A DNA stretch of 48,000 bases, taken from positions 1 to 48,000 of the IMG/VR virus record IMGVR_UViG_3300044626_001580, one strand, 5' to 3'. Position 1 is the first letter of the stretch. Each line of letters opens with the position of its first letter. This DNA comes from a virus. The position numbers were made by a program, and so were the translations under genes. This document shows positions 1 through 48,000 of this stretch, piece by piece. Under the pieces are notes generated by a model that was given only the letters and a program-made list of their open reading frames with translations, was not told where the DNA came from and ran no database searches.

Positions 1-91
1 GTCTACCCTTTTATAAAAAAATGGAGTAGAATCAGCATAAGTCTAAACCGCTACTCGGTACACACACATCTAAAATCAGAGGACTGGAATC

Positions 92-3000
92 ATGAGAGGT
101 AAATTTAGCAAAAAAAATTCTACCGCTGCAACGGTAGAATTTTCTAAAAATATTAATTGTTTAAATAACGACGCGGAATTAACAGCCGTTAAGGATAATG
201 ATAATACCTCTCTACCGTCGTTGTCAAGTGATTTTAATACTAAAATTACGGATAAAGTAATTAAATCGTTAAAAAAATTAGAATTACCGCACCTTAAGGA
301 ATTAGTGGAAGGATCAGGGATTCATCCAGAAGTCCTTAAAGCTAATAAAATTTTCTCCCTCGTAACTTTACCTGGTGAACTTAACGACGCTCACAGTTAT
401 TTAAACACTTACGGCGACGGCAAAAACGTTAACGCCAACGGAACTTTAAGGAAGAACGTTGCCGATAAATATTGGAACTTAGACTTAGGCGGATGGTGGG
501 TGAGCGGCGCAGAAGTTACTTTTAACGGTTCTACATTTAATTGTGCGGAAATTGAGTGGGGGCAATTTAAGCCAGATACTCCCAGACAATATACAGAAAA
601 AGATAAAAAAGACCATGAGCATATCTGGTTTGATTTAGAACTGATCAATCCAAAATTAGGCGAAGCCTTAAGCCCTAAGAAAAAAATAATTAAATATGAG
701 TCCCCAATTGGTGAAGCAGCAAGGCTAATGCTCTTGTCACCATCAGAGCAGAGTTTTAGAGCTTACGTTAAAAAGTTCTCGGACAAAGACAAATTAAATA
801 TAGCTAAGAATTTAGATTATAAAGTGGTTAGAGAGTTCTGGAAATTTGTGGCCAAAACAAATATGCCAATAATTATTTGTGAGGGTGCAAAAAAAGCTCT
901 TAAGCTCTTATCGCATGGTTATGCGGCCATTTCGGTAGCTGGGATTTACGGCGGATACCGTAACCACGAAACTCGGATTTGGGAACTAAGAAAACTACAT
1001 AAAGATTTTCACGCATTCATGGTCAACTACCGTGAATGGTACTTCTGTTTTGATGGGGAGTCTAAACCCCACGTTAAGCACAATATAGAAGTGGCCATAA
1101 CTCGGACTGGCGATTTAATCAAAAAAGCCAACGGGAAAAATACCATCCGCGTAATAGAGTTACCTGCGCCTAAGCTGTGGGGTGAAAAAACCGGAGTAGA
1201 TGATTTTATCGTTAAAGAAGGGGTTGGGGAATTTGATAAGTTATTTTATAACGCCCCAACCTTAATGGAATGGAAGAGTATTAGTACAGAATTACTAACC
1301 AAATCCTTAGATCCAGAAAAATCCCTTCATTTAACAAAAGAAGATTTAACTTACTCAGAGTTAATGGGGAGACACTATTTACCTGAAGATTTATTTAGAA
1401 AAATACCTAAAAATGAGCAGTTCATTGGATTAAAAGCTCCAATGGGAAGTGGTAAAACACACTCCTTTAAAAATTTAGTTGGAGATACTCTAAAACTGGG
1501 CGGCGCACCACTGCTTATTACTCACCGCGTCCAGTTAGGTCAAGCCTTAGCTGAAAAATTAGGCGTGCATTACCTCTCTGAAATTAAGAACGAAGACGAC
1601 CGCACCCAAGCCCTGAATGGTGGGTTAGGCTTGTGTATTGACTCTCTCCATGCCGCTTCTAAACTACGCTTCCATCCCTATGAGTGGCAACGTCCTTGCG
1701 TAATTATTGATGAAGTTGAGCAGGTCGTCCAACACTTAATATTTAGTAAAACTTCTGTTAAAAATAACCGCGACTTAGTCATAAGAAATTTAGGCGAGTT
1801 ATTAAAAAATTGCCTTAACTCAGGGCAAAGAATAGTCGTTGCAGATGCTCACCTTACAGATATCTCCCTAAGATTTTTACGTGGCATTATCCAAGAAGCC
1901 AGTGGTCAAGACATTGAACCATTCATTGTTACGGCGGATGAATTTTATCTCTTAGGCGACGGTGAAAGACTGTGCTACTACTATAAGCACACACAGCCCG
2001 TAGCTTGGTTTGAAAACTTACTTTTACACATTCAAAAAGAGGGTGGGGCGTATGTTTGTACTGATGGGCAAAACGTTTGCGCCACTTATGGAACACAAGC
2101 TTTAGGGAAAATTTTAAAAGAACGCTTCCCTCACTTAAGAGTTTTAGTAATTGATAGTGATACATCTCAAGACCCTAACCACCCCGCTTTTGGGATTATG
2201 GATAGGCTAAATGAGGAAATAGTAAATTGGGACATTGTTATAACGTCACCTTCTGTTGGGACGGGAATCAGTATTGATGTTCGCGGACATTTTAAAGCCG
2301 TTTTTGGTCGGTTTTCGGGAATGATTACGCCAAAACAAGCTGTTCAGCAACTTGGAAGGGTCAGAGAAGATGTTCCACGCCACGTTTTTGCTGCAACTAG
2401 GGGATTGCAGGAAATTAGCGGCGGATCAACTTCCATAAAATTAATTAAGGCTCATGAAGAGTTTAAGTATGGTGAAGTTATCCAGCAGTTAAAATCTTCT
2501 GGTAACTTTATCTATGATGAAGAGTCAGAAAAGCACATGGGCGGAAGTTGCACAGCCCTTGATACCTATTGTGAACTAGCATTAAGGAGTAATGCTGGTA
2601 ACAAGGGATACAGGGATTTCGTTATGACTGCGCTAAAAAATGAAGGATATGAAATAGTTGAGCCGGACGATTTAGACGGCGATCGCAAAAAAGAACTTAA
2701 GGATGAAGTTAAGCAAAATAAGGAAGAGCTTAATTCCCAAGACACGGGATTAAAATTCAATGCGGACATTAGTGTTGCTGAAGATAAAATCGAAAAATTA
2801 AATTTTAATGGTGAAGAAATTGCAATAGTAAATCGGGAAGGGGTCAAGAAACTTAAGGATGAGCGGAAAATAGATAAATACCAAACTGAAAAATTAAACA
2901 TTATTGCAAGGTACAATACTACGAGGTTAAGCGAAGAATTAATTCAATTAGATAAAGATGGGATGTATAACGATTTACGCTTACGCTATTGGTTTAACCA

Positions 3001-3598
3001 GGGTAATGAGTTTTTAGCGGATAGAGATTTTAGGGTTTTAGATAAAGCTTTAACCTTTGGGCGCAGCTTTAAGCCCGACTTAAACCACGACGTGATTAGT
3101 CCCAAGATTAAGAAATTAAAAAGCATGGGGATAGAGTTTTTGTTTGAGAAGAAAATTATCCACAATAACGATGAAGGATTACGGGCATGGATTAGTGACT
3201 TAAAAGAGACTAACCTAGTTGAGTTAAAAGCCTTGACTGGGTTAAATATAGGAGCGATGGAAAGTCCTGTAGAGATAGTCAGGAAGATTTACAAGTTATT
3301 TGGCTACAAGCTAAATGCAGTAAAAAGAAGTGGTCGCAAGGATGCCTTTGGTAAACGCCACATCTTCTATGAAATCCTGGATAAATACCAAAATTATGGT
3401 GGGGAAATTTTAAATAGATGGCTAACTTTGGATAAGAAAAATTCATTGGAAAAGAAAGTAACTAAGATTTGTCTGGAGAATGGTAAGAGAGTTGACCCAC
3501 CCACAGATGAAGAATTAGCACTTTTAAAATTATCCACAGCGTCAGAGGTGGCAGATTATTTAGCTTGGTGCGAAAAATACGAATACGACGCAGCTTAA
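92..3598 (+). CDS. CyRepA1-like plasmid/phage replication protein (primase-helicase)
   Basis: A 1168-residue protein probably initiates or drives DNA replication. Residues about 255-290 (IIICEGAKKALKLL, then SVAGIYGGYR) and about 315 (CFDGE) form the TOPRIM-like DUF3854 region of cyanobacterial plasmid Rep proteins. A helicase-type domain follows: Walker A APMGSGKT at about 449, Walker B VIIDEVEQ at about 537, a motif V-like SPSVGTGISID at about 719 and an arginine-finger-like QQLGRVRE at about 751. The last 300 residues are charged and unassigned. The start is supported by AGAGGA eight bases upstream. In the Synechocystis plasmid pSYSA, CyRepA1 is controlled by an antisense RNA; a candidate antisense unit lies inside this gene's 5' end. 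The family call is by recognition, not alignment; a virus-type primase/helicase is the alternative. Confidence 0.78.
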   Translation: MRGKFSKKNSTAATVEFSKNINCLNNDAELTAVKDNDNTSLPSLSSDFNTKITDKVIKSLKKLELPHLKELVEGSGIHPEVLKANKIFSLVTLPGELNDAHSYLNTYGDGKNVNANGTLRKNVADKYWNLDLGGWWVSGAEVTFNGSTFNCAEIEWGQFKPDTPRQYTEKDKKDHEHIWFDLELINPKLGEALSPKKKIIKYESPIGEAARLMLLSPSEQSFRAYVKKFSDKDKLNIAKNLDYKVVREFWKFVAKTNMPIIICEGAKKALKLLSHGYAAISVAGIYGGYRNHETRIWELRKLHKDFHAFMVNYREWYFCFDGESKPHVKHNIEVAITRTGDLIKKANGKNTIRVIELPAPKLWGEKTGVDDFIVKEGVGEFDKLFYNAPTLMEWKSISTELLTKSLDPEKSLHLTKEDLTYSELMGRHYLPEDLFRKIPKNEQFIGLKAPMGSGKTHSFKNLVGDTLKLGGAPLLITHRVQLGQALAEKLGVHYLSEIKNEDDRTQALNGGLGLCIDSLHAASKLRFHPYEWQRPCVIIDEVEQVVQHLIFSKTSVKNNRDLVIRNLGELLKNCLNSGQRIVVADAHLTDISLRFLRGIIQEASGQDIEPFIVTADEFYLLGDGERLCYYYKHTQPVAWFENLLLHIQKEGGAYVCTDGQNVCATYGTQALGKILKERFPHLRVLVIDSDTSQDPNHPAFGIMDRLNEEIVNWDIVITSPSVGTGISIDVRGHFKAVFGRFSGMITPKQAVQQLGRVREDVPRHVFAATRGLQEISGGSTSIKLIKAHEEFKYGEVIQQLKSSGNFIYDEESEKHMGGSCTALDTYCELALRSNAGNKGYRDFVMTALKNEGYEIVEPDDLDGDRKKELKDEVKQNKEELNSQDTGLKFNADISVAEDKIEKLNFNGEEIAIVNREGVKKLKDERKIDKYQTEKLNIIARYNTTRLSEELIQLDKDGMYNDLRLRYWFNQGNEFLADRDFRVLDKALTFGRSFKPDLNHDVISPKIKKLKSMGIEFLFEKKIIHNNDEGLRAWISDLKETNLVELKALTGLNIGAMESPVEIVRKIYKLFGYKLNAVKRSGRKDAFGKRHIFYEILDKYQNYGGEILNRWLTLDKKNSLEKKVTKICLENGKRVDPPTDEELALLKLSTASEVADYLAWCEKYEYDAA
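110..143 (-). terminator. Hairpin with U8, minus strand, within rep coding sequence
   Basis: A perfect 12-bp inverted repeat (arms 114-125 and 132-143, six-base loop) is followed on the minus strand by eight T residues (117-110), the form of an intrinsic terminator. The dyad centre reads CTACCG-N6-CGGTAG, so it also presents the promoter-associated CGGTAGA motif twice in opposite orientation and could instead be an operator for a dimeric regulator. Confidence 0.5.
110..195 (-). ncRNA. Candidate short antisense RNA against the rep mRNA 5' end
   Basis: The segment between a minus-strand promoter-like block (198-227) and a minus-strand hairpin with a U tract (110-143) would give an RNA of roughly 80 nucleotides, fully complementary to codons about 7-34 of rep. 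Countertranscript RNAs of this size control initiator synthesis in many plasmids. The promoter and terminator are visible; the RNA and its function are inference. Confidence 0.42.
198..227 (-). promoter_or_regulatory. Antisense promoter candidate inside rep
   Basis: Read on the minus strand, TTGACA (227-222) is followed by ACGACGGTAGAG and then by TATTAT (206-201, 15-base spacer) or TATCAT (203-198, 18-base spacer). The -35 plus GACGGTAGA block is the one found at the + strand operon promoters of this window, here pointing the other way inside a coding sequence. Transcription would start near 190-195 and run towards the rep start codon. Confidence 0.5.
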
Positions 3599-3941
3599 TC
3601 CTCCTTAACTTAAAAATAAATGTTATTTAAACTCAACTCCGGCTTAACTTTAATTCAGCCGGGGCAAAAGTCATGATTATATAAATTTAGGGAGAATAAG
3701 CCCAAACGCCCGCGCAATAAGGGTTTTGAGTTTTCCTGTTTTAAAAACGCCGGCGGGCAAATTGTCTTAGAAATTAGGTTTTAGTTTGTAAAGTTTTATG
3801 AAGCGTCAGGCAAAATCCCTATTATAAGAAAAAAACCTTGACACCATTAATGACGCTTGCCCGCCAGCGTAAAATTTTTAATTACTTGACAACGGTAGAT
3901 AGAGTATGGTAAAATTTAAGTGTAGATATTTAAATTAAGTT
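3599..3941. other. Structured intergenic region downstream of rep; possible origin or structured RNA
   Basis: There is no gene in these 343 bases. They hold a short dyad CCGGCT...AGCCGG near 3642-3665, and nested long-range complementarity: CGCCGGCGGGCAA (about 3750) pairs, with one mismatch, with TTGCCCGCCAGCG (about 3857), and within it AAGCGTCA pairs with TGACGCTT. The GC-rich arms stand out from AT-rich surroundings. The place beside an initiator gene fits a replication origin; a structured leader for the methyltransferase is the alternative. The promoter of the next gene sits at its right end. Confidence 0.4.
3886..3915 (+). promoter_or_regulatory. Promoter of the methyltransferase gene (ACGGTAGA family)
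   Basis: TTGACA, an 18-base spacer beginning ACGGTAGATA, then TAAAAT. The start codon at 3942 is about 20 bases after the expected transcription start. Confidence 0.65.
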
Positions 3942-6320
3942 ATGGCATACATTACAAAGCTAGAGGAAGAATTAGAGTTAGAAATTCTCCAGTTAAAAAG
4001 AGAATTGGATAGGGTAAGGGGTCTTGGCAAGAATAAAATTATCCAAGGCGATTGTTTGGAGGTTTTAAAAACTTTGCCTGATAATTATTTTGATAGTTTA
4101 ATAACAGATCCACCGTGCGGAATTAGCTTCATGGGTAAGAATTGGGATGATCATAAAGGCGGGATGCTCCAATGGATTAATTGGATGTCTGAGGTTATGG
4201 CAGAAAGTTTAAGGGTTATGAAACCAGGAGCGTGTGGTTTAGTTTGGAGTATCCCAAGAACATCGCACTGGACTGGCATGGCTTTAGAGTTGGCAGGGTT
4301 TAGGTTGATTGATATTGTGCATCATTGCAATGGGTGTCTATCTGAAGATACGGAAATATTTGTAAAAGATAAGGGGTGGGTACACTACCAACAATGTGAG
4401 ATAGGAGATACAGTAATAGGCTATAATATAGAAAATAATTCATTTTCTTACCAAAGTGTTACGCAAACCTACCGTTTCGACTACTCGGATACCGCATACC
4501 GAATTGAATCAGATTCTACAGAGCAAATTGTCTCCATCGGACATCGTTGCATTATTGAACAAAACGGAGCGTTTGTATTTAGAGAAGCCACTACACTTGA
4601 ACAGCAAGTATCAGTTCCCTTTTTGGAAACAGTGCCTCTGTTGCAACACACCATTTCAGACACACAATGCTTTTCAGGCTATGAGAAATATAACCTGCTC
4701 AGAGACTTGTGCAAAGAGTCTAATAGCCAAAGCCAAGACAGGGAAGAGAGTACCGACCTGTGTATGTCAAGAGTGCCAGATGGAGTTCTATCCCAAAACA
4801 AATCAGTCAATTCAGAAGTTTTGTTCTCGAATGTGTGCAAGCAAGGACAAAAAGAAGAATCCCAAAACACTGGAACATCTCAAGAACATTGCAAAACTGG
4901 GTCGTGCGGGTTGGACGGAAAAGAGTCTGGAATCTTATGCAGTCAGCATGGGTGGCGAGAACAATCCGGCATGGAAGGGCGGTGTAACGATATTCAAAAA
5001 GAAAGGGAATTACAAGAATGTTCGTTATGTCAGATGCCCCAAGGATTATCTTGCAATGGCAAGGAAAGATGGTTATGTAATGGAGCATCGTTTGATAATG
5101 GCTCAACAATTGGGAAGATGTCTTTTAAGAACGGAATCTGTGCATCACATCAACCACGATCCTACAGACAACAGGATAGAGAATTTAATGCTATTTCAGA
5201 ACAACAGTCATCACAAGCTATACGAACACGGCAATCTGGATGTAAAACCACTTTGGCAACCGTAACACCCTTTCATTATGAAGGCGTTGTTTGGTGTGTA
5301 TCTGTACCTGACACAGCCTTCATAGCAAGACGCAATGGTAAAATATTTGTAACAGGTAATAGCGGCTTCCCCAAGGGACAGGATATTAGCAAAGGTATAG
5401 ATGCGTTCTATGGTGCTGAAAGGGAAATTATAGGGAGCGTTAAGCATGGGAAAAAAGCGTTAGGCTTGATGAATGATGATAGCTGGGAAGCTAAAGAATT
5501 TGTAAATGTTACAAAACCTAATACACCCGAAGCAAAACAATGGGACGGTTGGAAAACCCCGGCACTAAAACCAGCCATTGAGGGTTGGTGGTTAATTCAA
5601 AAACCAATTAGTGAGAGTAGTATTGCTAGGAATATTTTAAAACACGGCGTTGGCGGGTTGAATATTGAAGCGTGTAGGATTGGGACTGAGGGATGGAGTC
5701 GCAAAAACGGAACAGTCCCTAGTAAATTTTCTGGTAAATACAATAACGGTGTTGATTATCAAAGATACGAACTAGGAAATATCCGGTCATCGCAAAGTCG
5801 CTACCCTGCCAACCTAGTCCTTTCCTGTAGTGCTGGTTGTGACGGTGATAACCATATCCCAGATTGTCCGGTGTCAGTTATTGGTGAACAGAGCGGGATT
5901 AGTGTTAGTACGGGAGGAAAGACTAAAACAGGATTACAAGGTTCTTGTTATGGAGATTTTAAAAACCAATCATTAGCACAAAATTCCGGCGGGTTAGGGG
6001 ACGCAGGAACAGCCGCAAGATATTTCAAGCAACTACCATTTGACCCTGAAACGGTAAATAGCGTTTACTACCAAGCTAAAGCATCAACCAAAGATAGAAC
6101 CTGTGACGGCACGGTAGAAAATACACACCCGACGGTTAAAAGTACAGCACTGATGGAATATTTTATAAAACTTATAACTCCTCCAAATGGCATGGTTTTA
6201 GATCCGTTTGGCGGTAGTGGTACAACTGGAGTTGCTGCTAAAAACTTAGGATTTAACTACACATTAATTGAAAGAGAACAGGAATATATTGAGATTATTA
6301 ACCAGCGTTTAAATAATTAA
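3942..6320 (+). CDS. Site-specific DNA methyltransferase (amino-methyl type) interrupted by an intein
   Basis: The precursor has 792 residues; removing the intein (residues 132-473) leaves about 450. The extein shows the beta-class motif order: a catalytic-type motif TDPPCGISFMGKNWD near residue 50, and the AdoMet-binding DPFGGSGTTGVAAKNLG near residue 755. Joining HHCNG to SGFPKG across the intein restores a block common in phage DNA methylases, which confirms the insertion point. Cysteine replaces the usual tyrosine of DPPY; related phage enzymes also vary there. Residues 1-25 look like a coiled coil. It probably methylates phage DNA at adenine N6 or cytosine N4; the target cannot be read from sequence. 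It has its own promoter and a strong downstream hairpin, so it is probably transcribed alone. Confidence 0.8.
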   Translation: MAYITKLEEELELEILQLKRELDRVRGLGKNKIIQGDCLEVLKTLPDNYFDSLITDPPCGISFMGKNWDDHKGGMLQWINWMSEVMAESLRVMKPGACGLVWSIPRTSHWTGMALELAGFRLIDIVHHCNGCLSEDTEIFVKDKGWVHYQQCEIGDTVIGYNIENNSFSYQSVTQTYRFDYSDTAYRIESDSTEQIVSIGHRCIIEQNGAFVFREATTLEQQVSVPFLETVPLLQHTISDTQCFSGYEKYNLLRDLCKESNSQSQDREESTDLCMSRVPDGVLSQNKSVNSEVLFSNVCKQGQKEESQNTGTSQEHCKTGSCGLDGKESGILCSQHGWREQSGMEGRCNDIQKERELQECSLCQMPQGLSCNGKERWLCNGASFDNGSTIGKMSFKNGICASHQPRSYRQQDREFNAISEQQSSQAIRTRQSGCKTTLATVTPFHYEGVVWCVSVPDTAFIARRNGKIFVTGNSGFPKGQDISKGIDAFYGAEREIIGSVKHGKKALGLMNDDSWEAKEFVNVTKPNTPEAKQWDGWKTPALKPAIEGWWLIQKPISESSIARNILKHGVGGLNIEACRIGTEGWSRKNGTVPSKFSGKYNNGVDYQRYELGNIRSSQSRYPANLVLSCSAGCDGDNHIPDCPVSVIGEQSGISVSTGGKTKTGLQGSCYGDFKNQSLAQNSGGLGDAGTAARYFKQLPFDPETVNSVYYQAKASTKDRTCDGTVENTHPTVKSTALMEYFIKLITPPNGMVLDPFGGSGTTGVAAKNLGFNYTLIEREQEYIEIINQRLNN
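4335..5360 (+). other. Intein in the DNA methyltransferase (342 residues)
   Basis: The intein starts with Cys132 (CLSEDTEIF, block A), continues through GDTVIGYNI and a block B SIGHRCIIE, and ends with VVWCVSVPDTAFIARR and KIFVTGN before an extein Ser474. The last residue is Asn as needed for cyclisation; the usual penultimate His is Gly, a variant seen in some phage inteins. Between about residues 235 and 435 the intein frame stays open but looks non-natural (rich in Q, S and C), because the same DNA encodes an HNH endonuclease in the +1 frame. Splicing is inferred, not shown. Confidence 0.8.
4456..5265 (+). CDS. HNH homing endonuclease encoded out of frame inside the intein
   Basis: This frame is shifted +1 relative to the intein. 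It carries two Cys4 zinc-finger-like modules (CLCC with CSETC, then CQEC with CSRMC, residues about 60-145), a basic linker, and an HNH core with MEHRLIMAQQLGR, SVHHINHDPTDNRIENL and SHHKLYEHG at about 210-260, ending with its own stop. The cysteine and histidine pattern leaves little doubt that this frame is coding. The open frame begins at a GTG at 4456, but only the part after about 4625 looks like the endonuclease, so the true start is unknown (a later GTG, TTG or the ATG at 4681 is possible). It would spread the intein by cutting intein-free alleles. Confidence 0.78.
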   Translation: MLRKPTVSTTRIPHTELNQILQSKLSPSDIVALLNKTERLYLEKPLHLNSKYQFPFWKQCLCCNTPFQTHNAFQAMRNITCSETCAKSLIAKAKTGKRVPTCVCQECQMEFYPKTNQSIQKFCSRMCASKDKKKNPKTLEHLKNIAKLGRAGWTEKSLESYAVSMGGENNPAWKGGVTIFKKKGNYKNVRYVRCPKDYLAMARKDGYVMEHRLIMAQQLGRCLLRTESVHHINHDPTDNRIENLMLFQNNSHHKLYEHGNLDVKPLWQP

Positions 6321-6323
6321 CAA

Positions 6324-6371
6324 TTTTAAAATACCAATCTAAAAAATAAAGTTTAGATTGGTATTTTAAAA
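6324..6371 (+). terminator. Perfect 20-bp hairpin after the methyltransferase
   Basis: Arms 6324-6343 and 6352-6371 are exactly complementary around an eight-base loop, and the right arm contains TATTTT. It lies directly between the methyltransferase stop and the next promoter, so it probably ends that transcript; the symmetric AT-rich ends would let it work in both directions. Confidence 0.65.
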
Positions 6372-6378
6372 TAAGGAC

Positions 6379-6407
6379 TTGACGACGGTAGATAACTAAT
6401 GTATAAT
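6379..6407 (+). promoter_or_regulatory. Promoter of the recJ-thymidylate operon (ACGGTAGA family)
   Basis: TTGACG, 17-base spacer beginning ACGGTAGATA, then a consensus TATAAT. It precedes a chain of closely spaced genes from 6434 to 11188. Confidence 0.75.
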
Positions 6408-6433
6408 AGTTAATAAATCCTACCCTATGATTT

Positions 6434-6586
6434 ATGCTAATGCTAAAGATTTTTTACTTTTGGCTTATTGCCATTACTTACGGCGTTTCCTATAAGGAAG
6501 CTTGGGAAGTGGTTTGGGAAGAATACTCGCGCCCCCAAAATAAAACCCCAATTTTAACTTTGTGCAAAAACTTACTTAAAAAATAA
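6434..6586 (+). CDS. Small membrane-anchored protein (50 aa), unknown
   Basis: An open frame of 50 codons starting MLMLKIFYFWLIAITYGVSY, a likely single membrane segment, followed by an acidic and aromatic stretch (EAWEVVWEEY). It starts about 20 bases after the expected transcription start of the operon promoter and ends five bases before recJ, which supports it being real. No family is recognised. A second ATG two codons later is equally possible as the start. Confidence 0.5.
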   Translation: MLMLKIFYFWLIAITYGVSYKEAWEVVWEEYSRPQNKTPILTLCKNLLKK

Positions 6587-6591
6587 AATCC

Positions 6592-8313
6592 ATGCCCCAA
6601 CCTAAACATAAGTGGTCAATTAAAAACACGCCACCCCGACCTAATACACAATCTCGTTTTTACCATCCTTGCCTTGATGTTTTAGACCAATTAATCCAAA
6701 AGCGTAATTTAAGGGATGATTTTATAGATCCTGAGTTAATGCAACTCTGTGACCCTCAAGAAGTTTTTACAGACTTGGAAAAAGCGGCCACATTATGCCA
6801 ATTTGGTATTATGTCCGGTTACAAAATTGGCATAAGCGGTGACTACGACGTAGACGGCATGACCTCTACTGCCCTATTACTTAGGACTTTTAAGGAACTT
6901 AATGCCACCGCGACTTATGCTATCCCTTCCAGAACAGGCGAGGGTTATGGATTAAATAACAGAATAGTCGAGGAATTTTATAATGAGGGCTATAAAATCC
7001 TTATTACGGTAGACAATGGTACAAGTGCAATAGAGCCTATTAAACGGGCTAAGGAATTAGGATTAATAGTAATCATTACCGACCACCACGAACCCAGTTT
7101 AACTGGCGAACTGCCTATAGCTGATGCCATCCTTAACCCTAAATTTGTGCCACAGGACAATGAGTGGTCGCAGGTTTCGGGAGTGGGGATGGCATTTATC
7201 CTGGCCATGTCTGTTTTGGAGAGGTTTAGTCTTCATGAAAAGTTAATGGGAGAGTGCCTAGAGCTTTTAACGCTGGGAACGATCGCTGATATGGTTGCCT
7301 TAACTGGAGTAAACCGCCGATGGGTTAAGCGTGGGTTAAAACTTATCCCTAATTCCCAAAATTTAGGCATCCAAGCTTTGATGGCGGTCGCAGGGATGGA
7401 GTTGGGCGGTAAGGATGGACTAAAGCCAGATGATATAGGATTTAAATTAGCTCCAAGAATTAATAGCGTAGGTCGGATTGGCGAACCGCAACAAGTTATT
7501 AACCTTCTTTCCTCAACTAATGTTGTTGAGGCTATGGAATTAGCTCACGAAATAGAAGCTTTAAATGAAGAAAGACAAGGATTGGTTAAAACTTGGGAGA
7601 GATTTGTTTTTGATCATATAAATTTACAGCTAGAAGCTGATCCGGAAAAGTTTGAAAGGGAAAAAGTTATTTACTACTTTGAAAAGGGAATCCATAAAGG
7701 GATCGTCGGATTGATTGCCAACAAAGTTGTAGAAAAATATGGTTATCCTGCTTTTGTCGGAAGCGTTTCTGAAGAATATAAAATCTCAGGATCGTGTAGA
7801 GGCGGAATGTTTTTTGATGTTTTCGCAGCATTAAATTATTGTTCTGAATATTTAGCTACTTTTGGCGGTCACAAAGCTGCGGGTGGTTTTAGTCTTTGGT
7901 GGGATGTTAATAATAACTTCCATGAAAGATTAATTAAATACGCCAACTTAGTAAGTAAATCTGAAGAGTTAGGTACAAAATTAGTCTTCGTAGATCACCA
8001 TTTAGACTTTACTCAAATTTCCCTAAGCACTTTCCAAGAAGTCCAAGTTTTGCAGCCGTTTGGGATGAAAAATCCTGAGCCAATTTTTTACACCACTAAG
8101 GTTAAAGTCTTAAAACAAGATAAGCTTAATTTTCCCGGTGCTGTAAAATTTACTTTTGAACAGGCGGGGATTAGTGTTAAGGCTATTGGTTGGGATTTTC
8201 AGAAATATTTACCACTTCCTTCCGAGGTTGACATAGCCTATAAGTTGAAAGAAAATTTATGGAATGGTAAAATTACAATAGAATTAAATTTGGAGAGTTT
8301 TAAGTCATGTTAA
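6592..8313 (+). CDS. recJ: RecJ-like single-strand-specific 5'-3' exonuclease
   Basis: At 573 residues it matches the usual RecJ length. DHH phosphoesterase motifs are clear: GDYDVDGMTSTA at about 83, VDNGTSA at about 141, TDHHEP at about 163 and LGTIADMV at about 230. The DHHA1 part has SCRGG and the GGHKAAGGF motif at about 425. These residues bind two metal ions that hydrolyse single-stranded DNA from the 5' end, for recombination or repair, or for removing replication intermediates. It lies in the operon that makes DNA precursors; the stop overlaps the start of the next gene by seven bases. A phage-borne full-length RecJ suggests recombination-dependent replication, which is inference. 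Confidence 0.9.
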   Translation: MPQPKHKWSIKNTPPRPNTQSRFYHPCLDVLDQLIQKRNLRDDFIDPELMQLCDPQEVFTDLEKAATLCQFGIMSGYKIGISGDYDVDGMTSTALLLRTFKELNATATYAIPSRTGEGYGLNNRIVEEFYNEGYKILITVDNGTSAIEPIKRAKELGLIVIITDHHEPSLTGELPIADAILNPKFVPQDNEWSQVSGVGMAFILAMSVLERFSLHEKLMGECLELLTLGTIADMVALTGVNRRWVKRGLKLIPNSQNLGIQALMAVAGMELGGKDGLKPDDIGFKLAPRINSVGRIGEPQQVINLLSSTNVVEAMELAHEIEALNEERQGLVKTWERFVFDHINLQLEADPEKFEREKVIYYFEKGIHKGIVGLIANKVVEKYGYPAFVGSVSEEYKISGSCRGGMFFDVFAALNYCSEYLATFGGHKAAGGFSLWWDVNNNFHERLIKYANLVSKSEELGTKLVFVDHHLDFTQISLSTFQEVQVLQPFGMKNPEPIFYTTKVKVLKQDKLNFPGAVKFTFEQAGISVKAIGWDFQKYLPLPSEVDIAYKLKENLWNGKITIELNLESFKSC

Positions 8314-8564
8314 ATCTAGATATTTGGGTTTTTAATAGAGCTAAACTAACCAAGGAACACACAAGTTATTTAGTGGAACATTACAAAAATTTCGTTCCTG
8401 TTACTGCAAAACTTTATAACATGACAGAAGTTGAGTTTTTAGAAAAAGTAGAAGGTGGCGAGATTTATATTAGGGATGTTTTCTTTAAGCTTGCGGCAGA
8501 TTTAGTGGTGGCTATATTTTTTAATGTTTTTGCTGCATTTTTTAAGGGAGTGGAAAATAAATAG
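8307..8564 (+). CDS. Small protein with C-terminal membrane segment, unknown
   Basis: It has 85 residues and overlaps the recJ stop, so it is translationally coupled. The N-terminal 60 residues are soluble and charged; residues about 62-80 (AADLVVAIFFNVFAAFF) form one hydrophobic helix near the C-terminus, as in a tail-anchored protein. No family is recognised. Confidence 0.6.
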   Translation: MLNLDIWVFNRAKLTKEHTSYLVEHYKNFVPVTAKLYNMTEVEFLEKVEGGEIYIRDVFFKLAADLVVAIFFNVFAAFFKGVENK

Positions 8565-8610
8565 CAAACTATGCCCACGAATTAGCTCAAGAAATAATTA
8601 GGTTAAATAA

Positions 8611-10083
8611 ATGCTAAAAACGTACACAGCACAGCACAAACCCAATCAGTTAATTTACGGAAGTGGACAAACTGCGGTAATTACGGGATGGGCAGTAAAA
8701 GAAACCCTACGCAAGCACTTAAAAGATAATGAATACGCTGTCATTGGACAATTATACTCACCAACTAGAGGTATAAACTTATTAATTCGTAATTTGTTAC
8801 TTAATCCTCATGTTCGGTATTTAGTTATTCTCAACGCTACTAAAGAAGATAAAAACGCGGGTGCTTGTCAATGTTTAGGTGATTTTTTCCGTTATGGTGT
8901 AGAAGCAAGTATTAGTGATACTGGGCGAAAATCTTGGGTAATTCGTTCTTTAATTCCGGGTTATATTGATATTGATATTGATATCAATGCTTTAGAAAAA
9001 TTACGGCGTTCTGTAGAAATTCAAGAAGCGATATCAATTTCTGATGCTGTTGAAAAAATCAAATTTTATGGAAATAAAGAAATAGTTACACCTTGGGGAA
9101 TACCATTAAAATTCCCCATGAATATAGTTGAATCAAATGTTTTTCCAGGAACACGATATGGACATAGAATAGAAGGTAAAACCATTGCTGAAACTTGGGT
9201 AAAAATCATCCACAGAATTAAAACAACGGGGACAATTAGACCAACTGGTTATGATGGAAAATGGCAAGAATTGATAGATTTAATGGCAGTTGTTACGGAA
9301 GAACCTGATGATTTTTATTTTCCCGAACCCAATTATTTACCAATAGATAGGAGTTTTTTAGAAGAATATATTTCGCAAATATTAGATGATGCAATTAATC
9401 AAGAAGGGGTAAAATACACCTATGGACAAAGGTTGCGTTCTTGGTTTGGAAGAGATCAAATTGAACAGGTAATTGAAAAATTAATTGGAGAAATTGATGC
9501 TGCTAGTGCGGTCATGACTTTATGGGATGTTAAAGATCATGAAAAAGGTGGTAGTCCGTGTTTAAATCATATTTGGTTAAGAGTAGTTGATAATGAATTA
9601 TCATTAACTGCTGTTTTGAGAAGTAACGATATGTTTGCAGCTTGGCCAGCTAATGCTATGGGATTGAGGGCTTTACAAAAACATATTAGAAATGAGATTT
9701 GTCAACGTTCTCAATATGATTTAAGACTTGCTCCCTTAATAACCTTGAGTCAGTCTGCTCATATTTATGATGATACTTGGAGTAATGCGGAACAGCTAAT
9801 TAAAGAACAATATTCTGCAATTTGTAAAAAATTAGATTATTATGATCCTGCGGGTAATTTTTTAATAGAAATAGCAGATGATAAGATAGTTGTTACCCAT
9901 ACAACCCCTGGAAGTGGTGAAATTGTCGGTTGCTATTCTGGGAAAAATCCTTTGAAAATGATTAAAGAAATTTGTGCTGCATCCCCTTCGGTGTGTCCAG
10001 ATCATGCAGGATATTTAGGTATGGAATTACAAAAAGCCAGTGAGTGTTTAACAAACGGTATTGAATACATCCAGGATAGGTGA
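8611..10083 (+). CDS. ThyA-type thymidylate synthase with extra N- and C-terminal domains
   Basis: The 490-residue protein converts dUMP to dTMP. The ThyA core spans about residues 175-370: YGQRLRSWFG (about 271), the catalytic-cysteine block SPCLNHIWLRV (about 313) and the substrate-binding RSNDMFAAWPANAMGL (about 336). The first 130 residues (GQLYSPTRGINLLIRNLL, NPHVRYLVIL) resemble the subunit A domain of tetrahydromethanopterin S-methyltransferase, and the last 70 (HAGYLGMELQKA, ending YIQD) resemble DUF4346; this three-part build is known in cyanobacterial and archaeal thymidylate synthases. The next gene makes its substrate. The extra domains may alter folate use, which is not testable here. 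Confidence 0.83.
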   Translation: MLKTYTAQHKPNQLIYGSGQTAVITGWAVKETLRKHLKDNEYAVIGQLYSPTRGINLLIRNLLLNPHVRYLVILNATKEDKNAGACQCLGDFFRYGVEASISDTGRKSWVIRSLIPGYIDIDIDINALEKLRRSVEIQEAISISDAVEKIKFYGNKEIVTPWGIPLKFPMNIVESNVFPGTRYGHRIEGKTIAETWVKIIHRIKTTGTIRPTGYDGKWQELIDLMAVVTEEPDDFYFPEPNYLPIDRSFLEEYISQILDDAINQEGVKYTYGQRLRSWFGRDQIEQVIEKLIGEIDAASAVMTLWDVKDHEKGGSPCLNHIWLRVVDNELSLTAVLRSNDMFAAWPANAMGLRALQKHIRNEICQRSQYDLRLAPLITLSQSAHIYDDTWSNAEQLIKEQYSAICKKLDYYDPAGNFLIEIADDKIVVTHTTPGSGEIVGCYSGKNPLKMIKEICAASPSVCPDHAGYLGMELQKASECLTNGIEYIQDR

Positions 10084-10086
10084 ATA

Positions 10087-10614
10087 ATGATTACTTACCA
10101 AAGACCAACATGGGATGAATATTTCCTTATGTTGGCTAAATTAGCCGCAACTCGCTCAACTTGTCTTGCTTTTCCAGTTGGTGCTGTAATTGTTAAAAAT
10201 AAGCAAGTTATCGCCACAGGTTATAATGGTTCACCGTCAGGCTCGGTTCATTGTATAACCCAAGGATACTGTTATCCAGGTTTAAATAGCTGTGATGCCA
10301 GTAAAATACTACCATCAAGGGCTGTACACGCAGAAGCAAATGCGATCGCTCAAGCCTCAAAGTATGGTATATCTACAGATGGATCAAGTATATACGTAAC
10401 ATTAGAACCCTGTTTATCTTGTTTGAAGCTAATTATCTCCGCAGGAATTAAAGAAGTATTTTATGAAACTTCTTTTAATAGTGGAGAAAAAGCTTTAGTT
10501 AGAGATTCTTTTGTTAACGAAGGTTTAGTTACAATTAAGCAAGTTCAACTTTCTGAAAATATAGCCAAAAAAGCTGCTTCTATCTTTATGGAAGGTGGGT
10601 TAAATTATGGCTAG
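10087..10614 (+). CDS. dCMP deaminase
   Basis: A zinc-dependent deaminase of 175 residues that turns dCMP into dUMP. The zinc and catalytic motifs are HAEANAI (about 81, glutamate as proton shuttle) and EPCLSC (about 107). An extra Cys/His-rich loop (HCITQGYC and SCDAS, residues 55-75) resembles the structural zinc site of the T4-type enzyme. It starts three bases after the thymidylate synthase stop, so substrate supply and use are coupled in one transcript. Confidence 0.9.
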   Translation: MITYQRPTWDEYFLMLAKLAATRSTCLAFPVGAVIVKNKQVIATGYNGSPSGSVHCITQGYCYPGLNSCDASKILPSRAVHAEANAIAQASKYGISTDGSSIYVTLEPCLSCLKLIISAGIKEVFYETSFNSGEKALVRDSFVNEGLVTIKQVQLSENIAKKAASIFMEGGLNYG

Positions 10615-11002
10615 TTGGGTGAGATGGAGTAAAAAGGAAGATGAAATATTAGAGGAATATGTAGGATTCCACAGCCCTGAAGACATATCTCTAATATTAA
10701 AAAAACAGGGATTTAATAGAACTCCAGAAGCCGTTAGATCAAGGTTTAAGGTTTTAAAAATATCTTACGCAAGAGAGTTTGATAATCTATCTCTTTCCAG
10801 GATAGGAAAATTATTAGGAGTAAGCCGTAGCACAACATCTTCTTGGCATAGGACAGGAAAAATAAAAGGTAAACCTTTAGGGAAGGGTAGGGAAATTGTT
10901 GTAAAATATGAAGAAGTGAGGAATTTTTTAAAGAAATATTCCCAGAAACTTAAAACTGTTTTAGACAAAGACGGATTAAACTTTTTCTTAGGAGGAGAAT
11001 AG
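10607..11002 (+). CDS. Two-domain DNA-binding protein (SANT/Myb-like plus helix-turn-helix)
   Basis: The 131-residue protein starts with a SANT/Myb-like repeat (WSKKEDEILEEYV, then TPEAVRSRFKVL, residues 7-50). A second part, about 62-112, reads LSLSRIGKLLGVSRSTTSSW and IVVKYEEVRNFLKKY, the pattern of a MerR/excisionase-like helix-turn-helix. The gene overlaps dCMP deaminase by eight bases, with GGAAGGTGGG upstream of its start. It is the clearest candidate in the window for a regulator of phage transcription and could be what reads the ACGGTAGA promoter element; that link is only inference. Confidence 0.65.
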   Translation: MASWVRWSKKEDEILEEYVGFHSPEDISLILKKQGFNRTPEAVRSRFKVLKISYAREFDNLSLSRIGKLLGVSRSTTSSWHRTGKIKGKPLGKGREIVVKYEEVRNFLKKYSQKLKTVLDKDGLNFFLGGE

Positions 11003-11008
11003 AACCTT

Positions 11009-11188
11009 ATGCTTTACTTTTACGCTTACCTTATTTTTGGATTAGGTTTTACTTTCCATGCAGCCTTGAATGATTTTTCTAATTTAATCTCAACCCCGAT
11101 AAAATCATTCTTCTACCTACTTGCACTCATCGCCTTTTACCCAATCTTTGCTATTTACGGGATTTATCTCAGAGTATTCACGCCCTAA
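11009..11188 (+). CDS. Small two-helix membrane protein, unknown
   Basis: The 59-residue frame has two hydrophobic segments (FYAYLIFGLGFTFHA and FFYLLALIAFYPIFAIYGIYL) separated by a short polar turn. A strong ribosome binding site, GGAGGAG, lies 11 bases upstream. It is the last gene before the operon terminator. Size and topology would allow a holin, but there is no endolysin beside it. Confidence 0.6.
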   Translation: MLYFYAYLIFGLGFTFHAALNDFSNLISTPIKSFFYLLALIAFYPIFAIYGIYLRVFTP

Positions 11189-11216
11189 ACCCTTGTTTTT
11201 TAACTTTTAACTTACT

Positions 11217-11276
11217 ACTTGACGACGATATAGGAAGTGTGTAAAAATTCTTTTATATCGTCGTCAAGTTTTTTTT
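11217..11276 (+). terminator. Intrinsic terminator with a promoter in its left arm
   Basis: A perfect 16-bp inverted repeat (arms 11217-11232 and 11254-11269, 21-base loop) is followed by T8 at 11269-11276. Transcripts arriving from the left contain both arms and should terminate. The left arm is also the -35 and spacer element of the promoter at 11219-11247, so transcripts begun there lack that arm and escape. Confidence 0.7.
11219..11247 (+). promoter_or_regulatory. Promoter embedded in the terminator stem
   Basis: TTGACG, 17-base spacer beginning ACGATATAG, then TAAAAA. The right arm of the hairpin repeats the -35/spacer element on the minus strand, but with no good -10 behind it. Confidence 0.6.
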
Positions 11277-11279
11277 AAA

Positions 11280-11489
11280 ATGAAAGCCAAAAAAGAGCCT
11301 TGGATTATTGTCACAGAAAAGAACGGTAATGTTCATAGATTTAATTATTACACCATTTGTAGTTTACACAACATAAAAGAGGAGGTGGTTCTTACGCAAA
11401 CTAATGGGAAGTCACATACATTCGTTGGCGATGCTGCTAAGAGTTGTTTAGAACAATGGGAAAGAATTGTAAATAAAGAGGAAAATTAA
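11280..11489 (+). CDS. Small protein of unknown function (69 aa)
   Basis: A short protein with probable beta-strands (WIIVTEKNGNVHRFNYYTI, VVLTQTNGKSHTF) and an acidic C-terminal helix. The expected transcription start near 11254 leaves about 26 bases of leader, with no ribosome binding site but a U-rich stretch directly before the ATG. Its 3' end touches the oppositely oriented tail gene. No family is recognised. Confidence 0.55.
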   Translation: MKAKKEPWIIVTEKNGNVHRFNYYTICSLHNIKEEVVLTQTNGKSHTFVGDAAKSCLEQWERIVNKEEN

Positions 11490-11827
11490 GGACGAAACTC
11501 CTGTTTTAAGCTTAAATTAAGCTCAAAAACGTCATTACCCTTAAATATCCAATTCCACTCTAAGCAACTCCATAATTGGGAGTTAAAGTTAAATGGCGCA
11601 CCATTTCTGGAAGTTAAAAACTCTTCAATTTCTTCATAATCATCCCTTGTTACTGCCATTACTTTAGCTTCTTGCATTTCCCTAACTAAGTTTAGTTGAA
11701 AATTAGTCCCCCTTAATTCAGTCCCGCCCTTACGCCTATCTGCGTTTGTGGCGGGACTTTGCTTTAGGGATAGGGGATTCTCCCAAGTTAAAACAAAACT
11801 TTGTGGTGCTGTGGGGTATACTGGCAT
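11486..11827 (-). CDS. Lambda gpM-like minor tail (tail-tip) protein
   Basis: A 113-residue protein. The C-terminal half (EIEEFLTSRNGAPFNF, WSCLEW, then FELNLSLKQEFRP) follows the pattern of the phage minor tail protein family of lambda gpM: a helix ending in FL, a glycine turn, an aromatic strand and a final strand running into a short basic tail. It is the first gene after the tape measure in transcription order, the position of gpM in lambda-like tails. Its family identity is a pattern judgement. Confidence 0.6.
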   Translation of the reverse strand: MPVYPTAPQSFVLTWENPLSLKQSPATNADRRKGGTELRGTNFQLNLVREMQEAKVMAVTRDDYEEIEEFLTSRNGAPFNFNSQLWSCLEWNWIFKGNDVFELNLSLKQEFRP

Positions 11828-11851
11828 AAAATTTAAAAAATAGGTAAGGTT

Positions 11852-12004
11852 ATGGACATTAAGAAGAGGAATGAGGAAATTAAGGGGTGCGTAGGATTAA
11901 TAATTCTAATGAGCTTGGTATTTTTCATTAAAGGTGTTGTAGATGGGGATATTAACCTCAATCCTCCTACGAGAGTAATCAAGATTGAGGTTAATGAAAG
12001 ATAA
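11852..12004 (+). CDS. Possible small single-pass membrane protein
   Basis: Fifty codons on the strand opposite the tail genes, filling the gap between the gpM-like gene and the tape measure. The product has a basic start (MDIKKRNEEIKG), a hydrophobic helix (LIILMSLVFFIKGVV) and a polar tail, the form of a type II signal-anchor protein. TAAGGT lies just before the ATG. The opposite orientation makes it less certain. Confidence 0.4.
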   Translation: MDIKKRNEEIKGCVGLIILMSLVFFIKGVVDGDINLNPPTRVIKIEVNER

Positions 12005-12005
12005 A

Positions 12006-15000
12006 TTACCTATCATATAAACCACCTCTGTTTAAGCTACCTCCAGGACGACGCTCTTGCTTGATTGTCTCTTGGATTTTTGCTTCTAAAGCTTTTTCAA
12101 ACAAGGCTTTGTTAATGTTGCCGTTGCCACCCTCGCTATTATTAATGTTCACGTTAGGCGTAATGTTAATCGTATCTCCACTTCTTCCTACGTTATTAAT
12201 ATTCCCTAAACCTTCACCTATCATACCGCCGCTACTAAAACTCTCCAATTTATTACTACTGTTTAGTTGATTCCATAACTTAGTTTCTTTTGGAGTTAAA
12301 ACCCGTTCACCTTCGTTAGCGATAATTAAGCGTGGGTTAAACCCACTTATCGCCCTTTCCTTGTTTAATAAATCCCCAACCATTCCGCCTTTAGCAAAAC
12401 TAGAGAGCGTAGCTGAACCAAAGTCAAATGCTCCGCTAGAACCAAAGTCTACAAAGTCTAATCCGCCGTCTAAACCACCTAAGCTAAAACCATCGCTAAA
12501 GTCAAATGCTCCGCTAGAACTAAATGGGATTGCGCTACTGCCTTCGAGTATTCCAAAACTACTCTCTCCAAACGCTCCAAAAATACTATCTAGCACTCCG
12601 CCATCTTTGCTACCTGCGCCCATAATATTTTGCAAGGCTAAAGCCGCTTGTTGTAGCATTGTAGCGGACATACTTAGATTAGCTCCCGCGTTATTTAAAG
12701 CGATCGCGCCCACGTCTTTAGCTTTATTGCCAAAAATAATTTCAGTTAATTTACCAAATAGTTGGTTAGACAGTTCCTTACTTGCAACAGCAGCTAAATT
12801 GCTTAAAATACTTTTTGCAATCTCGCTAAAAGCATCGACTATACTTCTTTTACTCAACTCCGTCTTTTTCTTTTCTAAGTCTCTCTGCGCTCTATCTAAT
12901 TCTTTTAGTTGTTTGTTATTGCCTGAATTTTGGTATGCGTTTCTTACTTCCTGAATATTACCGGACGTATTCATTATAATGTCGCGGCGTTTCTTAGCAA
13001 TCTCATCTAGGGATTTATTAATATCCTGTAAATCGCCAGCGTTTTTATTAACAGAGTCGTTCATGAAAAATCCCTTTAGGATATTGTCAAAATCTCCTTT
13101 AATTCCGCTAATAGCCTCGGTGAACATATTAAATTCTTTCGCAACATTGTCTAGTTTTAACTCGTTTAGCTTAAGTAAATTTTCACTAAGTACAGATATT
13201 TCTTCTGCTGAATAATTACTTGATAATCCTAGTTTAGCTATTTCGTTTTTTTCCTTCTCAAAATCCATCTTAATTTGTGATAAAAGCTGTGCTTTTTGCA
13301 ATTCCTTGTCTCTAACTCCGAACAAACCCCGACCTCTTATTATCTCGGAAGAAATTGCACTACCGGATGAATTTAATTTTTCCATCCTGCCGAGTTCAAT
13401 GCCTCTATTTGTAATCGGCGCGAGCTTAGTTTGGTAAGAATTTTCTGCGTCAAGGTTAGATTTTTCTTTTCCGTAATTACGGAAAGCTTTTAGTCGTTCT
13501 ATTAATTTTTCTTGTGGACTAAGTAAGGTGTTACCTTGAATTTCCAATAATTGTTTCTTGTAAGCATTAGTTAGCTCGTTAGTTTTTATTGTTAATTCAT
13601 TGGTTAAGCTGACTAAACTAACCATCCCATCCTTATTGTCAATCGCAAACCGTTCATTGTCTAGTTGCAATGATTTCATTTGCGAGGCTTGGATAGTTTG
13701 CGATTTAGTTAATTCGTCGTTAGCTTGCTTAATTCGCTTAACTGTATCGGCATAATTAAAGTTAAGATCAACGCCCTCTCTTTTAACAGAATTAACATTG
13801 AGAATGGCTTTAAATTCTTTCTGAAAAGCTGCTTCACTCATGTTACCGCCCTTACCTCCGCCATCATAATAACGTCTTTGGAGATCTAGTAATTGTTGGT
13901 ATTGGTCACGGGTTAATTCTAGTAAGCTAATATTTCTTTGAAGTGATGGAATTTTTAAAACCAACGGATTTAGCGGGTCAATTTCCTCAAGTTTTTGAAC
14001 TAACTGTAACTGTTGTTGTAGTTGTTCAATAACTTTTGATTGTTGCGATATATCCTGCTCGCTTAATCTGAAAAACTCTTTTTTGTCAAAATCTTTCATT
14101 GACGCTTTGAGGATGCTATCAATATTGGATTTTAAAAATTTCAAGCTATTTTTAGCTTCTGCATTTTTAAAAGCTGTAGCTTTAAAACTTAGATCGTTTG
14201 TCTGGATTGCGGCTGCGGCTAATCTCGGATCATTAGGAAATCTCTTCATTGCCAGATTAAATGCGGCTTGTAAGTCCGGTTTTTGCGCGATCGCTCCATC
14301 CGTTTCTCTAATAATTTGCTTCAACGACTCAACATCTTTCTCTAATTTGCGGCGTAATTCATTAAATTGGAGACTAAACATATCCGCATTACTCATGTTA
14401 GGAGATAAACCTTTTAACACCGTTATTCTAGTCCCTAGAGTAGAATCTTTCGTACTACTGATGTCTCCTATCGCGCCTTTTTGAGAGGACATAATAAGCC
14501 TGTAAGCCTCTAGCCTTTGTTTTAGCTCATTTTCTTTGATTTGTTCAGGATTTAGATTGCTGTTAATTTGATTAGTTTGATATTGTTGGGCAGCGGTGTT
14601 TAATTTAAGTCTACTAGCTTGTGTTACCGCTTGCTGCATTTGGTTGGGTTGAATACTTCCGCCTTGCATAACAATCTGCACCAATTGTCGCGCTGTATTG
14701 CCGTACCGATTTTCTGCTTTGGGGAGGTAATTACCTAGCGTAATATCACCATCCCCTACTCCTAATGATGCGTTAGGATTTCCCGCAAAAACGGTAGATA
14801 AAACTTTTCGGAAGGAGTCTAGCTTTTGCCCTCTACTGTTCTGTTTTAAGTATTTCTGAACAAAGACTAATTGCTCTTGTGGACTCATTTGAGACAGAGC
14901 GTCTATGTTTGTACCCAGTCCTCTAGCCGTAGCGGGCATGAACTGAATTAAACCTGTTGCGTTTGTGCGTTTGTTCCTAGCAGATGGCGAAAGTGTACCA

Positions 15001-18000
15001 CCTGTTTCATACAGCATCGTTTTAAGTAGGTCTTCAGGGTTTGCTCCTACGCTTTGAGCTATTTTAGCCACGCTTTGCAGGAACTTGGTATCTATACGTG
15101 GATCTAGCCCTGGAACAAGCGGAACTTTTGGAACGGGTTGACGATTTCTTGATGTCTTGGGCGTATTAACAGTGTTTTGCACGCCACCTGAATATTCTTT
15201 TGATAACTTAGCGGTCAGCCTACTTGCTTGCGAGTCTGGCAATGAGTTACGTTGATTGTTCTCGCTAGGGGCGTATTCAATATGTAGGTGTGCAGCGTCG
15301 GCATCCCTCGCAGTACCAGGGTTTCGAGTCCCGAATTGCGTACCTCTTCCGCCTGCCTCACCCACAGTACCTAGTAGATCACCCGTCTTAACCTTTTGTC
15401 CCACCTGTACATTTCTGTCTAGCAGATGTCTCATGTTTAAGTGAGTGATTTTCTTGCCTTCAAATTCTATAGGCATATCTAGCTTGATGATCACAAGCTG
15501 TTGGGGTTGATACCCAGGAACTAATGGGTTTGCATCGTCTGTATTCTTAGTTCCGCCTACTCGACTTTGCACCACAGTACCAGCGAGAGGGCTAAAAATC
15601 TTAGAACCTATTGGCGCGAAGATATCATCACCAATGTGACCCCTCGCAGAGTCTATTGACGAACTACTATTTTCAACAAAACCAACCTTCCCTTTTGCTT
15701 TTAACCGCGTACTAGGCGTTGAATTATTATCTACTCCATAAAATTGCTTTAAAGCTCCAATCGGATTACTAACAAACTCTTTAGCACCCTGCTCTAACTG
15801 TTGCCCAGCTTTTTCCCCAAACACCGTGCTAACCGCCGATTGAACACCACCCGCTAAATTTTGTAACAAGCCTTGTCCGGTAGCCAGGGAAGCTAACCAG
15901 TTGGAGGTTTTTATTCCCATATCAGTGATCGCAGTCCCCACGCGATCAAAGCCGTTCTCAAAAGACTTAACTAAATCTGCAAACTTAGTACCAAGACCTT
16001 CTATCCATGAGTTGCTAGTTTTACTTAAGTCTTTAATACTATCTTCAGCTTTTTTAGTTGCGTCTACAACACTGTTAGATAAGTTATTTATATTCTTATT
16101 AATTTCATCAACCGTCCTGTTTACGTTTTCAAGACTGAGATTAAAGTTATCGGCAATACTAGAATCTATCGAGATAATTTTTCCTGGTAAACTCCGTTGT
16201 AGTTCTATAGCTTGTAGCTGAATATCTTGGACGTTATTCTGGTAGTCAATCCTCTGTTTTCTTGCTTCTAGTCGTTGTTTCTCTATTTCGGTTGTTTGGG
16301 AAATTACATTAATAATCCCCTCAATAAACTGAGTGTAGATATTGTCCCCAGCACCAATTAAAGCCTCTCTAAGTTTATTCTGTACTTTAGAGTTTTCAAA
16401 GGTCTTTTGTGCTTTCTCAAATTCAATACCCACAGCTTGAGATTCTCGAACGGCTGCGCGATAATAGTCGGTGACTTGCTTTGTTTGTTGGTAGAGGCTT
16501 TGGATTAAGTTATATTTCTGCTCTGCAATTTGTTGTTGCATATCAACAGTTTGGATTTGCATTTCCTTAACTTTTATAAAGCCACTTAAAATCTCTTTTT
16601 CTTTACTTCCATCAATACTTCTTTCTTGTGCAGCCTTTAAGGTGTCTATACCGCTTCTTTTATTTAAATTAAGGGCGTTTAAGACTCCATCTAAATCATT
16701 AACTTCCAATTGAGCGGACATCTCTTGGATTTGTTTTAAATTATCGGCAATTTTACCAGTCAGAGTGGCTTGAGTTTTTAAGTTGTTCGTATATTCCAGT
16801 TGCCCTGGTAAAACGTCCCCACTGCTGCCAAGATTAAATAAATTAGTTTTCTCTAAACTTAATGCCGTATCTCTATATTGTCTTAGATCGTTAAACTTAG
16901 CTTCTAAGTTCCTTATTTCAATTGCAAATTTTTGCATTTCTGTTAAGGAATTTTTAATAGCCTTAGTCATCTTGTCTTGTTCTTGAATAACTGTGGCTAA
17001 ATCTTGTTCAGTTACCTTAATTATTTTATTAATTTGTTCAATTTCACTTTGATAAAGTTTGGGATTTTTCTTTAGTTCTTCCCAATACTCCAAATAAGTT
17101 TTTAAAGTTTCTACTTGTTTGTCTAAATTAGCTTTAGTTCCGCCAAACAATTCTAAGGGCTTTTCTCTTCTTTGACTTAATTCTTTTTCTTGTTCTTGCA
17201 GTTCTCTTAATTGTTGAATGTCGCCAGGATTGTTAGCAACAACAGCCCGACGCTTCATTTTAATATCATCCAAAGATTTATCAATGGCTTGAATTTCTTG
17301 GATAGCATCTTGTATAGCAGGAGAGTTACTATCTTTCAAAATATCGAAAGTGTTTTGTTGCCCAATAGTTGTTTGTTTGGCACTATCCTCCATTTGTTTT
17401 ATTAGTTTTTTTGTATCGTTATCAAATGGGTTAAGCGTAAATCCTTCTCTAAATGCTGAAAAGTTATCACGGCTAACTTTAGAGGATGGATTTAATAATT
17501 TTCTTTGTTCATTAATAGACTGAGTAACGTTTCTAGTCTGTTCGCCAATTGCGCCGCTGCTATCCTTGAAATTCATCATTGTTTCATCAATAGCTTTCAT
17601 CGCCATTGATAAAACAAACATCTGAGCGGCTAAAGTTGCAATACTTTGACTCATTCCCAGCAATGCACCCTTAGCCCCTCCCGCAGAGAATAAAATTCCT
17701 TTTAAATACGTCGCAAACATTAACCAAACAGGACTTCCTAATTTAATTAAGGTAATCAGTAAGACACTTTTTAAGAGTTGGAAATTCTTAGTTACTAAAT
17801 CTATACCAGACGCAAAAACACTTAAAGAAAAGTTTCTGAAAGGCAGTAAAGTTTTACCAATACTTTCCTGTAGCTCAGTTAAGGAATTATTGAATTTATT
17901 AGTTATCGCCACTGAAGAATTAACGGCATCTCCTACGCCTGATGAAGTTTGCGCTTTTAATTGTTGAGCAAATTTTGGCAAAAAGTCCTCAGCTAAAACC

Positions 18001-21000
18001 CTGCCCGTTGCTAAGAGTTGGTTCATGGACTGGGTGGTTGTTCCGTAAGCATTTGCGGCGATTTGCGAAGCGTTGGGGATTGCTTCAGCGAGTTGTTGTC
18101 TTAATTCCTCTTGAGATACAACCGTTTTTCCAGACATTTGCTCAAGCGCGGTAAAAGTCCTTTGCTGCTTGTCTAAATCTAAACCATAGACAGCCGAAGC
18201 TTGAGTGACTGCGCTAACGATCTGGCGAGATTGATAGCCTTCTATGGGAGTATCCTTAGTTGCCTGGAAGAATTTACTGCCACTTTCTAAAGTTTGGCTT
18301 AAGTCAACGTTGAGTCTTTTTGCTTCCGATCTTAAAAATGCAATATTTTTAGCACCCTCTGAAATGCTTCCAGAAGTGAACTTAATCCGTCTCTCTAAAT
18401 TCTCAAAGTTAGCGGCGACTTCTATGCTTGCGGGAGCTAAATCTAAGATAATTTTCCCTACGGCCAACAAAGCTAGGACTTTAACAACATTACCTATAGA
18501 AGATTTAACAAAGTCCATCATCTCGCCAAATTTCTGGACTTTACTCATTCCCTCTACAAAACTATCAAAAGCCACCTTAGCCTGGATGAACCCTTCCTTA
18601 ATTTTTTCTGGCATCTTAAGGAAATCTACAAATAATTCCTTAGCTGCAACAATACCGTTAGCTAACCCCTCGCCTAATGCTGCCGATACGTTAGGATTGG
18701 CGATTTCCTTAAGGAAATCTAAATAACCCTTAAATCTTTCCTTAGCTTCCTTAAATCCTGGGATACTTCCTAATCCTTTACTAAAGCCTCGGCTTAATTT
18801 ATTTTTAAAGTTTTCCGCAGTAGAAGTTATATCTCCATCTTCTACAGCAGATTTAATATCGTTCATTAGCTCTATAAATATGCCAATAATACTAGAATCT
18901 TCTAAAAACCCAAGTCCCTTAGTAAATCCTTCGCCTACGTATTTACCAATTCTAATACCCCACCTTGAGGGAGATTTAATTTCTAATTTTTCCTCAACGG
19001 TATCTATTACTGTATTTGCTAATTTTTCAGAAGATGCTCGTAAATCTTTTAAGGAACTATCCAAACCTTCGGTCATGCCCGCACCTACATTTTCCCCAAC
19101 GCTAGGTAAGTTTAGTTTATTAACGTTAACTATTTTATCTGTTTTATTTTGGACGCTAGATATTTGACTTAAAGTTTGTCCTAATTGACTGCCCAACCTT
19201 GTCGAGCCAACGTTATTATTCTCACCTAAAGTTTTAGTGATTAATTTAATCTCTTCTCTTGCTTTAACTCCCATCTGCTTAATGGTCGCCGCCATATTTG
19301 CGGCTTCATCTAAATTACCAGACTTAGTTAAAGTTTGTAAAGTTGCAAAACTTTTGTTAAATTGCGCTGCAATATTTCTAGCTGATTCTAGTCCAACCCT
19401 TGCTTCAGGGCTTAAATCTGCATCTTTCTCCCTAGTCTTAAAATCTTTTAAATATTCTTGCCCTTGGGGAAACTGTGCATTTATTCTAGCAAGTCTTTGG
19501 TTGTCAGTGTATTTTTCTCTAGCGGTTCTAGTGTCTTTTTTGGGATTTTTATTTAAGTCAGTTAATCTAGCTTGTTCTCCTAAAGTTTCCAATACTCTAG
19601 TTTGTAAAGTTTTTAATTCGGGATAAAACTTAACAGCTTTTTCTAATGTTTTAGCTAGAGATTGTTTAGTCTTTGCTCCAGAATCTAAAAATTCAACAAT
19701 ACCTGCTCTCATTTCTTCTAAAAAAGCAGTATACTCATCAAACTCTGGTTTAATGTCTTTACCTATTTGTCTCGCGTTTGGTAAATTTCCCATCATGGAA
19801 GAAAAGTCATATTCTCTTCTCCATTCTGGTTTTTGAGGAACTGCAAAAGTATAACCCTCCGCGCCGTTAAATCCTGCTTTTTCAATTTGCCTTAAGGTTG
19901 AGCCGTCACCCAATACAGCTTTAAGAGTTCTAACTAAACTGTCTTTCTCATCTAATTGAGATTTAAAAAAATGTAAATTAGGCTCACTCTTTATCCCTTT
20001 AGATAAAGACGGACTTACGGGATCTATCGCGTCTCCCAAAAACGACTGTATTTGTTCATTTACCATAGGCTTGGTTAGGAAGGGAAGTAATGCGTGACCC
20101 TTCCCCGCTCCTGGTATAAGAGACATTAATGGGGACTCCTCCATAAGTCCCGGCATACCATAAGACATCACCTTGAGAGTTGCCTTATACACTGGATGTT
20201 CTTTGTCCGCTACATTTTTACCGCCAAACATAACAACGTTTAAAGGATCGAACTCTCCAACTAAGGATTGGTAATTTTTCTGACTAGCCGTAGTCATTAA
20301 ATTATTTACTGGTGCTGTCAATCCCAATCCCTTTACGTTCGTTATTCCTGCCCTTTCTAGGATTGCGATCGCTTCCTCGACTATGTAAGACCCACCACTT
20401 GTCCCCGCTAACTGAATGGGTTTGTCTGGATATTTTTTTCGGTAAGCCATAGCTTCAGCGGCCATCTTTACCGAATCCGGGTTATATCCTTTCTCCAAGT
20501 TAGTATGTAAAAGCATATCAAACGGCATAGGCTCAGATGCAGGTCTTTCAACTCCGTCCGCGCCAACCACCGTGCCACCACTTAGATCTGCCCTAAACTG
20601 ATAAATCTGCCCTAAATTATTTTTATCATTTGAATAAGGGTTAGTAACGGGAACAGAATAAGACCCCGGCAAAATCCTTTTGACTAAGTTCTCTGCAAAA
20701 AAAGTATTTCGCCCACCCTTCTGGAAGTCAATACCTCCAGTAATTAAAGAAATTGATTTAGCTTTTTTTATATCTTCGTTGTCAGCGACATTTACATTTT
20801 CTGACATTTTTGCAGCATCTTGCGCGGATTGAGCGAGTAATACTCTTTTTCTAATTCTTAAGGGTTGTGCGCCAACTTTAAGAACTTGTCCTGCTGCGGT
20901 ATATGCAATTTCTTGAATTTCGTCAACTATAGGCTGAAACGCTGCTTTAAATTTCTCTTGCGCCTGAGTTTGATTTTTAAATACGAACGCATCTTCCAGT

Positions 21001-21638
21001 GCGCTAACAATATCGTCTTCAAATTTTTGAATACTTTCTGGCGTAACCTTAGATAAAGGTTTCGACACTGCGCGGGTAAAAGACTGAGTAGCTCCAGCGA
21101 CATCTAATCCTAAGTTTTTCTTAAACCCAGACATTAAATTTTTACCAATCGTTCTACCAAACTCCTCAGTAAGTCCTGTTCCTAAAGACCGACCTAAACT
21201 TAATTTAGCCGAATCCATTACGGCTTTTTCTACTGATTTTAATTGTCCGACTATTTCTCTAGAATTGTTATTATTATTAATTACTAAATTGGCTTTTTCT
21301 TTATTTACTTCTACATCTACTCTCACTCTAGCTCTGCCGTTACTACCTTTGGTTAGCGACGCTAATTCCTTATTTAAGTTAGTTAATTCCCTGTCATCAA
21401 CAAAAACTTTTAAAGGATTGTTTTTAAAATAAGTTTGAGTTTGCTTAAAGTGAGTTACCTTTAAGTCAAAATGTTTATTAAGGTTTTTTAGCGAGTCATC
21501 ATTAACGCCTATGGTTAAATTAAGATCTTTCTCTAGAAATTGAGCTTGTTTAATAGCCTCGACCCTAGCCTTTTTTATATCTTCCATTAGCTTGGAGTAA
21601 TCACCAACTAACTCAACAACTAATTGTGGTAATTCCAT
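12006..21638 (-). CDS. Giant tail tape measure protein with hydrolase, M23 peptidase and lytic transglycosylase domains
   Basis: At 3210 residues this is a very long tape measure. With the usual 0.15 nm per residue it predicts a tail near 480 nm. Order of parts: coiled N-terminus; alpha/beta-hydrolase-like region about 295-540 with a nucleophile elbow AGTSGGS (Ser414) and possible Asp464 and His515; tape measure domain about 1070-1250 (FENLERRIKFTSGS, QEELRQQLAEAIPNA); hydrophobic segments about 1290-1370; M23 metallopeptidase about 1990-2125 with GHIGDD and HLHIEY zinc ligands; SLT transglycosylase about 2175-2330 with YETGG and GLIQFMPATA; coiled coils; and a C-terminus with GERVLTPKE. Two coiled segments repeat (KSLDDIKMKRR and KSLDEIAKKRR). 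The M23 and SLT domains would open the cell wall during DNA entry. The dense antisense open frames are compositional shadows. Confidence 0.93.
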   Translation of the reverse strand: MELPQLVVELVGDYSKLMEDIKKARVEAIKQAQFLEKDLNLTIGVNDDSLKNLNKHFDLKVTHFKQTQTYFKNNPLKVFVDDRELTNLNKELASLTKGSNGRARVRVDVEVNKEKANLVINNNNNSREIVGQLKSVEKAVMDSAKLSLGRSLGTGLTEEFGRTIGKNLMSGFKKNLGLDVAGATQSFTRAVSKPLSKVTPESIQKFEDDIVSALEDAFVFKNQTQAQEKFKAAFQPIVDEIQEIAYTAAGQVLKVGAQPLRIRKRVLLAQSAQDAAKMSENVNVADNEDIKKAKSISLITGGIDFQKGGRNTFFAENLVKRILPGSYSVPVTNPYSNDKNNLGQIYQFRADLSGGTVVGADGVERPASEPMPFDMLLHTNLEKGYNPDSVKMAAEAMAYRKKYPDKPIQLAGTSGGSYIVEEAIAILERAGITNVKGLGLTAPVNNLMTTASQKNYQSLVGEFDPLNVVMFGGKNVADKEHPVYKATLKVMSYGMPGLMEESPLMSLIPGAGKGHALLPFLTKPMVNEQIQSFLGDAIDPVSPSLSKGIKSEPNLHFFKSQLDEKDSLVRTLKAVLGDGSTLRQIEKAGFNGAEGYTFAVPQKPEWRREYDFSSMMGNLPNARQIGKDIKPEFDEYTAFLEEMRAGIVEFLDSGAKTKQSLAKTLEKAVKFYPELKTLQTRVLETLGEQARLTDLNKNPKKDTRTAREKYTDNQRLARINAQFPQGQEYLKDFKTREKDADLSPEARVGLESARNIAAQFNKSFATLQTLTKSGNLDEAANMAATIKQMGVKAREEIKLITKTLGENNNVGSTRLGSQLGQTLSQISSVQNKTDKIVNVNKLNLPSVGENVGAGMTEGLDSSLKDLRASSEKLANTVIDTVEEKLEIKSPSRWGIRIGKYVGEGFTKGLGFLEDSSIIGIFIELMNDIKSAVEDGDITSTAENFKNKLSRGFSKGLGSIPGFKEAKERFKGYLDFLKEIANPNVSAALGEGLANGIVAAKELFVDFLKMPEKIKEGFIQAKVAFDSFVEGMSKVQKFGEMMDFVKSSIGNVVKVLALLAVGKIILDLAPASIEVAANFENLERRIKFTSGSISEGAKNIAFLRSEAKRLNVDLSQTLESGSKFFQATKDTPIEGYQSRQIVSAVTQASAVYGLDLDKQQRTFTALEQMSGKTVVSQEELRQQLAEAIPNASQIAANAYGTTTQSMNQLLATGRVLAEDFLPKFAQQLKAQTSSGVGDAVNSSVAITNKFNNSLTELQESIGKTLLPFRNFSLSVFASGIDLVTKNFQLLKSVLLITLIKLGSPVWLMFATYLKGILFSAGGAKGALLGMSQSIATLAAQMFVLSMAMKAIDETMMNFKDSSGAIGEQTRNVTQSINEQRKLLNPSSKVSRDNFSAFREGFTLNPFDNDTKKLIKQMEDSAKQTTIGQQNTFDILKDSNSPAIQDAIQEIQAIDKSLDDIKMKRRAVVANNPGDIQQLRELQEQEKELSQRREKPLELFGGTKANLDKQVETLKTYLEYWEELKKNPKLYQSEIEQINKIIKVTEQDLATVIQEQDKMTKAIKNSLTEMQKFAIEIRNLEAKFNDLRQYRDTALSLEKTNLFNLGSSGDVLPGQLEYTNNLKTQATLTGKIADNLKQIQEMSAQLEVNDLDGVLNALNLNKRSGIDTLKAAQERSIDGSKEKEILSGFIKVKEMQIQTVDMQQQIAEQKYNLIQSLYQQTKQVTDYYRAAVRESQAVGIEFEKAQKTFENSKVQNKLREALIGAGDNIYTQFIEGIINVISQTTEIEKQRLEARKQRIDYQNNVQDIQLQAIELQRSLPGKIISIDSSIADNFNLSLENVNRTVDEINKNINNLSNSVVDATKKAEDSIKDLSKTSNSWIEGLGTKFADLVKSFENGFDRVGTAITDMGIKTSNWLASLATGQGLLQNLAGGVQSAVSTVFGEKAGQQLEQGAKEFVSNPIGALKQFYGVDNNSTPSTRLKAKGKVGFVENSSSSIDSARGHIGDDIFAPIGSKIFSPLAGTVVQSRVGGTKNTDDANPLVPGYQPQQLVIIKLDMPIEFEGKKITHLNMRHLLDRNVQVGQKVKTGDLLGTVGEAGGRGTQFGTRNPGTARDADAAHLHIEYAPSENNQRNSLPDSQASRLTAKLSKEYSGGVQNTVNTPKTSRNRQPVPKVPLVPGLDPRIDTKFLQSVAKIAQSVGANPEDLLKTMLYETGGTLSPSARNKRTNATGLIQFMPATARGLGTNIDALSQMSPQEQLVFVQKYLKQNSRGQKLDSFRKVLSTVFAGNPNASLGVGDGDITLGNYLPKAENRYGNTARQLVQIVMQGGSIQPNQMQQAVTQASRLKLNTAAQQYQTNQINSNLNPEQIKENELKQRLEAYRLIMSSQKGAIGDISSTKDSTLGTRITVLKGLSPNMSNADMFSLQFNELRRKLEKDVESLKQIIRETDGAIAQKPDLQAAFNLAMKRFPNDPRLAAAAIQTNDLSFKATAFKNAEAKNSLKFLKSNIDSILKASMKDFDKKEFFRLSEQDISQQSKVIEQLQQQLQLVQKLEEIDPLNPLVLKIPSLQRNISLLELTRDQYQQLLDLQRRYYDGGGKGGNMSEAAFQKEFKAILNVNSVKREGVDLNFNYADTVKRIKQANDELTKSQTIQASQMKSLQLDNERFAIDNKDGMVSLVSLTNELTIKTNELTNAYKKQLLEIQGNTLLSPQEKLIERLKAFRNYGKEKSNLDAENSYQTKLAPITNRGIELGRMEKLNSSGSAISSEIIRGRGLFGVRDKELQKAQLLSQIKMDFEKEKNEIAKLGLSSNYSAEEISVLSENLLKLNELKLDNVAKEFNMFTEAISGIKGDFDNILKGFFMNDSVNKNAGDLQDINKSLDEIAKKRRDIIMNTSGNIQEVRNAYQNSGNNKQLKELDRAQRDLEKKKTELSKRSIVDAFSEIAKSILSNLAAVASKELSNQLFGKLTEIIFGNKAKDVGAIALNNAGANLSMSATMLQQAALALQNIMGAGSKDGGVLDSIFGAFGESSFGILEGSSAIPFSSSGAFDFSDGFSLGGLDGGLDFVDFGSSGAFDFGSATLSSFAKGGMVGDLLNKERAISGFNPRLIIANEGERVLTPKETKLWNQLNSSNKLESFSSGGMIGEGLGNINNVGRSGDTINITPNVNINNSEGGNGNINKALFEKALEAKIQETIKQERRPGGSLNRGGLYDR

Positions 21639-21643
21639 ATAAT

Positions 21644-22072
21644 TTACTCTTCTAATAATAAACTGATTGAGGCTAGAACTTGAGGACTAACTAAACTATT
21701 CTCAAAGGCAAACTTAATACAAGATTTTGTTTCTTCACTAATGCCCGCCTTGTCGGTTTTAACTTCATTCTTGAACGGTAAAAAATCAGTCCACGAAATA
21801 TTTTTACCGCCCAAGAACCCATAAACCACTTCCGCCAACCTTGCAGTAGTAAAGCTTTTTTCGTTAGACTTGACCCTATCAATTTTTTCCAGTCTTGATA
21901 GGGTGTCTAAAATTACAAAAGGCGGAAGTTGGAGGAAATTTACCCAGCTACTAAATCTACTGTCTTGGATTCCGTGCTTTTGGATCTGGAGGTAGATGGT
22001 GTACCAGTCAATGTCGTCTCCGCTTCCACTTCCGTATTCATCTTCTTCACTTCCTCCAGCGGAGTTAGAGCT
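21644..22072 (-). CDS. Tail assembly chaperone, -1 frame extension (gpT-like)
   Basis: This frame has no good start codon and continues the upstream chaperone after a -1 slip at A8. It gives 142 residues starting SSNSAGGSEEDEYGSGSGDD, a flexible acidic linker, followed by a helical domain (DWYTIYLQIQKHG, LSRLEKIDRV, FTTARLAEVVYGFLGG) that ends six bases before the tape measure start. The fused product would have about 407 residues. This mirrors lambda gpG and gpGT, where the fusion recruits the tail tube and the short form coats the tape measure. No stop interrupts the -1 frame between slip site and end. Confidence 0.8.
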   Translation of the reverse strand, partial: SSNSAGGSEEDEYGSGSGDDIDWYTIYLQIQKHGIQDSRFSSWVNFLQLPPFVILDTLSRLEKIDRVKSNEKSFTTARLAEVVYGFLGGKNISWTDFLPFKNEVKTDKAGISEETKSCIKFAFENSLVSPQVLASISLLLEE

Positions 22073-22866
22073 TTTTTTTCACCTTCAGGATCTTCTATAA
22101 TATTGAGGCTTTCGGATTGGTAAAACTCAAAGACGGCTTGGATTAATTCTTGGGGAAGTCCTGCAATGTCAGCAAAGCTTAAATTCTCGCAACCTAGGAC
22201 ATACTGGCGGTCAAAATTATCGTACAAGAATCCAAGTTCTCCGTCTTTAATTTTTCCGGGAGATTTCTCAATCACTACGTCCTGGACTTCAGAATCGTGA
22301 TTTCCTTTAACTACCAGAATTACATCACCGAATTTAATATTTGTCCCATCAGGAAGAGGGTATCCTAACTCTTCGATCTTAATTTTTTCACTATTTATTA
22401 AGACACTTTCTAGTAGTTCTACATGATAAGCGAGTCGTCCTGGAACAAATACGGGTTCGGGATTACCTTCGACGTAAAAACCTCCCATGATGGTTTTGGC
22501 GACAAAATTCCAAATTTCTAAAGTTGGAACTTCATTCTTGTTTAATTCGCTTAATTCTTCTTCGTACTCACTTAATACTGTATCTTGATCACTGGGAAAA
22601 ACTCTAGTCCCGTCAACTTCCTTACCAAAAATGTATTCCGAAGCTTCTTCCCTGCTTATATCTTTATCCTTAGCAATACCTTTAATTACGGCATTAATTA
22701 CGCCAGTAACTTGTTTTTTAGTAGCCGAATATTTTTTAACTTGTAACGACTCACCGGCTTTTACATAGCCCAATCTTTGCAAATACAAATAGCCGTGATT
22801 TTCTGTACCGACAGCGACGATTTCTGCCTTTTTTTTCTTGGAATTGGAAGGTTTTACTTTTAGCAC
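21940..22866 (-). CDS. Tail assembly chaperone, short form (gpG-like)
   Basis: The 308-residue zero-frame product lies between the tail tube gene and the tape measure, the conserved place of siphovirus tail chaperones. It is longer than lambda gpG (about 140 residues). Its last 43 residues beyond the slip site are low in complexity (TEVEAETTLTGTPSTSRSKS) and probably disordered, as expected of a tail end read only when no slip occurs. Its start overlaps the end of the previous gene by seven bases. Confidence 0.75.
   Translation of the reverse strand: MLKVKPSNSKKKKAEIVAVGTENHGYLYLQRLGYVKAGESLQVKKYSATKKQVTGVINAVIKGIAKDKDISREEASEYIFGKEVDGTRVFPSDQDTVLSEYEEELSELNKNEVPTLEIWNFVAKTIMGGFYVEGNPEPVFVPGRLAYHVELLESVLINSEKIKIEELGYPLPDGTNIKFGDVILVVKGNHDSEVQDVVIEKSPGKIKDGELGFLYDNFDRQYVLGCENLSFADIAGLPQELIQAVFEFYQSESLNIIEDPEGEKKALTPLEEVKKMNTEVEAETTLTGTPSTSRSKSTESKTVDLVAG
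22072..22080 (-). promoter_or_regulatory. Programmed -1 ribosomal frameshift site (A-AAA-AAA)
   Basis: On the minus strand the codons GAA AAA AAA GCT contain the slippery heptamer A-AAA-AAA (22078-22072). A one-base backward slip moves the ribosome into the 142-codon frame that ends at 21644. Confidence 0.75.
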
Positions 22867-23090
22867 AATTCTATCTCCAGGTTTGTGTTAATTATGGTTG
22901 TGTTGTTGTCTTTAACTTCTGGGGGAATTTTTATCTTAAATTCTTCCCCCGTTTCTGAGAATAATGAAAGTTCTCCAGATAATCCGCCCCTAAAAAACGC
23001 CGCGCCACATAAAATTTTTGTCTCGCTAGAATTAAGTCGGCAGTTAAATAACGCAACAATGTTTTTAGATATATCTGCAAGGACTTTCAT
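22860..23090 (-). CDS. Small tail-region protein, unknown
   Basis: A 76-residue protein between the tail tube and chaperone genes, overlapping the latter's start. It opens with a helix (MKVLADISKNIVALF) and continues with strands. There is no membrane segment and no recognised family. Gene order suggests a tail-assembly role. Confidence 0.6.
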   Translation of the reverse strand: MKVLADISKNIVALFNCRLNSSETKILCGAAFFRGGLSGELSLFSETGEEFKIKIPPEVKDNNTTIINTNLEIELC

Positions 23091-23108
23091 TTAAAATTAG
23101 TATCCTGA

Positions 23109-23822
23109 TTATGAGTAAGGGTCGACCCAAGTAAAGGAAGTCCCTTGCAAGTGAGCGGTAAAGGAATACTTTTTAACTTCGTTGTAACTACCGGGCTGGC
23201 TGTAGTCCGTAATTAAAATAGCCGCTTCAATAATTTCGCCGTCTGGATAGACAGCGTAGAAATACAATTCGCGTCCAAAATAGCCGCCATTTCTTTGGGT
23301 TTGCTTAATAAGCTGTAGCGCAGGATCTCCGCCAACTGGGGAATCGTAATGGTTTTCTACGCCAGAGAATTGGATGGTTCTATCGCTACGGATGGCCTTT
23401 TTCTCAGTTCCAGTGCCACTTAAAGTATTGGTTGTGTCCACTGTGGTTGTTTGAGCGGCCAAGGGGAACTCTTGAATCCCGTACATGGGGAGCAAATCAT
23501 CAACAATCCTTGCTGTACTTGCGGTAGCGATCGCGTATTTTGAACTAAAGATGGGAATGTCAGTCGCTGTAGTCGCTACGGTCACATCTTCCGAAATGAG
23601 GACATAAGTTCGCGCTTTATCCCCATCCTTGAAGAAGGATAGTGCCATACCTGCTTTTAAGTCTGTCGCTACAGAAGCAGTACAAGTAATTACGGTCGCG
23701 CCAACAGCGACGGCTACTGTAGACGTAAGAGTTCTTGCGACTACAGTTCTTGTGCCTTTGGGCAATAGTAAGATTCCTGCACTAAAACCCTCTAAAGATG
23801 TAGTGTTGTAAGCTAAAGGCAT
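23109..23822 (-). CDS. Major tail tube protein
   Basis: A 237-residue, beta-rich protein high in Thr, Val and Ala. It sits upstream of the chaperones and tape measure and downstream of the neck proteins, which is the standard place of the tail tube subunit. The N-terminal half (TVAVAVGATVITCTASVATDL and following) looks like an inserted beta domain; the C-terminal half (IQFSGVENHYDSP, YFGRELYFYAVYPDGE) fits a tube fold. The call rests mainly on gene order. Confidence 0.7.
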   Translation of the reverse strand: MPLAYNTTSLEGFSAGILLLPKGTRTVVARTLTSTVAVAVGATVITCTASVATDLKAGMALSFFKDGDKARTYVLISEDVTVATTATDIPIFSSKYAIATASTARIVDDLLPMYGIQEFPLAAQTTTVDTTNTLSGTGTEKKAIRSDRTIQFSGVENHYDSPVGGDPALQLIKQTQRNGGYFGRELYFYAVYPDGEIIEAAILITDYSQPGSYNEVKKYSFTAHLQGTSFTWVDPYS

Positions 23823-23845
23823 AGTTATTTTTTCCTTTAAAAAAA

Positions 23846-24220
23846 TTAAATCATCACCCTGTCGGCAATATAAATTCTTGCCTGTTCAATCACCTTTTCA
23901 TCTGCCGGGGTATTCGTAAATCTTGAAGTTACATAAGCCCTCCTAATCCTCTCTACCGCTAAACTTAAATTAGGCGTTGCTGCCCAATTTTTAAGGGTGA
24001 TTTCCCAAAGTCTAGGGTGATATTTCATCCCAGCAGAAGATGAGCGAGGATCGCCAGATGGGATGTGGTTAATCAAAATCTCTAATCCGTTACTACTAGA
24101 TGGCGGATTTACTCCGCTACCGGATACCCAAATACTAGGAATAGGAACTCCGCCTTTATATGTCCCCACAAGTCCTGTGAGCAAATTTAAAAGTTCCGTC
24201 CTTAGTTCTTTTGAGGTCAT
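23846..24220 (-). CDS. Probable tail terminator/neck protein
   Basis: A 124-residue protein with an N-terminal helix (ELRTELLNLLTGLVG), a central strand-rich part and a C-terminal helix (LAVERIRRAYV). Length, fold outline and position, just before the tail tube gene, fit the tail terminator (lambda gpU-like). It starts two bases after the previous stop. The function is inferred from gene order. Confidence 0.5.
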   Translation of the reverse strand: MTSKELRTELLNLLTGLVGTYKGGVPIPSIWVSGSGVNPPSSSNGLEILINHIPSGDPRSSSAGMKYHPRLWEITLKNWAATPNLSLAVERIRRAYVTSRFTNTPADEKVIEQARIYIADRVMI

Positions 24221-24222
24221 TT

Positions 24223-24639
24223 TTATCTAACGGTAAGGGAGTAAGAGTTAATTAAGCCGCCTAAATCTACGATATCTCGTGGACTTCCCACCAAGTCACC
24301 ACTTTTACGAAGGGTGTATCGTGGCCAGTTCCAAATGGGACTTTTTATGGAATCTTGCATCTCGTTGCCGAAATTACTACTAAGTTCAAAAAAAGAGTTT
24401 TTAATCGCATCCCCTAATCTCTTACTTTTACTAGAGTTAAGAATTGTTCTTGAAAATTCTTCCTTAAAATTAAAGCTATCGGCAGTTACCCAAACCCAAG
24501 GCCTTGTTGGTGCGGATTCACCACTCTTAAGAGTCCATCCCTCATGCAGTTTAGCTGCATAATCAACGTCCCACTTAAAAGTCGCTACCTGAGATTTGGG
24601 TAAATTTACAAGTTTTTCCCAATCGTTTGTTTTTACCAT
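24223..24639 (-). CDS. Head-tail joining protein, HK97 gp10-like
   Basis: A 138-residue protein. The segment YAAKLHEGWTLK followed by PTRPWVWVTADS matches the pattern YA..LHEG...RPW typical of HK97 gp10-type neck proteins, after which comes a long helix region (IKNSFFELSSNFG). Its place in the connector cluster agrees. A stretch of conserved W, P and R near residues 105-112 may contact the connector ring. Confidence 0.6.
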   Translation of the reverse strand: MVKTNDWEKLVNLPKSQVATFKWDVDYAAKLHEGWTLKSGESAPTRPWVWVTADSFNFKEEFSRTILNSSKSKRLGDAIKNSFFELSSNFGNEMQDSIKSPIWNWPRYTLRKSGDLVGSPRDIVDLGGLINSYSLTVR

Positions 24640-24666
24640 TATATCACAAGGTATAAAAAATTACAT

Positions 24667-25071
24667 TTAATTTCTCAGGGAAAGGTTTAAATATCCAAAA
24701 ATAACCTCTCCAAACCTCATAGTTAAAGACGAAAAAATAGGCTGTACTATGGGTAAGAATTTAAACTTACCTACATATTCTCTATCGCCTAAATCCAAGA
24801 CAGCGTTAGCCTCAATCTCTAAGTCAAAAACTAGAGGAAGAGTTGAAGGCATCCAAATATTATTATTGTTTAAAGTTAAAATATTACCATTAAGAAAAAT
24901 ATCAGTAATTTGGATACCTGGCATTTGATAATGAATAGGGTTTTTGGATTGCGCCACCCTAGCAAAAACTTCTACATTAGTTTTCTCCTCAATGGGGTTG
25001 CCGTAATCATCTTCTGTAAAGCTCCCATTACCTGCGAGTAAGTTAATTTTTAAATTAGGGTTATTTAACAT
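24667..25071 (-). CDS. Neck/head-closure candidate
   Basis: A 134-residue, beta-rich protein starting MLNNPNLKINLL. I chose this ATG, one base after the previous stop, rather than an in-frame start 48 bases upstream inside the previous gene, because the coupled start is typical of this operon. Its position fits a head-closure (stopper) protein. No motif is recognised. Confidence 0.5.
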   Translation of the reverse strand: MLNNPNLKINLLAGNGSFTEDDYGNPIEEKTNVEVFARVAQSKNPIHYQMPGIQITDIFLNGNILTLNNNNIWMPSTLPLVFDLEIEANAVLDLGDREYVGKFKFLPIVQPIFSSLTMRFGEVIFGYLNLSLRN

Positions 25072-25072
25072 C

Positions 25073-25708
25073 TTAAGTCCGAGGTCTATATTTATAAAAT
25101 AACGGCAAAAGATTAGCAAATGGTTTTAAATCATTAAAATCTTGGTAGACTATTTTCGCTCCCTGCGAACTCTCTTCTTTAATTATCTTCTGCTCTCTAT
25201 ATAGAACTTCTGCGATAGCTGCAATTACAGATTTAATTTTTAATATCTCTTGGGATTGGGAAGTTGCGGAAAAATTTAAACCTGCGCTGTAAGTAATTCT
25301 TATTTCTTGAGTTACGTTATTGCTACGACTCCTTCGTATACCTCTAATAATATTGGCATTTATATAGTTAAAATTATTAAGTTCTAAACAATCTCCAATT
25401 AAAAAGTAATTTTCTGATGGTAAAACTTCCCAATTTTGGCTAACTGGGATATCACCAAAACTAACAAATAAATTATTATACCTAACTTCTACTAAATTAA
25501 TTGCTGTTACGGGTGCATAAACTAAGGCTATTTTATTTAAACCTAAAACCCTTTCTAATACATAATCCTTAATTACCAATTCCCGATTTGCGCCCAAGGA
25601 TGATTCGCACAGAGATTGAGATCGCAAAATAAGTCCTTCTAATTCTAGATTACCAAGGACGGACAGCGATGGCGAAAAATTTCTCAATTCCTGTACGGTT
25701 AAAATCAT
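25073..25708 (-). CDS. Head-tail adaptor/connector candidate
   Basis: A 211-residue protein starting MILTVQELRNFSPSLS; the start follows the previous stop by five bases. It begins with a helix, continues with strands (YNNLFVSFGDIPV, ITYSAGLNF) and ends in helices (ILKIKSVIAAIAEVLYREQ), the outline of gp6- or gp15-type adaptors that sit on the portal ring. The in-frame start nine codons earlier would overlap the upstream gene more and is less likely. Confidence 0.5.
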   Translation of the reverse strand: MILTVQELRNFSPSLSVLGNLELEGLILRSQSLCESSLGANRELVIKDYVLERVLGLNKIALVYAPVTAINLVEVRYNNLFVSFGDIPVSQNWEVLPSENYFLIGDCLELNNFNYINANIIRGIRRSRSNNVTQEIRITYSAGLNFSATSQSQEILKIKSVIAAIAEVLYREQKIIKEESSQGAKIVYQDFNDLKPFANLLPLFYKYRPRT

Positions 25709-25713
25709 CTTAA

Positions 25714-25959
25714 TTAATTTCCTAGCCTTGGGCAATTATCTTTGGAAAAATTTTCTGCACAAACAGGTTCGCCTGTCTGGTTAGTTTGGTATTGCGCCCC
25801 ACAATTTTGGCAGTAGGGAATTTTGTTTCTTTTGAAGTATTCTGTAGAATAAACGCCCATTGCTTTTTTTATTACTTTTGCTTCTACCGCTGGCGTTTTA
25901 GTTTTGGTTAGAGGTTTTTTAGTTTCCTCAACCGGAATATTTTCGTTTTCTTCTGGCAC
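25714..25959 (-). CDS. Small zinc-ribbon protein next to the capsid gene
   Basis: An 81-residue protein with a Pro/Lys/Glu-rich disordered start and a C-terminal Cys4 site: CQNC at about 50, then C and C within GEPVCAENFSKDNCPR. Its place between capsid and connector genes suggests a role in head assembly. No family is recognised. Confidence 0.6.
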   Translation of the reverse strand: MPEENENIPVEETKKPLTKTKTPAVEAKVIKKAMGVYSTEYFKRNKIPYCQNCGAQYQTNQTGEPVCAENFSKDNCPRLGN

Positions 25960-26022
25960 TTTTATTAATTCCTTAAATTTAATCTTAAAAGTTACCCTTA
26001 ACTTAAGTTAAGGGTAAAAAAC

Positions 26023-28437
26023 TTAAACAGCCCTACGCGCAACTCTTAATTTAGCGCAACGGGTTTGTTGTCCTGCTGGGGAAGCTAAAGCTGCATCCAA
26101 GTCAATAACGCCAGTTTGTTCACGGCTAATCCAGATAAAAGATTCTCCCATGTTAAATGGAGTTGTACCAGAAGCGCGAACTTCCATTGGTAATGCAATA
26201 CCGCGACCGACCGCACCGTAGCTAAATACGAAACAGTCTTCAGTAACGGTTGCGCCCGCGCCAAAAGTAGTTGTGTTTACGGTTGGATCAGATCCACCTG
26301 GCGCACCAACACCCCATGTATTGCCTGAGAAAATTTCAAAGCCGCAATATTGACCGACGTAACCTGAGCTTTGTCCGATTTCAATTCCAGAAGCCGCACG
26401 GAGAACGTTAGAAATATTCTGGCGTTGTTCTTCAGTTACAGGAGAGTAAAGCTTGCCTAAAGATTTCTTTAGATTGTCTAAGGATTTAGGGGGAACTGTC
26501 AAAATGTAACTGTTATTAGGCAAAGTTGGCCATTGGTCGGCGTAAAGCTGGGAATAAACAGAAGACAGGAAGTCTTCAGTTAAAGTACCGTCATCTGTTG
26601 CGGCAACGTTAGCCGGAACGGACGTTACTTCACCCTTATCGTTGTAATAAACTTTAGTTGTCTTAAAGTATTCCTTACGCACCATCAAATCTTCAAATTT
26701 GAAGTAGTGCTGCATTAATACTTTATCCAACACTGCCATTAAGTCAATTAATGACGTAGCTTCAGTAAATTCTGGAATAAATACAGGGCGGTTGCCTACT
26801 CCTGTGCTCAAACCTAGACCCCATTGAGCAATAGTTAATGGGACTGTGGTAATTTCCAAGCCTTGAGAATCCGTAGAAGTACCACGAGAATAATTAATGC
26901 TGGTATAGGTGTCGGTTGTGCTGATCAGGAAGTCGTTAACATCTGTAGGATCGGCTAAATTATTAGCGCGAGGAATCAGGATGGATTTATTGGGCGCAGA
27001 TGTTGAGTCATATATAGTGGAAGCAAACTGCCACCAAATATTATTGGAGTTGTGAGTTTCTCTCATTAAAGCTGAGAGAACATCCAAGAAAATTGCGCCA
27101 ATGCTGCCGCTCGATCCGATAGTTGGCCCGGCCGCACGACCAGAAAGAAATCCGCCACCCTCAGAAGATTTAAAGTAATTTTCTAATTCTTTAACCAAAG
27201 GAGAGTGTTTCCAATTACGCAAACCCTTAGTGGCTTGCTCTTCACGGAAGTGATCGTGCATGAATCTAGCTAAAACATTATGATTCCGTTGGACTGCAAC
27301 CATTCCATCGTGGCGAACTTCTGTAGGTTCGGCTTTGGAACTGTTAAATAAGTCAATAAATTCTTTAGCTAAACCTTGCATGGCAAACTTTGGGGTATTT
27401 TTAACGGCGGGGACGACTTCAGATCCGGGGCGGCCAATTAACTGCGAAATATCTTTAAGGGTATCAGCTAATTGCTGGGCTTTTAATCTCTCGGCGCGTT
27501 CTTGGTCTAATTCTTGTTTTAAGCTTGAATTTTCTGCTAAGGCTTGAGATTTTTCTTGTTCTAGAACTAAATTCATTTCCCGAACTGGAGTTACTGTTTC
27601 AAGAATTAATTTTCTAACGGCTTCTAAATCTAAGCCTTGAGACTTCAACTCTGCTACGGCTACAATCTCCCTTTCCTCTAGCGCAGGAACGGGGTCGGGA
27701 GTTGAAGATTTAACTTCTTCTAAAGGTGTTAGTGGAGGCATATTTTTACCTTTAATTTGAATAATTTTAGGCTCATCTTTTCCATTGCGCTGTAGGCTTT
27801 TGCCTACTCCTACCGTCGGATCGGCAGGTACGCTTGCATGGGATATCTCAAATATTTCCCAATTTTTACTTATCCTGACTGGGTAATAACCCCTGTCTGC
27901 GAGTCCGTATTTTTCAATAAGAGCGGCGGCTTCTTTCTTGGGAAGTTCGGTGTATTCATCCTGTACTTGGTACATGAACGAAACACCTTTACGAGTACCC
28001 TTTTGGACTAAGTTATATAAGTCTCTACCCTCTGCGTTGTCGTCGTACTGGACATCGCAAATAGCCTTACCTTGGGAGAAATTTACCCCCATTACTATGC
28101 CGCGTTGCAAATCCCAATTATGATTCCAAAGAATTGGGCAGACACCTTCTGTAACCCTTTGAGTATTGCAACAGCCTGGCTCATGGGAAAGAACTTCGTA
28201 ATATCTCTCATCTTCCCAGTAATAATCATATCTAAGGATTGGATATTCGGAAGAAAAAACAAAACTTGCGGTTAAGTTTCCTACTACTTCTTCCCCACTC
28301 TCCTCTTCCTCCATATCCTTATTTAAATTTAAAGATTTTGAGAAGTTGGGAAGAATTTCCAAATTAAAATATCGCGTAGCTTGACCTACGGCAATTTCAC
28401 CATCCTTAAGTTCTAACCTTGCATTTTTCTCTGACAC
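26023..28437 (-). CDS. Prohead protease-scaffold-major capsid polyprotein
   Basis: The 804-residue ORF holds three head functions. Residues about 60-210 match the HK97-type prohead protease: LWNHNWD (His106), KGVSFMY (Ser153) and EISHASVPADPTV (about 197). Residues about 258-340 form a charged coiled coil (KQELDQERAERLKAQQ), like a scaffold or delta domain. Residues about 410-804 fit an HK97-fold capsid protein, with IGAIFLDVLSALMRET, QWGLGLSTGVG and LPNNSYILTVPP. Self-cleavage would release the capsid domain, probably near the glycine-rich stretch about residues 425-445; the exact site is not visible. In most phages the protease and capsid are separate genes. Confidence 0.85.
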   Translation of the reverse strand: MSEKNARLELKDGEIAVGQATRYFNLEILPNFSKSLNLNKDMEEEESGEEVVGNLTASFVFSSEYPILRYDYYWEDERYYEVLSHEPGCCNTQRVTEGVCPILWNHNWDLQRGIVMGVNFSQGKAICDVQYDDNAEGRDLYNLVQKGTRKGVSFMYQVQDEYTELPKKEAAALIEKYGLADRGYYPVRISKNWEIFEISHASVPADPTVGVGKSLQRNGKDEPKIIQIKGKNMPPLTPLEEVKSSTPDPVPALEEREIVAVAELKSQGLDLEAVRKLILETVTPVREMNLVLEQEKSQALAENSSLKQELDQERAERLKAQQLADTLKDISQLIGRPGSEVVPAVKNTPKFAMQGLAKEFIDLFNSSKAEPTEVRHDGMVAVQRNHNVLARFMHDHFREEQATKGLRNWKHSPLVKELENYFKSSEGGGFLSGRAAGPTIGSSGSIGAIFLDVLSALMRETHNSNNIWWQFASTIYDSTSAPNKSILIPRANNLADPTDVNDFLISTTDTYTSINYSRGTSTDSQGLEITTVPLTIAQWGLGLSTGVGNRPVFIPEFTEATSLIDLMAVLDKVLMQHYFKFEDLMVRKEYFKTTKVYYNDKGEVTSVPANVAATDDGTLTEDFLSSVYSQLYADQWPTLPNNSYILTVPPKSLDNLKKSLGKLYSPVTEEQRQNISNVLRAASGIEIGQSSGYVGQYCGFEIFSGNTWGVGAPGGSDPTVNTTTFGAGATVTEDCFVFSYGAVGRGIALPMEVRASGTTPFNMGESFIWISREQTGVIDLDAALASPAGQQTRCAKLRVARRAV

Positions 28438-28470
28438 TTTTTTTAAGGTTAAAAAAACTGATTAGTGCTT

Positions 28471-28503
28471 ATTATAACATTCTTTATGGGAATGTGCTAT
28501 AAA
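28471..28503. promoter_or_regulatory. Divergent promoter/operator region between capsid and RNR genes
   Basis: A minus-strand TATAAT (28476-28471) directly abuts a perfect 6-bp dyad ACATTC-N7-GAATGT (28477-28495), which would lie in the spacer of the capsid promoter. On the + strand TATAAA (28498-28503) may serve the RNR gene. Neither strand has a good -35, which suggests activator dependence. Confidence 0.4.
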
Positions 28504-28532
28504 CAAGTATAAATCTTTACTCCTCTAAGAAA

Positions 28533-31500
28533 ATGTTTAACGAAGTTTATGCTCCGTCCGCAAAACCTGTGTTTTACCGCACTTATTCAAGAAGTAAAAA
28601 AGAGACATGGCAAGATGTTTGTGACCGGACAATTACGGCATTAATTTCTCTGGGAAAATTAACTAAGGCTGAGGGTGACTTAATTAGGCGATCGCAGGAA
28701 GAATTTAAAGTATTAAGTAGTGGAAGGTGGCTGTGGTGTGGCGGAACAGACTGGTTAAAAAAGCCAGAAAACGTTTACGGTGCTTATAATTGCTCATCCA
28801 CAAACATTACAGACTGGGAAGCATTAAGCTTAATGATGAATTTGGCTATGCAGGGATGCGGGACTGGCGCAGTGTTGGAAGATAAATATATTAAAAATCT
28901 TCCTATTATAAGGAATAATTTAAGCGTAGAGATTGTTAATTTACCTGGCACTGTAAAAAAAGAAAACAGGCACGATGACACTATCGTTAGCGGCGCGCGC
29001 GGACAAGTTAACATTTTTGTTGGAGATAGCCGTAAGGGTTGGGTAGACTCTTACCTTACACTTCTAGAGTTGTCTTCAAGGGAAGATTTAGCGAAAAACG
29101 TTAAAGTTTTCGTTTGCTTAGGTGCGGTAAGAAGTAGTGGGGAAAAACTTAAAGGCTTTGGCGGAACAGCTAATCCCATAGCTTTAGCTGGGATGTATGG
29201 AAAATTAGCTAAGATTTTAAACGGGGCTATAGGTCGCCAACTTACCGCTTTAGAGTTATGCAAGTTAATTGATGAGGCTAGTGTTACAATTGTAGCCGGA
29301 AATATAAGAAGGTCGGCGGGCATGAGACAGGGTTCGCCAGAAGATATAGAGTTTGCAACAGCTAAAGATAACTTGTGGCAACAAGACAATGAGGGTAACT
29401 GGAAAATAGATCCTGACAAAGATTGCTTAAGAATGGCTAATCATACGTTAGTTTATCACCGTCGCCCAACTTTAGAAGAGGTCAAAAAAAGTGTGCAAAA
29501 ACAATTCCACAGCGGTGAAGGTGCAATTCAATGGGCTGGCGAAGCGGTAGCTAGAGCTAACGTGGATTTACTCTCTAATAAGGATTTAAAAAATAAGTTT
29601 TTAGACTTATACAATAAGTCCTTAAATGAAGCATTAAATTTTTTAGCTAAGTTAGGGCTGTTGAGTATTACTGAAGCGGAAGAAAGGATGTCTAGGTACG
29701 CTACCAACCCTTGTTTTCGTGGGGATATGAAAATATTAACTAAAGATGGTTACAGAGCATTCGAGTCGTTGGACGGTCAAGATGTAGAGATAATTAACGC
29801 AGAGGGCAATGTTTCTCTATCTCATATATGGTGTTCAGGTGAAAAGGAAACCGTAAGGGTAGGAATGGGGGCTTATGGAAGTATTCACTGCACTCCAGAT
29901 CACTCTTTTTTAAATATTGATGGCAAAAGAGTTGACGCATCTGAATTAAGACCGGGTGACAGATTAATGCCATTCTTAAAAGTGCCAGAGCATAAGAATA
30001 AAATATTCGTTTGTTTAGGATTTGTCCAAGGTGATGGTCAATTATCTGATTTATCTGATTTGAAAGGCGACAAAAAAGGGCAACTAGGTGTTGCTGTCAA
30101 CATAGGTAAAAAGGATCAAGAAATCCTAGAATTTTTCCAAGAAACGGAAGGTTTGAAATGCAAGAAACATGGCGAAAGGCGTATTTATGTTAACGGACTG
30201 AATGAGTTAATTGACAAATACGACTTTTCTCTTTACACCCTTCCATTTCGCGCACTCCCATCCACTTATAAAGGCTGGGACTTAGACATAAAAGCATCGT
30301 TCTTGTCTGGACTTTATTCAGCTAACGGCAGTGTTCTAAAAAACGGCAGAGTGACCTTAAAGACGACCTGTAGAGAAATGGGCGAACAGGTTGTTGATTC
30401 TTTAAAAGCAGACTTTGGCATAGAAGCTTATATTACCATCAACCGACCGTCAACCGTATCGTTTCCTAACGGTATTTACCAATGTAGAGAAAGTTACGAC
30501 GTAAATATTCAGCAATACAAAGGGAGACTTTCATTCTTCAACCAAATCAACTTTATTCATTCGTACAAGATTGATAAATTTGCCAAAACTCTCTTGGCAA
30601 CCTCTCCCTCAATATCGGTAGTAGAAAAACAAGGGATTGTAAAAGTTTATGATTTTTCTGAACCAATAACGCACTGGGGTGTAGTAGAGGGCTTTGTCGC
30701 GCATAATTGCGGAGAAATTGTGGGTAACAATTTTTTCTGCGATCTCGCTGAAGTACACCTAAACACGCTAGATGGAAAAGACTTAAATAGTTTAAGAGAC
30801 TCATTTAGGGCTGCGGGTTTAATTGCAGCCGTACTATTAAATGACAAATTCCCTGACGAGAGATATCAAAAATCTAGGGAGTTAGACCCTATTGTTGGCG
30901 TTAGCTTTACTGGCTTATTTGACTTTTTCGTTAATTTATTTGGGGAAAGTTGGTTGCGCTGGTGGGAAGGCGGCAGGGAGGAATACTCAGACAGAGACTT
31001 TATCACATCAAAGGATTTAGAAAATTGGATAGAAACATTCCCAGATGAGGTAGTTGAAATTATTAACGATTGGAATAAAAGCCAAGGGAAATTTGCTATA
31101 AAACACCCCGGCGTTTGCAACGGACTACTTTTTAAAGCCTTGGAAGAATTTTACCTGACGCTTTTTAAAGATGAAGCCCATAAAGCAGTTTGGGAATACT
31201 GTCATGCACATTCGCTTAAACGCCCCAATAGATGTACTACGGTGCAACCAAGCGGGACTAAGAGTCTCTTAACTGGCGCGTCTCCTGGTTGGCATCCTCC
31301 AAAAGCTGCTAGATTTATCCGTCGGATTACTTTTGGCAGAGACGATGCAGTAGCTTTAGCTTGTATGGACTATGGCTACAGTATTATTCCTTCCCAATCT
31401 TGTAAAGATGCTGAGGGTAATTTATTAAACGATCCATTTGACCCAAGAGTTACGGAATGGTTGGTAGAAATTCCCACAAAAACTAGCTGGGCGGATAACA

Positions 31501-31916
31501 TCGGGGAAGATGTAGATATAAGCAAATTTAGCGCAAAAGCCCAATTTGACTTTTACCTACAAGTACAAAATTACTACGCAACTCACAATACTTCAGCAAC
31601 TTTGGAAATACGTCAAGAGGAAATTGGGGAATATGCACAACTCCTTTACCAGAACATCCAAAATTGTGGCGGATATAGTTCTGCGGCACTTTTGGCAAGA
31701 TTTGACGGTGGCGAAACTTTCCCTCGTCTGCCATTTGAGCCAATTTCTAAGGAAAAATATGAAGATTTATGGGGAGAGGTTTTAGCTCGCCGTAAAAATA
31801 GTAGTTTTGATGAACTTTTGCAAATAAGGTTAAGCGCAGCGGAAGTGGAAGATTCTCAAGTTGGCCCGGCCGGATGCGACTCGGATAAGTGCTTATTTAA
31901 GGAAGAGGGCAAATAA
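28533..31916 (+). CDS. Adenosylcobalamin-dependent (class II) ribonucleotide reductase with intein
   Basis: The precursor has 1127 residues; without the intein about 795 remain, close to the Lactobacillus leichmannii-type ribonucleoside-triphosphate reductase. It makes deoxynucleotides from ribonucleotides with a cobalamin-generated thiyl radical. Visible blocks are AYNCSST (redox cysteine, about residue 88), GNIRRSAGMRQG, NPCGEI rebuilt across the intein (radical cysteine), CTTVQPSGTKSLLTGASPGW, and a C-terminal Cys pair GCDSDKC for re-reduction by thioredoxin. It is monocistronic, bounded by a divergent promoter region and a strong terminator. Class II suits a host that makes cobamides and lives under oxygen. 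Confidence 0.92.
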   Translation: MFNEVYAPSAKPVFYRTYSRSKKETWQDVCDRTITALISLGKLTKAEGDLIRRSQEEFKVLSSGRWLWCGGTDWLKKPENVYGAYNCSSTNITDWEALSLMMNLAMQGCGTGAVLEDKYIKNLPIIRNNLSVEIVNLPGTVKKENRHDDTIVSGARGQVNIFVGDSRKGWVDSYLTLLELSSREDLAKNVKVFVCLGAVRSSGEKLKGFGGTANPIALAGMYGKLAKILNGAIGRQLTALELCKLIDEASVTIVAGNIRRSAGMRQGSPEDIEFATAKDNLWQQDNEGNWKIDPDKDCLRMANHTLVYHRRPTLEEVKKSVQKQFHSGEGAIQWAGEAVARANVDLLSNKDLKNKFLDLYNKSLNEALNFLAKLGLLSITEAEERMSRYATNPCFRGDMKILTKDGYRAFESLDGQDVEIINAEGNVSLSHIWCSGEKETVRVGMGAYGSIHCTPDHSFLNIDGKRVDASELRPGDRLMPFLKVPEHKNKIFVCLGFVQGDGQLSDLSDLKGDKKGQLGVAVNIGKKDQEILEFFQETEGLKCKKHGERRIYVNGLNELIDKYDFSLYTLPFRALPSTYKGWDLDIKASFLSGLYSANGSVLKNGRVTLKTTCREMGEQVVDSLKADFGIEAYITINRPSTVSFPNGIYQCRESYDVNIQQYKGRLSFFNQINFIHSYKIDKFAKTLLATSPSISVVEKQGIVKVYDFSEPITHWGVVEGFVAHNCGEIVGNNFFCDLAEVHLNTLDGKDLNSLRDSFRAAGLIAAVLLNDKFPDERYQKSRELDPIVGVSFTGLFDFFVNLFGESWLRWWEGGREEYSDRDFITSKDLENWIETFPDEVVEIINDWNKSQGKFAIKHPGVCNGLLFKALEEFYLTLFKDEAHKAVWEYCHAHSLKRPNRCTTVQPSGTKSLLTGASPGWHPPKAARFIRRITFGRDDAVALACMDYGYSIIPSQSCKDAEGNLLNDPFDPRVTEWLVEIPTKTSWADNIGEDVDISKFSAKAQFDFYLQVQNYYATHNTSATLEIRQEEIGEYAQLLYQNIQNCGGYSSAALLARFDGGETFPRLPFEPISKEKYEDLWGEVLARRKNSSFDELLQIRLSAAEVEDSQVGPAGCDSDKCLFKEEGK
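29712..30707 (+). other. Intein with LAGLIDADG endonuclease in RNR (332 residues)
   Basis: The intein runs from Cys394 (CFRGDMKILTKDGY) to GFVAHN before extein Cys726, with a block B SIHCTPDHSF. It splits the RNR exactly before the radical cysteine, a known RNR intein site. Two LAGLIDADG-like helices are seen: CLGFVQGDGQL (about 493) and SFLSGLYSANGSV (about 587). The second has Asn where the catalytic Asp is expected, so nuclease activity may be weakened or lost. All splicing residues (Cys, His, His-Asn, Cys) are intact. Confidence 0.88.
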
Positions 31917-31938
31917 ACCCGTCAGGTAAATTACAATA

Positions 31939-31980
31939 AATCCTCCAAAGTGCTTTTGTATAAGCCTTTGGAGGATTTTT
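31939..31980 (+). terminator. Terminator of the RNR gene
   Basis: Perfect 12-bp stem (31939-31950 with 31966-31977) and T5. The rest of the gap to 32081 has a repeated CGTCAGG (about 31920 and 31995) and several TGACG words, but I see no gene there. Confidence 0.8.
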
Positions 31981-32081
31981 AACTTTAAGCCCACGTCAGG
32001 AGAAATCGTTATTAGAGAAGAAAATGAATGACGCGATTTGTATGACGTTTCCCTAAAAACTCCATTTTTACTTGACGTTTT

Positions 32082-32606
32082 TTAGACTATTTCTACCCAA
32101 CCCTCGCCGTCGTAAACAAAAAATTTAGTCAAGGTTGAGTTAAAATAAATCTGATATTGAGCCAAACTTGTAGTTGGCGCAGCACTTAATACTCCTAAAA
32201 ATCTATAAGTATGTTGGGCAACTGATGATGCGGTAATAACTTGAATTTTATCCGCCGGCGTAATATTGGCGGAAAAGTTAAATGAATCAATTTGGCTCAA
32301 TGGCGTAATAAGCTGAATCTCTCCCGAATAGGCAATTGGGATTTGTCCACTCATGGCCATAGTTTGCCCCGCGCTAATTACTAAATCTAATTTGCTGCCA
32401 GCCGCGGGGATTTTAAATAAGTAATAGCCACTGGGGAATAAGCCCAGTCTTTGCTGTGTGTCGCCTATAAAAATAATTCCCAACGATCCGTAAAACTGTT
32501 GGATATTTTGGAGTGTGAATGTAAAAGTGTCACCGGGGCTTATGGTGAGGTTTATAAATTCCGCAGATTGGGAAGTTAAATCTATTTGTTTTTGACGCTT
32601 AGGCAT
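32082..32606 (-). CDS. Probable structural protein, unknown (174 aa)
   Basis: A beta-rich protein, high in Thr, Ser, Ile and Gln, with an N-terminal strand pattern (LTISPGDTFTFTLQN), glycine turns and a C-terminal end (FFVYDGEGWVEIV) of the type seen in phage fibre or decoration proteins. It lies on the structural-gene strand but alone, between the RNR gene and a + strand operon. No family is recognised; a virion surface role is inference from composition and strand. Confidence 0.5.
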   Translation of the reverse strand: MPKRQKQIDLTSQSAEFINLTISPGDTFTFTLQNIQQFYGSLGIIFIGDTQQRLGLFPSGYYLFKIPAAGSKLDLVISAGQTMAMSGQIPIAYSGEIQLITPLSQIDSFNFSANITPADKIQVITASSVAQHTYRFLGVLSAAPTTSLAQYQIYFNSTLTKFFVYDGEGWVEIV

Positions 32607-32669
32607 ATCTATAAAGTAAGTAATTATTTATATCAGTATATCCTAAATTTATATTTTTTAATTTACCTA

Positions 32670-32699
32670 TTGACCGACGATAGAAAGGTGTGGTATAAC
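32670..32699 (+). promoter_or_regulatory. Promoter of the NADAR operon (ACGATAGA variant)
   Basis: TTGACC, an 18-base spacer with GACGATAGAAAG, then TATAAC. It precedes six closely packed small genes ending at the terminator at 34513. Confidence 0.6.
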
Positions 32700-32762
32700 C
32701 AGAATGAAGTTAAAGAGTAAGAGAGGAATATAAAGACGACTAAAACAGAAGTAATTGAATTG

Positions 32763-33098
32763 ATGAAGTCCGCGTCTAGCGAAGAAGATTGGAATAACAA
32801 ATGCGATCAAGTAAAATCTGCTTGCGGCGGATATCCCAATTATTGGTTTGCAGAAATAATTGCATCTGGACTGGCGAATGAAATAAAAGCTGGTTTTTTT
32901 ATGCTTACAAAACAAGATTTGTACGCGGATTTATTAAAACCTATTCCTTACAAGCCTGTTACGATATGCGGCAGGGTATGTTACGAGCCAGAGGACATTA
33001 TAAGACTCGGTTACGAGCTTGTAGTTACAGATCCAGAAAAGTTTAAAGAATATCAACAATTAATAAACGATGGTTTTAAAAAATCTTTAGGTTCGTAA
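32763..33098 (+). CDS. Unknown small protein (111 aa), first gene of the operon
   Basis: The frame starting at this ATG (or the TTG just before it) reads MKSASSEEDWNNKCDQVKSA and onward, with no membrane segment. No ribosome binding site precedes the ATG. The frame stays open upstream for 11 codons to an ATA at 32730 (KTTKTEVIELMKSASS), which looks like natural coding and lies behind GAGAGG, so a non-AUG start is possible. No family is recognised. Confidence 0.6.
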   Translation: MKSASSEEDWNNKCDQVKSACGGYPNYWFAEIIASGLANEIKAGFFMLTKQDLYADLLKPIPYKPVTICGRVCYEPEDIIRLGYELVVTDPEKFKEYQQLINDGFKKSLGS

Positions 33099-33101
33099 TT
33101 T

Positions 33102-33533
33102 ATGGCTTGGACAAAAAACTGGTTTAGTAATTTTGAGCCAATGGACACGCCCTTTATTTACCAAGATATTAAATACTGGACTGCCGAAAATTTCTTTCAA
33201 GCTATGAAGACCGAGAGGGAGGATTTAACTACAAGGAAGTTAATATCTGAAGTAAGTCCTTCTGAAGCTAAAAAAATGGGTAGAAAGGTAAAGCTTAGGA
33301 AGGATTACAATTGGGATGAAATTAAATTCCTTGTAATGGAAGATATCTTAAGGTTTAAATTCATGGAGGGTACAAGTTGGTACTATAAATTAATGGCTAC
33401 GGGAAGTGAGGAAATTATAGAATGGAATAATTGGGGTGACAGAATTTGGGGTAAAACTTACGACGGCGTTGGCGAAAATCACTTGGGAAAAATTTTAATG
33501 AAAATTAGAGAGGAACATAAAAATGGAGGTTAG
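33102..33533 (+). CDS. NADAR (YbiA/DUF1768) family protein
   Basis: The 143-residue protein follows the family pattern closely: WFSNFEPM at the start, YWTAENFFQAMKTE (about 25), SPSEAKKMGRKVKLRKDW-like at about 51, KFLVMEDILRFKF (about 74), TGSEEIIEWNNWGDRIWG (about 100) and a final GENHLGKILMKIREE. NADAR enzymes hydrolyse N-glycosidic bonds of riboflavin intermediates or ADP-ribosylated substrates; some act as antitoxins that remove ADP-ribose from DNA. In a phage this could counter host NAD- or ADP-ribose-based defence, which is inference. Confidence 0.85.
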   Translation: MAWTKNWFSNFEPMDTPFIYQDIKYWTAENFFQAMKTEREDLTTRKLISEVSPSEAKKMGRKVKLRKDYNWDEIKFLVMEDILRFKFMEGTSWYYKLMATGSEEIIEWNNWGDRIWGKTYDGVGENHLGKILMKIREEHKNGG

Positions 33534-33846
33534 ATTAATGATTGGCGGTAAAGATTACGGAAAGTTAAAATCAGCGGAAATTAATTTCTCTTACGGTGTA
33601 AGGCATTTAACAAGTGGATCGCATTTTTCCATAATAAAAATTAGTAAGAAAAGTGTAATCCTTCAAAAAACTATAAACCGACCCCAGATAGATTGCAATG
33701 GAGAGATTACTTTCGAGTCTGCTATTTGGAAAGTAGCCAGGAGTTATTTTAACAACGAATTTAAGGCTTTAACTAGAGAAGAGTTTTGCAAAACATTCTA
33801 TTTTGATGAAGATGATTTAAAAGGATTAAACAGCGATGCAAATTAA
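33523..33846 (+). CDS. Unknown small protein (107 aa)
   Basis: It overlaps the NADAR gene by 11 bases, so it is probably translationally coupled. The product alternates strands (VRLMIGGKDYGKL, HFSIIKISKKSVIL) with a charged C-terminal helix region ending EDDLKGLNSDAN. No family is recognised. Confidence 0.6.
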   Translation: MEVRLMIGGKDYGKLKSAEINFSYGVRHLTSGSHFSIIKISKKSVILQKTINRPQIDCNGEITFESAIWKVARSYFNNEFKALTREEFCKTFYFDEDDLKGLNSDAN

Positions 33847-34045
33847 TTTTAGTGTCGCATGGCAAAGCAAGTTACTAAAAAAGAGACTGCTTGCGATGAC
33901 CTTTCATGGTAGACCGCTATATGTAGACGATGAAGATTTTGAATTTTGGACACAGTATAGATTTTCCCAATTAGCAAGAGGAAAAACTGTTGATGAAGTG
34001 ATTGACGAAACTTGGGACGATTATTACGCAGCTTTAGAGGTTTAA
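33836..34045 (+). CDS. Unknown small protein (69 aa)
   Basis: It overlaps the previous gene by 11 bases. The N-terminus is basic (SKLLKKRLLAM), the C-terminus acidic and helical (VDEVIDETWDDYYAALEV). No family is recognised; the size and charge split would fit a small host-interacting protein. Confidence 0.55.
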   Translation: MQINFSVAWQSKLLKKRLLAMTFHGRPLYVDDEDFEFWTQYRFSQLARGKTVDEVIDETWDDYYAALEV

Positions 34046-34049
34046 AGCC

Positions 34050-34208
34050 ATGCCAGTTAAAAAAATAGGCACTATTGTTGGTAGCTACTTTAAAGATATT
34101 GACGGTTGGCGAAGAATCAAATCTTTAGATAGGGAATGTTCCGAACAAAGAATGTTGCAAACTTGGACAAGTAATAAAAAAATTATCGCGGTAGAAATTT
34201 TAAAATAG
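34050..34208 (+). CDS. Unknown small protein (52 aa)
   Basis: A frame of 52 codons, starting MPVKKIGTIVGSYFKDIDGW, four bases after the previous stop. It looks like a short beta-type domain with basic residues. Operon spacing supports it; no family is recognised. Confidence 0.5.
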   Translation: MPVKKIGTIVGSYFKDIDGWRRIKSLDRECSEQRMLQTWTSNKKIIAVEILK

Positions 34209-34225
34209 TCAGGTAATTAAAAAGT

Positions 34226-34462
34226 ATGCCAGAAATAAAATACATAAAATGCCCTAGTTGCGGATGGGTTGGGGATTCCAATCCTACGCCAGCAGAAATT
34301 TATGGAAGTTTAAAAACTGAAGTTCCGACAGTAATAAAAACTTTACAATTAAACAGATCTCTTGGCAATTACGGTTTTAGCGGGAGTTATGCTGAATGTC
34401 CAAATTGCGGAAAAGATTTATCGGACGGAAAATTTAACGTAAACCCCGATTATTTATGCTAA
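34226..34462 (+). CDS. Zinc-ribbon protein (78 aa)
   Basis: Two CxxC pairs, CPSCGW near the start and CPNCGK near residue 59, form a Cys4 zinc ribbon with a long helical insert. Such proteins often bind nucleic acid or act in assembly. It is the last gene before the operon terminator. Confidence 0.65.
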   Translation: MPEIKYIKCPSCGWVGDSNPTPAEIYGSLKTEVPTVIKTLQLNRSLGNYGFSGSYAECPNCGKDLSDGKFNVNPDYLC

Positions 34463-34512
34463 AATATTATCGTGGTTCTTAGTTTGAGTCACTCCTCACT
34501 ATTTACTATGGT

Positions 34513-34550
34513 AATCCCTTAACTCAGCACCAGAAGTTAAGGGATTTTTT
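34513..34550 (+). terminator. Terminator of the NADAR operon
   Basis: Perfect 12-bp stem (34513-34524 with 34535-34546) followed by T6. It also separates this operon from the end of the portal gene on the other strand. Confidence 0.85.
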
Positions 34551-34556
34551 TATTAA

Positions 34557-35858
34557 TTATTCCTTCCCTGCGCCCGCACTTAACTGTTGATTTTGGGTTG
34601 ATTGGTTTTGAGCTTTCATTAAAAACTCTTGTCCGTTAACTGCCCAAATTCCCCAATCTAATTCAAAGCCACCCCTTTTAATGACATTTTCATAGTACGA
34701 TTCATACCCGAATTTCATGCAATACTCTAGGCTAATGCACCACTTAACCTGAGTTCCGACCAACCCTCGCAAAGCTTGGATATTTCTTGAGTACATCAAT
34801 GCGGGTTGGTTAGCTATATCCTTACCTGAGTTTGATTCCATTCCCAACCCTGGGAAAAACCATAGCGGTACGCCAGGCGGCACTAACTCTTCCCTAAGCT
34901 TCATCCAATAATCAAAAACGCCCTTAAGACTTTCATTACCATTACTATAAGCTTTTCTTACGTCAGCTTTATTTAACAAGTAAAGGTTGGAAATTAAGCC
35001 TTGTGCTAATTGCGATTTATGCTCAAGCATATAAGCTTCTTTGTATTCTTCATCCGCGCCTTCGGGCATGAGATGAAGCCAAGGAGAAATTGCGGCGGCT
35101 CGGACAGCTTGGGCGACATCTGGACGGTGTTCTTTTAAGTATTCGTAAGCTTCAACTGACTGTAAAAATAAGGAGTCGCCATACCTTCCTGAAGCTCCTA
35201 ATTCTTCATATTTAAAATGCAATATTTTCCAATCAGGAAATACCCTATCGTCAGGACTTTCGCTAATCATTTTCCTTTGTGAATAAGTTCCTTTTAGTTC
35301 CCCTTCACTATTTACATCCACAAACATAGAGAAAGTTGGGAGGTATTGGATTTTTTCTATAAAGTAATCTTTCTTATTTTTACTGTCGAAGTTTAATCCT
35401 AATTCTGCAAAACTATCGCCAAACCTCAGCATCCTCCTTACGCCTGGCTCTAAGGCATTACCTCCTAGAACTAAATCTTTTCCAAATTGCCTTGATGCCA
35501 TTTCTTTACTTACACTAATTAAATTTTTATCTACTTCTACGTCATCCATCTTAGGGTTAACTTTCCAACTACGAACTTCGCCATTTTCTCTAATAAAAAC
35601 ATCCCTAGCTAAAATACTACTAGAGTGTCGTACCTCTGGATTCCATATTGACATCTCTATCAATTGGTGAGTTAAATAGCCATCCCCCATAATTGTTCTA
35701 ACGGGAATTTCCGGTAATCCTAAGCTTAAATTCCTCTTAGAAGCTAGACCTAAGCGTAAAGACTCAGAAGATCCTGTAAATCCTCTGGGTTTTCTTATCC
35801 TTGCAAGGATTTGCGTGAAAATGTTTTTTACTCTTTGGAAAAAATTAATACTAGGCAT
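34557..35858 (-). CDS. Portal protein
   Basis: The 433-residue protein forms the dodecameric DNA gate of the head. Portal-type features are an N-terminal segment before MIEMSIWNPEVRHSSSI-like text (about 67), the block RFGDSFAELGLNF (about 146) followed by IEKIQYLPTFSMFVDV, then ILHFKYEELGASGRYGDSLF (about 214). The C-terminus is Gln/Asn-rich. It is separated from the capsid gene by about 6 kb of other genes and from the terminase by about 6 kb, unlike the usual contiguous terminase-portal-capsid block. Confidence 0.82.
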   Translation of the reverse strand: MPSINFFQRVKNIFTQILARIRKPRGFTGSSESLRLGLASKRNLSLGLPEIPVRTIMGDGYLTHQLIEMSIWNPEVRHSSSILARDVFIRENGEVRSWKVNPKMDDVEVDKNLISVSKEMASRQFGKDLVLGGNALEPGVRRMLRFGDSFAELGLNFDSKNKKDYFIEKIQYLPTFSMFVDVNSEGELKGTYSQRKMISESPDDRVFPDWKILHFKYEELGASGRYGDSLFLQSVEAYEYLKEHRPDVAQAVRAAAISPWLHLMPEGADEEYKEAYMLEHKSQLAQGLISNLYLLNKADVRKAYSNGNESLKGVFDYWMKLREELVPPGVPLWFFPGLGMESNSGKDIANQPALMYSRNIQALRGLVGTQVKWCISLEYCMKFGYESYYENVIKRGGFELDWGIWAVNGQEFLMKAQNQSTQNQQLSAGAGKE

Positions 35859-35885
35859 AATTTTTATTTTTTTTACTTTTGGGAC

Positions 35886-35914
35886 TTGACGACGGTATAT
35901 AAACCATGTATTAT
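35886..35914 (+). promoter_or_regulatory. Promoter of the Dam/C5 methyltransferase operon
   Basis: TTGACG, 17-base spacer beginning ACGGTATATAA, then TATTAT. The first gene starts 36 bases downstream behind AGAGAGG. Confidence 0.75.
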
Positions 35915-35950
35915 ATAATTATACTTTTAAATGTATAAAGAGAGGTAACT

Positions 35951-36334
35951 ATGGAAGGATTAAAAAAAATAAACATTGGCGACATTTACTGGATGCCTTC
36001 AAATAAACCTATTGATAAAAAATCAATAGATATTAAATTAATAGTTACTAAAGTAGGCACTAAGTTTATCTATGCTAATAATGAAGATACAAATTGGGAG
36101 TATAAGTTTACTTTTAAATCTGATGGTGTACTGGATTTAGTAAATAATATATGTTCCGGTAAGGCTTATTCTGAGGAGCAATGGGAGAAGCAAAAGCTAA
36201 TTATCAAGTTGGATAAATTAACTCAAAAATTCAAACAAGAGTTTTCGCAAATTAATAATTCTACAGACTTTAAAAAATATCAAGAGTTGGTTAGCGAAAT
36301 GAATGAATTGTCTCAAAAGATTTTAAATCTATGA
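35951..36334 (+). CDS. Unknown protein with C-terminal coiled coil (127 aa)
   Basis: Residues 1-70 look like a small beta domain (IDIKLIVTKVGTKFIYA, YKFTFKSDG); residues 75-127 are a charged coiled coil (KLTQKFKQEFSQIN). A good ribosome binding site (AGAGAGG) precedes the ATG. Its stop overlaps the start of the Dam gene. No family is recognised. Confidence 0.6.
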   Translation: MEGLKKINIGDIYWMPSNKPIDKKSIDIKLIVTKVGTKFIYANNEDTNWEYKFTFKSDGVLDLVNNICSGKAYSEEQWEKQKLIIKLDKLTQKFKQEFSQINNSTDFKKYQELVSEMNELSQKILNL

Positions 36335-37251
36335 AGATCGCATACAACAACCCTCAAGCTATAACCGTCCTTCCCAATAATGCAAAATTAAAATACGAAC
36401 ATGACTTTAATTGTTTAACAGAAATAGTTAAAGATAAAAATTTTAAACCATTCCTTAAGTGGGTAGGAGGCAAAACTAGATTAATTCCTCAATACGAAGA
36501 ATTAGGATTAATCCCCGCCGAATTTAATACTTATTTTGAGCCATTTTTAGGTGGCGGCGCAATGTTTTTCCATCTCCAAAATGCGGGGTTAATACAGAGG
36601 GCTTTGTTAAGTGATTTAAACTCGGATTTAGTGAATACTTATAAAGAAGTTAAGGATAATTTAAGTAAATTAAAACAAGTTCTTTTAAAGGAATTTGCAG
36701 AATCTCACGATAAGGTTTTTTTTGAAGAAGTAAGGAACAAAACTTTTACGTTAGATGTTTATAATGCCGCAAAGTTTATTTACTTAAATAAGGCTTGTAG
36801 ATCAGGAATGTATCGCGTTAATAAAAATGGCGAGTTTAATGTCCCAATGGGGGATTTAACACAAAAGATTTACCAGCCAATATTATTAAGTGAGGCAAAC
36901 TTAGCCTTAAACAGTAATAATGTAGCGGTAGTTAATACATCTTTCTTTAATATTAGTCATTTGCCTCAACCTGGCGATTTTGTATTTTTAGATCCACCTT
37001 ATCATGGGACTTTTAATGGTTATAACAAAAGCCCGTTTGGGGAAGATGAGCAAGTTAAATTAAGAGACGTATGTAGGGAATACAATGAAAATAAAATAAA
37101 GTTTTTACTTTGCAATTCTCACAATAGTTTTATTTTAGATTTGTACAATGGGGATGAATTTAAAATTAATGAAGTTTGGAGAAATGGTACGATAAATAGT
37201 AAAGGCGCGGAAAGAGGTAAAGTTAAGGAGTTAATTATTAGTAATGTATGA
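36331..37251 (+). CDS. Dam-type DNA adenine N6-methyltransferase
   Basis: The 306-residue protein is a D12-class (alpha) adenine methyltransferase: AdoMet motif FLKWVGGKTRLI (about 43), FEPFLGGGAMFFHL (about 69), the LNKACRSGMYRVNK segment (about 152), and the catalytic DPPYHGTF (about 221). The first 40 residues are an extra leader. Dam enzymes of this class often target GATC, which is the core of the HIP1 palindrome of the probable host; the actual target is not readable. Confidence 0.88.
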   Translation: MKIAYNNPQAITVLPNNAKLKYEHDFNCLTEIVKDKNFKPFLKWVGGKTRLIPQYEELGLIPAEFNTYFEPFLGGGAMFFHLQNAGLIQRALLSDLNSDLVNTYKEVKDNLSKLKQVLLKEFAESHDKVFFEEVRNKTFTLDVYNAAKFIYLNKACRSGMYRVNKNGEFNVPMGDLTQKIYQPILLSEANLALNSNNVAVVNTSFFNISHLPQPGDFVFLDPPYHGTFNGYNKSPFGEDEQVKLRDVCREYNENKIKFLLCNSHNSFILDLYNGDEFKINEVWRNGTINSKGAERGKVKELIISNV

Positions 37252-37468
37252 CCCATTTTTAAACACAATAAAAATACTTCATATAGAGGTATTGTGGCAG
37301 ATGCTTTATAACATAAAAGAAAGCGTAGAAATATTGGAAAAACAATCTGTGGCGCAGGAGAAAAGTAAGGATTATAAAAATTATTATAAATCCTTTAAAT
37401 ACCTAAATCAGTGCCGCTGGAAAGTTTTGGAGATTAGCAAAGAAATAGAAAGTAGGGTTTTGAAATAA
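37244..37468 (+). CDS. Small helical protein between two methyltransferases
   Basis: A 74-residue, mostly helical protein with a hydrophobic start (LNTIKILHIEVLWQML) and a basic, Tyr-rich middle. It overlaps the Dam stop by eight bases and the next gene's start by one, so it is firmly in the operon. No family is recognised. Confidence 0.55.
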   Translation: MYDPFLNTIKILHIEVLWQMLYNIKESVEILEKQSVAQEKSKDYKNYYKSFKYLNQCRWKVLEISKEIESRVLK

Positions 37469-38484
37469 TGAAAAAGTTTTTATGGTTTTCGCATTTTAGC
37501 GGCGGTGGCGGCTCAACTTTGGGAGCAATCCAAGCTGGGTTTATGCCTTTGCTGGGGATTGAGTGGGATAAGAAAGTGGCGGAATTATATGAGAAGAATT
37601 TAGGTAAAGTAATTTGCCAAGATATAGGAGAGGTAAGTATCCTAAGTGTTATAAAACATATTCCATTAAAAGAGGCAAGGGAAAAGAATAATGAGATTTT
37701 AGTAATCCAAACTTCGCCACCATGTCAGGAGTATTCCCAATTAAAACTAAATAAAAATCCTAATTCCGAAAGTGCAAAAGTCATTTGGAAGACAAGGAAG
37801 TTTTATGCTTTATTTAGACCTGAATATGTAATTTTAGAAAACGTTAGGGCTTATGCTAAAAGCGAGGTTTATATTAAATTTAAAAATTACCTTAAGGAAT
37901 TAGGCTATGAAATAAGTTTTGAGGAGATAGTTAACTGTGCTGACTATGGCGTGCCACAAACTCGCCAAAGATTAATTACTATTTTTAACTATAGAAATTT
38001 CCCTGCCGTAAGGATTAGTTCTACGCATAGTAAAAATAATGGTGAATGGGTAGGATGGTACTCAGCAATTGAAGATTTAATCCCTAATTTAAAAGAAGTT
38101 AGTTTAACCAGAAAACAACTTAACTCTCTAAGTTTAAGGAATAAAGGCTTTAGTAATGCCAAGGTAGTCGTAGAAAGAGTTGGCGTAAGGAGTGGGGTGA
38201 ATAAAATCCGTGAGGAAGATTCACCAATTTGGACTTTAAAAGCATCTTTAGGAAGCGATGGAAAGGGTGCGAATAGGGAAAAGTTAATAGATGTAAGCAT
38301 AAATGGCGTTGTAAAAGGCTTAAACGTGGCGTGTTTGGCTAGATTGCAGACTTTTCCGCCAAGTTATGAATTTTCTGGCAAAAACGCCTTGGATGTTCAT
38401 GTAATTGGCAATTCTGTACCACCATTACTTATTAAAGTAATTTGCGAGGAGATAAAAAATACTTTTAATACTTTTGGGGATTGA
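37468..38484 (+). CDS. C5-cytosine DNA methyltransferase
   Basis: At 338 residues it has the full motif set: AdoMet motif I FSGGGGSTLGAIQAGF (about 9), catalytic TSPPCQEYS (Cys about 88), VILENV (about 121), QTRQRL (about 164), a target-recognition region of about 100 residues, and motifs IX-X with LARLQTFP and VIGNSVPPLL at the end. It would make m5C in phage DNA. No cognate restriction enzyme is near. Its stop codon overlaps the -35 of the next promoter. Confidence 0.9.
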   Translation: MKKFLWFSHFSGGGGSTLGAIQAGFMPLLGIEWDKKVAELYEKNLGKVICQDIGEVSILSVIKHIPLKEAREKNNEILVIQTSPPCQEYSQLKLNKNPNSESAKVIWKTRKFYALFRPEYVILENVRAYAKSEVYIKFKNYLKELGYEISFEEIVNCADYGVPQTRQRLITIFNYRNFPAVRISSTHSKNNGEWVGWYSAIEDLIPNLKEVSLTRKQLNSLSLRNKGFSNAKVVVERVGVRSGVNKIREEDSPIWTLKASLGSDGKGANREKLIDVSINGVVKGLNVACLARLQTFPPSYEFSGKNALDVHVIGNSVPPLLIKVICEEIKNTFNTFGD

Positions 38485-38509
38485 CGGCGGTATATAAAAA
38501 GTATATAGT
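38481..38509 (+). promoter_or_regulatory. Promoter overlapping the C5 methyltransferase stop
   Basis: TTGACG (whose TGA is the stop codon), 17-base spacer beginning GCGGTATATAA, then TATAGT. Confidence 0.65.
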
Positions 38510-38533
38510 AGGATTAAGTTAAAGTTAAAAAAA

Positions 38534-38798
38534 ATGCAACTTAAAATCTTTGGGATAACTGGCGAGTATGCTATATGTCACGGCGACGGGCATTTTTTAT
38601 GATCACCCTGGGGAAATTGTAGAATTAAGTTTCGTGGGAGTTAGAGTTTTTCATTTTAGTTTCTTTAGGATATTTTTTAGCCAATTAATTAAGGAATTTT
38701 CTTTAGTTGATGTTAAAGATAAATTGGAGACTACTAATATAACGGGAGACGGTTGGGAAGTTTTACAAGGAGTTTTTAAAAGTTATGCTAATAACTAA
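38534..38798 (+). pseudogene. Small gene with apparent +1 frame break at T6
   Basis: From the ATG at 38534 the frame reads MQLKIFGITGEYAICHGDGHF and stops at 38602. Skipping one base of the T6 run at 38593-38598 continues as YDHPGEIVELSFVGVRVFH and on to the stop at 38798, giving a coherent protein of about 88 residues. The downstream frame alone could start at the ATG at 38568 (76 residues). A sequencing indel, a real mutation and ribosomal slippage are all possible. No family is recognised. Confidence 0.45.
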
Positions 38799-38917
38799 AA
38801 ATACTAGGGAAAGATGAGGAAGATGAGAATTTAGTAATTAGCTTAGATGATAGGCTAGAAGTCGTAAGTCAATATCCTAATTTAAAAATAGTCGTAAGTG
38901 AGAAAGTAAAATGCTAA
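38785..38917 (+). pseudogene. Very small gene with apparent frame break at A5
   Basis: The ATG overlaps the previous stop, as for a coupled gene, but the frame ends after ten codons. Dropping one base of the A5 run at 38796-38800 gives MLITKILGKDEEDENLVISL and on to a stop at 38917, a natural-looking acidic 43-residue protein whose end overlaps the start of the next gene. No family is recognised. Confidence 0.4.
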
Positions 38918-39333
38918 TACTAAAATTTGTGGGGAAAATAACTCCTGAAGTAAATCCTGGGATTTATATAGAACATCGTTACGAAATAACTAAGGACAGC
39001 CCGCAAATATTTATTTTGCCAAAACCTTCAATATTTGATTCCGTTTGTGTAAGTGATGGCGTTAAATTTAAGCCACTGGCTATGGATTTTTCTTATTATC
39101 GTGTGCCGGGTTTTTGGGATAGTGATTTATGCGTAAGGACAGATGTTTATCCATTACTTTGGTTATTTTACGCATTTATTGTTTTTTTAGATAGGTGTAA
39201 CTTAAAGCTCAAAAAAGTAGTCTATAAATTTTTACTGTGGACAAAACAAGGTAAAGATTTTCTTCCCGTTGGCGAGAGAGTTAGTTCTTGGAGAGAGTTT
39301 TTTAAGTTTTATTTAATTAGTTTAGGAGGATAA
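38911..39333 (+). CDS. Unknown protein with a hydrophobic segment (140 aa)
   Basis: The first 80 residues look like a small beta domain (LILKFVGKITPEV, HRYEITKDSPQIFILP). One hydrophobic stretch (PLLWLFYAFIVFL, about 91-103) may cross or touch the membrane; a basic C-terminal part follows. No family is recognised. Confidence 0.6.
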   Translation: MLILKFVGKITPEVNPGIYIEHRYEITKDSPQIFILPKPSIFDSVCVSDGVKFKPLAMDFSYYRVPGFWDSDLCVRTDVYPLLWLFYAFIVFLDRCNLKLKKVVYKFLLWTKQGKDFLPVGERVSSWREFFKFYLISLGG

Positions 39334-39336
39334 AAA

Positions 39337-39630
39337 ATGTTAATTAATTTACCGAAATGCAGAACCCATATTAAGTTTGAGGAAATGTATGAGTATTTCT
39401 TTACAGAGGCTAACTTCCCAGAATTAGTGGAGCGAAACCCCAATTACGGGTGGGAAGGTCTGAACACATATAAGCTTATTAAATTCCTCCAAAATAACAA
39501 AATCCAGGGCGTGAATGCAGGGGTAGACAAGCTTTATAGCGTCGCACAGCTTGAAGAGTTGTATAAACAAATTAAGTCTATCGATCCTGAAGACTGGAAG
39601 TCAGGCAATTTAAGTTTTCTAGAAAGTTAA
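39337..39630 (+). CDS. Unknown helical protein (97 aa)
   Basis: Starts three bases after the previous stop, behind TTAGGAGGAT, a strong ribosome binding site. The protein is soluble and mostly helical (FEEMYEYFFTEANFPELVE, SVAQLEELYKQIKSI). No family is recognised. Confidence 0.6.
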   Translation: MLINLPKCRTHIKFEEMYEYFFTEANFPELVERNPNYGWEGLNTYKLIKFLQNNKIQGVNAGVDKLYSVAQLEELYKQIKSIDPEDWKSGNLSFLES

Positions 39631-39654
39631 AGGTTAAAGTAAAGGTAATTTAAA

Positions 39655-39957
39655 ATGTCTCATGAATTTAGACTCGCTTGCAAAACCTGTAATTTAGAAA
39701 CAGAAGAAGTTAATCACGCTCAAGAAAGTATTAAAAATTTCTTGAGTAAGTGGGAGGAAAATAAAAACGCCCTAACTAAAGTATTAGATTTAGGGTTGTT
39801 TGATATTGGTGATGTGCGCGAAAGTTTTAGGTCTAAATCACTTCCTGTAGATATTTATGAATTTATGCTTTTGCATGAAAATCATGAACTAGTAATTAGG
39901 TCAGAATACACATCTGTAGCAGATGAGGTAATTAAAGTTAAGGTAAAAAAGCGTTAA
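39655..39957 (+). CDS. Unknown protein with an N-terminal CxxC (100 aa)
   Basis: An N-terminal CKTC may bind metal with other residues; the rest is helical and acidic with a basic end (KVKVKKR). The last codons GTA AAA AAG hold the slippery heptamer A-AAA-AAG (39945-39951). The -1 frame after it runs straight into a DUF1828-like sequence, so this gene may make a longer fusion by slippage, or may simply precede a broken gene. Confidence 0.55.
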   Translation: MSHEFRLACKTCNLETEEVNHAQESIKNFLSKWEENKNALTKVLDLGLFDIGDVRESFRSKSLPVDIYEFMLLHENHELVIRSEYTSVADEVIKVKVKKR

Positions 39958-40254
39958 TTTTTAAGCTAGAGGAAGAATTTAACAATTTATTTACTGTTAA
40001 AGAAAATGGCTATGGGTACATAAAGTTAAAAACACCATTTACTTTACCGGATGGTGCAATTATAGATGTTTACTTAAAGCTAAATAAAGATGGAGACGTA
40101 GAGCATATCACCGACTTAGGATGTACATTAGGGTGGGGTCTATGTGAACTGCCACGAAGAAGATAGAAGTGCGGATTTTTGGGAGAGGGTAAAAGATTTT
40201 GATGTAGGTTTCAAAACCCTCTCCAAATACGGGATTAATGCAAGAAGTTTTTAA
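39951..40254 (+). pseudogene. DUF1828-like domain without start and with a second frame break
   Basis: The frame from 39951 reads LIFKLEEEFNNLFTVKENGY, KTPFTLPDGAIIDVYLKL and HITDLGCTL, a pattern I recognise as DUF1828 (TPF, dG, y, TD.G.tl). It has no start codon of its own. Near 40127-40146 (GGGTGGGG) the sense shifts frame: the first frame soon stops at 40166, while another frame continues VYVNCHEEDRSADFWERVKD to a natural stop at 40254. Two breaks suggest decay or sequencing indels. Confidence 0.45.
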
Positions 40255-40290
40255 ATTAATTACTGCAATTATTTAACTCCATAATTTTTT

Positions 40291-40319
40291 TTGCATAAAA
40301 CTTAAAAGCATCGTAAAAT
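40291..40319 (+). promoter_or_regulatory. Promoter of the surface-protein operon, no ACGGTAGA element
   Basis: TTGCAT, 17-base spacer, TAAAAT, 35 bases before the ATG at 40355. It lacks the shared spacer motif of the other + strand promoters, which fits different (late) control of these probable virion genes. Confidence 0.55.
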
Positions 40320-40354
40320 GTAAATATAGTATATTTTAACACACGCTTTTAAGT

Positions 40355-41071
40355 ATGCCTACGATAAATAAAGGCGACCTGCCTAGATATGAAAATGGCG
40401 AATATGGGCAATCTGAATTAACGCAAGCTGTGGCTAATGCCGAAGTAGCAGCACTCTTAAATCCTAGTAGCGGTGGCGGAGGCTCTACCACGGTTAACTT
40501 TGGCACTAAAATAACAGATGCTACTATACCTACCGGTGGTGTGGGTAACTTAGGTTGGTTGTCTGCGATTTGGAAACTGATAGGCGATCGCATCCCTCCA
40601 AAGTCAGCTTATGAATCCTCAGTCACAATTACTCGCGCTGCTAACACCACAACTTATACTGCTTCTGCACCGAATTTTGATGTTTATGGCGGTCTGTTCC
40701 AACTTCAAAATATAGGCGAAGCAGGTAAAGGGATTTTTCTTTCCTATTTTGAAATATCTCTTAATCTATCTGCCGTGCCAGCAGGTATGACTTCTTTTGC
40801 GGTACACTTATACCCTACAGCACCTACAAATATTGCAGATAATAGTATCTGGACAATTGGTTCTGACCCTGTTCTAGACCCTGTAGGTTTCAATGTACCT
40901 ATGAGTTTAGCTAAAGGGGGTAATAGAGTTGTTGGCGTTGTTAGAGACTTAAATCAATTGTTTATATTAGCAAGTTCAAGTTTGTGGGGATATCTGGTTA
41001 CTAACGGTGCAATTGCCCCGGCTGCTAACTCAGAAACAGGGACTATACGCGCTAGGAGTTTTGCACCATGA
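40355..41071 (+). CDS. Probable virion surface protein (238 aa)
   Basis: It begins with a short helical adaptor (ELTQAVANAEVAALL), a glycine linker (SSGGGGS) and a beta-rich domain: SVTITRAANTTTYTA, a glycine-rich turn (GEAGKGIFLSYFEISL), FAVHLYPTAPTNIADNSIWT and a C-terminal SSLWGYLVTNGAIAPAANS. I know this domain pattern from phage particle proteins near tail-fibre or decoration genes. Its stop overlaps the next gene's start. The exact place in the virion is unknown. Confidence 0.55.
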   Translation: MPTINKGDLPRYENGEYGQSELTQAVANAEVAALLNPSSGGGGSTTVNFGTKITDATIPTGGVGNLGWLSAIWKLIGDRIPPKSAYESSVTITRAANTTTYTASAPNFDVYGGLFQLQNIGEAGKGIFLSYFEISLNLSAVPAGMTSFAVHLYPTAPTNIADNSIWTIGSDPVLDPVGFNVPMSLAKGGNRVVGVVRDLNQLFILASSSLWGYLVTNGAIAPAANSETGTIRARSFAP

Positions 41072-41586
41072 GAACTTCTACTAGAATGGTGGTGTTAGGT
41101 AAATTGAACACTACAGATCTTTTACTTGAGAATTTATTAGTTAGGAGTGAAGAGGTCAACCAGTCTCCTTGGACGCTGGACAATGGGGGGGCAAGTAATC
41201 CTGTTATCACAGCTAACTTTGCATCTGCCCCAGACGGGACAATGACTGCTGATAGGGTTCAGCTTAATAAAACTGGCGGCACATTTAGTAGGGTAAGGCA
41301 ACCTAGTGTGCACCCCTCTAATACCTACACTTATTCAGTTTATATGAAAAATAACAGTGCGGGTGTGGCTAATGTTGGTATTAGGATTGACGATGTGGGA
41401 GTCAACTGTGTAGTAACCCAAGATTGGCAAAGATTTAGCGTTACAAAGGCAGCTACATTAGTCCCGGACGTTCAGATTTTGCTCTTTGACCAGATAGTTG
41501 GCAACGATGAAACCGCAGACATTTTAGTTTGGGGAAATCAACTAAACACAGGAGCAACACCTAAACCTTATAAACAAACAGCATAA
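41068..41586 (+). CDS. Virion protein with carbohydrate-binding-like jelly roll
   Basis: A 172-residue protein whose main part (NLLVRSEEVNQSPWTLDNGG, SAPDGTMTADRVQL, TYTYSVYMKNNSAG, WQRFSVTKAAT, ADILVWGNQLNTG) follows the pattern of CBM-like jelly-roll domains in phage tail or head fibres, which bind host surface sugars. It is coupled to the preceding gene by a four-base overlap. A host-recognition role is inference. Confidence 0.65.
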   Translation: MRTSTRMVVLGKLNTTDLLLENLLVRSEEVNQSPWTLDNGGASNPVITANFASAPDGTMTADRVQLNKTGGTFSRVRQPSVHPSNTYTYSVYMKNNSAGVANVGIRIDDVGVNCVVTQDWQRFSVTKAATLVPDVQILLFDQIVGNDETADILVWGNQLNTGATPKPYKQTA

Positions 41587-41614
41587 GGAAAATCATAAAG
41601 ATTTTGCAACTATT

Positions 41615-42052
41615 ATGACAAAACAACAATGGCTGCTTTCTCAAATTGAACAATTCCCTGAACTATCTCCCAGGGAATTAACTTCATACCTCAACGATAA
41701 AGTATTAGTAGATAATCCAGTGCCAATAGGTCAAGTATCTGTAGAGACAACTTTAGAAGAAGTTTCAGCAGTAGTCACAGATGCGGAAGTTTTGGCACTA
41801 GCTGAAAGTCCACTCTATTTAAGGATATTAGACGCAATTAATCAGAATAGACCTGATTGGATTATTGGAAATCTGACCACTTTAAAACGTGGTGGCAAAC
41901 TAAGCCAACCAAGTTTTGATGCCATCATAGCCTTACTTCAAAGAACTCAATTAGATCCCAATTACCAAGCGCAAATATTGATAACCCCTGCTGAGTTAGC
42001 GGGGTATGGGGCTATTTTAGTTAGTGATGTTGAGGAATTATTAACTCCCTAA
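41615..42052 (+). CDS. Unknown protein, third gene of the surface operon (145 aa)
   Basis: A mostly helical, soluble protein (TKQQWLLSQIEQFPELSPRE, PLYLRILDAINQNRPDW) without recognised motif. Its 3' end overlaps the terminase gene on the other strand by 12 bases, with no terminator between. It may chaperone or anchor the two upstream virion proteins, judged only from the operon. Confidence 0.55.
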   Translation: MTKQQWLLSQIEQFPELSPRELTSYLNDKVLVDNPVPIGQVSVETTLEEVSAVVTDAEVLALAESPLYLRILDAINQNRPDWIIGNLTTLKRGGKLSQPSFDAIIALLQRTQLDPNYQAQILITPAELAGYGAILVSDVEELLTP

Positions 42053-43555
42053 ACTTCCCCCAAATACTAAATTCTGGGATAAACAAGAATGTGCGCCACT
42101 TCCCCCGTCTACAACATCATTTGTGGGCGGGGTTTTTCTACTGCCGTCAAAAGCATCCACGTAAGATAAAAAGTCATCATTCCACCAAGCTCTTAGTATT
42201 TTTATCTTCCCGCTCCTAGCATCCATAGCCCAGGGTTTAGCCCGGGTTAATTTATCGCCAAGAGGTTGGACTCCCTTACAATTACACTCAGGCAAAGCTT
42301 TTTTGATTGTCCTAATTAAGCTTTGTTCATGTCTCCTTGACGCTGAACCGCCCTCTAACTCCCACCGTTGCTTAACTTTTTTACCATCCGCCACGGCCAT
42401 CGTTACGATTTGGTTATCGCCCTCTTCTGCTCCTAACTGTTCCCAGTAAACATCTAAGATGTAATATTCATACTCTCCCGTAAATTTATTTTTAACTTTC
42501 ATCCATTTCTGGGATGCACTAAAGCATGAGGATGAAGAGGCAACTTCTTTAGCTGTACTGGCCAAATCCCAAAACCTTAAAAATTGGGCAGAAGTTAAAT
42601 CCATGCTGCTTAACTGTTCTTGATCTATTATCTCAAACCACGAACGGTTAAAGACTAATCCTGCCGACCATTTAATCTTCCAATTACCTTTAAGTAACCG
42701 CTCCATGTCAACATTAAGTAATGAAAGTAAATTAGCTTTGTAATCAGGGTTTTGGCTTAAGAGAATCTTATTGTCGTCTAAGGTTGCACTAATAAAAGTT
42801 AAGGATTTTGGCGGCGCAATTTTAGCTAAGTCCGGGAATTTAAGCATTAATTCTTCTGCGGAATCTCCCCAGTGAATAACGTTATTTAAGCGGTAAAAGT
42901 ATCTTAAAACGCCTGACCTTTCTTCGATAGGGTATCCCGTCGTAGGGTTAATATACCAATCAATTAATTTAGCTACCCACGAATCTGCGTCAGGGTTACA
43001 GGTTGCATCAATCCTTGGCTTAACTCCGCACGTACTTCTATTTCTTGAAAATAAGAACCAAAATTGTTTTTCGGTAAATTTATTTAACTCATCAAAGCCA
43101 ATATAGGCTATTTGCGCTCCGGGGAATTTATTCTCTACGTCTTTTTCATGTTGAGCGTGACCAAAGCTAATAGCTGCGCCGCTGGGAAATTTCCAATCTA
43201 ATTTACCCTCTCTTGGAATTGCACCAGGGACTAAGCCAAATAATTTCTTAGACTCATCCCATAAACCACCCTCTGTTGTTATTTCAGGCGAAGTCCGGCG
43301 GAAGATTACCGCACCATAATTAGGGTTATCAATATTAATTAAAGACTTCCTTAACAATGCCCACGACTTCCCGCCTCCGCCGGCTCCTCCATATATGCAC
43401 ACATCAGCGCGCGTATTTACAAAGCTTGTTTGCTTTCCAGGCTGTGGATCTGGAAGGGTAAAAGTTACCGCATTATTCTTAGCTTTTTCGTTAACCTTGG
43501 ACTTTAATAAAGTTGTTGGTGCGCCACTTAAAAAATCTTTTCTTTTGCTTCCCAT
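42041..43555 (-). CDS. terL: Terminase large subunit (DNA packaging motor)
   Basis: At 504 residues it has the ATPase domain with Walker A GGAGGGGKS (56-64), GAVIFRRTSPEI, Walker B AYIGFDEL (about 150-157) and a coupling motif DATCNPD (about 183), then an RNase H-fold nuclease with LRFWDLAST (about 327) and NDVVDGGSGAHS near the end supplying acidic residues. It pumps DNA into the prohead and cuts the concatemer. No small terminase was recognised upstream; the gene stands alone on its strand. Confidence 0.9.
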   Translation of the reverse strand: MGSKRKDFLSGAPTTLLKSKVNEKAKNNAVTFTLPDPQPGKQTSFVNTRADVCIYGGAGGGGKSWALLRKSLINIDNPNYGAVIFRRTSPEITTEGGLWDESKKLFGLVPGAIPREGKLDWKFPSGAAISFGHAQHEKDVENKFPGAQIAYIGFDELNKFTEKQFWFLFSRNRSTCGVKPRIDATCNPDADSWVAKLIDWYINPTTGYPIEERSGVLRYFYRLNNVIHWGDSAEELMLKFPDLAKIAPPKSLTFISATLDDNKILLSQNPDYKANLLSLLNVDMERLLKGNWKIKWSAGLVFNRSWFEIIDQEQLSSMDLTSAQFLRFWDLASTAKEVASSSSCFSASQKWMKVKNKFTGEYEYYILDVYWEQLGAEEGDNQIVTMAVADGKKVKQRWELEGGSASRRHEQSLIRTIKKALPECNCKGVQPLGDKLTRAKPWAMDARSGKIKILRAWWNDDFLSYVDAFDGSRKTPPTNDVVDGGSGAHSCLSQNLVFGGSLGS

Positions 43556-43736
43556 TTCCTTTAAGACTGTGCTATAATTTATATATAAGTTAAATTATAG
43601 ATTTAAAAATTGCATAGGCGACACAAAGTATTATCCCAGATGAAGAATAGTCTGGGATATTTTTTTTGGATTTTTTTCGTAGATGAAGTGTGTCTAGAGT
43701 ACCCGCCCACTCTCGCCTTACCCCCGCCTTAATCTC
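43556..43736. other. Region upstream of the terminase gene
   Basis: Between the terminase start and the duplicated cassette lies a 9-bp dyad CTATAATTT...AAATTATAG (about 43572-43600), which gives TATAAT on the minus strand and may belong to the terminase promoter, then a + strand terminator (43632-43667) and a C-rich stretch without a gene. Confidence 0.35.
43632..43667 (+). terminator. Terminator facing the + strand, upstream of the terminase gene
   Basis: A 9-bp stem (TATCCCAGA/TCTGGGATA) with a T8 tract. No + strand gene ends nearby; the nearest + strand transcript is the surface-protein operon ending at 42052, which would have to pass antisense through the terminase gene. Confidence 0.7.
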
Positions 43737-43806
43737 GACCCCCCCTTAAATAAATTAATTAAAGTCCCGGCACTAAATTTAATTTAAGGATTAATCTAGC
43801 GATCGC
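43737..43806 (+). repeat. Duplicated intergenic cassette, copy A
   Basis: Starts with seven C and AATTAATTAAAG, contains CCCGGCACTAAATTT, and ends in a HIP1 site. The first 44 bases are identical to copy B at 44381. Further downstream both copies are followed by ACATAAAATTAA...AAAATACTGT just before the promoter. Confidence 0.8.
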
Positions 43807-43807
43807 A

Positions 43808-43835
43808 AGATAAGAGATAAGAGATAAGAGATAAG
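43808..43835 (+). repeat. Four tandem copies of AGATAAG
   Basis: Exact 7-bp tandem repeat of 28 bases directly after a HIP1 site. It is iteron-like in size, but only four units are present. Confidence 0.75.
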
Positions 43836-43951
43836 CCTTAAATTAAATTAGTGCATAGTGCAGACAAGTTTCGACGCTAAATTAAATTAGCGATCGCAGA
43901 ATATTTTTAACTCATGTATAAAATATAACATAAAATTAATTTAAAATACTG

Positions 43952-43980
43952 TTGCACGACGGTAGAGAGTAAGTTATATT
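43952..43980 (+). promoter_or_regulatory. Promoter (ACGGTAGA family) of the 44026 gene
   Basis: TTGCAC, 17-base spacer beginning GACGGTAGAGAG, then TATATT, 45 bases before the ATG. Confidence 0.6.
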
Positions 43981-44025
43981 AGTTATATTGAAAGTTAAAA
44001 AGTAAAGAAAAGAGGACATAGGAAA

Positions 44026-44295
44026 ATGAAGACCGTACAGACCATATCTGGAGACAATTTCGTACTAGTAACTGACAACGAAAAAGAGATCCCTATCTCC
44101 AGACCTTACCTAAACCACTGTGATATAGAGTATAGAAAAAAGAAGGAGGAAGACTATGCAAACTATAACCTTCGGGAACACCATCAAGAACATTATGGCG
44201 AAGGTCTTTTTCAAGGATACGATTACGGCCACGATTTGGGGATAAACGATCCCTTTGCTGAAGAGATATTAGGGTCGGATATCTTGTTAAGATAA
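44026..44295 (+). CDS. Small charged protein, unknown (89 aa)
   Basis: A hydrophilic protein with a beta-type start (TVQTISGDNFVLVTDNEKEI), a run of Lys/Glu and a His/Tyr/Gly-rich C-terminal half (HHQEHYGEGLFQGYDYGHD). It has its own promoter, an AGAGGA ribosome binding site and its own terminator, which suggests strong, separate expression. No family is recognised. Confidence 0.6.
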   Translation: MKTVQTISGDNFVLVTDNEKEIPISRPYLNHCDIEYRKKKEEDYANYNLREHHQEHYGEGLFQGYDYGHDLGINDPFAEEILGSDILLR

Positions 44296-44314
44296 TACCT
44301 TAAAATACTCTTAA

Positions 44315-44355
44315 AATAAACCTCTTAAATTAAGTTTTAAGAGGTTTATTTTTTT
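44315..44355 (+). terminator. Terminator of the 44026 gene
   Basis: Perfect 15-bp stem (44315-44329 with 44336-44350), six-base loop and T7. Confidence 0.85.
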
Positions 44356-44380
44356 AATTCATACATTATTCTTGACCCGC

Positions 44381-44454
44381 GACCCCCCCTTAAATAAATT
44401 AATTAAAGTCCCGGCACTAAATTTAAAATATTTAAGGATTAAATTAGCGATCGC
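44381..44454 (+). repeat. Duplicated intergenic cassette, copy B
   Basis: The first 44 bases are identical to copy A at 43737; both end in a HIP1 site (44447-44454). It lies between the terminator of one small gene and the promoter of the next. Confidence 0.8.
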
Positions 44455-44518
44455 TAAGGAAATATTTAAGAGTTAAATTACTTAGTCCTAGCTTATACAT
44501 AAAATTAATTTTAAAATA

Positions 44519-44550
44519 CTGTAGCGTTATTTTTAAGAGTGCGCTATTAT
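44519..44550 (+). promoter_or_regulatory. Degenerate copy of the cassette promoter
   Basis: After the shared AAAATACTGT the sequence diverges: TTGCAC and the ACGGTAGA element of copy A are missing, but TATTAT (44545-44550) stands at the matching place. Probably a weaker or differently controlled promoter. Confidence 0.4.
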
Positions 44551-44587
44551 AAAGAAAGTTAAGAAAGTTAAAAAAGAGGTAAGGAAA

Positions 44588-44824
44588 ATGAAAAATAAAA
44601 TAGCAGAAATTAAAGAACTAGTTAAAGAAGTATTCCCTGATTTTAATCAGGAAAACGACAAAGATATAACGCCACAATTAGTTAGGCAATATATCAAAAA
44701 CAAGTTACCAGAAGAGGTTTTATTTCAAACAGCAGTTTTAGTTCCATCCCGGATCAATTGCTGGGTAAGAATTGAGAAGCTGTGCAACTACTTAAAAACA
44801 GTCAAATACTGGGCTAGTTTATAA
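44588..44824 (+). CDS. Small helical protein, unknown (78 aa)
   Basis: A soluble helical protein (MKNKIAEIKELVKEVFPDF, TPQLVRQYIKNKL). The leader AAAAAGAGGTAAGGAAAATG closely matches those of the genes at 44026 and 44973, so these genes share a translation-start module. No family is recognised. Confidence 0.6.
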   Translation: MKNKIAEIKELVKEVFPDFNQENDKDITPQLVRQYIKNKLPEEVLFQTAVLVPSRINCWVRIEKLCNYLKTVKYWASL

Positions 44825-44972
44825 CTTTAAATAAGTTATTGCGGTCGAGTGAGTTATGACTCCCGACTTAGGTTTAATGCCTAAGCGATCGCATTCTTAA
44901 TCCTAAGAAGTAGTTAAGCTTAGGATTAAGAGTTAACAAAAAGTAAAAAAGTAAAGGAAGAGGTAAAGGAAA
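44825..44972 (+). promoter_or_regulatory. Structured leader before the 44973 gene
   Basis: Holds CTTAGG-N7-CCTAAG (about 44868-44885), a HIP1 site (44885-44892) and a perfect 12-bp stem CTTAATCCTAAG/CTTAGGATTAAG (44896-44907 with 44919-44930), then a purine-rich ribosome binding region (GGAAGAGGTAAAGG). There is no T tract, so these are more likely leader structures than a terminator. Confidence 0.45.
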
Positions 44973-46895
44973 ATGGCTAATACATTCGTAACCGGCAACT
45001 ATTACAAAAATGAGCGTAGAGGGATCGTCATCCTCGTTACGTCGCGGACAAAGTGCTTTATAACCTACAAAGAGTTTTGGACTAGTGACTTAAACAACTG
45101 CTATCAAGAGGGTAAGGTTAAGATAAGAGTTAATGAAAATAACGACGAGTTCGTTTTGATCGATGGATTTAGTAAATACTCGTCCGTTGACGAGTATGTG
45201 AAGTATGTAAAGGAGGAGGAAGTTAAGGAAGAGGTTAATGTTAAGGAGGAGGTTAATGTTAAGGAGGAGGAAGTTAAGGAAACTGTTGAGGATAGTGATT
45301 TACCTTTAACTAATGCGATCGCATTAGTAGGTAAAGTTACGGAAGTTAAGGAAGAGGTTGAATTTACCTTAACAGATGACAACAAAACCGCTATTCAGGC
45401 GATTGTCAAATTAGATCCCGTAAGGTGTAATTGGAGCAATTTAGAGCGGATTGCATACAGTAAACTAACGGCATGGGTAAGCTATCCCCATGACTCTAGA
45501 GATATTAGAGGCGTTTACGAGGGCGCACTACTGGTTTTAAATACCATTAGTAAGGAAGATAAAGCACGGGTTAAGGAATTGGTGGTTGAGGGCAAAAAAA
45601 AAATAACTCTTGAGGATAGTGATTTACCTACTAATGCGATCGCTAATAACGCAAAGGATTTAGTTTTGCCCTTAACTAAGTCCTTGACCTTTAAGGAAGT
45701 GCGGGAATATGCAGAAAATGCGGGTTATGAGATAGAACCGCTTGGGGGAATGTTCAGGCTAATAAAAAATAACGTTATTAAAACATTCCCTAGTTTAAAA
45801 ACCTTACAACTTTTTATAACAGAGGAATTAGTTGAGAAAAAAGAAATAACTCTTGAGGATAGTGATTTACCTAGTCCCGACAATAACGCGATCGCAACAG
45901 TAGGTAAGGTTACAAAGGTTAAAATATTAACCAAAATGGTAGCGGTTAACCCCGCTGTACACCACGAGGTTAAACTAATCCATGATCCTATCTTTGGATG
46001 GCAGCTAATGGGCGCGGACTCGCAATTATTAAGAGAACCTCTTAATGAGGATAAAACACAACCTACCATTAGGTTTAAAACCCGAGAGGGTGCTTCAACT
46101 TTTGCCATAAAGCTTATGGCAAAAGTTAAGGACTTAGTTGAGAAAAAAGAATTGACCTTCAAGGAGGTACAGAAATATGCAGAAAATGCGGGTTATGAAC
46201 TGACAGAACTCACCAATGAGTATTGTAATTTTAGCGTAAGTTCCCTTTCCGACAGAAGAGGGAAGTTTACCAAATTGATAGATGTCGTTGAGGTAATTAA
46301 GGAGGGTAGGTTGCTAAATGGTGAGTTTAGCAACCTACCCTTACCTACTGATAATAACGCGATCGCAACAGAAGAGGAAAAGGAGGAAAATAAAAATATG
46401 CTGACTAAAGAAAGCCAAGCGGCTATAAAACTTTTAGTTAAGATGGATTTTACTGCGCGGGGTTTAACCCAATTTGAGGTTATGGCTCTGAATAGTCTTA
46501 GGAAGTACATAGAAAATGGAATAGAACCAAAACTAATCAAGACTTTTGCGGAAGTTTTGATTAAAAAACTCACGCCGGAGGAGAGACTTATCTTAAGAGA
46601 TAAGTCTCTTGAAAAAGTTTTTAAGGGTCGCAGATTAGACGACGTTAGGGGATACTTTAGAACTGGTGACAATAAAGCTAAAGAAAATCTTAAAAGTTAT
46701 ATAAGGGGAGTAATGAGTGAAGAGACCTTCCTAAGCCTATGCGAAAGTGAAGGGATAAAAAAAGATAACGCCCATGAAGCGAGTTTAAAATGGCTAGAAT
46801 TTATTGATTCTGCCGTAGGTTGTGAATCATGGGAAGAATCATGGGAAGATTTTAAAGAAAGTGTGGCTTTTAAGGAATTAAAAGCCTCGTCCTAA
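44973..46895 (+). CDS. Mosaic repeat protein with HIP1-coded linkers (640 aa)
   Basis: I do not recognise a family. An N-terminal domain of about 80 residues is followed by an acidic repeat (VKEEVNVKEEVNVKEEEVKE) and domains that occur in pairs: LTFKEVREYAENAGYEIEPL (about 232) and LTFKEVQKYAENAGYELTEL (about 391); DDNKTAIQAIVKLDPV (about 134) and KESQAAIKLLVKMDFT (about 478). Linkers begin EDSDLP and end NAIA, where NAIA is the translation of a HIP1 site (45315, 45636, 45888, 46359). The protein thus looks built by duplication of domain-plus-linker units. It is long for this area of tiny genes and is probably soluble. Confidence 0.7.
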   Translation: MANTFVTGNYYKNERRGIVILVTSRTKCFITYKEFWTSDLNNCYQEGKVKIRVNENNDEFVLIDGFSKYSSVDEYVKYVKEEEVKEEVNVKEEVNVKEEEVKETVEDSDLPLTNAIALVGKVTEVKEEVEFTLTDDNKTAIQAIVKLDPVRCNWSNLERIAYSKLTAWVSYPHDSRDIRGVYEGALLVLNTISKEDKARVKELVVEGKKKITLEDSDLPTNAIANNAKDLVLPLTKSLTFKEVREYAENAGYEIEPLGGMFRLIKNNVIKTFPSLKTLQLFITEELVEKKEITLEDSDLPSPDNNAIATVGKVTKVKILTKMVAVNPAVHHEVKLIHDPIFGWQLMGADSQLLREPLNEDKTQPTIRFKTREGASTFAIKLMAKVKDLVEKKELTFKEVQKYAENAGYELTELTNEYCNFSVSSLSDRRGKFTKLIDVVEVIKEGRLLNGEFSNLPLPTDNNAIATEEEKEENKNMLTKESQAAIKLLVKMDFTARGLTQFEVMALNSLRKYIENGIEPKLIKTFAEVLIKKLTPEERLILRDKSLEKVFKGRRLDDVRGYFRTGDNKAKENLKSYIRGVMSEETFLSLCESEGIKKDNAHEASLKWLEFIDSAVGCESWEESWEDFKESVAFKELKASS

Positions 46896-46910
46896 AACTA
46901 TTAAGAATCA

Positions 46911-46940
46911 TGTCCTAAGCTATGACATTAAACCAGCTTA
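46911..46940 (+). repeat. Leader repeat, copy 1 (CTAAGC...GCTTAG)
   Basis: GTCCTAAGC, TATGACATTAAAC and GCTTAG form a short hairpin upstream of the gene at 46962. A near copy stands at 47274. Confidence 0.55.
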
Positions 46941-46961
46941 GTTAAAAAATAAAAAACACCC

Positions 46962-47252
46962 GTGAATAACTGTATAACCTGCGGAAAAAAGTTAAGATCG
47001 GATAGTAGTAAATCCCCACACTGTAGCAGGTGTTGGCTGAAGACAGAAGAGGGTCTCGCCTTTAATGCGGCTAAAACCAGGAGTTTTTACGTCCCCAGGA
47101 CTAATTTAAAACCCCGGTGTTTAGCTTGCAACAAAAGCATTAATACTGCTAAAAACCAGGGCTACTGTAGAGTCTGTTGGGAACAATGGACAGAAGAGGG
47201 TAGAGAATATAGATCGCAAAAAGTCAAGCGATCGCAATCGGCAAAACCTTAG
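46962..47252 (+). CDS. Double zinc-ribbon protein (96 aa)
   Basis: Starts at GTG. Two similar Cys4 modules, CITCGKKL with CSRCWLK and CLACNKSI with CRVCWEQW, each followed by a TEEG segment (KTEEGLAF and WTEEGREY), show an internal duplication. The C-terminus is basic (KVKRSQSAKP). This would fit binding of nucleic acid. The GTG has no strong ribosome binding site. Confidence 0.65.
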   Translation: MNNCITCGKKLRSDSSKSPHCSRCWLKTEEGLAFNAAKTRSFYVPRTNLKPRCLACNKSINTAKNQGYCRVCWEQWTEEGREYRSQKVKRSQSAKP

Positions 47253-47273
47253 CCCAAAGTTAATTAAAACCCT

Positions 47274-47303
47274 AGTCCTAAGCATGACTTTAAACTGGCT
47301 TAG
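47274..47303 (+). repeat. Leader repeat, copy 2
   Basis: GTCCTAAGCATGACTTTAAA followed by CTGGCTTAG, a near copy of the element at 46911, again just upstream of a small gene (47336). Confidence 0.55.
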
Positions 47304-47335
47304 AAAAAAGTTAAAAAGTAAAGGACTCAAGGAAG

Positions 47336-47671
47336 ATGACAGACTTAAAAGCTTTGGAAATCGCGTTAACTTTGATTGATTTATTTAACGGTAATCACGG
47401 GGAAGATTGGGAGAAACTTTCTGTCAGTCGCGTTTTAGAGCTAAAAAGATTTAAGGAATTAAAATCATTTAGCTTTAAAAAATTAAGGAGGTTTCATGAG
47501 ATGAATCTAGAAAGAAAGATCCCGAATAACTTCCCAATCACACCCGAAAATAGTGTGAAAGCACAAGAAATACTCTTTTATTTAGAGTATTTGGCGGAGC
47601 ATACAATCTACATCCCTGATGAATGGGGGAAAAATAACCGCAAACAAAGCGCGGAAGAGGCGAAATGGTAA
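47336..47671 (+). CDS. Unknown helical protein (111 aa)
   Basis: A basic, mostly helical protein (LKALEIALTLIDLF, SRVLELKRFKELKSF) with SD-like AAGGAAG before the ATG. It ends at a bidirectional terminator. No family is recognised. Confidence 0.6.
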   Translation: MTDLKALEIALTLIDLFNGNHGEDWEKLSVSRVLELKRFKELKSFSFKKLRRFHEMNLERKIPNNFPITPENSVKAQEILFYLEYLAEHTIYIPDEWGKNNRKQSAEEAKW

Positions 47672-47683
47672 AGTTAATTAATT

Positions 47684-47728
47684 AAAAATATCCCTAACCT
47701 TATTTAATTTAAGGTTAGGGATATTTTT
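47684..47728. terminator. Bidirectional terminator between convergent genes
   Basis: An 18-bp perfect stem (47684-47701 with 47711-47728) whose ends are A5 and T5/T6 on either side, so it can end transcription from both directions. The minus-strand stop codon lies at its right edge. Confidence 0.85.
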
Positions 47729-48000
47729 TAGCCATAGTTAATGTCAGTTAAAGTTATATCTGTAATCTCTTCACTGTTTACAGTAATGGTATTGTCTAAA
47801 GTTTCCAGTAGCCGTGCAACGTCCAAAGCTTCATTTAAATTACGTAAAGATTGCTCGCCACAAGCATTGCCAGCGGCTACGATATTTCTCAAATCTTGCG
47901 ATCGCATATTCTCTAATAAGTCTGGATTATTCTCATAATTTTCCAAAACTTTCTTAGCAATATCCAAACACTTTTGAGATACATCTAAATTAGACCAGCC
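47728..48000 (-). CDS. Unknown protein, 5' end beyond the window
   Basis: The minus-strand frame is open to the right edge of the window (GWSNLDVSQKCLDIAKKVLE at the edge), so the start lies outside. The visible 90 residues are helical and acidic (NPDLLENMRSQDLRNIVAAG, SLRNLNEALDVARLLETL). The TTG at 47967 is a possible but unlikely start because coding character continues past it. No family is recognised. Confidence 0.5.
   Translation of the reverse strand, partial: GWSNLDVSQKCLDIAKKVLENYENNPDLLENMRSQDLRNIVAAGNACGEQSLRNLNEALDVARLLETLDNTITVNSEEITDITLTDINYG

Follow-up and report, generated by a model that had tools for sequence, protein, structure and literature searches.

A candidate antisense RNA unit within the 5′ end of a CyRepA1-type replication gene in a cyanophage genome

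The DNA analysed here, a 48-kb window covering positions 1 to 48,000 of IMG/VR record IMGVR_UViG_3300044626_001580, belongs to a cyanophage, as judged from family matches to capsid, terminase, tape measure, thymidylate synthase and dCMP deaminase proteins. It also encodes a class II ribonucleotide reductase (28533-31916) with an intein that carries a LAGLIDADG domain, and minor tail proteins and a DNA polymerase III alpha subunit are annotated in a 72.7-kb relative (G004). The nearest named relatives of the capsid are those of Cylindrospermopsis phages, and the cyanobacterial repeat GCGATCGC is present in 18 copies in the window. No ParA or integrase domain was found among the proteins scanned, and we therefore do not call the element a plasmid; in a phage genome, the plasmid copy number invoked in a preliminary description of this DNA may instead mean the rate or timing of replication. 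Relatives differ in several places away from the locus studied here. The tape measure protein (12006-21638) has 3210 aa, vs. 4255 aa in G004 (ORF 34257-47024), with low-similarity gaps between relatives. Positions 46352-46906, near the 3′ end of an ORF (44973-46895) in a region with many inverted repeats, are reversed relative to their flanks in G004 (72228-71678, minus strand) and form a candidate invertible DNA segment.

At the left end of the window lies rep (Table 1). Rep combines DUF3854 with a helicase part and resembles CyRepA1 proteins over its full length, with about 32% identity between residues 74-1115 and plasmid CyRepA1 proteins. Codons 1-73 form an N-terminal extension that has no counterpart in other CyRepA1 proteins. 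By inspection, there is no good in-frame start 3′ of the antisense unit described below and before the conserved residues H67 and E70, so rep has to be translated through that unit. Upstream of rep, G004 carries IS200/IS605-type tnpA and tnpB genes (22652-24422; 2819-4589 in L006), which are missing at the matching place in G001.

Table 1. Features of the rep 5′ region and members of the promoter family, in window coordinates
Feature	Position	Strand	Basis or remarks
rep, CyRepA1/DUF3854 replication protein (primase-helicase type), 1168 aa	92..3598	+	ORF; Pfam DUF3854, 7.9e-32
CGGTACA element in the rep leader	56..62	+	
Predicted long-range rep mRNA pairing, Shine-Dalgarno/start region (82-101) with 205-232, hairpin enclosed	82..232	+	
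Predicted antisense RNA, ~80 nt (about 83), two stem-loops, opposite rep codons 6-34	108..191	-	predicted from its promoter and terminator
Intrinsic terminator hairpin, perfect 12 bp, 6-nt loop, then U8 (110-117)	114..143	-	sequence
Variable hairpin loop	126..131		CTGCAA in window; CGCCAA in L003, L005, L006; TTGGCG in L004
Antisense promoter TTGACA-18-TATCAT, 11/12	198..227	-	sequence; same in all five genomes
Shared promoter element ACGACGGTAGAGAG in the antisense promoter spacer	208..221	-	also in + strand operon promoters
Family promoter TTGACA-acggtagata...-TAAAAT, before methyltransferase gene	3886..3915	+	
Family promoter TTGACGACGGTAGATA...TATAAT, before RecJ-like operon	6379..6407	+	
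Family promoter, before 35951 operon	35886..35914	+	
Family promoter (one mismatch in element), before 38911 gene	38481..38509	+	

The preliminary description had proposed a compact antisense unit on the minus strand within the first 45 codons of rep, consisting of a TTGACA promoter block, a transcript of about 80 nt and a 12-bp hairpin followed by U8. Both the promoter and the hairpin were confirmed, and the predicted RNA ends (~191 and 108-110) agree with the proposed length. The hairpin reads exactly AAAATTCTACCG-CTGCAA-CGGTAGAATTTT and lies 22 nt past the rep ATG. Its energy of −15.0 kcal/mol is the second best among in-gene hairpin-plus-T-run sites of the window, the single better one (42103) being located at a convergent gene end. 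The run of eight U residues is found on the minus-strand side alone, the plus side having merely UUUUCU. A 12-bp stem was obtained in 0.85% of 2000 synonymous-codon permutations of rep, and the single copy in the window rules out a dispersed repeat. For the promoter, an alternative −10 hexamer, TATTAT (206-201), would leave a spacer of 15 nt. The antisense RNA is predicted to fold with −23.7 kcal/mol (z = −3.8) and to stop about 18 nt inside rep, leaving the ribosome-binding site and start codon uncovered; the start-codon region thus does not lie under the RNA. Rfam covariance models, including RNAI, CopA and other antisense RNAs, gave no match at E ≤ 1 in positions 1-4000.

By sequence, the locus has an own promoter opposite rep, a defined 3′ end and an RNA that is complementary throughout to the 5′ portion of rep mRNA, as do cis-antisense regulators of replication initiators. 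In simulated windows of random sequence with the trinucleotide make-up of the real one, promoter-terminator units occurred at a mean of 0.13 per window under cut-offs (promoter ≥10/12, terminator ≤ −9 kcal/mol) that are looser than the rep unit itself, and none of 60 simulations produced a unit as strong. The sequence signals of the antisense unit are clearly not due to chance.

Exactly three promoters in the 48 kb match the consensus at 11/12 positions, at 3886(+), 6379(+) and 227(-). The first two head + strand operons, and all three carry ACGGTAGAnA directly or nearly directly after the −35 hexamer. The element ACGACGGTAnAGAG has five matches in the window against 0.34 expected, so the spacer element that the preliminary description had seen in both the antisense and the operon promoters is real. 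Related sites stand in front of further non-structural operons (35886, 38481 and 43956) and, in G004, precede both rep and a divergent operon. When viral contigs were scanned for this promoter, all matches came from the same phage group. The antisense promoter thus belongs to the phage's own promoter family, which is the strongest argument for its use. The suggestion that one regulator might drive the operons and damp rep fits this, co-regulation being plausible within one promoter family. The element lies 6 or 9 nt from the −10 hexamer in the antisense promoter vs. 10-12 nt in the + strand promoters, and for this reason the strength and control of the antisense promoter may differ from theirs.

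Other members of the family showed features of their own. The methyltransferase gene and its promoter (3901-6377) are missing in G003 and G004, where the flanking sequences meet at the two promoter-element copies (3889 and 6382); this looks like a deletion by recombination between promoter repeats. Behind another family promoter, positions 35951-36331 encode a small, possibly RNA-binding protein whose match to Phage_ProQ_C_like is weak and falls below the cutoff. In L006, the segment just upstream of rep (4697-4840) holds a family promoter (TTGACGACGGTACAGAG...TAATAT), a 7-codon ORF and a bidirectional intrinsic terminator (AAAGCCCG...CGGGCTTT), in this order, together a possible attenuator of rep transcription.

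We compared the locus with four records (L003, L004, L005 and L006) that are 98-99% identical to the window in this region. Stem and promoter are invariant in 5/5 genomes, which in five near-identical sequences is no independent sign of selection. The loop, the one part of the unit to have diverged repeatedly, occurs in three forms, and that of L004 is the exact reverse complement of the form in L003, L005 and L006. Because the stem is palindromic, L004 simply has an inverted spacer. At least two events hit the six loop bases; with 46 events spread uniformly, the probability of this is about 0.003. Both alter amino acids, whereas beyond position 450 most changes in rep affect the third base of a codon. 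Other dense clusters of change in rep lie at 394-400 and 1405-1450. Matched sense and antisense loops were predicted to pair with −6.1 to −7.6 kcal/mol and mismatched ones with about −2 kcal/mol, a difference of the kind that counts for antisense RNAs. Inversion would abolish loop complementarity in one step.

Loops do not appear to be hotspots in every hairpin, as most others in these phages are constant, among them those at 6323, 25992, 34513, 43632 and 44313 and that of the terminator preceding rep. One further in-gene hairpin (45176-45197) has an identical stem and a changed 4-nt loop, CGTT vs. AATA in G004. Polymerase template switching is known to even out inverted-repeat arms of more than 9 bp and to invert their spacers in coding genes (PMC8604942), and it acts likewise in RNA hairpins (PMC8794818). 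It would explain the loop inversion equally well, selection and mutation being inseparable with five sequences, and some of the loop change may be purely mutational.

More distant relatives were sought among viral and genome contigs (protein and alignment scans), in plasmids and phages by tblastn, in 388 cyanobacterial genomes and with two DNA-pattern scans, directed at the start of rep and at the hairpin. Apart from the four copies with 98-99% identity, these searches turned up no sequence related to the rep 5′ end; identities between 33% and 98% were not represented, the closest further CyRepA1 being about 32% identical. Thirteen further records of the phage group carry the promoter element, none with a match to rep. 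Among 81 CyRepA1 genes surveyed, the window's is the only one with a promoter-terminator unit inside the rep coding region, and just two minus-strand terminators lie between +400 and +3400. We therefore rejected the unit as a general feature of CyRepA1 coding regions.

Versions opposite a leader ORF exist in two other groups. In another cyanophage group (L022, positions 3640-4020, and L023, L025 and L030), a leader ORF of 39-42 codons upstream of rep is accompanied by a minus-strand promoter (TTGACC-17-TAAAAT) and has a minus-strand terminator 21 nt inside it, an arrangement that looks like a second antisense unit with the pSYSA layout. In L025 and L030 the stem has lost one base, which puts the leader out of frame, so it is not the peptide that is maintained. 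In the Nostoc CyRepA1 replicons L082 and L110, a 45-codon leader ORF lies about 400 nt upstream of rep and has a minus-strand terminator 21 nt past its ATG; across both groups the leader ORFs span 39-54 codons. Whereas these ORFs are separate from rep, the window unit lies within the rep frame. Because the terminator position is so similar (21 nt vs. 22 nt here) and the 73-residue extension of Rep is unmatched, we infer that a leader unit may have been fused into the rep frame in this phage, a likeness in layout across few independent groups, with no sequence similarity between the units.

The interpretation given in the preliminary description is supported in part, and antisense control of replication of this general kind is already known. 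The precedent cited in the preliminary description, an antisense RNA to the CyRepA1 gene of the Synechocystis plasmid pSYSA, was misquoted: in Synechocystis 6803, asRNA1 opposes ssr7036, a leader ORF upstream of the CyRepA1 gene slr7037, and the ssr7036 transcript, but not its peptide, raises the pSYSA copy number (PMC9978351). The likeness nevertheless extends to the CyRepA1 replicon, an antisense 3′ end in the 5′ part of the front ORF, an own promoter and stem-loops. pSYSA asRNA1, however, is about 150 nt long, is processed by RNase E and has a separate leader-ORF target, whereas the window RNA is predicted, is about 80 nt long and lies inside a phage rep frame, with no separate leader ORF upstream as its target. 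In the I-complex plasmids (IncB/O, IncK), as with CopA and ColE1 RNAI, an antisense stem-loop likewise acts against rep or primer, and in IncK the loop bases, not the stem bases, determine incompatibility (PMC10724649). Those systems occupy plasmid leader regions and are experimentally proven, whereas the loop variation here comes from the sequences of five genomes. Another likeness is to OOP of phage lambda, a short terminated RNA that starts beside gene O and is antisense to the end of cII. Like OOP, the window RNA would come from a promoter convergent to phage replication genes; unlike OOP, it is contained in the 5′ end of the initiator gene, and its promoter shares the early-promoter element. 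Three things are new: the position within an initiator frame in a cyanophage, the early-promoter element held in common with other operons, and the polymorphism by loop inversion.

We consider it somewhat probable (about 0.55) that the minus strand of rep yields an active cis-antisense RNA that lowers Rep; the existence of the RNA, its action on rep and its negative sign are predictions from the sequence signals. The RNA would start near 191, from an early-type family promoter and alongside the other early operons, and would stop at the U8 hairpin just downstream of the seat of the initiating ribosome. Pairing with the 5′ part of rep mRNA would begin between the complementary sense and antisense loops and would lower Rep through RNase cleavage or a block just downstream of the initiating ribosome. 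The convergent promoter might also, or instead, interfere with rep transcription, as at lambda pO. With less Rep, replication would be limited while other early operons are on. The rep mRNA itself was predicted to fold strongly between 82 and 232 (MFE −47.5, z = −4.05; helix 95-101:205-211 with a probability of 0.86-1.0), and it is possible that the antisense RNA would affect this fold of the start region in either direction.

Several other readings, whose probabilities overlap with that of an active antisense RNA and with one another, were weighed against it. Convergent transcription as such might be what matters, the short RNA having no role in pairing and the terminator only preventing polymerases on the minus strand from entering the region of the rep promoter. 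The order and size of promoter and terminator are like those of lambda pO and OOP, pO activity reduces pR transcription (PMC3985674), and L006 has a second, bidirectional terminator upstream of rep (4796-4830). A conserved stem with diverging complementary loops, however, is read more easily as an RNA-RNA interaction, and we regard interference alone as unlikely. A stronger reservation applies to regulation by the hairpin in the sense strand, where hairpin and start-occluding helix would form a cis attenuator or a translational control of rep mRNA and no antisense RNA would be needed. The fold described above is consistent with this, but the weak plus-strand tail gives the hairpin a polarity that favours the minus strand, and the minus-strand promoter would be left unexplained; we hold this to be very unlikely.

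The palindrome might also be a dyad operator in DNA rather than a terminator. The CGGTANA sites at 56-62(+), 119-125(-), 132-138(+) and 211-217(-) are grouped within 165 bp around the start of rep and are the window's only cluster of at least three within 170 bp, and CAACGGTAGA is common to a hairpin arm and to the promoter element at 3889. On this view, a phage regulator that recognises ACGACGGTAnA in the other promoters would bind the element at 208-221 as well as CAACGGTAGAA and its inverted counterpart in the hairpin, and this protein would control rep through repression or a roadblock. Two of the four sites are, however, the arms of one palindrome, leaving three that are independent; the other family promoters have a single element and no dyad; and the hairpin looks like a typical terminator, its U8 suitably spaced from a promoter. 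This makes the operator cluster improbable. We judge it equally improbable that the hairpin is neutral. In that case, a perfect inverted repeat would have arisen by chance in an N-terminal extension under little constraint, template switching would have kept its arms perfect and inverted its spacer, and the nearby promoter would be weak or silent. Template switching is documented in genes and RNA hairpins (see above), the first 73 Rep residues have no homologs, and the loop at 45176-45197 has changed with its stem intact. A neutral origin would leave unexplained the 11/12 family promoter just upstream on the same strand and the U8 run, and other hairpins in the same genomes have kept their loops.

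A more specific version of the antisense reading, rather unlikely in our estimate, is a pSYSA-like brake on replication in which the leader target became part of the rep frame. Its palindromic stem would allow a one-step inversion of the specificity loop and so create an escape variant. If so, inversion would swap the sense for the antisense loop, rep mRNA would go unseen by the antisense RNA of near-identical relatives, and the variant would escape superinfection control or incompatibility. Among CyRepA1 replicons, we found an experimental description of antisense control for pSYSA only, and no described cyanophage case with a CyRepA1 initiator. The promoter element, also written ACGACGGTAnAGA, offers a handle on the early regulon of the phage. 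If the antisense RNA is real, rep would be a compact, testable case of a virus that limits its own replication from inside its initiator gene, and the natural loop-inversion polymorphism asks whether antisense specificity evolves by flipping the spacer of a palindrome.

Follow-up and report, generated by a model that had tools for sequence, protein, structure and literature searches.

An out-of-frame HNH endonuclease gene nested within a phage methyltransferase intein belongs to a conserved kind of mobile element

A textbook intein is a single polypeptide that carries both splicing and endonuclease domains. Inteins with an in-frame HNH endonuclease exist, for example the cyanobacterial GyrB intein, and their endonuclease is part of the intein polypeptide. 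Group I introns that contain an HNH ORF (I-HmuI type) carry the endonuclease gene in a self-removing insert, and it is translated on its own. The ShiLan domain is an out-of-frame HNH insertion in a phage methylase without intein domains (Arsenault, Gosselin and Gogarten 2025, PMC11855218). Phage methylases also carry a LAGLIDADG intein of 327 amino acids, at the insertion site of the intein analysed here (Gosselin et al. 2023, PMC9957025). We found no published intein with an out-of-frame endonuclease in the accessible literature; a preprint (10.1101/2025.01.02.630785) and Gorbalenya 1998, both relevant, lie outside that scope. The preprint, which is cited in PMC11855218, deals with non-canonical intein architecture in actinobacteriophages.

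The window, a stretch of 48,000 nucleotides of viral DNA (IMG/VR record IMGVR_UViG_3300044626_001580), contains a methyltransferase ORF of 792 codons (3942-6320) with no break anywhere. Pfam N6_N4_Mtase matched it in two stretches across the whole ORF (E 1.9e-27), and the intein host is an N4/N6-adenine-type methyltransferase. The intein boundaries are exact: it runs from C1 to N342, starts with CLSEDTEIF, ends with VTGN and is followed by Ser+1 of SGFPK at 5361 (Table 1). The Pfam Intein_splicing match was below the curated cut-off. We also considered an intron, and this reading of the insert was ruled out since no group I/II intron RNA core was matched in Rfam up to E 1 in 3900-6400.

The HNH ORF lies wholly within this intein. 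It contains a complete and significant Pfam HNH_3 match at 5086-5214 (E 2.8e-9), and the same domain was matched in 22/22 HNH members tested. Both zinc fingers are of the CxxC...C type, and all zinc ligands and catalytic residues are present. When the HNH gene was recoded synonymously, the intein frame acquired on average 20.0 stops with the gene's own codons and 24.0 with flanking codon usage, and no draw was free of stops (0 of 2000 and 0 of 1000). Tested gene by gene in the same way, every HNH gene showed this stop depletion in the intein frame. The sequence-only reading had placed the endonuclease out of frame within the intein, and this is borne out by two open ORFs, the significant HNH_3 match and 0 intein-frame stops where 20-24 were expected. 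It had also located the HNH stop at the onset of the C-terminal splicing domain, which we place at 5253. Its estimate of about 600 shared bases was too low, as the overlap with the intein frame comprises the whole HNH ORF of 810 nt.

Table 1. Features of the methyltransferase gene, its intein and the nested HNH ORF (window positions)
Feature	Position	Strand	Basis or remark
N-extein, N-terminal methyltransferase part	3942..4334	+	Pfam N6_N4_Mtase; colinear with intein-less L057
Intein, 342 aa, C1 ... T-G-N / S	4335..5360	+	methyltransferase frame; fold prediction; empty site in L057/L058
N-terminal splicing domain (C1, block-B His)	4335..4630	+	AF2 pLDDT ~90, residues 1-105
HNH endonuclease ORF, 269 aa from GTG 4456	4456..5265	+	+1 frame; start uncertain; stop 5263-5265
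Dual-coding stretch: splicing-domain block B / HNH N-terminal helices	4477..4626	+	conservation, AF2, substitution pattern
Intein-frame unstructured spacer carrying the HNH gene	4627..5252	+	AF2 pLDDT ~33; only stop avoidance constrained
HNH-frame zinc finger 1 (C60, C63, C81, C85)	4633..4710	+	(nearly) invariant alignment columns
HNH-frame zinc finger 2 (C104, C107, C123, C127)	4765..4836	+	(nearly) invariant alignment columns
HNH-frame catalytic core (EH..., HH, N239, N243, H253)	5071..5226	+	HNH_3 Pfam match; invariant columns
C-terminal splicing domain (VWC ... FVTGN)	5253..5360	+	begins at LATV, over last HNH codons and stop
C-extein, remaining methyltransferase and stop codon	5361..6320	+	Ser+1 in SGFPK

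The first close relative was LR756508.1 (L002), an unannotated 484-kb metagenomic phage that shares the methyltransferase and the intein site and has a +1-frame HNH at 42-44% identity. Our survey covered 275 sequences: viral and genomic contigs from scans with alignments of the HNH and of the intein, to which phage records and the window itself were added. With copies removed, at least 70 distinct intein-nested HNHs were present at the window's site, all of them in the +1 frame. An HNH in frame with the intein or the methyltransferase was not found in any of the 275 sequences, so the comparison of relatives proposed with the sequence-only reading came out in its favour. The 18,372 host-frame codons of the 70 intein-nested HNHs contained 0 stops; the third frame had 1,127. 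The zero is partly by construction because an open enclosing frame was required for this class. Support independent of it comes from the first 39 HNHs, examined without this requirement, among which none had intein halves and a broken intein frame, from the third-frame stops, and from the synonymous-recoding expectation, which is far undercut. The three members derived from MAGs carry the organism labels Bacteroidota, Pseudomonadota and Acidobacteriota. With two relatives as tblastn queries, the only intein-nested member recovered was the metagenomic LR756508.1, and none came from an isolated phage; the actinobacteriophage preprint therefore probably does not cover the window's intein group, and the principle may be covered. 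Indel error, which would have refuted the sequence-only reading, is excluded because other contigs supply at least 70 distinct elements with the same architecture. This means that the two-frame design represents a conserved type of mobile element rather than a slip in sequencing.

Two phage contigs, L057 and L058, lack the element, while their main aligned flanks are 97.6-99.4% identical to the window. Where the window has HHCNG-[intein]-SGFPKG, both contigs have HHCQGSGFPKG. Most of the differences are concentrated at the junction itself and over the ~150 bases that follow it on the 3' side, and such divergence at and just 3' of the empty site is as expected from co-conversion of flanking DNA with the element. 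A second divergent patch is found further 3', so the gene is mosaic anyway.

We propose that one stretch of DNA, read in two frames, would give two proteins, an intein and an independent zinc-finger HNH homing endonuclease. In the methyltransferase frame, two splicing halves would flank an unstructured spacer of ~180 residues, and self-removal of the intein would restore a working methyltransferase. The +1 frame of the spacer DNA and of the end of the N-terminal splicing domain would encode the HNH protein, most likely made from an internal start codon in the splicing domain. The endonuclease may then cleave methyltransferase genes that lack the intein, at the SGFPK site or close to it, and the whole element would be copied into the cleaved gene during repair. 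For this reading, a self-splicing intein with an internally initiated, separately made HNH that drives homing, we estimate a probability of about 0.8. The analysis establishes the architecture, its conservation, the empty site, the predicted folds and the asymmetric selection, while splicing, translation, cleavage and homing are inferred from them. Against the mechanism stands the lack of expression, splicing or cleavage data, and HNH cleavage of the empty allele is inferred only from the empty-site and co-conversion patterns.

The start codon of the window HNH is uncertain. The conserved start column of the family (window 4477) holds an ATG in 29/66 relatives and none in 37/66. Since the window reads TCG there, it needs GTG 4456, the nearest upstream start, which has no Shine-Dalgarno, or some other start. 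Members with the ATG carried a Shine-Dalgarno of at least 5 nt at 5-11 nt in 9/29 cases, compared with 3.7 expected when the intein protein was kept fixed (P 0.004), and several relatives have a strong internal Shine-Dalgarno with an ATG (AGGAGGT or AAGGAG at 8 nt). The HNH could instead arise by programmed +1 ribosomal frameshifting from the methyltransferase/intein frame, fused to the N-terminal intein and without internal initiation, which would fit the absence of a good start codon in the window and of the start-column ATG in over half of the relatives. The strong internal Shine-Dalgarno and ATG pairs speak against it. So does the dual-coding constraint, which begins about at the start column: third-codon-position conservation in the N-terminal splicing domain, the 3' part of which is coded in the HNH frame too, climbs from about there. 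No conserved slip site was identified, without a systematic search. We regard frameshifting as unlikely, but as an expression route it is not excluded.

To describe selection we compared close pairs. Among the spacer substitutions, 50% were HNH-nonsynonymous where about 75% were expected, and 80% were intein-nonsynonymous where about 73% were expected, so the HNH frame is protected, whereas the intein frame is shielded only from stops. In the N-terminal overlap, 65% were intein-nonsynonymous and 67% HNH-nonsynonymous, so that both frames are mildly protected. Third-position identity at shared residues across the family was 0.50 upstream, 0.65 in the N-terminal overlap and 0.36 in the single-coding C domain. 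Judged by these patterns, the N-terminal splicing domain has about 150 bp under mild amino-acid-level constraint in both frames, and selection is asymmetric, since the intein frame of the spacer only avoids stops. Full amino-acid selection on the spacer intein frame was rejected because intein-nonsynonymous changes are as common there as expected, or commoner. The earlier suggestion of selection on both frames is thus upheld at the amino-acid level for ~150 nt of the N-terminal splicing domain and has to be given up for the spacer, where the intein frame is kept stop-free and no more. A pairwise synonymous-redraw test gave positive scores everywhere and in both frames, probably because codons shared by descent are not saturated, and it was superseded by the conservation and close-pair analyses. 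As a separate observation, intein codons ~17-20 (window ~4383-4394), ~30 codons before the HNH start column, show strong synonymous conservation (TAC CAT AAA); in this island the window departs from the family.

The HNH frame of the window might now be an untranslated, decaying passenger that is open by chance or recency, and the loss of the conserved start column would point in this direction. We find this improbable, as the ORF is complete with every zinc ligand and catalytic residue kept, and the HNH frame is under purifying selection across the family.

AlphaFold confidence in the intein frame was close to 90 for residues 1-105 and about 300-348, but only about 33 for the ~180 residues in between. 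The intein frame is thus confidently predicted to be an intein fold with a disordered spacer of ~180 residues. A fold search with this model gave 14 PDB matches under an E of 0.001, of which most were inteins and the best had E 2.7e-5, and the nearest PDB match was the class 3 AceL NrdHF intein. Class 3 inteins (WCT motif) are recognised by Trp B:12, Cys F:4 and Thr G:5. In our family the Cys of VWC and the Thr of FVTGN are invariant, the Trp two residues past the block-B His is absent and C1 is present. The intein alignment has four invariant residues at the splicing positions, namely C1, the block-B His, the terminal Asn and Ser+1 (columns C4, H73, N345 and S346, offset because the alignment starts 3 residues before C1); the penultimate residue is Gly, not His. 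The HNH frame was modelled with a mean pLDDT of 83, including the two helices coded by the splicing-domain overlap. When the HNH model was used for a fold search, no PDB match reached significance, and no sequence relative of the HNH was found in the PDB. The mini-intein with a spacer and a separate endonuclease, as first suggested from the letters alone, are backed by the AlphaFold models and the substitution pattern; splicing and separate translation remain inferences.

It could also be that the intein does not splice and that the insert is tolerated as a long methyltransferase loop, as proposed for the ShiLan domain, whose authors favour tolerance (PMC11855218). Related HNHs nested in methyltransferases without any splicing domains would agree with this. 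However, the four invariant residues named above, together with splicing halves that are conserved in amino acids and predicted to fold as an intein, make a merely tolerated loop very unlikely. Paired indels from sequencing or assembly, which would have moved an in-frame endonuclease out of frame, have no supporting evidence and are ruled out by the same frame relation in 70 distinct elements from many assemblies, with an in-frame version in none.

We found 26 further HNHs nested straight in related methyltransferases without intein domains, 21 in the +1 and 5 in the +2 frame, those of phages ShiLan and Mantra being among the latter. In L003 (2155-3664) and L004 (1124-2704) the HNH ORF divides the methyltransferase into two ORFs (fractured-gene arrangement), and on a Curtobacterium plasmid the HNH stands alone, directly 3' of an uninterrupted methyltransferase gene without insert. 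L024 and L026 have two nested HNHs per methyltransferase gene, +1 and +2. A second, ShiLan-type +2 HNH was seen 3' of the +1-HNH intein in the same methyltransferase at L024 4076-4711, L026 3809-4261 and L163 4094-4714.

The HNH tree mixed intein-nested and intein-less forms, with 9 changes of the intein label, at least 4 of them forced by starred branches. This mixing suggests, with patchy support, that HNHs may have moved repeatedly between the two settings. The splicing-domain tree was clearer: a supported branch (97/90) separated all 69 HNH-nested inteins from the LAGLIDADG inteins, ShiLan's included, and from a mini-intein at the same site. We consider it likely that these inteins are a group of single origin with splicing and homing in two overlapping frames, where one frame would be an unstructured spacer and ~50 codons would be selected for both the splicing domain and the endonuclease.

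Elsewhere in the window, a ribonucleotide reductase gene (28533-31916) carries a second, canonical-type intein (CFRGDMKIL ... FVAHN / C). It has an apparent in-frame LAGLIDADG-type endonuclease, which makes it a useful in-genome contrast. ORFs at 36331-37251 and 37468-38484 resemble DNA methyltransferases, one Dam-like and one of the C5-cytosine type; three or more such enzymes may thus be encoded by the phage.

In the proposed arrangement the splicing and endonuclease jobs are genetically separate yet lie on the same bases, so endonuclease dose could be set separately, and the endonuclease could persist even as the spacer intein frame drifts freely. The ~70 elements are a natural, replicated case of overlapping genes in which constraint is measurable per frame. 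They also suggest a path connecting endonucleases that are free-standing, nested in methyltransferases or nested in inteins, as a single gene family has all three in it or beside it. Annotation pipelines that remove overlapping ORFs hide such endonucleases.

Compared with the known systems, our element differs from I-HmuI-type group I introns in that their insert is removed as RNA, whereas the window insert would be removed as protein and gives no Rfam intron signal. With the in-frame HNH inteins such as GyrB it shares an intein and an HNH endonuclease, but its endonuclease is not in the intein polypeptide. The LAGLIDADG methylase intein is inserted at the same point (G / SGFPK), and its splicing domains are homologous to those of our element; its endonuclease, however, is a LAGLIDADG in frame, and the splicing-domain tree puts this intein on the other side. 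With the ShiLan domain our element has in common a zinc-finger HNH lying out of frame within a methyltransferase of the same family, a stop-free host frame and a patchy, homing-like distribution. The ShiLan HNH, in contrast, is in the +2 frame, is inserted elsewhere, further 3' in the gene, and is only distantly related in sequence, and it has no splicing domains, whereas the window HNH is in the +1 frame with splicing domains around it.
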